Source: Nitrospira sp.
GTDB lineage: Bacteria; Nitrospirota; Nitrospiria; Nitrospirales; Nitrospiraceae
NCBI GenBank assembly: GCA_005116885.1
Contig: SWDP01000042.1
Coordinates: forward strand, 2,398 to 35,708
Length of the DNA: 33,311 nucleotides
Direction: 5' to 3'
The notes beneath the pieces are model-generated. The model was not told the origin of the DNA. It searched no databases and was given only the letters and a program-made list of their open reading frames with translations. The translations under genes and the position numbers were made by a program. Below, piece after piece: positions 1 to 33,311 of this stretch (positions are counted from its first letter, which is position 1; every line of letters starts with the position of its first letter).

Positions 1-1012
1 CTTCTTTGAAGAGGTGTTCGGCAAATGAGAGTGCCGTGTCGGCATTGCCGACGAGGATCGGCATGATCGGACTGGCGCTGGGGGACAGACTGAATCCCAT
101 GTGGGTCAATCCTGAGAACAACCGTTCACGGTTCGCCCACAAGCGAGCGCGTCGCTCCGGCTCTCGTTGCAGGATGCGCAATGCTGCCGTGGCGGCAGCA
201 ACCGAACTCGGTGGGGGCGCCGTCGTGAAGATAAAGGACCGGCTCGTATTCATGAGATAACGGATCAATATCGAGGGTCCAGTAAGGTAGGCACCACTGC
301 TGCCGAAGGCTTTACCCAAGGTTCCCATCTGAAATGGGATTTGTGCCTCGATGCCGAAATGTTCGGCCGTTCCTCGTCCGTGCGGTCCCATCACGCCTGT
401 GCCGTGGGCATCGTCAATATAGAGGTCAGCCTCATATTCCTGAGCTAACCGACTGAGTTCAGGCAACGGGGCGAGGTCTCCGTCCATACTGAACAGGCCG
501 TCGGTCACAATGAGTGTGCGTCGTGCCTGGCGTCTTTTGACCAAAAGGGATTTTAGGTGGCTGGTATCGTTGTGGCGATAGATACGGAAGTCGGCTGTGC
601 TGAGACGGCAGCCGTCAATGAGGCTGGCATGGCACAGGCGATCGGCCAGGATCAATCCGCCTTGTTCGACCAGTGCCGGGATCGTGCCAATGTTCGCAAG
701 GTAGCCTGAGCCAAACGTCAGTGCGGCTTCAGTCCCTTTGAACTGCGCCAGGGCCGACTCGAGCTCCTGATGCGGCGGCAACGAGCCTGAGACCAATCGA
801 GCGGCGCCGGCGCCGACGCCAAACCGTTGTGTGGCCTCAATGGCAGACTGAATGACTTCCGGGTGCGTGGCCAGTCCCAAATAGTCGTTTGAGGCGAGCA
901 AGAGGATCTGGCGTCCTGCCATCTCAACGACCGGGCCGACGCCGGAATGGAGCGGAGTCAGGCGCCTGGTCAGATGTCGCGCAGCCAATTCGTTGAGCCG
1001 TTGTTCAAACAT
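1..1012 (-). CDS. bioF: 8-amino-7-oxononanoate synthase, 3' end outside window
   Basis: This PLP enzyme of the alpha-oxoamine synthase family condenses pimeloyl-ACP (or pimeloyl-CoA) with alanine in the first committed step of biotin ring formation, in the cytoplasm. Reading the minus strand from ATG at 1012-1010 gives 337 open codons running off the window edge; the family is usually about 385-400 residues, so only the last 50 or so are missing. Visible motifs are ASNDYLGL near residue 40, the DDAHGTGVMG cofactor region, and TLGKAFGSSG, where the Schiff-base lysine is residue 234 (codon 313-311). No strong Shine-Dalgarno precedes the start. The gene is divergent from the TPR gene to its right. 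No other biotin gene is in view. The frame is uninterrupted and the family assignment is firm. Confidence 0.93.
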   Translation of the reverse strand, partial: MFEQRLNELAARHLTRRLTPLHSGVGPVVEMAGRQILLLASNDYLGLATHPEVIQSAIEATQRFGVGAGAARLVSGSLPPHQELESALAQFKGTEAALTFGSGYLANIGTIPALVEQGGLILADRLCHASLIDGCRLSTADFRIYRHNDTSHLKSLLVKRRQARRTLIVTDGLFSMDGDLAPLPELSRLAQEYEADLYIDDAHGTGVMGPHGRGTAEHFGIEAQIPFQMGTLGKAFGSSGAYLTGPSILIRYLMNTSRSFIFTTAPPPSSVAAATAALRILQREPERRARLWANRERLFSGLTHMGFSLSPSASPIMPILVGNADTALSFAEHLFKE

Positions 1013-1163
1013 GTATGGTGGCCTGTCTGTCAAAATGGGAGACGCATACGTTCTACAAGCCAACCGGCAGATGCCTCATTGACAAAATCGTGAAATCCCG
1101 AGTAAGTATACGGTGCGTACACAACTTGAGGAAACCGTCTCCGCTCTCTCCGACGATCCATCC

Positions 1164-1976
1164 ATGAGCTATCATATCAAGGTTCCTCCCAAGACTCTTA
1201 CGGTCGATGAAGCCCACCTCTCGAGCTGGGTGGACCATACACTCCATGGGCCACGGAATTATCTACGCCCCCTGCTCGTGGGGCTAGGAGTCGTGGTGCT
1301 TGCAGTAGCCGTGGTCGGCGGAGTCTTTTATGTTGATCGCCAGACGACACAGAAAGCTCAAGACCTTGAGCAAGAGGCCATGCGTTTCTTGACCGCTCCC
1401 TCTGCCAGCGACCCTCAGAAGGCCGATCAGGCGCGCAAGGAAGCGATCACAAGGTATCGGCAGATCGTCGATCAATATCCACGAACCGCTTCCGCGCCAC
1501 TGGCCTTGTACCATTTAGGAAATACGTTGGTCCAGGCCAATGAATTGGGTCCGGCGATTGAGGCCTATCAGCGCTTTCTTTCTTTATACGGTTCGAATCC
1601 TTCAATGGCTGGGTTAGTGCAGCAACGCCTGGCCTATGTGTACTTGCATAAGGGAGAACGGGATCAGGCGGTGAAGGCCCTCACCGGTATTTTGGAGACC
1701 CCCGGTACGTTGAATCGAGATCAGGCGCTATTTGAACTGGCGCGGCTGGAAGAATCTCAATCCAGGCCTGATGCGGCGTTGGCTCGCTACCAAGAACTGA
1801 TCAAGGCCTATCCGAATTCTCCCTTCACCAGCGAGACCACAATTCGGACCAAGATCTTGGAGACGAAGAAATCGTTAGCCTCAACGCCTCCCTCGACATC
1901 GACAGCTCCAGTGAGTGCGTCACCGGAGAAAAGCCCTCCGGTTCCTCCACCCTCAGCAAACAAGAAAAAATCCTAA
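1164..1976 (+). CDS. Membrane-anchored TPR protein
   Basis: The protein has a short cytoplasmic N-terminus, one hydrophobic segment (about residues 35-57, rich in Leu/Val/Gly), then tetratricopeptide-like helical repeats up to about residue 235, and a Pro/Ser/Thr-rich tail ending in lysines. The repeats contain the usual A-LYHLG-L and A-YQ-FL patterns, similar to the periplasmic YbgF/BamD-type and YfgM-type scaffolds, so a role in holding envelope complexes together is plausible but not shown. I chose ATG 1164 (product begins MSYHIKVPPK). A GTG at 1113 in the same frame would add 17 residues; neither start has a good ribosome site. A TTGACA at 1079-1084 lies upstream, with no convincing -10, and would favour the ATG start. 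It is divergent from bioF. No specific function can be named. Confidence 0.75.
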   Translation: MSYHIKVPPKTLTVDEAHLSSWVDHTLHGPRNYLRPLLVGLGVVVLAVAVVGGVFYVDRQTTQKAQDLEQEAMRFLTAPSASDPQKADQARKEAITRYRQIVDQYPRTASAPLALYHLGNTLVQANELGPAIEAYQRFLSLYGSNPSMAGLVQQRLAYVYLHKGERDQAVKALTGILETPGTLNRDQALFELARLEESQSRPDAALARYQELIKAYPNSPFTSETTIRTKILETKKSLASTPPSTSTAPVSASPEKSPPVPPPSANKKKS

Positions 1977-1980
1977 CGGG

Positions 1981-2100
1981 CTGCTGTATAAGTCCGTCAG
2001 CGTCGTGCTCTCCTCGAACGCATCTTCAACGTAGCCCAGAGGCTACGCCTCCGGCACGCCAGGGTTGGGCTGGTGAGTCGTTTGTGCTGTGGATCAGCAG
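1981..2100. repeat. Dispersed hairpin repeat, copy A (degenerate)
   Basis: This gene-free stretch between convergent genes holds a perfect hairpin: CGTAGCC at 2030-2036, loop CAGA, GGCTACG at 2041-2047, followed by CCTC. The same layout (an ACGTA arm, a loop, a TACGCCTC arm) occurs at 29330-29356 and, inverted, at 31207-31232. The outer ends are CTGCTG (1981-1986) and CAGCAG (2095-2100), an inverted pair that may mark the element's limits. The stretch GGCACGC followed by a GGGTTGGGC-GGTGAG pattern also resembles the right part of the element at 18811-19027. The outer limits are inference; the hairpin is seen directly. It might double as a transcription stop between the two converging genes, though it has no T tract. 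Confidence 0.5.
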
Positions 2101-2115
2101 AATGGGAAATTGAGC

Positions 2116-2436
2116 TTAGCGGCTGATGATGAGAAAGTCGCCCGGTCGAATCGTCGGACCGGAAAGGCTATTCTTCGTCTTCAGGGTCTTGAGCGGGACG
2201 CGAAACCGCTTGGATACTTTGGCGAGCGTGTCGCCTATACGGACTTTATACCAGTGAGAGGACCCGGCGGTGGCAAACTGAGCTTTTGCCGGAAGCGGGG
2301 GGAACTTGTGGGTCGGGATCTGGTCAAGTTCCTGTTCCACGTTTTCTTTTGCTCCCACCGGAACCTTCAGGTGGTAGGTGTCGTCGCCGGGAGGGGTCGC
2401 GTCTCGCCGGAGCTCAGGATTGAGTAGCCGGAGGTC
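2116..2436 (-). pseudogene. mltD: LysM-containing C-terminal part of the MltD-like protein, after an in-frame stop
   Basis: These 106 codons continue in exactly the same frame directly after the TAA that ends the upstream transglycosylase frame. They begin DLRLLNPELRRDATPPGDD, which is the usual continuation of the MltD linker after ATNISY, and end in a LysM domain (YKVRIGDTLAKVSKRF, then a PGD motif near the end). LysM domains bind GlcNAc chains of peptidoglycan. The first possible restart codon is GTG at 2358-2356, without a convincing ribosome site. The piece is therefore either lost, made by read-through, or separated only by a one-base error in the sequence. The sequence after the stop is not decayed: there is no further stop or frameshift. 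Confidence 0.8.
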
Positions 2437-3528
2437 TTAATAGGAAATGTTGGTGGCCTTGGCGATCGCACGTAGATGGAGTGGCCGCGTGACGATCACT
2501 TCATCGAATTGATGCGGCTCGGCAGATTCTTGAGTGAAGCCGTATCGATCCGGGTTTCTCGCGATAATTGTGGCAGCCATAAATCGCGGCACATACTCTT
2601 TCGTCTCGCGACGAATCAATCGTGTCTTTGAAATTTCGGAAAAGCTTTCCGCCTTGGCCTTATGGAGGGCTCGCATCACCTTGCCTTCTCCGGCATTGTA
2701 GGCGGCCATTGCGAGCGGCCAGGCGCCGAAGAGGTCGTAGAGATCGCGGAGGTAGCGTGCCGCAGCCACCGTTGACTTAATGGGGTCACGGCGTTCGTCG
2801 ACATAGGTGTCGACACGGAGTCCATAGGCCTTGGCCGTGCCTTTCATGAACTGCCAGGGGCCTGTGGCTTTGGCTCGTGAATATGCGTAGGGGTTGAATC
2901 CGCTTTCCACCAAGGAGAGGTAGACCAGATCGCTGGGAAGGTGAAATTCCGAGAAAATCGTCTCGACGAGGGGCTGGTAGCGACTGAGTCGCAGCAGCCA
3001 TTGTCCGAAGCGATCGTGGATGGCCGTATTAAAGTAGCGGATGTGGGCCTGGACTGAAGGGTCCATGACAATGGGAACATTGTAGCTTGCATATTCCGTC
3101 TGACCTGCGTCAGTTCCGGACGGATCTTGTGTCTGCGTCAGCTCAGCCGGAGGATTGAAGGCGTCTGAAAACCGCGCCGTTGCCGGAGAGTTTCCGCTTG
3201 GGTTTGGTTGTAAGAGGTCTTCAGCTCTCGGAACGCTGCTCGTCGTGGATGTGCTTTGATCGGCGGCTTCCGATGGCGGACCTTCGGTATCGAGCGGGAC
3301 AAGATTTGGGTCTGGATCGTCTTCTGATGCGTCGTTCTCGTCTATCAGTGCAGGCGGGTCGGTCGTATTGGGCTTAGAAGGAGTGGCAGTCTGCGCCACG
3401 AGAATGGTCGGGGCAAAGAGGCTGAACCACACACTGAGGAGGATGGTTATTGGGAGGATGGTGTACCCTGGCCCATGAGGCTTCTTCACAGTACGGCCGC
3501 CATCAGTATTGTGTGGAACATGTGTCAT
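2437..3528 (-). CDS. mltD: MltD-like membrane-bound lytic murein transglycosylase, catalytic part
   Basis: The enzyme cleaves the MurNAc-GlcNAc bond of peptidoglycan with formation of 1,6-anhydroMurNAc, in the periplasm. A hydrophobic signal segment near the start is followed by an Asp/Pro/Thr-rich linker and an SLT domain. Family landmarks are SLVESGFNPYAYS with the catalytic Glu, GPWQFM, AAYNAG, and EYVPRFMAA. The start is uncertain: an in-frame TTG lies at 3570, ATG at 3528 and a GTG 13 codons later; I chose the ATG because a promoter-like pair overlaps the TTG. None has a clear ribosome site. The frame stops at TAA 2439-2437 just after ATNISY, whereas MltD proteins normally continue into LysM repeats, which here lie in the same frame beyond the stop. 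The truncated product may still be active, since the SLT domain is complete. Confidence 0.85.
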   Translation of the reverse strand: MTHVPHNTDGGRTVKKPHGPGYTILPITILLSVWFSLFAPTILVAQTATPSKPNTTDPPALIDENDASEDDPDPNLVPLDTEGPPSEAADQSTSTTSSVPRAEDLLQPNPSGNSPATARFSDAFNPPAELTQTQDPSGTDAGQTEYASYNVPIVMDPSVQAHIRYFNTAIHDRFGQWLLRLSRYQPLVETIFSEFHLPSDLVYLSLVESGFNPYAYSRAKATGPWQFMKGTAKAYGLRVDTYVDERRDPIKSTVAAARYLRDLYDLFGAWPLAMAAYNAGEGKVMRALHKAKAESFSEISKTRLIRRETKEYVPRFMAATIIARNPDRYGFTQESAEPHQFDEVIVTRPLHLRAIAKATNISY

Positions 3529-3541
3529 GTTGTGTGAGGCT

Positions 3542-3570
3542 AGACTATCGACGGACTGTATTCGTGTCAA
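3542..3570 (-). promoter_or_regulatory. Sigma70-like promoter for the mltD-like gene
   Basis: On the minus strand TTGACA (3570-3565) is followed after 17 bases by TAGTCT (3547-3542), 3 of 6 matches to the -10 consensus. Transcription would begin close to 3535, a few bases before the ATG at 3528, giving a very short leader that fits the missing Shine-Dalgarno. Prediction from consensus only. Confidence 0.35.
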
Positions 3571-3666
3571 GGAATTGCCAAAGGTATGACGTGCCTTCGT
3601 TGGTGGCGCAGGAGTAGCCGCCCCGCGTAAGATCGTTCACGTTTTATCCGCTAGGAGGTTCAGTCG

Positions 3667-4806
3667 ATGCTGAAACGGTATTTGCTGGCTCCGGGTCCGA
3701 CGCCTGTGCCACCTGAAGTGCTGTTGGCCATGGCACGGCCCATGTTCCACCACCGCGCCCCTGAGTTCGACAAAGTGTTCGCTGAGGTCCGTGACGGACT
3801 CAAGTGGCTTTACCAAACGAAAAACAATGTGCTCATGCTAGCGGCTTCCGGAACCGGAGGCATGGAAGGTGCTGTGTCGAACTTTCTCTCGCCCGGAGAC
3901 AAGGCGCTAACCATTAATGGAGGGAAGTTTGGAGAACGATGGACCAAGCTTTGCAAAACGTTTGGCGCCCAGGTGACGGAAATCAAAGTGGAATGGGGGT
4001 ATGCCGTCGATCCTCAATCGGTGGCCGACGCGCTCAAAAAAGATCCGGGAATCAAAGCCGTGTACGTGCAGGCGAGCGAAACATCTACCGGTGTCGCGCA
4101 CGACGTCAAGGCGCTTGCCGAGATCGTCAAGCCCTATAGCGAGACCATTCTTGTGGTGGATGCCATTACCGCGCTCGGCGTGTTCGACATCAAGACCGAT
4201 GAGTGGGGGATCGATGTCGTGATTACCGGGTCGCAAAAGGCGCTGATGCTCCCGCCGGGTCTTGCCTTTGTGAGTGTGAGCGATAAAGCCTGGCAGTTGG
4301 CGGAGAAAGCGAAGAACACGGCGTTCTATTTCAATTTTAAGAAAGAGCACGAGAACCAGCAGAAGAATCAGACGGCCTATACACCGGCTGTGTCGCTCAT
4401 TGTCGGCTTGCAGGAAGTGCTGAAGATGATGAGGGCAGAGGGGCTTGATGGCGTGTTCGCTCGCCAAGCCAAGCTGGCAAAGGCCATGCGTGAGGGAATG
4501 CAGGGTGCAGGGCTTGAGCTGTTTCCGAAAGAATCACCCAGCGATGCTCTCACTGCTGTGTTGGCGCCGGAAGGCGTGGACGGGCAAGCCATTTATAAGA
4601 ATCTGCGCGTCCAATACGGCATGACAGCGGCCGGTGGACAAGACCATTTGAAGGGCAAGATCTTCAGGCTCTCACACATGGGCTACATGGATCGCTTCGA
4701 TATCATCATGGCTGTGGCAGCTGTTGAGATGGTGCTCAAAGGGCTGGGCCATCCCGTGAAGCTTGGAAGCGGTGTGGCGAAGGCACAAGAAATTCTGATG
4801 GCGTAG
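3667..4806 (+). CDS. Class-V PLP aminotransferase, probable phosphoserine/alanine-glyoxylate type
   Basis: A fold-type I, class-V aminotransferase of the alanine-glyoxylate/serine-pyruvate family, 379 residues, full length. The N-terminus LLAPGPTPVPPEVL is typical, as are ASGTGGMEG (cofactor phosphate loop) and VVDAITALG with the Asp that pairs with the pyridine nitrogen. The Schiff-base lysine is K191 in TGSQKALMLPPG. A strong AGGAGG (3653-3658) sits 8 bases before the ATG. The next gene, 38 bases downstream on the same strand, is serA, so the likely job is transamination of 3-phosphohydroxypyruvate to phosphoserine; archaea and some deep-branching bacteria are known to use class-V enzymes of this kind instead of classical SerC. 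Alternative substrates (glyoxylate, pyruvate, aspartate) cannot be excluded from sequence. Confidence 0.9.
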   Translation: MLKRYLLAPGPTPVPPEVLLAMARPMFHHRAPEFDKVFAEVRDGLKWLYQTKNNVLMLAASGTGGMEGAVSNFLSPGDKALTINGGKFGERWTKLCKTFGAQVTEIKVEWGYAVDPQSVADALKKDPGIKAVYVQASETSTGVAHDVKALAEIVKPYSETILVVDAITALGVFDIKTDEWGIDVVITGSQKALMLPPGLAFVSVSDKAWQLAEKAKNTAFYFNFKKEHENQQKNQTAYTPAVSLIVGLQEVLKMMRAEGLDGVFARQAKLAKAMREGMQGAGLELFPKESPSDALTAVLAPEGVDGQAIYKNLRVQYGMTAAGGQDHLKGKIFRLSHMGYMDRFDIIMAVAAVEMVLKGLGHPVKLGSGVAKAQEILMA

Positions 4807-4844
4807 GGGTTCCGTTTCAATCGCGTTACGATAGGGCGAACACA

Positions 4845-6434
4845 ATGGGTATGAAAATTCTGATCAGCGATAGTTTGTCAACACAGGGTGTGGAGTTGTT
4901 GGAAAAGGCTGGATTCACCGTGGTTGTGAAATCCAAGATGCCGAAAGAGGAATTATTCAAGGAGATTAAGGACGCCGATGGGCTGATCGTGCGGTCAGGA
5001 ACCAAGGTGACGGAAGAACTGATCGCGGCCGCCGGGAAATTGAAAGTCATCGGGCGAGCCGGGTCAGGCCTGGACAATGTCGATACGCCGGCAGCGACCC
5101 GTCGAGGGATCGTCGTAATGAACACGCCGGGCGGCAATACCGTGACGACTGCCGAGCATACGATGTCGATGATCTGCGCCATGAGCCGGCGTATTCCCCA
5201 AGCCACCGCGTCTGTGAAGGCTGGTAAGTGGGAAAAAGACAAGTTCATGGGAGTCGAACTCTACAATAAGGTACTCGGCATCGTTGGTGCGGGACAAATC
5301 GGCAGCCATCTCACGAAACTCGCGCAGGGAATCGGCATGAGTGTGGTGGCTTACGATCCCTATCTGGCTGAAGAGCGGGCCCAGAAGATGGGCATCACCA
5401 TGATGCCGCTGGATGAACTGTTTACGCATGCCGATCTCATCTCCGTTCATACCCCGTTGACGCCTGAGACCAAGGGCCTCATCAATGCCCAAGTGATCTC
5501 GACGATGAAGCCGGGGGTCATGATTGTGAATTGTGCCCGCGGCGGAATTATTCATGAGGGAGATTTGTTTGACGCGCTGAAGGTCAAGCGTGTGGCGGCG
5601 GCCGCTTTCGATGTATTTGAAGAAGAGCCGGTGAAGGCGGATCATCCGTTGTTGACGCTGGATAACTTTATCTGTACGCCGCACATAGGGGCCCAGACGA
5701 CCGAGGCGCAAGAGAATGTCGCGGTTGGGATTGCAGAACAGATCGTCGATTATTTCACCAAAGGCATTGCCCGAGGGGCGGTCAATGTTCCATCGGTCTC
5801 TCCGGAGTTACTCCCACGTCTCCAACCCTACCTGTCGTTAGCCGAGCAGCTTGGGAAGTTGCAAACGCAGCTATGCGAAGGCGGGCTTGAGCGTGTGACC
5901 GTTGAATATAGTGGAGAGGTGGCCAGTCTGTCGGTCGCACCGCTCACGATTGCGGTGTTGAAGGGCCTGTTGGGCCCGGTGATGGAAGCACCGGTGAATT
6001 ACGTGAACGCGCCGATTGTCGCGAAGGAACGTGGAATCGAAGTGAAGGAAATCAAGAGTTCCGACGCAGGCGATTTCACGAGCTTGATTCGCGTGCGAGT
6101 GGAGGCTGGAAAGAAGTCGTACCAGGTGGCCGGTACGCTTTTTCACAAGAAAGATCCCCGCGTGGTGGAGATCGATCAGTTCAATGTTGAGGTGGTGCCG
6201 GAGGGACACATGCTTCTGATCCACAACATCGATCGCCCAGGGGTGATCGGGATGGTGGGGAAGGTGCTTGGCGATAACCAGATCAATATCGTTCGGATGC
6301 AATGTGCGCTCGAAAAACGTGGTGGGAACGCGCTGCTCATTATTGGATCCGATGCAGTGTTCCCAAATATAGCTCTTGAGACGATCAAGTCCAGTAAAGA
6401 CATTCTCTCAGTCAAAGTCGCGGCTCTGTCTTAA
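4845..6434 (+). CDS. serA: D-3-phosphoglycerate dehydrogenase, long form with ASB and ACT domains
   Basis: It oxidises 3-phosphoglycerate to 3-phosphohydroxypyruvate with NAD+, the first step of serine synthesis. The order is substrate domain (residues 1-100), Rossmann domain with GIVGAGQIGSH (145-154), return to the substrate domain with NCARGG (R232), E261 and H280 in CTPHIGA as the catalytic set, an intervening ASB domain (about 325-440), and a C-terminal ACT domain (about 455-527) that begins MLLIHNIDRPGVIG. At 529 residues it has the standard length of the long bacterial form, in which serine feedback acts through ASB/ACT. A second ATG two codons in (4851) is equally possible as the start. 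It probably shares a transcript with the aminotransferase upstream; hisZ follows after 26 bases. Confidence 0.96.
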   Translation: MGMKILISDSLSTQGVELLEKAGFTVVVKSKMPKEELFKEIKDADGLIVRSGTKVTEELIAAAGKLKVIGRAGSGLDNVDTPAATRRGIVVMNTPGGNTVTTAEHTMSMICAMSRRIPQATASVKAGKWEKDKFMGVELYNKVLGIVGAGQIGSHLTKLAQGIGMSVVAYDPYLAEERAQKMGITMMPLDELFTHADLISVHTPLTPETKGLINAQVISTMKPGVMIVNCARGGIIHEGDLFDALKVKRVAAAAFDVFEEEPVKADHPLLTLDNFICTPHIGAQTTEAQENVAVGIAEQIVDYFTKGIARGAVNVPSVSPELLPRLQPYLSLAEQLGKLQTQLCEGGLERVTVEYSGEVASLSVAPLTIAVLKGLLGPVMEAPVNYVNAPIVAKERGIEVKEIKSSDAGDFTSLIRVRVEAGKKSYQVAGTLFHKKDPRVVEIDQFNVEVVPEGHMLLIHNIDRPGVIGMVGKVLGDNQINIVRMQCALEKRGGNALLIIGSDAVFPNIALETIKSSKDILSVKVAALS

Positions 6435-6460
6435 TCCCGCGCCCTACCCATCAGGTTGCC

Positions 6461-7855
6461 ATGGTTTCCGCTCCTCTGAAGCCCCATTCTTCGGGTCAGG
6501 TCCCGTCGTCCCGTGAGCGTTCACTGGTTCCCGTGGGCATGGCGACGATTCTTCCTCACGCGGCGAAGCAGGTCCGTCGCTTTGAAGAACAGCTGCTCGG
6601 TCAAATCAACCAGTGGGGCTACGACGAGATCATTCTTCCCACGTTCGAGTATCTCGACGTCTTGGCGCCAGGGCTTGAGCCGGAGCTGATCGAGCATTGC
6701 TATCAATTCGTCGATCGTACGACTGGGCGGACACTCCTTCTTCGCCCGGATGCCACGGCGCAGATTGCCAGGACGGTGGCCATGGGGCTGACGGGCATGA
6801 CATTACCGCTGCGCCTTTCCTATCGCACATCCGTATTTCGCTATGAACAGGAACATGCCGGGCGTGGCCGGGAAATATTTCAGGTCGGAGCCGAGCTGAT
6901 CGGCCTTAATGATGTTGCGAGCGACAGCGAGGTCATCGATTTGATGATCGAGTGCCTCCATACGATCGGACTCCAGTCCTTCAAGGTGGCTCTTGGACAT
7001 GTGGGGTTCATTAAGGGACTGCTGTTGCGATCAGGACTGTCTGGGCAGGGGCAGAAGTTGGCTGAACAAGCGGCCGCGCGGAAAGATCTGCCAAGACTTG
7101 AGGAGATCCTCGCGAGTGAGCCTATTTCAAAGACAGCGGCCCGTGCCATACGGGAAGCGCCTGAGTTGTACGGTCAAGAGGAAGTGCTGGCACGCGGGCG
7201 AGTGCTCGCCGCCGGCAATCCGGCATTGGCGGCTCCTCTCGATCGGCTTGCCCAGGTCTATCACGCGCTGTGTGCAGCGGGTCATCGAGAGTCGCTGATT
7301 CTGGACCTGGGGGAATTCCGCGGGTTCGACTATTATGATGGTGTCGTGTTTGACGTATTTGCTAAAGGATTAGGGGCGGAGTTAGGCGGCGGCGGACGGT
7401 ATGATCACTTGATCGGTCGATTCGGCAGGCCGTTGCCCTCAACCGGTTTTGCGTTGGACGTCGATCGGCTTTTTCGCACGATCGAGTTTCCCGAGGAGGG
7501 ATCGGCCTCAGCTCGGGTGGACTATCTTGTCGCCGCGCCAAGCCGGGCTACTCGTCGATTGACGGCGGTTGCAGCCCAGTTGCGTAGAATTCGCGTTCGA
7601 GTTGTGCAACAGACGATGAAGGGGAGTGACGCGGCGCTTGTCTCTGCTGCCGTGAAGGCTGGGTTGGCTCAGCAGGCAGCAACAGTGGTGGTGGTCGGTG
7701 CGCCGGGCGTGGGTCCTGATGAGGTGCTGGTGGTTGAGTCCTTCGCGACCCAGCGGCAGGGCCGACGAACCGGCAATCTGGGTCGTCTCTCGAAGAAGAT
7801 GGAGCTTGCCGAACTGGTGTCATCAGCTCGCCGGCAGGTTAAGGAGCGGTCATGA
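6461..7855 (+). CDS. hisZ: ATP phosphoribosyltransferase regulatory subunit, long form
   Basis: HisZ is a catalytically inactive paralogue of histidyl-tRNA synthetase that binds short HisG and gives histidine-sensitive ATP phosphoribosyltransferase activity, the first step of histidine synthesis. Evidence is the class-II synthetase-like core: LLLRPDATAQIAR, YRTSVFRYEQ, and RGFDYYDGVVFDVF followed by LGGGGRYDHLIGRFG. The wording of the core fits HisZ better than a tRNA synthetase. At 464 residues it is longer than most HisZ proteins; residues from about 350 look like an alpha/beta domain resembling the HisRS anticodon-binding domain. No hisG is in the window. Its TGA overlaps the dnaB ATG (ATGA at 7852-7855), so translation is probably coupled. 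The ribosome site before ATG 6461 is weak. A bona fide HisRS is the main alternative. Confidence 0.85.
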   Translation: MVSAPLKPHSSGQVPSSRERSLVPVGMATILPHAAKQVRRFEEQLLGQINQWGYDEIILPTFEYLDVLAPGLEPELIEHCYQFVDRTTGRTLLLRPDATAQIARTVAMGLTGMTLPLRLSYRTSVFRYEQEHAGRGREIFQVGAELIGLNDVASDSEVIDLMIECLHTIGLQSFKVALGHVGFIKGLLLRSGLSGQGQKLAEQAAARKDLPRLEEILASEPISKTAARAIREAPELYGQEEVLARGRVLAAGNPALAAPLDRLAQVYHALCAAGHRESLILDLGEFRGFDYYDGVVFDVFAKGLGAELGGGGRYDHLIGRFGRPLPSTGFALDVDRLFRTIEFPEEGSASARVDYLVAAPSRATRRLTAVAAQLRRIRVRVVQQTMKGSDAALVSAAVKAGLAQQAATVVVVGAPGVGPDEVLVVESFATQRQGRRTGNLGRLSKKMELAELVSSARRQVKERS

Positions 7856-9207
7856 AATCGTTGTCAGCGGCCGATCTGTCCCAGCCTAAGCTGCCTCCTC
7901 AGAATCTGGAGGCCGAGCAATCTGTGCTCGGCGCGGTTCTCCTTGATAATAGTGCGATGGCCAAGGCGATGGAATTGCTGGTCGAAGAGAATTTTTATCG
8001 TACGTCAAATCGAAAGATCTATCGTGCGATGCTGGAGTTGTCGGACGTGGGAGAAGTCATCGATCAGATTACGCTGACGGAACGGTTGAAGGCGCAGGGA
8101 GAAATAGAAGCCGTCGGTGGTGCAGCGTATTTGGCGGAACTTGTACAGAGCGTCGCCAGCTCCGCCAATATCCGCTACCACTGCAAGATCGTGCGCGACA
8201 AGGCGTTGCTGAGAGAGCTGATCCATACTTCCACCGAAGTGCTCACGCGCGGGTACGAAGGCACTTCTTCGGTCGATGACCTGCTCGATTTTGCGGAACG
8301 GTCGGTGTTCAGCATCGTCCAGGGGAAACTGGACCGGTCGTTCACTCCCATCAATTCCATCATTAAGGAAAGTCTCGACCTTGTCGACAAACTGTCGAAG
8401 CGAAAAGAACATATCACCGGTGTTCCCACAGGCTTTTACGATCTCGACGACATCACGGCGGGACTCCAACCCTCGGATCTCGTGGTGATCGCGGGACGGC
8501 CCAGCATGGGAAAGACCAGCCTGGCGCTGGGGATGGCAGCCTATGCCTCCATCCACGCGGGCACCGTGGTCGGAATTTTCAGTCTTGAAATGTCAAAGCC
8601 GCAGATCGTTCTTCGCATGTTGAGTTCGGAAGCGCGGGTCGATTCGCATGGTCTACGAACCGGTAAGCTTCAGAAAGAGGACTGGTGGCGTCTTGCGGAA
8701 GCGGCTGGCCGGCTGGAGCAAGCGCCGATCTTTATCGACGACACCGGTGGTATCACGGTCCAGCAGATGCGGGGTAAAGCACGCCGGTTGAAAGCCGAAC
8801 GGGGGCTGGATCTTTTGATCGTCGACTACCTTCAGCTGATGCAGGGGCGAAGCGACTCGGAGTCCCGTCAACAGGAAATCTCTGATATCTCCCGCTCGCT
8901 CAAGGCGTTGGCAAAAGAACTCAACGTGCCGGTCATCGCGCTGTCGCAGCTCAGCCGCGCAGTGGAAGCGCGAAAGCCGCCGATTCCCATGCTGGCCGAT
9001 CTTCGCGAAAGTGGCGCGATCGAGCAGGATGCCGACGTCGTCATGTTCATTTACCGTGAGGACGTGTATAACCAGGATTCAGAACGGAAGGGCATTGCCG
9101 ATATTCTCGTGCTCAAACATCGCAACGGCCCGATCGGGAGAAAGGAGCTCTTTTTCCACGACCGCTTTGCGAAGTTCGAGAGCCTCGACAACCGAGAAGT
9201 CGTTTGA
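7852..9207 (+). CDS. dnaB: Replicative DNA helicase
   Basis: This is the hexameric 5'-3' helicase that unwinds DNA at the replication fork and recruits primase. The N-terminal collar domain (about residues 14-115, starting LPPQNLEAEQSVLGAVL) is followed by a linker and the RecA-like motor domain: Walker A GRPSMGKTS (215-223), FSLEM with catalytic E246, Walker B LLIVDYLQLM (D325), ALSQLSRAVE, and the DLRESGAIEQDAD region followed by an arginine-rich end. Length (451) is normal and no intein interrupts it. It overlaps hisZ by 4 bases. The neighbouring gene after 74 bases is an unrelated TPR lipoprotein. Confidence 0.97.
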   Translation: MKSLSAADLSQPKLPPQNLEAEQSVLGAVLLDNSAMAKAMELLVEENFYRTSNRKIYRAMLELSDVGEVIDQITLTERLKAQGEIEAVGGAAYLAELVQSVASSANIRYHCKIVRDKALLRELIHTSTEVLTRGYEGTSSVDDLLDFAERSVFSIVQGKLDRSFTPINSIIKESLDLVDKLSKRKEHITGVPTGFYDLDDITAGLQPSDLVVIAGRPSMGKTSLALGMAAYASIHAGTVVGIFSLEMSKPQIVLRMLSSEARVDSHGLRTGKLQKEDWWRLAEAAGRLEQAPIFIDDTGGITVQQMRGKARRLKAERGLDLLIVDYLQLMQGRSDSESRQQEISDISRSLKALAKELNVPVIALSQLSRAVEARKPPIPMLADLRESGAIEQDADVVMFIYREDVYNQDSERKGIADILVLKHRNGPIGRKELFFHDRFAKFESLDNREVV

Positions 9208-9281
9208 CCCAGTGCCGCCCCACTCGTATAATCTTTCTCACTACCACAACCGGATCTAAGTTTGCCAAGAGGAACGTGTAA

Positions 9282-11117
9282 TTGTTCACGACACGAGTCA
9301 TTCTGAGCGAAAAGGCGAGCAGTCGAGTCTCTGCATTGATCTCCAGCGTCATGTGCTGGTTACTTTCCCTGATGGTGGTGGCCTGCGCGAGTGCGCCTCA
9401 GACATCTGAAAAGATACCTGCCTCTGCCGATACGCCGAAGTCAGCATCCTCGACTCATTCCCCCAATGCGACTGCGGCCTATCATTTTATGCTCGGGTAC
9501 CAAGCTGAGCTTGCACAGGACATGGATCGCGCGATTCAAGAATATCAAGCCGCACTGAAAGCGGATCCGGCGTCTCAGTCTGTGAAGGCCAGGCTGGCCA
9601 GTCTTTATTTTTCCCTGGGCGATATGCCGAATGCTGTCAACTATGCGGACCAAGCGGCGGTGGGTCTGAGCCAAGATGGTCAGCTGCTCACACAGATGGC
9701 AGGGATCCTTGCCAGCGCGGGGCAAGGGGAACGTGCAGTGAAATTGTTGGATCGCGCGATCGAGATTGATCAGACATCCGGCGATCCCTATTTTACGAAG
9801 GGACTGTTGCTGCTGAGTCTGAAGCGGCAGCCCGAAGCAGAGCAAGCCATCCGAGCCGGGTTGGCGCGGGCGCCCGAGTCCGCCGTCGGGTATTATCACC
9901 TGGGGCGCATCCTGCTCGATGCGGAGAAAGGGGAGGAGGCCGCAGCGAGTTTGGAGCGGGCGATTGCGGTGAATGCCTCGTTTGAACCTGCCTACCTCGC
10001 GCTGGCTTCGGTGTATGAATCGCGGAAGGCTCCAGATCGAGCGGTTGCCGTGTTGCGAAAATATCTCCAGACGGTGAACTCTCGGAGCCGGGATATCCGG
10101 CATCAGTTGGTTCGGCTCTATGTTGCGACCAAAGATTATCAGGGAGCCAGGAAAGAGTTGACTGATTTGCTGGCGGAGGACCCTTCGGACACTGATGCTC
10201 AGCTACGACTGGCGCTTCTGTATGGAGAAGAAAAAGAATATCCCAAGGCGATCGACCAACTCATCCAAATTCTGAAGGCACGCCCGACAGAACTCAAAAT
10301 CAGAGATTATCTTGGGTATCTCTACGAGGAGTCCAAAGATACGAAGAAGGCCATCGAGACGTATACGTTTAACATTCAACTCGAGCCGTCATATTTCGAG
10401 GGGCATTTGCATCTCGGCCTGTTGTTCTATCGATTGAAGCAGTTCCCCGATGCCGTGACGCACTTGACGAAGGCCATCACGATTAACCCCAAGGCCCCTG
10501 AAGCCCACATTGTTCTGGGGTTGACGTATTTCCAGAAGGATCAGTTCGACGATGCGGCAAAGGTGTTGGAGGACGGGATCGGCCACAACCCAATGAATGC
10601 CGATTTGCACTTCAATCTCGGCACGGTCTACGACAAGCTCAATCGATTCGATGACGTCGTGCGCGTGATGGAGACGGCCATCAAGCTGGACCCCCATCAC
10701 GCCGATGCACTCAATTATCTGGGGTATAGCTACGCCGAGCGGGGCGTCAAGATCGACCAGGCCTTATCTTTGACCAAGCGGGCGGTCGCACTCAAACCGA
10801 GCAATGGGTATTATATCGATAGCCTCGCCTGGGCCTTGTTTAAATCCGGAATGCTCACTGAAGCATTAACGGAAATAAAGCGTGCTGTGGCGCTTACCGA
10901 AGATGATCCGGTGCTCCATGAGCACCTCGGTGATATCTATGCCACGCAACGAAACCTCTCAGAAGCCCGTGAGTCCTGGCTTCGTGCCCTGGAGCTTGAC
11001 CCATCCAATAGTAAGTTGATGGACCGATTCCGTGAAATGGGGATGGGAGATCCGGCCCAAGAGGAACGTATTCAACAGGCCAAACGGCGTGTGCCTGAGA
11101 AAGCGCAGGCGCACTAG
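9282..11117 (+). CDS. TPR-repeat lipoprotein
   Basis: A 611-residue protein made almost wholly of tetratricopeptide repeats (from about residue 62 to 590, roughly fifteen units) behind a lipoprotein signal: a basic N-terminus, a hydrophobic run, then the lipobox VVAC with C35 as the acylated cysteine. The start is TTG at 9282, chosen because AAGAGGAA (9267-9274) sits 7 bases ahead and no ATG lies between there and the signal. Such proteins are usually anchored in the outer membrane or inner-membrane outer leaflet and act as assembly scaffolds, for example for pili or polysaccharide export; the pilus genes lie 490 bases downstream, but nothing visible proves a link. The last residues are basic. 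Partner and role are unknown. Confidence 0.88.
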   Translation: MFTTRVILSEKASSRVSALISSVMCWLLSLMVVACASAPQTSEKIPASADTPKSASSTHSPNATAAYHFMLGYQAELAQDMDRAIQEYQAALKADPASQSVKARLASLYFSLGDMPNAVNYADQAAVGLSQDGQLLTQMAGILASAGQGERAVKLLDRAIEIDQTSGDPYFTKGLLLLSLKRQPEAEQAIRAGLARAPESAVGYYHLGRILLDAEKGEEAAASLERAIAVNASFEPAYLALASVYESRKAPDRAVAVLRKYLQTVNSRSRDIRHQLVRLYVATKDYQGARKELTDLLAEDPSDTDAQLRLALLYGEEKEYPKAIDQLIQILKARPTELKIRDYLGYLYEESKDTKKAIETYTFNIQLEPSYFEGHLHLGLLFYRLKQFPDAVTHLTKAITINPKAPEAHIVLGLTYFQKDQFDDAAKVLEDGIGHNPMNADLHFNLGTVYDKLNRFDDVVRVMETAIKLDPHHADALNYLGYSYAERGVKIDQALSLTKRAVALKPSNGYYIDSLAWALFKSGMLTEALTEIKRAVALTEDDPVLHEHLGDIYATQRNLSEARESWLRALELDPSNSKLMDRFREMGMGDPAQEERIQQAKRRVPEKAQAH

Positions 11118-11609
11118 CATATTCCGTCGCACCTCACAGAGTCCTGATTTCGCCTTGCGATCCACTGCTCCAATAGTGATCTGACCTCAATTAAGATCAT
11201 CTCTTCGAATCCTCTTCTCGGCATCTGACGGACTGATTCGGCTCACTCTACTCACGCCAAACTGTTGTCTTTACTGGCCACTTCTCTCTGGAAGATGGTG
11301 CGCTCCACGAACCGACCTCCTCTGTGGAGAGCAAGTGGAAGCCAGCAACACCTGCACTGTGGATGACAAATATTGGCAGATCAGAGCAAAACCGTGAAAG
11401 GTGAGCCCAAGCATGGCTGTGAGTATGGCAGGCCTCAGACTCATAACTATGCAATATTGCGTGCGCCCCAGCCGTTCATGGCTTGGTCATGTGCCAGGCA
11501 TCGAACCTGCTAGAGGGGTAGGTAACAACAATCGGACGTGAGTTCCGATAAGAGAAAGAAGCAAAGGTGTGAAGGGCCGTCAGTGAACCATCAACAAGGA
11601 GGCAGTACG
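11118..11609. other. Gene-free stretch upstream of pilA
   Basis: No plausible gene is seen in these 490 bases. A small inverted repeat, CTCCAC (11303-11308) with GTGGAG (11324-11329), is present. I looked for a sigma54 promoter (GG-N10-GC with TGGCAC/TTGCA context), common before pilA genes, and did not find a convincing one on the plus strand. The end of the stretch holds the pilA ribosome site AAGGAGG at 11596-11602. The length suggests a long leader or regulatory region for the pilin. Confidence 0.5.
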
Positions 11610-12200
11610 ATGTTGAAGTTATTTCGGAAACAAGAGGGTTTTACCCTCATCGAGTTGATGATCGTCGTGGCGATCATCGGGATCTTGGCGGCCATCGCCA
11701 TCCCGAATTTCTTGCAGTATCAGATGAAGTCGCGCCAGTCTGAGGCGAAGACCAATGTGACGAGCATCAAGACCTCGCAGCTGGCTTTCCAGGGTGAGCG
11801 GGGTTGCTTTGGCTCCTTGGCAGCCATGCCAGCCGTGATGCCCGTTGGAGGGTCAGCAACCATTTGGCCGGCTGCTGAGTTTACGCCCTCTGCTCCGGCT
11901 GTTGGTGCCACGTTCTGTGTTGCCGGCGGAACCAGTACGCTCCCGCTTTGGTCAGACATCGGGTGGGTGCCGTCTGGCCCAACCAGATACCAGTATGTCA
12001 CGAATGCCACTGCGGCTATTACCGCCCTAGGGACAATCTTGACCGGTGTTTGCCCGGCTATGCCTGCTGCAGTAGGTGCACCGACGAATGCTGGATTCGT
12101 TGCCTCGGCGTCAAGCAACCTGAACAGCAACGCGGTGGTTTCAATTTTCATGAATGCGGAAAACAGCAACATGGTTGACTGTACACCGGGCGAGTTCTAA
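11610..12200 (+). CDS. pilA: Type IV major pilin (prepilin)
   Basis: The product (196 residues) is a classical type IVa prepilin: short basic leader MLKLFRKQEG, cleavage after G10, then FTLIELMIVVAIIGILAAIA with the E5 of the mature chain, and the SRQSEAKTN helix continuation typical of deltaproteobacterial-type pilins. The globular domain is Gly/Ala/Pro-rich with four cysteines that could form two disulfides, including one five residues from the C-terminus. Prepilin peptidase PilD would cleave and methylate it; it then polymerises into pili for twitching or attachment. I took ATG 11610, not an in-frame upstream start at 11538, because AAGGAGG lies 7 bases before it and the leader length is right. 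A strong terminator follows the stop. Downstream genes resemble pilGHI. Confidence 0.95.
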   Translation: MLKLFRKQEGFTLIELMIVVAIIGILAAIAIPNFLQYQMKSRQSEAKTNVTSIKTSQLAFQGERGCFGSLAAMPAVMPVGGSATIWPAAEFTPSAPAVGATFCVAGGTSTLPLWSDIGWVPSGPTRYQYVTNATAAITALGTILTGVCPAMPAAVGAPTNAGFVASASSNLNSNAVVSIFMNAENSNMVDCTPGEF

Positions 12201-12225
12201 CCGATAGAACCAAACGGTCGCCACA

Positions 12226-12258
12226 GGCAGGGCTGGCACGCCAGCCCTGCCCTGTCTT
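12226..12258 (+). terminator. Rho-independent terminator after pilA
   Basis: An 11-base perfect stem, GGCAGGGCTGG (12226-12236) with CCAGCCCTGCC (12241-12251), closes a CACG loop, and a T-rich tail (CTGTCTTGTT) follows. ACA and TGT just outside could extend the stem past a bulge. It lies 25 bases after the pilA stop and ahead of the next gene, so it would let the pilin be made in excess over the downstream genes. Confidence 0.85.
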
Positions 12259-12292
12259 GTTGAGAGTTCCTCGGTCCCGAAAGCTCAGCGCT

Positions 12293-13261
12293 ATGGACAT
12301 GTCAGCCAATTCAGCCGGGTCCTCCGGCCCTGCCTCAACCAGTCATGAATGGCACACCCACTTGTCGTCGCGTTCGTGGCTTGGAGGCATACTGCTCGGT
12401 CTCGCCGCCGCCGTCCTCCTCGCAACCGTCCTGGGTCTCCAAATGGAACTCGACCAACGACATGACGAGAGGGCCGGTCGCTTGGAAAGCCTTCGCATGC
12501 TCCCTCGAGGAGAGGTGTTGCGACCGGCCCTCATGGGGTTTCACCACCTGGGAGCCGACATCATCTGGCTGAGGATCGTGCAGGTGCTCGGGGAGCAAGT
12601 CGTCACCGAGCAGGACTACGAGTGGCTGTCCCACGCCCTCGATGTAGTGACGACGCTGGATCCACTGTATATTTATGCCTATGACGCCGGTGGAACGATC
12701 TTGGCTGAACTGGCGCATCGCGTCGATTGGAGCAATCGACTACTCGAAAAAGGAATGAAGGCAAATCCCGCAGCCTGGCGTCTTCCCTTCACCCTCGGTT
12801 TCAATTACTTCTTTCATCTGAACGACTATGTCAAGGCCGGGGAGTATATGGGCCAGGCGGCGAAGATCCCAGGCCGCCCCTTATATGTGGATACGCTCGC
12901 GGCGCGATTGTATGTCGAAGGGAAGAGCCCTTTGCTGGCGCTCCAGTACTTGGAAATCATGATTCAGCAGGCCGAGGATCCTCAGCTTCGCGCGATCTAT
13001 GAGGACAAATACAAAGAAGTCCTCATCGCCCGCGATCTTGGCACGATGGATCTGGCTCTTGCGCGATATCGACAGACTCGCGGGCGAAATCCACAGACGA
13101 TTGCTGATTTGGTCAAGGAGGGATTCGTGGCATCGGTTCCCGAAGAGCCCTTTGGCGGAGAGTATCGTGTGGACCCTGAGACCGGCGAAATCGAGAGCTC
13201 GACTCATCGGGAGCGGCTCCGTTTGCATCGCCCCCCTGGGGCCAATAGTTCTCAAGAATAG
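12293..13261 (+). CDS. Membrane-anchored TPR-like protein of the pilus-linked ABC cassette (PilG-like by position)
   Basis: The 322-residue product has a polar N-terminus, one transmembrane segment (about residues 29-50), then helical repeat-like sequence, and a C-terminal stretch with PEEPFGGEYRVDPETGEIESS, a proline/glycine-rich ending. The start ATG 12293 is chosen because the upstream TTG at 12257 lies inside the pilA terminator tail; an ATG at 12299 is also possible. It is followed after 17 bases by an ABC ATPase gene that itself overlaps a permease gene. In Myxococcus xanthus the order is pilA-pilG-pilH-pilI, where PilH is an ABC ATPase and PilI its permease, all needed for pilus assembly; this gene stands where pilG stands. 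Sequence homology to PilG is not established here; the assignment is by order and topology only. Confidence 0.7.
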   Translation: MDMSANSAGSSGPASTSHEWHTHLSSRSWLGGILLGLAAAVLLATVLGLQMELDQRHDERAGRLESLRMLPRGEVLRPALMGFHHLGADIIWLRIVQVLGEQVVTEQDYEWLSHALDVVTTLDPLYIYAYDAGGTILAELAHRVDWSNRLLEKGMKANPAAWRLPFTLGFNYFFHLNDYVKAGEYMGQAAKIPGRPLYVDTLAARLYVEGKSPLLALQYLEIMIQQAEDPQLRAIYEDKYKEVLIARDLGTMDLALARYRQTRGRNPQTIADLVKEGFVASVPEEPFGGEYRVDPETGEIESSTHRERLRLHRPPGANSSQE

Positions 13262-13278
13262 GTGTGAGGTGAGGAACT

Positions 13279-14241
13279 ATGTCCACCACTGAAACGATTC
13301 TCCAGACGGAAGGACTCACGAAAACCTTCAAAGTAGGGTTCTGGGGGCGTCATGTGACGGTATTGGAAGGACTCAACCTTGGAGTTCAGCGGGGAGAGGT
13401 CTTTGGATTCTTGGGTCCGAACGGGGCGGGGAAGACCACGACCATTAAGATCCTGATGGGATTGATCTATCCGACCGGTGGGCGTGCGACCGTGTTTGGA
13501 CGTCCGGTCGGCGACAGCCGGGCAAAGGCCCGAGTGGGTTTTTTGCCGGAGTCACCCTATTTCTACGATTACCTGACGGCAGCCGAGTTTCTTCAGTTCT
13601 ATGGGCACTTGTTCAGCCTACGTGGAGCCGCATTGGAGAAGCAGGTTACGGAGTTACTTGATATGGTTGGGATGAGTCATGCCAAAAACATGCAGCTGCG
13701 GAAGTTTTCGAAAGGGATGTTGCAGCGGGTTGGGATTGCCCAGGCGTTGATCAACGATCCTGAACTCGTTGTTCTCGATGAACCGATGTCTGGCCTCGAT
13801 CCTGTGGGGCGCAAAGAAATCCGAGACCTCATTCTGCGGCTGAAGGAGAGGGGGAAAACGGTCTTTTTCAGCTCACACATCCTCCACGACGCTGAACTGC
13901 TGTGTGACCGAGTGGCGATCATTCTCAAAGGGCGCATGGTCGCCTGCGGGCGTGTGAGCGAGTTGGTCGGAGAGGGAGCCACCCGGTCGGTTGAAATGGT
14001 CGTCGAGGGGCTCAGCTCGGAGGGGTTGGAACATCTCCGTCCTCTTGCCGAGAAACTCTTGATCCAAGGGAACCAGGTGCTTGTGGTCCTCAGCAATCAG
14101 CAACAGGTTGGAAACGCCTTGGAGATCGTCCGCATTGCGAAAGGCAGCGTGGTCTCGGTGACACCGCAGAAAGGTTCCCTCGAGGAGCTCTTTATCCGTG
14201 AAGTGAAGGGAACGCAATCGAGTTCTCGGGAGGGCCAATGA
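13279..14241 (+). CDS. ABC transporter ATP-binding protein, PilH-like by context
   Basis: An ABC ATPase of the ABC-2/CcmA type, 320 residues. It shows Walker A GPNGAGKTT (46-54), a Q-loop region LPESPYFYDYLTA, the signature FSKGMLQRVGIAQAL (SKGM in place of SGGQ, normal for this subfamily), Walker B ELVVLDEP, the D-loop SGLDP and the switch His in FFSSHIL. Residues after about 225 form an extra C-terminal domain. It overlaps the permease gene by ATGA (14238-14241), so the two make one complex. The substrate is not evident; position behind a pilin suggests a pilus assembly role like PilH of Myxococcus. Without that context it would be called a generic ABC-2 exporter ATPase. Confidence 0.9.
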   Translation: MSTTETILQTEGLTKTFKVGFWGRHVTVLEGLNLGVQRGEVFGFLGPNGAGKTTTIKILMGLIYPTGGRATVFGRPVGDSRAKARVGFLPESPYFYDYLTAAEFLQFYGHLFSLRGAALEKQVTELLDMVGMSHAKNMQLRKFSKGMLQRVGIAQALINDPELVVLDEPMSGLDPVGRKEIRDLILRLKERGKTVFFSSHILHDAELLCDRVAIILKGRMVACGRVSELVGEGATRSVEMVVEGLSSEGLEHLRPLAEKLLIQGNQVLVVLSNQQQVGNALEIVRIAKGSVVSVTPQKGSLEELFIREVKGTQSSSREGQ

Positions 14242-14999
14242 GAGTCCTGTCAATCGCATTCAACACGTTCCGAGAAAATATCAGAGAGAAATTACTCTAT
14301 AACCTGCTCATCTTTGCGCTCCTGATGATCGGGAGTTCCATCTTGCTTACCCGCCTGACCGTAGGAGAGTGGGATCGCCTCATCATCAATCTCGGCCTCT
14401 CAAGTATCAACTTCTTCGGTGTGCTCATCGCCATCTTCGTAGGCATAAGTCTGGTCAGTAAAGAAATCGACAAGAAGACCATTTATACGATTCTATCCAA
14501 GCCGGTGCCACGCTATGAGTTCCTGCTGGGAAAGTATCTCGGGCTCATGATTACACTGTTTGTCAATACGGTCGTGATGGTGGCGGGTCTATTGGCGGTC
14601 ATGGCCTATCTCAATGCTCCTGTGACCCTGCTGTTGTTCGAAGCGCTAGGATTCATCTTTTTGGAGCTAATGGTCATTACCGCCGTGGCCTTGCTGTTTT
14701 CGACGTTTACCAGCGCGACGTTGAGCGCGATCTTCACTCTGGCGATCTATGCGGTGGGACATCTATCGACCGATCTGAAACAGTTCGGGGCTCAGATGGA
14801 TAGTGTAGGGAAGGCAGCCCTCAACGCGATCTACTATGTCCTGCCGAATCTCGAGCGGTTCAATCTCAAAGGCCAGGTCATTCACCATGTGAAAATAAGT
14901 GGAACCGATGTGTTGTTGACCACTGCCTATGGTCTGGCATACGCAGGACTCTTGCTCGTCCTTGCCAGCATTATCTTCCAGCGACGGGACTTTCAATAG
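14238..14999 (+). CDS. ABC-2 type transporter permease, PilI-like by context
   Basis: A 253-residue integral membrane protein with about six hydrophobic segments (roughly residues 20-37, 50-73, 105-127, 133-157, 160-178 and 228-247). The motif SKEIDKKTIYTILSKPVPRYEFLLGKY between helices 2 and 3 is characteristic of ABC-2 permeases of the NosY type and probably forms the coupling surface to the ATPase. The start overlaps the ATPase stop. It forms the membrane half of the exporter-like complex downstream of pilA. No terminator is evident in the 121 bases after it. Confidence 0.88.
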   Translation: MRVLSIAFNTFRENIREKLLYNLLIFALLMIGSSILLTRLTVGEWDRLIINLGLSSINFFGVLIAIFVGISLVSKEIDKKTIYTILSKPVPRYEFLLGKYLGLMITLFVNTVVMVAGLLAVMAYLNAPVTLLLFEALGFIFLELMVITAVALLFSTFTSATLSAIFTLAIYAVGHLSTDLKQFGAQMDSVGKAALNAIYYVLPNLERFNLKGQVIHHVKISGTDVLLTTAYGLAYAGLLLVLASIIFQRRDFQ

Positions 15000-15120
15000 A
15001 CGCGCCGTTCAGTCAGCTGTTGGCCCTGCGCTTGTATTCGTCCTCCAACCCATGTATTGATAGTAAAATCATGTCCGGTCGCTCCAACGTGACTCATGGC
15101 GGACGACCAGTTAGGTATCA

Positions 15121-16239
15121 ATGAACATCCCTCTCCTTGACCTCAAAGCCCAGTTCCAGCCCCTTCGCAATGAGATTCTCGCGGTGGTACAAACCGTTTG
15201 TGACGAACAGGGCTTTATTCTGGGGCCCCGCGTCGTGGCGTTCGAGGAATCCGTTGCCCGGTACATCGGCAGCCGCTATGCGATTGGTTGCGCGTCTGGG
15301 AGCGATGCGCTGCTGCTTTCTCTCATGGCGATGGGCGTGAAAGCTGGCGATGAGGTGATCACCATTCCATTTACGTTTTTTGCCACGGCGGGCGCGATTT
15401 CACGATTGGGTGCGAAGCCCGTCTTTGTCGACATTCAGCCGGATACGTTTAATATCGATCCGGCGCTCATTGAGCGAGCGATCACGCCTCGGACGAAAGC
15501 CATCATTCCCGTTCATCTCTTCGGGCAATGTGCGGACATGGCGGCGATCAATGAGATTGCAACGCGGAAAAAGTTATATGTCATTGAAGATGCCTGCCAA
15601 GCGATTGGCGCGGCGCAGCAAGAGCAGCGCGCCGGGATACTTGGAGACACCGGGTGTTTTAGCTTTTTCCCCAGCAAGAATTTGGGCGGGTTTGGAGATG
15701 GGGGGCTTATCACGACCAACGACAAAGCTCTTGCCGACTCCATGGCCATGCTTCGTGTTCATGGAAGTCAGGTCCGCTATCTTCACGAAGTTATAGGATT
15801 CAATAGTCGACTCGATGCGCTTCAGGCTGCCGTGCTTCAGGTGAAATTACAGTATCTTGATCAGTGGAACGAGGGGCGCCGCCGGAATGCCGAACGGTAT
15901 CGGCAGTTGTTCGCCCGGACGAAGCAGGTAGACTGTGTCGTGCTGCCCCCGACGAGACCTGGAAATTTCCATGTGTACAACCAGTTCACGGTTCGAGTGC
16001 CGAAGCGCGACGAGTTGCGCGCATTCCTCAAAGAAAAAGGGGTCGGTACAGAAGTGTATTATCCGCTCCCGATGCATCTCCAAAATTGCTATCGTGAGTT
16101 AGGGCATGAAAAAGGATCGTTCCCTCTGTCAGAACAGGCGGCTGAAGAAGTCATGTCTATCCCGATCTATCCGGAATTGACAGAGGCACAGCAAGGCTAC
16201 GTTGTTGAGACGATTGCGGAGTTCTATCGACGCGACTAG
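15121..16239 (+). CDS. DegT/DnrJ/EryC1/StrS-family sugar aminotransferase
   Basis: A fold-type I PLP aminotransferase of the family that aminates nucleotide-linked keto-sugars for O-antigen, capsule or glycan synthesis. Length (372) is normal. Landmarks are the opening IPLLDLKAQ, CASGSDALLL near residue 60, TIPFTFFATAGAISRLGAKPVFVDI, EDACQAIGA, and FSFFPSKNLGGFGDGG with the Schiff-base lysine K186. The C-terminal GVGTEVYYPLPMHLQ is also family-typical. No sugar dehydratase or acetyltransferase gene is adjacent, so the specific amino sugar cannot be named. It lies 121 bases after the ABC permease on the same strand and might supply a sugar for pilin or surface glycan decoration; that is only a guess. 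Confidence 0.92.
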   Translation: MNIPLLDLKAQFQPLRNEILAVVQTVCDEQGFILGPRVVAFEESVARYIGSRYAIGCASGSDALLLSLMAMGVKAGDEVITIPFTFFATAGAISRLGAKPVFVDIQPDTFNIDPALIERAITPRTKAIIPVHLFGQCADMAAINEIATRKKLYVIEDACQAIGAAQQEQRAGILGDTGCFSFFPSKNLGGFGDGGLITTNDKALADSMAMLRVHGSQVRYLHEVIGFNSRLDALQAAVLQVKLQYLDQWNEGRRRNAERYRQLFARTKQVDCVVLPPTRPGNFHVYNQFTVRVPKRDELRAFLKEKGVGTEVYYPLPMHLQNCYRELGHEKGSFPLSEQAAEEVMSIPIYPELTEAQQGYVVETIAEFYRRD

Positions 16240-16564
16240 CCGTGCTCACGTCAGTGTTGCTACACGATGGTTGCGAGAACAAGGTGTGAGAGTGGAACTT
16301 GGTGAGGAACGTCGTGGCCTACCGGACAAATGCACCCGTGTCCGATCAACCAGCAATCCTGTCAGTTTAATCCAAAACCAAAGCCGTCCAGCTTCCTCCG
16401 CCTGATCTTTTCGTAAGCTCCCCAGAAAAGTAGGCAGGTCATAAAGAGAACTTTCTGGCAGTGACGTTGGCCCCGTTCTGAGACGGTTGGTAACGAGAAC
16501 CGGTCGCGTCTTCGGCCATTTCGTTTACCTCACAAAGCCGCCAACGGATTTCTTCAGCGTCCTA
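16240..16564. other. Gene-free stretch between converging genes
   Basis: These 325 bases separate the aminotransferase stop from the ilvD fragment stop. I see no plausible gene, no clear terminator hairpin with a T tract on either strand, and no copy of the hairpin repeats found elsewhere in the window. Confidence 0.5.
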
Positions 16565-17602
16565 CTACGTCGTAATGGCTCCTTCAGAAGCCGACGAAAC
16601 ATGCCGCGCGTATTTTCCCATTACGCCTGAGGTGTAACGGGGCAACGGCTGTTTCACTTTCTTGAGCCGGGCCTTGATCTCTTTCTGCGAGAGCTCCACG
16701 GTCAGGGTCCGTTTGGCGATATCGAAGACAATCATGTCACCGTTTTTCACCGCGCCGATCGGGCCGCCTTTGATGGCTTCCGGTGCGACATGGCCGGCCA
16801 TGAGCCCATGGGTGGCCCCGGAGAAGCGGCCGTCGGTGAGGAGCGCGACGGAGTCGCCCAGGCCTGCACCGACAATGGCCGCGGTGACGCCGAGCATTTC
16901 TCTCATGCCTGGTCCGCCTGACGGACCTTCATACCGAATCACGACAACATCGCCCGCTTTGATTTGACGGGACTGCACGGCGACAAACGCATCCTCTTCC
17001 CGGTCATAGACCTTCGCCGGGCCGCGAAATGTCATGATCGAGTGTCCGGCCACCTTCACGACGCAGCCCTCTGGAGCAAGGTTTCCCCGTAATATCACCA
17101 GCCCGCCGGTCTGCTTGATCGGATTCGCCAGAGGTCTGAGGACTTGTTGCCCGGATGTTTCCTTCGCGTTCTTGGCCTCTTCCCCGATCGTCCGGCCGGT
17201 TACGGTCGGTTGACCGGCATGCAAGAGACCGGCATCGAGCAGCCGCTTGGCGACTAAGGTGGTTCCTCCAGCGGCAAAGAGGTCTGAGGCTGTAAATCGC
17301 CCACCTGGCTTGAGGTCTGCGAGCAACGGGACCTTCCGATTGATTTTGTCGAAGTCGTCGATGCTTAATTTAATGTTGGCTTCGCGGGCGATGGCGAGCA
17401 AGTGCAAGACCGCATTCGTCGAGCCGCCGGTCGTTGCCACCGCGGCGATCGCGTTTTCCAGCGATTTTCGCGTGATGATCTGGCGAGGCCGCAGATCTCG
17501 CTTCAGCAGATCCATGACCATCTTCCCGCACTCGAAGGCCACGTCGTCCTTCCGCTGATCCATGGCCGGTACTCCGTTCCGTCCCATCGGCGAGATGCCG
17601 AG
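16565..17602 (-). pseudogene. ilvD: Dihydroxy-acid dehydratase, C-terminal fragment (5' end missing)
   Basis: IlvD dehydrates dihydroxy-isovalerate and dihydroxy-methylvalerate in valine, isoleucine and leucine synthesis. Only about 345 residues of a family of about 560 remain: from [20 protein letters not shown] through [44 protein letters not shown] and a normal C-terminus ending at 16565. The match begins exactly where family members read EALG, just after the CGGMYTANTM-type motif; all N-terminal iron-sulfur cysteine ligands are therefore missing. Going upstream on the minus strand, the codon before LG is TTC and the next in-frame codon but one is TAA (17608-17606). The missing end coincides with the missing 5' end of the AmgK-like gene on the other strand. 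As it stands it cannot make an active enzyme. Confidence 0.9.
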
Positions 17603-17976
17603 GAATTATCGATTTTCAAGACGCGTTGATGGGGCCGGTCACGTACGATCTCGCCTCGCTGTTGCGCGATGCCTATATCGAACTCGATGAGGCGCTGATC
17701 GACCGCTTGATCGACCGCTATCTCGATGGATTGGCAAGGCATCGGCAGGTATGGACTGACCGAGAGGCCTTCCGCCGCCTGTTCGACCTGACAAGCATTC
17801 AACGGAACCTCAAGGCGGCAGGGCGATTTGTCTACATCGATCGCGTCAAAGGCAATCCTAAGTTCCTTGCCGACATTCCGCGTGTCTTGGGTTATGTCAA
17901 ACGCAATCTCCAGAAGTATCCTGAATTGGACCAGCTCAGGATACATCTCACCCCGTATGTGCCGGAGCTGCAGTGA
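17602..17976 (+). pseudogene. amgK: AmgK-like sugar kinase (aminoglycoside phosphotransferase fold), C-terminal fragment
   Basis: AmgK phosphorylates MurNAc and GlcNAc at the anomeric position in the cell-wall recycling route that leads to UDP-MurNAc. The visible part begins [20 protein letters not shown], where the first Asp is the metal-binding DFG-like residue of the phosphotransferase fold, and runs to TPYVPEL about 125 residues later. The N-terminal lobe and the catalytic HRDxHxxN loop, which should lie just upstream, are absent; instead the sequence changes to the ilvD fragment in antisense. The downstream gene is murU-like, the usual partner of amgK, which supports the identification. 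Without the catalytic loop the fragment should be inactive. In-frame starts near 17626 are unlikely to be real. Confidence 0.82.
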
Positions 17977-18035
17977 TGCGTGAGCTGTGATGAGTGGAAT
18001 GCGGAGGGCCAAAGTGATTCCCATCGAGTCTGACC

Positions 18036-18056
18036 CATCACTCATCACTCATCACC
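18036..18056. repeat. Heptanucleotide array CATCACT x3
   Basis: Three head-to-tail heptamers, CATCACT, CATCACT and CATCACC, end 13 bases before the murU start codon. CACTCATCAC inside it can pair with GTGATGAGTG at 17987-17996, giving a hairpin of 10 base pairs just after the amgK stop. It is too short and lacks spacers to be a CRISPR array. Compare the heptamer arrays at 20492 and 27784. Confidence 0.7.
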
Positions 18057-18069
18057 GTTCACTTTCGTT

Positions 18070-18810
18070 ATGAAGGCCATGATTCTCGCAGCGGGCTTGG
18101 GGACTCGTCTGAGACCGCTGACGAATACGACTCCGAAGCCGCTTCTTCCCATCGCGGGCACGCCGTTGATTGTCTGGAATCTTTTGCTGTTGAAGCGGCA
18201 CGGGTTCCACGATGTGGTCATCAATCTGCACTACCTCGGGCCGATGATCGAGCAGGCGTTGGGCGATGGCTCGCGGTATGGCTTGCGGATCATCTATTCA
18301 CACGAACCAGTCATTTTAGGTACGGGGGGCGGCCTCAAACAGGCAGAGCCGCACTTTTCAGGAGAGTCGGTGTTGGTGCTCAACGGCGATACGCTCGTGG
18401 ATCTCGATCTTGGCGCGTTGTGTCAGTTCCATCACCAGCGCGAGGCTGTCGCGACGCTGGTTCTACGGAAAGATTCTGAGGCGGCACGGTGGGGCCTTGT
18501 GGAAATGGATTCAGGTAACCGCATCGTGCGAATCACTGGGCGTGGACGCGAAGATCTGGCGCCGACCCAGCCTCGTATGTTTGCCGGGATTCATGTGCTC
18601 CATACGCGGCTCTTGCGTGATGTGCCGAAGGGTGTGGCCTCGACCGTCATCGACCCCTATGTGGCGGCGATTCAGCAGGGAGAGACGGTGCTCGGGTATG
18701 ATTGTGAGGGATATTGGTCGGACATCGGAACGCCGGAGCGATATGCGCAAGCCGAACAAGATGCAGCAGCCGGTCGTATTACTCTCGCCTCCAGACAGCT
18801 ACCCGTATAA
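18070..18810 (+). CDS. murU: Nucleotidyltransferase, MurU-like (MurNAc-1-phosphate uridylyltransferase)
   Basis: A 246-residue sugar-1-phosphate nucleotidyltransferase: MKAMILAAGLGTRLRPLTN with the nucleotide-binding loop, TPKPLLPIAGTPLI, VLNGDTLVDLD with the metal-binding Asp, and GYWSDIGTPERY near the end. The short length without a left-handed beta-helix and the AmgK-like gene directly upstream fit MurU, which makes UDP-MurNAc from MurNAc-1-phosphate and so bypasses MurA/MurB. Mannose-1-phosphate guanylyltransferase is the alternative, since the families are hard to separate by motif. The gene itself is intact, but its kinase partner is truncated here. The ATG is 93 bases after the amgK stop with a heptamer array just before it and no clear Shine-Dalgarno. 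Confidence 0.8.
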   Translation: MKAMILAAGLGTRLRPLTNTTPKPLLPIAGTPLIVWNLLLLKRHGFHDVVINLHYLGPMIEQALGDGSRYGLRIIYSHEPVILGTGGGLKQAEPHFSGESVLVLNGDTLVDLDLGALCQFHHQREAVATLVLRKDSEAARWGLVEMDSGNRIVRITGRGREDLAPTQPRMFAGIHVLHTRLLRDVPKGVASTVIDPYVAAIQQGETVLGYDCEGYWSDIGTPERYAQAEQDAAAGRITLASRQLPV

Positions 18811-19027
18811 CAGGATGCTGAAAAGAGATAGGGAGTGGCCAGGTGCCCTTCTTGCTCGCAGAACGCGCACGATAAGAATGTGCTCGTTCGATGCGCGCAG
18901 TAAAGGGCAGCCTCGGCCACTCCCTTAAAGAGAAATGGAGAGAATGCGAGCGGCCTTGTTTGGGTAAAGGAGAGTCTCGGCACGCATGGGTTGGGCGGGT
19001 GAGAAAGTTTGAACTTTTTGAGCATCC
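18811..19027. mobile_element. MITE-like element with terminal inverted repeats and a large internal hairpin
   Basis: The left end GGATGCTGAAAAG (18813-18825) and the right end CTTTTTGAGCATCC (19014-19027) are near-perfect inverted copies. Inside, GGGAGTGGCC (18831-18840) pairs with GGCCACTCCC (18915-18924), GCCCTT (18845-18850) with AAGGGC (18903-18908), and GAACGCGCAC (18861-18870) with GTGCTCGTTC (18880-18889, 9 of 10), so about 95 bases can fold into one long hairpin. There is no coding sequence. It begins directly after the murU stop. Non-autonomous elements of this build are moved in trans by a transposase; no target duplication is obvious. The folding itself is seen directly; mobility is inference. 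Confidence 0.65.
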
Positions 19028-19112
19028 GGCGGGAATGTTTTTCCGTTATGCCGCGCCTGCGAACCATCGAAGGTCGAGAGTGCTACAGTAGATTTCCTGA
19101 AGCCTATTGGAG

Positions 19113-20483
19113 CTATTCCAGCTCCTCTTTCTCTTTTTGCTGCTTCAGCAATCGGGCCAGGTAGGTACGTTGGAGTTTGAGGCGGTCTGCCGCTTTGCTC
19201 TGATTGCCATCCGCTTCCTCAATTGCTCGTTCGATAATGTAGCGGCTATGTGCTTCAATTGACTCATGGTAGGGAAGGGAGAGATAGGGGAGGAGTTCAC
19301 CCGGTTTGGTATGGCCCATGGCGTCCAACGACAGCATATCCGGTTCGATGGTATCCGATTGGTTCAAGACGACGGCCCGTGCCACGACGTTTTCCAGTTC
19401 GCGAATGTTTCCTGGCCACGGGTGCCGGCTCATGGCCGCCATGGCTGCGAGGCTGAACATCATGCCGGGGCGTTTCGCCTCTCTCGCGTGCCGATTCAAA
19501 AAAAACTTGGCTAAAGCAGGGATGTCCTCGGGTCGTTCGCGGAGCGGGGGCAGGGTCAGGTTGATGACATTCAGCCGGAAAAAAAGATCCTCGCGAAACT
19601 GACCGGCCTTCACGGCCTGTTGGAGATTTTTGTTCGTAGCGGCAATGATGCGAATATTGACCGACACGAGACGTGTGCCGCCGACTCGATGGAACTCTCT
19701 ATCCTGGAGCACACGCAAGAGCTTGGCTTGTAGCGGGAACGACATGTCTCCGATCTCGTCCGGGAAGATCGTGCCTCCCTCCGCCATCTCCAATTTACCT
19801 TTTTGCAGGCGATCCGCGCCGGTGAAGGCGCCGCGCTCATGCCCGAAAAGTTCGTTTTCGAGCAGCGTTTCCGTGAGGGCGACACAGTTGATGACCACCA
19901 GCGGCATGTTCTGGCGCAGACTCCACTGGTGGATGGAGCGAGCGAAGAGTTCCTTGCCTGTCCCGCTTTCACCAAGCAGCAACACGCTGGCATCGGACTT
20001 CGCGGCGCGTTGGGCGGACTCCATCACTGCCCGGATCTTCACGCTCATCCCCACTATCGACGCGTAGCGGCCGTCGATTTCTGATTTGAGACAGGCCACC
20101 TGCCGTTTGAGGCTGTCACGCTCTATGGCTTTCCCGATCACGATGAGGAGGTGGTCTTTGTCCAGCGGCTTGGTCAGAAAATCGTAGGCGCCGGCCTTCA
20201 TGGCTTCAACGGCGGCATCAATCGAGGCATGGGCGGTCATGACGATCACAGGGAGATCTTCCGCCGGCCTGACTTTTTGGAGCCGTTTGAGGACCTCGAT
20301 GCCTGTCAGTCGCGGCATATCGAGGTCGAGCAACATGAGGTGCGGAGCTTCCTGCTCGACCAGATCGAGCGCTTCTACCCCATCTCGCGCGATCACAGTT
20401 CCATAGTCGGAAGCCTGCAGGCGATCCTCCAACATCGTGGCAATATCGGGATCGTCGTCGACGATGAGAATTTTAGCCTTCAT
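19113..20483 (-). CDS. NtrC-family sigma54-dependent response regulator (orphan)
   Basis: A 456-residue two-component regulator that would activate sigma54 promoters. Receiver domain 1-120 with acidic pocket D10/D11, phosphoacceptor D53 (LLDLDMP), T83 and K105. The AAA+ domain (about 142-375) has Walker A GESGTGKE (171-178), the sigma54-contacting GAFTGA loop (218-223), and an arginine-finger region RLNVINLTLPPLRERPEDI. The C-terminal Fis-type helix-turn-helix (about 415-450) reads ADGNQSKAADRLKLQRTYLARLL. Oddity: Walker B reads GGTIFPDEIG, with P241 where Leu is usual (codon 19763-19761, CCG instead of CTG). No histidine kinase lies next to it, so its signal is unknown. The start is followed upstream by a heptamer array; the DUF1015 gene is 75 bases away on the same strand. 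Confidence 0.95.
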   Translation of the reverse strand: MKAKILIVDDDPDIATMLEDRLQASDYGTVIARDGVEALDLVEQEAPHLMLLDLDMPRLTGIEVLKRLQKVRPAEDLPVIVMTAHASIDAAVEAMKAGAYDFLTKPLDKDHLLIVIGKAIERDSLKRQVACLKSEIDGRYASIVGMSVKIRAVMESAQRAAKSDASVLLLGESGTGKELFARSIHQWSLRQNMPLVVINCVALTETLLENELFGHERGAFTGADRLQKGKLEMAEGGTIFPDEIGDMSFPLQAKLLRVLQDREFHRVGGTRLVSVNIRIIAATNKNLQQAVKAGQFREDLFFRLNVINLTLPPLRERPEDIPALAKFFLNRHAREAKRPGMMFSLAAMAAMSRHPWPGNIRELENVVARAVVLNQSDTIEPDMLSLDAMGHTKPGELLPYLSLPYHESIEAHSRYIIERAIEEADGNQSKAADRLKLQRTYLARLLKQQKEKEELE

Positions 20484-20491
20484 CAGAGCCC

Positions 20492-20514
20492 CGTGAAACG
20501 TGAAACGTGAAACG
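20492..20514. repeat. Heptanucleotide array CGTGAAA x3
   Basis: Three exact head-to-tail copies of CGTGAAA (20492-20498, 20499-20505, 20506-20512) plus CG. On the coding strand of the response regulator it is TTTCACG x3 and ends 8 bases before the ATG at 20483, leaving room only for GGGGCTCTG. The same unit occurs in the array at 27784-27853. Confidence 0.8.
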
Positions 20515-20558
20515 CGGGTCTATGTTCAACGCGAGAGCCATCACGGTATGCCTACCCC

Positions 20559-21884
20559 TCACGGGTTTTCCATCACGTTTATTACAAGACCCGTCAGCGG
20601 TTTCGGAAAGAAGTATGTCGATTTGTGGGGCATGCGTTCGCCGGCCGTTGCGACGGCTTGCACTTCGGTGACTTTTGTTGCGTTGAGTAGCAGTGCCCCT
20701 GTTCCCGTTCCCTTCGCGACCCAGTCCAAGGCTTCATGGTCGTCCTTTGTATAGAGGATGGCCTCTTGCTCTTGTTGCGTTGGACACAGTGCTGCGACGA
20801 CGAGTTGTTGGAGTAGCGATACATCGAGCTTGGTGCGAGGAGAGGCTTGCGCGGATGGACGATGGGCCGGTTTTAGGCTGAGTGTGACGTAGCGCAGATC
20901 CCCCTTCAGCGCCAGCCCGAAGACCGGAATGGTTCGTCCAGTCGAACGCATCGTCTCGATAAATTTCGCGCGAGTGGCTGCCTGCGTAGCCGCAGTAAAG
21001 GGAAATTCCTGCAGGTCGAATGTAGCACTCAGCAATGATTGCACATGGTCATACGGAGGCAGGGGTGTGGTTGTCACCCGATGTGTCGGGAGGACGGTTA
21101 AGCCTGGGTCTTCGAGGGCGGTCAGGAGCATCAGCACGCTGTCATATGGTTGCCGGTCGGCCAGTGATCCGTTCTGTTGCCGACGGAGTTTCTGATAGTT
21201 TAACGCGGTCTCGTAGCGATGATGACCGTCGGCAATAAACAGCGGTGTGCTGCGCAGGGTCTCGACGGCCTGCTTCAGCACGGATGGATCGGTCACGGCC
21301 CAGAGTTGCTGACGGAACCCCACATCGTCACGAAAATCGACCTGCGCGGGTTTCCCCTTCACAGCCCCTTCCAGTAAGCTCATCACGGCTCCTTGAGGGT
21401 CGGAGTAGAGCGACCAAATAGGGCTGAAGTTCGCCTTGCAGGCTTCGAGCAGATTCAAGCGATCCGTTTTAGCCGCCGAACGAGTATTCTCGTGCGGATA
21501 GATATGCCCCGAATCGAGTGCTTCCAGTTTGACCGTGGTGAGAATGCCCTTGAGAGTTTTGGTCGGTGAGCCGGGCGCAGCATAGGGCGCGGTGTATTCG
21601 ATCGTATGATAGTAGAGGGTCGGCTCTGTGTCACGTTTCAGCGCCCCGTTCTTCAGCCAGTCGCAAAGGGTCAATGCGGCGCGGGTGTATCGATTATGGG
21701 TTGGACCGTCACCGGGTTGATCGAGTCCCAATTCGAGTCGAATGATGTTCTGTTGATGGCGATCGTGCAAGGCCTTCTGCCCGGCCGCATCGATAATGTC
21801 GTAGGGTGGAGCCACGACCTGTGTGATATCTCCGACAACTGTCGTATCGTATCGCACGCCATGAAACGGAATGATCGTCGACAT
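20559..21884 (-). CDS. DUF1015-family protein
   Basis: A 441-residue member of the DUF1015 family (Pfam PF06245), whose biochemical function is not established. Family wording includes IIPFHGVRYD at the start, VVAPPYDIID, ENTRSAAKTDRLNLLEACKANFSPIW, and FIADGHHRYETAL near the middle. No signal peptide or membrane segment is seen. The start at ATG 21884 is preceded by AAGGA with 7 bases of spacing, so longer in-frame extensions upstream are not used. It lies between a polyprenyl diphosphate synthase gene and the response regulator on the same strand, probably one transcript, with gaps of 124 and 75 bases. In other genomes these proteins often sit near serine biosynthesis genes, but that does not apply directly here. 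Confidence 0.92.
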   Translation of the reverse strand: MSTIIPFHGVRYDTTVVGDITQVVAPPYDIIDAAGQKALHDRHQQNIIRLELGLDQPGDGPTHNRYTRAALTLCDWLKNGALKRDTEPTLYYHTIEYTAPYAAPGSPTKTLKGILTTVKLEALDSGHIYPHENTRSAAKTDRLNLLEACKANFSPIWSLYSDPQGAVMSLLEGAVKGKPAQVDFRDDVGFRQQLWAVTDPSVLKQAVETLRSTPLFIADGHHRYETALNYQKLRRQQNGSLADRQPYDSVLMLLTALEDPGLTVLPTHRVTTTPLPPYDHVQSLLSATFDLQEFPFTAATQAATRAKFIETMRSTGRTIPVFGLALKGDLRYVTLSLKPAHRPSAQASPRTKLDVSLLQQLVVAALCPTQQEQEAILYTKDDHEALDWVAKGTGTGALLLNATKVTEVQAVATAGERMPHKSTYFFPKPLTGLVINVMENP

Positions 21885-22008
21885 AGCAAAGTCCTTTACT
21901 GCGGTAAGTGGTTGAAGTCGTGGTGGCGTAAAGATCTGAGGGTGGAACCTTTTCTGCTGCGCGTGTCTTCCGATGGCTCCGGAGGCATAGAATTCGCGGG
22001 GAGGGAGG

Positions 22009-23016
22009 TTATCGATCGCGGGTGACCATATAATCGGCGGCCACCGAGAGGGCTCGCTTGGCCGTACTGTCTTCGAATTGATTGAGATCTCGTTGGGCCA
22101 TGGCGATGTAGGATCGAGCGCAATCCATCGCATAGGTGATTGAGCCGAATTCCTCCATCAAGCGAATGAACCGCCCGAGGTCTTCCTCTGTCAAGGTTCT
22201 GGTTTCCATCCGGTCGATAATCATCTGCCGGTCTTGTTCTGAACAATGATGCAGCAGATGGAGCAACGGAAGTGTGGCCTTGCCTTGGCAGAGGTCCTGT
22301 CCCAAAGATTTGCCCAAGTGTTCTTCATTGGCTGTATAGTCGAGGGTGTCGTCAGCCACTTGGAAGGCGATTCCCAGGTGTCGCCCGAACCGGAAGAGCG
22401 CTTCCTGCTGGGCCTCTGAGGCGTCTGCGAGCATGGCGCCCATGCGACAAGCGGCGGCAATCAGTCCTGCCGTTTTGTATTCGACGATTTTCAGGTATTC
22501 TGCCTCCGACATCGAAGGGTTGCCGTTGTAATAGAGCTGAAGGACTTCGCCTTCCGCCATCTTCTTGCAAGCCTCGCCGAGTACGTCGTTAATGCCATGG
22601 TTCCGAAAGTCGACGATCTGACAGAAGGCTTTGGAGTAGAGGTAGTCACCTACGAGGATGCTGATCTGGTTGCCCCAAACTTTTCTGGCGGTCGGTCGGC
22701 CCCGGCGGATATCGGCCTCATCGACCACATCGTCGTGGAGCAGGGACGCCGTATGAATGAACTCTACCAGGCTCGCGAGTTGGTGATGCTCGTGACCGGT
22801 ATAGCCGCAGAGACGTGCAGAGAGTACGAGGAAGAATGGTCGAATTCGTTTTCCACCACTGTTGAGAATGTGCGCGGCGACGGTATTGACGAGGGCCACA
22901 CTGGAGTCGAGGTTCGTTCGAGCCTGTCGTTCCATCCCTTCCAACTCATCGCGGTACGCCTCCCAGACGTCCGCCATGCTGTTGATCGTAGAGGTAATAA
23001 TTGGGCTGTGGGGCAT
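22009..23016 (-). CDS. Polyprenyl (trans-isoprenyl) diphosphate synthase
   Basis: It elongates farnesyl or geranylgeranyl diphosphate with isopentenyl diphosphate to the long chain of the respiratory quinone. The two aspartate-rich motifs are DDVVDEAD (DDxxD, 95-99) and DDTLD (222-226); GGKRIRPFF (54-62) binds isopentenyl diphosphate, with RRGRP at 104-108. Length (335 from ATG 23016) fits the octaprenyl/heptaprenyl class (IspB-like); the exact chain length cannot be read from sequence. A second ATG at 22977 (product MADVWEAYRDEL) may be the true start because a promoter-like pair ends right at 23016. It appears to head a transcript with the DUF1015 and regulator genes. It is divergent from gltB with about 245 bases between. 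Confidence 0.93.
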   Translation of the reverse strand: MPHSPIITSTINSMADVWEAYRDELEGMERQARTNLDSSVALVNTVAAHILNSGGKRIRPFFLVLSARLCGYTGHEHHQLASLVEFIHTASLLHDDVVDEADIRRGRPTARKVWGNQISILVGDYLYSKAFCQIVDFRNHGINDVLGEACKKMAEGEVLQLYYNGNPSMSEAEYLKIVEYKTAGLIAAACRMGAMLADASEAQQEALFRFGRHLGIAFQVADDTLDYTANEEHLGKSLGQDLCQGKATLPLLHLLHHCSEQDRQMIIDRMETRTLTEEDLGRFIRLMEEFGSITYAMDCARSYIAMAQRDLNQFEDSTAKRALSVAADYMVTRDR

Positions 23017-23023
23017 GGGGCGG

Positions 23024-23053
23024 ATGGTAGGGCAGAAAAGGAAACAAAGTCAA
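23024..23053 (-). promoter_or_regulatory. Sigma70-like promoter for the polyprenyl synthase gene
   Basis: On the minus strand TTGACT (23053-23048, 5 of 6) and TACCAT (23029-23024, 4 of 6) are 18 bases apart. Initiation would fall at about 23017, so the message is either leaderless from ATG 23016 or translated from ATG 22977. Consensus match only. Confidence 0.3.
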
Positions 23054-23108
23054 GCTGTTGACCCCTTTAGGGGGCATGCCGGAACGGATCATGTGTGCGG
23101 AGGGAATC

Positions 23109-23135
23109 TTGACAGAAGAATCGTGCTTCTATTAA
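23109..23135 (+). promoter_or_regulatory. gltB: Sigma70-like promoter for gltB
   Basis: TTGACA (23109-23114) and TATTAA (23130-23135, 4 of 6) lie 15 bases apart, slightly short of the optimum; ATTAAG one base later gives 16. It is about 120 bases upstream of the gltB start, leaving a leader in which no riboswitch was recognised. The leader ends with two phased heptads (CGAGATA, CGAACGA at 23248-23261) reaching into the ATG; a 16-base stretch here is identical to 27824-27839 before gltD. Confidence 0.4.
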
Positions 23136-23260
23136 GGTGAGCACATTGGATACGAGCGGAATTCTCCTTGTGAGTGAGGGAGTTATCTATCGTGGTTGCC
23201 TTTCTGGTGTAGCCTCAGTCCAGTAGCGTACACGCCTCCATTTCTAACGAGATACGAACG

Positions 23261-27781
<4,521 letters not shown>

Positions 27782-27783
27782 GA

Positions 27784-27853
27784 CGTGAAGCGTTATTCGT
27801 GAAGCGTGAAACGTTTTGCGAGGAACGAGATACGAACGACGTACGACGAGTTA
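27784..27853. repeat. Ten phased heptads, each beginning CG, before gltD
   Basis: Read from 27784 in steps of seven, the units are CGTGAAG, CGTTATT, CGTGAAG, CGTGAAA, CGTTTTG, CGAGGAA, CGAGATA, CGAACGA, CGTACGA and CGAGTTA: all ten start with CG and then T or A. The array fills almost the whole gap between the gltB stop and the gltD ATG at 27857. It looks like an old heptamer array that has diverged; it shares CGTGAAA with the array at 20492 and two whole units with the bases just before gltB. Confidence 0.75.
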
Positions 27854-27856
27854 AGA

Positions 27857-29290
27857 ATGGGTGATATCAAGGGTTTCATGAAATATGCCCGTGAGGGCCC
27901 CAAGCGGAAACCGGTCGAGCTGCGCGTACTCGATTGGAAGGAGATGTATGAACCCATCTCCGAAGACAAACTGAAGGCACAGGGCGCCCGCTGCATGGAC
28001 TGTGGCGTGCCGTTCTGCCAGGGGAATACCGGCTGCCCAGTTGTCAACTTGATTCCCGATTGGAACGACCTCGTTTATCGTGGCCGTTGGAAAGACGCGC
28101 TCAAGGCACTCCATACCACGAATAATTTCCCTGAGTTTACTGGCCGGCTCTGTCCAGCGCCCTGCGAAGGGGCCTGCGTGCTCGGCATCAACGAAGACCC
28201 GGTGTCCATCCGCATCATCGAGTGGAATGTCGTCGACCGTGGTTTCAACGAAGGCTATGTCGAGCCGATTCTGCCGGTGGTGAAGACGGGCAAGACGGTG
28301 GCCATTGTCGGGTCAGGTCCGGCTGGGATGGCCGCGGCGCAGCAGCTCGCGCGTTCCGGCCATAGCGTCACGCTCTTCGAGAAGTCCGATCGGATCGGCG
28401 GCTTGCTGCGTTACGGCATCCCCGATTTCAAAATGGAAAAGTGGGTCATCGACCGTCGGCTGGAACAGATGAAAGCCGAGGGCGTCGAGTTCAAGACCGG
28501 TGTGACGATTGGGAAAGACATCACGGGTGAACAACTACGAGCGCAGTTCGACGCGGTGGGGCTGACCATGGGCGCGGAGCAGGCTCGTGAGTTGCCGATT
28601 CCCGGACGTGAACTCAAGGGCGTGCATCTGGCGATGGAATACCTGACCCAACAGAATAAGCGCACCGCTGGAATTTCCGTGACGGACGAGCCGATCACCG
28701 CCAAGGGAAAGCGAGTCGTCATCATCGGCGGCGGCGACACAGGCTCGGACTGTCTCGGGACTGCGCACCGGCAGGGCTGTATCGAAGCGCATCAGTTCGA
28801 ATTGCTCCCGGAGCCGCCGCCGACCAGGGCCGACTCGACTCCTTGGCCGCTCTGGCCCATGCAGCTCCGCACCTCGCACGCGCATGAAGAAGGTTGCGAT
28901 AGGCAGTGGAGTATCTCGACCACCAAGTTCACCGGCCATAATGGCCAAGTAACAAAGCTTCACGGTAACAGGGTGAAGTTTGAGAACGGCAAGTTCGCGG
29001 TAATCCCAAACAGCGACTTCGACATGGATGCGGATCTGATTCTGCTCGCGATGGGCTTTACTGGCCCGGTGAAGAATGGCCTGCTCGATAGCCTAGGCGT
29101 GAAGTACGACGCTCGTGGCGCAGTGGTTACCGACGAACACTTCATGACCAACCTCGACGGCGTCTTTGCCGGCGGCGATACCAAGCGCGGCGCCTCGCTC
29201 ATCGTCTGGGCCATTGCCGAAGGTAGGAAGATGGCCGCGGGGATCGACCAGTATCTGCACGCCGGCAAGTCGGCCAAAGTCGGCCGCTGA
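27857..29290 (+). CDS. gltD: Glutamate synthase (NADPH type), small subunit
   Basis: The beta subunit takes electrons from NADPH through FAD and passes them by [4Fe-4S] clusters to GltB. The N-terminal cluster domain has CMDCGVPFCQ with GCP, then LCPAPCEGACVLG; the FAD fold follows with GSGPAGMAAAQQLARSG and GGLLRYGIPDFKM, and the NADPH fold with IIGGGDTGSDCLG; VFAGGDTKRGASLIVWAI near the end closes the FAD site. I chose ATG 27857 (477 residues, product MGDIKGFMKYARE) instead of GTG 27806, because the extra 17 codons are read from the heptamer array. The TGA lies in GCTGAAAA, the edge of a dispersed repeat, so the last codons may have been shaped by its insertion. Confidence 0.97.
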   Translation: MGDIKGFMKYAREGPKRKPVELRVLDWKEMYEPISEDKLKAQGARCMDCGVPFCQGNTGCPVVNLIPDWNDLVYRGRWKDALKALHTTNNFPEFTGRLCPAPCEGACVLGINEDPVSIRIIEWNVVDRGFNEGYVEPILPVVKTGKTVAIVGSGPAGMAAAQQLARSGHSVTLFEKSDRIGGLLRYGIPDFKMEKWVIDRRLEQMKAEGVEFKTGVTIGKDITGEQLRAQFDAVGLTMGAEQARELPIPGRELKGVHLAMEYLTQQNKRTAGISVTDEPITAKGKRVVIIGGGDTGSDCLGTAHRQGCIEAHQFELLPEPPPTRADSTPWPLWPMQLRTSHAHEEGCDRQWSISTTKFTGHNGQVTKLHGNRVKFENGKFAVIPNSDFDMDADLILLAMGFTGPVKNGLLDSLGVKYDARGAVVTDEHFMTNLDGVFAGGDTKRGASLIVWAIAEGRKMAAGIDQYLHAGKSAKVGR

Positions 29291-29379
29291 AAACGGCCTC
29301 CAACTGCGTTCTCACTTCGCTCAAACCCTCAACGTACTTAGAAACAGTACGCCTCGCGCTTTCGCTCGCTGCGGCCTTG
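29284..29379. repeat. Dispersed hairpin repeat, copy B
   Basis: The centre is a hairpin: CGTACT (29332-29337), loop TAGAAAC or nearby, AGTACG (29346-29351), continuing CCTCG, with AAC just to the left. The right arm goes on as GCGCTTTCGCTCGCTGCGGCC and the left arm contains TTCTCACTTCGCTC. This ACGTA-loop-TACGCCTC core is the same as in copies A (2028-2052) and C (31207-31232). The left edge GCTGAAAA resembles the terminal repeat of the element at 18811 and contains the gltD stop codon. Limits are approximate. It marks the boundary between core genes and the accessory region to the right. Confidence 0.6.
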
Positions 29380-29479
29380 GGAACATTGTGTCCCGTTGAC
29401 ATGGTTTTCTATGCGACGTACCGTACTCCGTAGTTGTAGAAAAGGGCTAGGAATAAGGTAAGGAGAAGACCACCCTTCC

Positions 29480-30016
29480 ATGTCGACAAGCCAGCCAGCG
29501 GGATCTACGATCGAAGACTTCATCAAGGTGCTAAATGGTGAGGACGAGCTTGGCGCTGTTATTCGAGCGCATATTCATATTGAGGCTCTTCTGCTTGAAT
29601 TGCTCCGATTGCTAGTCAAAGACGAAGGGGCCTTAAGGAAACTGAATCTCGAATTCTCTCAAAGCGTTGATCTGGCGATTGCACTAGGGCTAGGTCCAGA
29701 ACATGCCAAGGGGCTTCGCGCTTTTGGCAAGCTTCGCAATAAGTTTGCACACGATCTAAATTCTAAATTATCCGACAGCCGTATCAATAACCTGTATGAG
29801 TCTTTATCGACTACGGACAAGGAAGTAGTGCAATTTGCATACGCGAGAACCAATTCCCAGTTGGGTGTTAGTCCTCCAAGTTTCAAGGATCTGACTCCCA
29901 AGGGGAAGTTCGTCCTGATAGCTGTGGCATTGCGAGGCATGTTGGAGGTTGCACTCCTAGAAGTTCGGAAGGCTGGAGATAGTATGCAAGATAATAAGCT
30001 TCCAGGAGCCATTTAA
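29480..30016 (+). CDS. Small HEPN/MltR-like protein of unknown function
   Basis: A 178-residue, mostly helical soluble protein with no signal peptide. The central part, IALGLGPEHAKGLRAFGKLRNKFAH, resembles the MltR and DUF4145-type helical proteins; R86-x4-H91 in RNKFAH fits the Rx4-6H pattern that HEPN RNases use for catalysis. Base composition is visibly more AT-rich than the gltBD genes before it, suggesting transfer. AAGGAG at 29460-29465 is 14 bases before ATG, a loose spacing. It sits alone after the hairpin repeat and ahead of a second HEPN-like gene and a VapBC pair. A toxin or defence role is possible, but a regulator without nuclease activity would look the same. The gene is likely real; its function is not known. 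Confidence 0.65.
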   Translation: MSTSQPAGSTIEDFIKVLNGEDELGAVIRAHIHIEALLLELLRLLVKDEGALRKLNLEFSQSVDLAIALGLGPEHAKGLRAFGKLRNKFAHDLNSKLSDSRINNLYESLSTTDKEVVQFAYARTNSQLGVSPPSFKDLTPKGKFVLIAVALRGMLEVALLEVRKAGDSMQDNKLPGAI

Positions 30017-30446
30017 CGGCTTGGGCAGTTATAGTTTTCCTTCTCGGCTGAGTCTCGGTGGGCCCACGCTCCTCCTGCAAAGTTCGCTCTGCGCCCGAGC
30101 ACACCTATCGAAGTCTGAAACAGTTCCAAACACCATTCGAATCTTTACACGCATGTCCTGAATCGAAGAGGGAACGGTATGTGCCGTCCAGCAGGCTGGT
30201 TAGGGGTGGGCGACCTGTATGCTTCCGCCCGGAAGAAATAGGCTGCGGGCCAATAGGGCGATAGGCCGTGTGAATGGCAGTGTATTCCTGTGGGCGGTTA
30301 TTGACACAGATCCTTGAAATACGGATGATCTCTCAGCTTTTCAGTCACCAGAGTTCTGGCAGATCAGGGATAGGCTACCTGTAGCCATGTCTCTGCCGCC
30401 GTTCATTTAATAGTTAGATGGCCACTAAGCCGGAAGGTCCCATGAG
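30017..30446. other. Gene-free stretch of the accessory region
   Basis: I find no convincing gene in these 430 bases. Reading frames present are short, lack ribosome sites and overlap on both strands. TTATTGACACAG at about 30299-30310 contains TTGACA, but no -10 follows at 15-19 bases. GGAAGG at 30432-30437 is the ribosome site of the next gene. Confidence 0.45.
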
Positions 30447-30935
30447 ATGACGATCCTTTCTCTCACTCCCGGCCCGGGGAGGTGGACCGACTACGGAAAG
30501 CGCCAGATTGCACTGGCGATGGTTCACCGTGGTGAACAGTTCTTGGGGGCAGCCATACTCCTGAAGAAGGAAGGCGGTAACGGATACGTTTGGCGGCACT
30601 TGGTATGCCAAGCCACCGAACTGATCATGAAAGGTAGTTTGTTGCTTGTTGATTACGACCGCTACCAGCCCAAGCTGAAGAAGTTTGGCCACCAACTCCT
30701 AGTACTCGGCGACGTGTGTGTAAAGGTCTTCAATCTGTCACCTATAGCTGGCGCGCTTCGGACGCAGACTGCCAATATCTCGGATCTGTATGAGCACCAC
30801 GAGCTGCGGTACGCTTCAGGGATGGACATCCTGATTAACCCCGACACGATCGGGATTGAGATACTGCTGAGTCGCCTTTTTGCTGCATGTGTGGTCATTC
30901 GTCGGGCAGTGGAGCGAAGCAAAACAACCACATGA
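30447..30935 (+). CDS. Small HEPN-like protein of unknown function
   Basis: A 162-residue helical protein. HRGEQFLGAAILLKK followed by LVCQATELIMKGSLLL and FGHQLLVL matches the general plan of HEPN domains: a first helix with an exposed residence for substrates, an A-x-E-hh-K-LL second helix, and a (K)xGHxLxxL turn. The typical Rx4-6H catalytic pair is not evident, so it may be a non-catalytic HEPN such as those partnered with nucleotidyltransferases, but no such partner is adjacent. GGAAGG (30432-30437) is 9 bases ahead of the ATG. Another ATG at 30442 is out of frame. The neighbourhood is accessory. Family assignment is by motif impression only. Confidence 0.6.
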   Translation: MTILSLTPGPGRWTDYGKRQIALAMVHRGEQFLGAAILLKKEGGNGYVWRHLVCQATELIMKGSLLLVDYDRYQPKLKKFGHQLLVLGDVCVKVFNLSPIAGALRTQTANISDLYEHHELRYASGMDILINPDTIGIEILLSRLFAACVVIRRAVERSKTTT

Positions 30936-31206
30936 AGTGTGCCATCTAGCCCGCGCTTGCTGCTGAAGCGCAGGTCGTTAAACCCGCAAATGTGCACGTG
31001 AGACTGGCATCCGGCAAAGAGTAGGTTCTAAGCAAAGATAAGGGTTCTACGAACCGTTGATTGCTCCGAGCGCTGGCATGCTGCCGCGCGACCTCACCGG
31101 AAGAACGGGGATCCACCGAGGCGCGGCTAGCGCGCATGATTCATGGGGGCTCGTGACGAAACTGTGGAGACGCCAAGCGAGACGGGCGCGTGGAGCCCCG
31201 AGAGGC

Positions 31207-31232
31207 CGAGGCGTACTCGAAGCAGTACGTCG
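31207..31232 (-). repeat. Dispersed hairpin repeat, copy C (core)
   Basis: On the minus strand the core reads CGACGTACT, loop GCTTCG, AGTACGCCTCG: the same ACGTA / TACGCCTC layout as copies A and B. The flanks (GCGCGTGGAGCCCCGAGAGGCC on one side, GGTCGGGAGGGGCGAGCCCG on the other, plus-strand reading) are GC-rich and differ from those of A and B, so only the core is certain. Confidence 0.6.
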
Positions 31233-31612
31233 AGGTCGGGAGGGGCGAGCCCGCCCGCCCGCCAGTATGTAGATTATGAGCATGCTGGCTTGTCATAGCG
31301 GCGTGTCCGCAGTTGCAGTAGAGCCCTCATGGATCATGTGCGCTGGGAAAGCTGGAACTGACCAGAGCCACGGGACCGTGGCGGCGGGAATTCCAGAAGG
31401 CTTCCGCCCGGTGCAGCCCGGAAGGATCGGTCCGGGAGGTGGTGCGCACCCGCATATAAATGCTCCCTCCAAGCTTGCTCGTTTCCCTCTTCCCCACTGC
31501 TGCAAAATTTTCTTTGCGGGTGGCACTGACCTGGGCGCCCAACCGTTCAGCAAATGGTCATTCCAAGCTTGCTAGTCATCTCTTAGGGATGGGGGCTGAT
31601 TGATCTTCCACT

Positions 31613-31655
31613 GCGCGCGTCCAACGAGGGGAGTCCGCGACCGCGCGTTGCGCGC
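31613..31655. promoter_or_regulatory. GCGCG inverted repeats upstream of vapB, possible operator
   Basis: GCGCGTTGCGCGC (31643-31655) is a short perfect palindrome about a TTG centre, and another GCGCGCG lies at 31613-31619, 30 bases before. Paired palindromes just upstream of a toxin-antitoxin operon are commonly bound by the VapB-VapC complex for self-repression. Assignment is by position and symmetry only. Confidence 0.3.
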
Positions 31656-31676
31656 ACACTCATTCCTGGAGGGGCT

Positions 31677-31886
31677 ATGCGTACCAACATCGTGATCGAT
31701 AATGGCTTGATGCGGCAGGCGATGAAGGCCACTGGTCTCTCGACCAAAAAAGCAGTAGTTGAGGAGGGCCTTCGATTACTTATCAAGGTGAAGGGACAGG
31801 AAGGCATCCGCCGTTTACGCGGCAAGGTTGAGTGGGAGGGCGATCTCAGTGCGATGCGGGAAGGTCGTATCAAGGCTGCTTCATGA
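31677..31886 (+). CDS. vapB: VapB-family antitoxin
   Basis: A 69-residue antitoxin. The N-terminal part (MRTNIVIDNGLMRQAMKATG) is a ribbon-helix-helix DNA-binding segment with the STKKAVVEEGLRLLI continuation seen in VapB antitoxins that pair with PIN toxins; the C-terminal part (KVEWEGDLSAMREGR) is the acidic/hydrophobic tail that wraps the toxin. GGAGG at 31668-31672 is 4 bases before the ATG. Its TGA overlaps the vapC ATG (ATGA at 31883-31886), so the pair is translated together. It would also repress its own promoter. Confidence 0.92.
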   Translation: MRTNIVIDNGLMRQAMKATGLSTKKAVVEEGLRLLIKVKGQEGIRRLRGKVEWEGDLSAMREGRIKAAS

Positions 31887-32278
31887 TTATTGTCGATACG
31901 ACGGTGTGGGTGGATTACCTCCGAGGGACACGTACTCCTCATGCCGATTGGCTTGAAGCCCAACTGACGAGAGAGCGACTCGGTCTCACTGATCTGATCT
32001 TGTGTGAAGTGTTGCAGGGGATCACCACTGACAGCCAATTTGATGCGGTTCAAGAGCAGTTGATGGAGTTGGAACTCTTTGAGACAGGGACTGTTGAATT
32101 AGCTGTCGAAGCCGCTTTGAACTATCGGCGCCTGAGGGCCGCTGGGCGAACTGTTCGAAAGACGATCGATTGTCTGATCGCGACGTATTGTCTGTTGGAA
32201 GGGTACGCCTTACTCCACAATGACCGTGACTATGATCCGTTTGAAGAAGTGCTTGGGTTGAAAGTTGTTCACCCTTGA
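31883..32278 (+). CDS. vapC: VapC-family PIN-domain ribonuclease toxin
   Basis: A 131-residue PIN-domain RNase, the toxin of a type II pair; VapC enzymes typically cut initiator tRNA or the sarcin-ricin loop of 23S rRNA in a metal-dependent way. The acidic metal-binding set is visible: D5 in IIVDTTVWVDYL, E42 in LILCEVLQG, D96 in RKTIDCLIATY and D114 in LLHNDRDYD. Length and motif spacing are normal, so it is probably active. I chose ATG 31883, which overlaps the vapB stop; an in-frame GTG at 31832 inside vapB would add a foreign N-terminus. The next gene starts 15 bases downstream. Confidence 0.94.
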   Translation: MIIVDTTVWVDYLRGTRTPHADWLEAQLTRERLGLTDLILCEVLQGITTDSQFDAVQEQLMELELFETGTVELAVEAALNYRRLRAAGRTVRKTIDCLIATYCLLEGYALLHNDRDYDPFEEVLGLKVVHP

Positions 32279-32293
32279 GAGGAAATAGCGGTT

Positions 32294-32731
32294 ATGACTA
32301 ATCAAGTCTATCCCCGTAGCCCCAAAGCCCTCATCGGTGGCATGGCCCACTTGGGGCGGTTTATCGACAAGATTCGTTTGCGGGATGCAGGCAAGATTCA
32401 GGACTACAACTACATCACCGTGGGGTTCGATAAGTATCTAGTCGATTTTCTGCAGATCGATCCGAAGGCCTTTGAGCAGCGGGTGTTGGCAGGTGGAACT
32501 GATGATGAACTTCTCACTTGGGTGAAGGCCAATAGTCGAAAGCCATCGGAGCAAGAGATAGCGCAATGGTCGCAGGGTCTTTTGTCTTCCGGTCCCAAAG
32601 ACGATGCAGCGCACCAGCGGTTTCAGGGGCGCGTTCAAGACATCGCGGCGAAGCGCGGCGTGCCGGTTACGTCCCTCCCTCCTGTCTCCACCTGGGCCGA
32701 TGTGATCGAGCTCGACGAAGGCCGATTATAG
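32294..32731 (+). CDS. DUF5069-family protein
   Basis: A 145-residue soluble protein of the DUF5069 family, function unknown. Family wording includes YPRSPKALIGGMAHLGRFIDKIRL near the start and FLQIDPKAFEQRVLAGGTDDELLTWV in the middle. GAGAGGAAA (about 32276-32284) precedes ATG 32294. It begins 15 bases after the vapC stop and is followed by a good terminator, so it probably shares the TA transcript; whether it has anything to do with the toxin is not shown. Confidence 0.85.
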   Translation: MTNQVYPRSPKALIGGMAHLGRFIDKIRLRDAGKIQDYNYITVGFDKYLVDFLQIDPKAFEQRVLAGGTDDELLTWVKANSRKPSEQEIAQWSQGLLSSGPKDDAAHQRFQGRVQDIAAKRGVPVTSLPPVSTWADVIELDEGRL

Positions 32732-32768
32732 CCAGACTTGGCAATGAGGCAGTCTGGTTTGTCTGTCT
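32732..32768 (+). terminator. Rho-independent terminator after the DUF5069 gene
   Basis: CCAGACT (32732-32738) pairs with AGTCTGG (32751-32757) around a 12-base loop, followed by TTTGTCTGTCT. It directly follows the stop codon and would end the vapBC-DUF5069 transcript before the converging PilZ gene. Confidence 0.7.
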
Positions 32769-32916
32769 CCGTCTTGTCTCTGCATTCGAGCAAAGGAATC
32801 TACCCCCACGACAATACCTTCCACGTTCGTGAAAAGTAGACACGTTCTCCTCTCGTAGCGTTGGGCGTGCTTACGACGGGGTTCCTCTAGGGGCAGGGGC
32901 TGTATGACAGAAAAGG

Positions 32917-33282
32917 TTAAGAGCCGACGGCGCTGAGGGTTGATGTCGCGTGATCAGAATGAGTAGGTATCGGCATTGGTGGTAGGTCCGCTACAAGATC
33001 GGACACTCGTTCACGGTCTCCCTGACTGTACCGCAGAAACCCCACTCCGATATGCCCGTCTTTGCACCAGCGAACCACCGAGACCTCCACGGCCACGGGG
33101 GTTGGTTCCTGCGCCACCGCAATCCGTAGTGCGAGATAGCTTCCCGCATTCAGCGCGATGTCGCTGCGCATTCTACAGCCGGCAGGTGAGAGATCGAACA
33201 AGACTCCCTCTCCGGCTTCGGTATCGCTTTGGATACTCGCAGGGTAGTGGACCGGCACTCGCATGCGACATCGTGGTTGCAT
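32917..33282 (-). CDS. PilZ-domain protein (cyclic di-GMP receptor)
   Basis: A 121-residue single-domain PilZ protein. The cyclic di-GMP binding residues are visible: RxxxR at R4/R8 (PRCRMRV) and the D/N-x-S-x-x-G box at residues 30-35 (DLSPAG). The rest has the beta-barrel pattern with RWCKDGHIGVGF near residue 90 and a short tail. GGAGAGA (minus strand, about 33297-33291) is 8 bases before the ATG. Such stand-alone PilZ proteins couple cyclic di-GMP levels to motility, pili or exopolysaccharide; the partner is unknown. The gene converges on the DUF5069 gene. Confidence 0.9.
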   Translation of the reverse strand: MQPRCRMRVPVHYPASIQSDTEAGEGVLFDLSPAGCRMRSDIALNAGSYLALRIAVAQEPTPVAVEVSVVRWCKDGHIGVGFLRYSQGDRERVSDLVADLPPMPIPTHSDHATSTLSAVGS

Positions 33283-33311
33283 AGTTATAATCTCTCCGTA
33301 GATGAGTCTAC

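Follow-up and report, generated by a model that had tools for sequence, protein, structure and literature searches.

The locus at which a truncated ilvD gene meets a truncated kinase gene in this draft Nitrospira genome (G000) is probably not a real biological feature. The junction is best explained as a mis-join in metagenome assembly, a reading that is favoured over a real deletion and is given a probability of about 0.75. The 3′ part of ilvD (minus strand) meets that of an AmgK-like kinase gene (plus strand), with 0-2 bases common to both and without intervening N (Table 1). The window is the whole stretch of DNA that was analysed (33,311 nucleotides, G000:C2:2398-35708). Because it is N-free between its flanking 100-N runs, the join predates scaffolding if those runs are scaffold gaps. 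An earlier inspection, referred to here as the sequence-only reading, had both genes cut at one shared base, near 17602, and joined head to head. The geometry is borne out, and the shared base is corrected to an ilvD end at 17605 and a kinase start at 17606-17608.

Table 1. Positions in the window of the junction, the two gene fragments and their neighbours.
Feature	Position	Strand	Remarks
Whole window	1..33311		Single N-free piece between 100-N runs C2:2298-2397 and C2:35709-35808 of scaffold C2
DegT-family aminotransferase, left flank	15121..16239	+	Placed as in relatives
ilvD 3′ part (dihydroxy-acid dehydratase)	16565..17605	-	Residues ~211-557 of a 557-residue relative; listed ORF 16565-17587
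Junction	17605..17608		ilvD homology to 17605, kinase homology from 17606-17608; 0-2 nt shared; no N
APH-family AmgK-like kinase 3′ part	17606..17976	+	About the last 123 of 367 residues; reading frame ends at 17976
MurU-like nucleotidyltransferase, intact	18070..18810	+	Follows the kinase, as in relatives; score 192 bits (curated cut-off 250)
Response regulator, NtrC type (named by eye), right flank	19113..20483	-	Placed as in relatives

The ilvD fragment encodes the last ~346 residues of its protein and is 95% identical to the intact protein of relative G005. The C-terminal domain PF24877 is present throughout its length (positions 1-191 of 191, E 6e-75), the match to Pfam ILVD_EDD_N starts only at profile position 174 or 175 of 316, and the score of 419.5 bits misses the TIGR00110 whole-protein cut-off of 618.15 bits. 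Set against IlvD as described by TIGR00110 and by PF00920 with PF24877, the fragment keeps the C-terminal ~346 residues and lacks the N-terminal ~211 together with four cysteines: Cys 52, 125, 191 and 197 of the intact G005 protein all lie before the cut, the fragment beginning at ~211. The cysteines of the N-terminal half of IlvD are presumably the ligands of its [2Fe-2S] cluster. A complete ilvD elsewhere in G000, for which the sequence-only reading had proposed a search, was not found: the fragment alone matches PF00920 in this genome, and searching with a full-length IlvD recovered nothing beyond it, with no N-terminal half.

The kinase fragment covers positions 190-237 of 239 in the APH profile and is one of six PF01636 matches in G000. 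Its resemblance to AmgK-like sugar kinases (NF045759, PF01636) consists of the C-terminal ~123 residues, the IDFQD motif and the MurU-like neighbour; in contrast to them it lacks the N-terminal part and the catalytic loop. The catalytic loop of APH kinases has the motif H-x-D-x4-N; in the intact G005 kinase it reads HRDYHSRN and precedes the point of the cut, so that the window lacks it. The AmgK cut-off of NF045759 (550 bits) is reached neither by the fragment (90 bits) nor by the intact G005 kinase (171 bits), and the kinase is at best AmgK-like. A solved relative is 3csv, annotated as an aminoglycoside phosphotransferase. The losses named in the sequence-only reading, the N-terminal iron-sulfur cysteines of IlvD and the catalytic loop of the kinase, are thus both seen, and the downstream murU, there described as intact, is indeed whole.

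A long hairpin follows murU at window 18830-18925 (GGGAGTGGCC...GGCCACTCCC); the stretch 18825-19040 folds better than 200 of 200 shuffles (z -5.3) and has no Rfam match. The DnaB protein of the window (7852-9207) has 451 residues and no intein, and that of G031 (L190:5310-7928) has 872 residues with an apparent intein, judged by eye.

The position of the junction is sharply defined by comparison with the genus. When window 17302-17902 was compared by BLASTN with 31 other genus genomes, 30 had matches and none had one spanning the junction. A few short pieces elsewhere aside, ilvD-side matches stop at query 304-306 and kinase-side matches begin at query 301-307; the exceptions on the kinase side are G003, which starts at 319 at the start of a contig, and G034, which starts at 525 and whose kinase is itself cut. 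The first two residues of GIIDFQDA derive mostly from ilvD sequence, the intact G005 kinase having G-V-I-D-F at this place. The sharpness of the junction and the truncation of both genes are confirmed as real observations, far beyond chance. The 4-6 shared bases that might have suggested a deletion driven by microhomology came from the ends of BLAST matches; the letters themselves give 0-2, and that mechanism was rejected.

In relatives the two genes are separate and divergent. Both lie on one contig in 14 relatives and are divergent in 13 (G001, G005, G007, G011, G015, G017, G020, G021, G027, G035, G036, G040 and G043), where the parts kept in the window are 3.6-21.0 kb apart. The fourteenth, G023 (same order, one contig), breaks the rule with both genes on one strand, 508 kb apart. 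Among the 30 relatives searched, ilvD is matched in 29, with the kept stretch in one frame of 546-625 residues in 26, spread over two contigs in G008 and G025 and only partial and distant (51%) in G026. The kinase is matched in 27, in a frame of at least 359 residues in 26, with that of G003 beginning at the contig end. In the near relative G036, 11,435 bases separate the positions of the two cuts (L170 4233 and 15669), so that ~11.4 kb is missing from the window: both 5′ gene ends, dnaJ-like and ttuA-like genes, galT and other genes. The gene content of the interval varies across the genus and includes two small genes, dnaJ-like and ttuA-like genes, galT and, as identified by eye, genes resembling MarC, GH57 (without an NCBIfam match) and VanZ. 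The nearest genome by identity at the junction is G041 (98% and 95%), which has a whole ilvD and a kinase at the start of another contig; because the two lie on different contigs, the distance between them is unmeasurable.

The flanks of the junction follow the order seen in relatives, with degT on the left and murU, the response regulator, gltB and gltD on the right. Because both flanks keep this order, a single loss describes the geometry. The sequence-only reading had proposed exactly this, one event removing both 5′ ends and everything between two divergent genes, and the proposal fits 13 of 14 relatives, the flank order of G036 and the synteny comparison that it had suggested. It had also raised an inversion, and an inversion or translocation that joined the two cut genes here and their 5′ halves elsewhere would indeed give the same local letters. 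Such an event is unneeded, however, as gene order and strand on either side agree with G036, and neither the N-terminal half of ilvD nor the searched 7.5 kb of the interval was found in G000; for this assembly it is contradicted and barely credible.

Three DNA queries were used to look for the interval in G000, each run without a positive control. With all candidates scored, neither the G036 stretch from the ilvD N-terminal half to dnaJ (2,851 bases) nor a G005 stretch (4,725 bases) gave a match; the G036 stretch from ttuA to GH57 (4,614 bases) gave only five pieces of 27-47 bases among the best 40 of 54 candidates. The G036 queries cover 7.5 of the 11.4 kb, and the other ~4.0 kb lies mostly next to or in the kinase 5′ end, with the rest between dnaJ and ttuA. 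The same kind of query recovers relatives down to 79% identity, as in the BLASTN of the junction window. The searched part thus turned up neither at contig ends nor elsewhere in the bin of G000, and the missing interval may lie outside the bin.

The G005 interval also contains an abundant repeat of ~130-220 bases (L040:11004-11224, L040:3090-3224), found in G000 at places such as L188:11535-11748. The two stretches account for most of 123 matches in G000; a single place often has several, in both orientations, as expected of a palindrome, and the best 40 of 284 candidates were scored. The window carries only pieces of 21-28 bases of it. The hairpin after murU was considered as a copy and rejected, with only 21 bases in common. 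Deletion at flanking repeats was likewise set aside: the repeat lies in the G005 interval, but the cuts in the window fall inside coding sequence.

The status of the genome bears directly on how the junction is to be read. G000 is a draft of 3,186,592 bases in 49 contigs, 83.9% complete and scaffolded with 100-N and 10-N runs, which supports a mis-join; there are 10 N runs in 46 of its loci (175,415 bases, overlaps counted twice) and 7 in 98.5 kb of C16. A mis-join is also supported by further N-free cuts at unrelated places. The leuA gene of G000 reaches only to profile position 318 of 494 because of a blunt, N-free loss of 763 bases at L203:12126/12127 (G000:C16:78125) relative to G036, G032 and G041. 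In sister drafts, N-free losses affect murU, gltB and a site ~0.7 kb from ilvC in G036 (L170:16233, L092:17197, L204:10156), the kinase (760 bases) and ilvD in G034, and ttuA in G032; within the ttuA of G034, ~135 bases are also locally duplicated. In G032, TtuA is recognizable for its first 83 residues, after which the sequence becomes unrelated and contains transposase-like fragments, recognized by eye (L173:18300-19501, L189:1-4800); G032 also lacks the DNA between ttuA and ilvD. A length of 760-768 bases recurs in three blunt losses that are otherwise unrelated, each in a different draft genome (L203:12126, L204:10156, L175:9185).

When read by eye against imperfect parents, eight junctions have 0-2 bases in common. 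By computation a random join yields 0-2 shared bases in 95% of cases, and an overlap of this size, being also compatible with blunt biological joining, does not by itself exclude the latter. Over ~98 kb of C16, no unmarked loss in G000 relative to both G036 and G032 is larger than the leuA cut. Smaller ones occur at 66467 (285 and 167 bases; G041 has no break there) and at 138172-138181 (132 and 209 bases), and G036 has one large unmarked loss. Near C2:40.28 kb, a 195-base loss overlaps the end of an ORF but lies for the most part beyond it. G000 also carries a 2.65-kb segment (C16, L203:2938-5594) that is absent from G032 and G041; its ends overlap by 4-10 bases in BLAST, as a mobile element would give.

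Truncations are more frequent in loci from sand filters than in others, which also argues for a mis-join. A census of 13 reference genes scored internal truncations away from contig ends and N runs in the 80 named loci listed among 306 matches to the kinase, all 80 being Nitrospira or Nitrospirota records. Scoring required matches of at least 55% identity and gaps of at least 25 residues, lying away from contig ends and N runs; the last rule removed the G036 gltB cut. Internal truncations number 3 among 70 scorable genes in the sand-filter loci (titles with RSF or CG24, n=10) and 3 among 441 in the others (Fisher P 0.036). Counted by locus, cuts are found in 3/10 and 2/70 (Fisher P 0.013), and these small numbers rest on few events. 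Beyond the sand-filter loci the cuts fall in L147 and L156 (three genes), two divergent loci whose cuts may be real variation. G000 is probably part of the sand-filter series, to judge from gap style and kinship. For the named sand-filter drafts, the available text of PMC8751384 describes assembly with IDBA-UD, reassembly with metaWRAP and scaffolding with MeDuSa, and reports intraspecies diversity. In the portion of PMC7111523 at hand, local assembly errors in metagenome bins are suspected to be most prominent with IDBA-UD, and fragmentation is ascribed to co-existing strains.

Under the favoured reading, the draft would have been assembled and binned from short metagenomic reads and the mis-join would have arisen there. 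Assembly would break in ilvD, where Nitrospira species are locally near-identical; the 3′ ends of ilvD and the kinase would then be joined without gap letters, and the ~11.4 kb seen in G036, with both 5′ gene ends, would be lost from the bin. The living cell would presumably carry the interval, related species would have co-existed in the sample, and the step making the join would be the assembler, the reassembly or the scaffolder. The splitting of ilvD over two contigs in G008 and G042 marks the gene as a recurrent break point and, with the high local identity to G041 and G036, supports a mis-join. At 17470-17569 the identity is 98% to G041 and 97% to G036, and the identical run ending at 17605 extends over 32 and 23 bases, respectively. 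The window resembles the local assembly errors of metagenome-assembled genomes in its N-free, gene-cutting joins and low completeness, and metagenome fragmentation in breaking where relatives are near-identical, as far as these are described in the same portion of PMC7111523; it differs in that the mis-join is judged from sequence and not from reads. The chimeric contig, which the sequence-only reading had named as an alternative, has become the favoured explanation, given the unmarked cuts in G000 and its sister drafts and the draft status.

Several observations weigh against a mis-join. The searched part of the missing interval appears nowhere else in the bin, contig ends included. Both flanks are equal in identity to G041 and G036 (90.8-92.2%), and the joining of two species was rejected since sliding identity has no step at the junction. 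Identity beside the cut is uneven (at 17370-17469, 95% to G041 and 87% to G036), the identical run ending at 17605 is 0-15 bases long in nine other loci tested, and the sister draft G032 has, over the ~98 kb of C16, no unmarked loss on which G000 and G036 agree. MeDuSa scaffolding as sole cause is inadequate, because its joins, by default 100-N runs, should appear as such; other joins are marked by 100 N and the junction has no N run. Since 11 kb is beyond the reach of paired short reads, an additional step would be required for the join to be purely artefactual. The N-free contig and the missing interval would be explained together if the assembler had taken, instead of the majority sequence, either a deletion variant carried by a minority of a mixed population or a chimeric molecule from the library, and the intraspecies diversity of the named sand-filter drafts (PMC8751384, in the text available) is in keeping with this. 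Such an origin would, however, call for at least two events of the kind in one genome, at ilvD-kinase and at leuA, and is highly improbable.

The main competitor to a mis-join is a real deletion of ~11 kb, comprising both 5′ ends and the intervening genes, in the sampled population or most of it. The sequence is contiguous and N-free with the ancestral order, and the searched interval is missing from the bin. The leuA cut is a further point in its favour and one against a mis-join, since leuA and ilvD both serve branched-chain amino acid synthesis, the pattern expected of real pathway decay; outside the window, ilvC and leuA were the genes examined for such decay. However, ilvC is whole in seven of nine genomes, G000 included (the main match in G031 covers profile positions 54-314, and there is none in G034), while leuA is above its curated cut-off in six of nine and partial in G000, G034 and G009. 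With ilvC intact, leuA cut and the sister-draft cuts in unrelated genes, decay confined to branched-chain amino acid genes was rejected.

Intact ilvD is missing from six of 32 genus genomes, being partial in G000 and G034 and absent from G031, G032, G009 and G038. The count rests on an IlvD protein query in 15 genomes and on the search for relatives' ilvD in the other 17, with G008 and G042, in which the gene is split over contigs, counted as having it. The five genomes besides G000, two of them 94-95% complete, speak for real loss, and in G031 and G032, where transposase-like fragments (named by eye) accompany the absence, the loss of ilvD may be real. Completeness alone, however, leads one to expect 3.2 of 32 genomes without intact ilvD, and six are not clearly above this (P for six or more = 0.08). 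With the junction in none of the 31 other genomes searched and similar-looking N-free cuts in unrelated genes of sister drafts, a real deletion is unlikely.

For the biology of the organism, the sequence-only reading had drawn from the junction, if real, a loss of branched-chain amino acid synthesis at this locus and of the MurNAc kinase step. The cut leuA of G000 is in favour of the branched-chain part of that claim, but the claim as a whole is not sustained in view of the intact ilvC, the cuts in unrelated genes of sister drafts and a draft that is 84% complete. Because unmarked joins remove parts of conserved genes, gene-absence calls such as auxotrophy or missing cell-wall recycling are unsafe in G000 and its sister drafts, and untrustworthy without reads. 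Under a real deletion, neighbours would have to supply the cell with branched-chain amino acids and pantothenate precursors. That the deletion is both real and fixed, leaving a Nitrospira nitrifier without ilvD, leuA and the AmgK-like kinase and fed branched-chain amino acids by neighbours, is quite unlikely; if true, it would represent a clear amino-acid dependence in a nitrifier commonly taken as self-sufficient.
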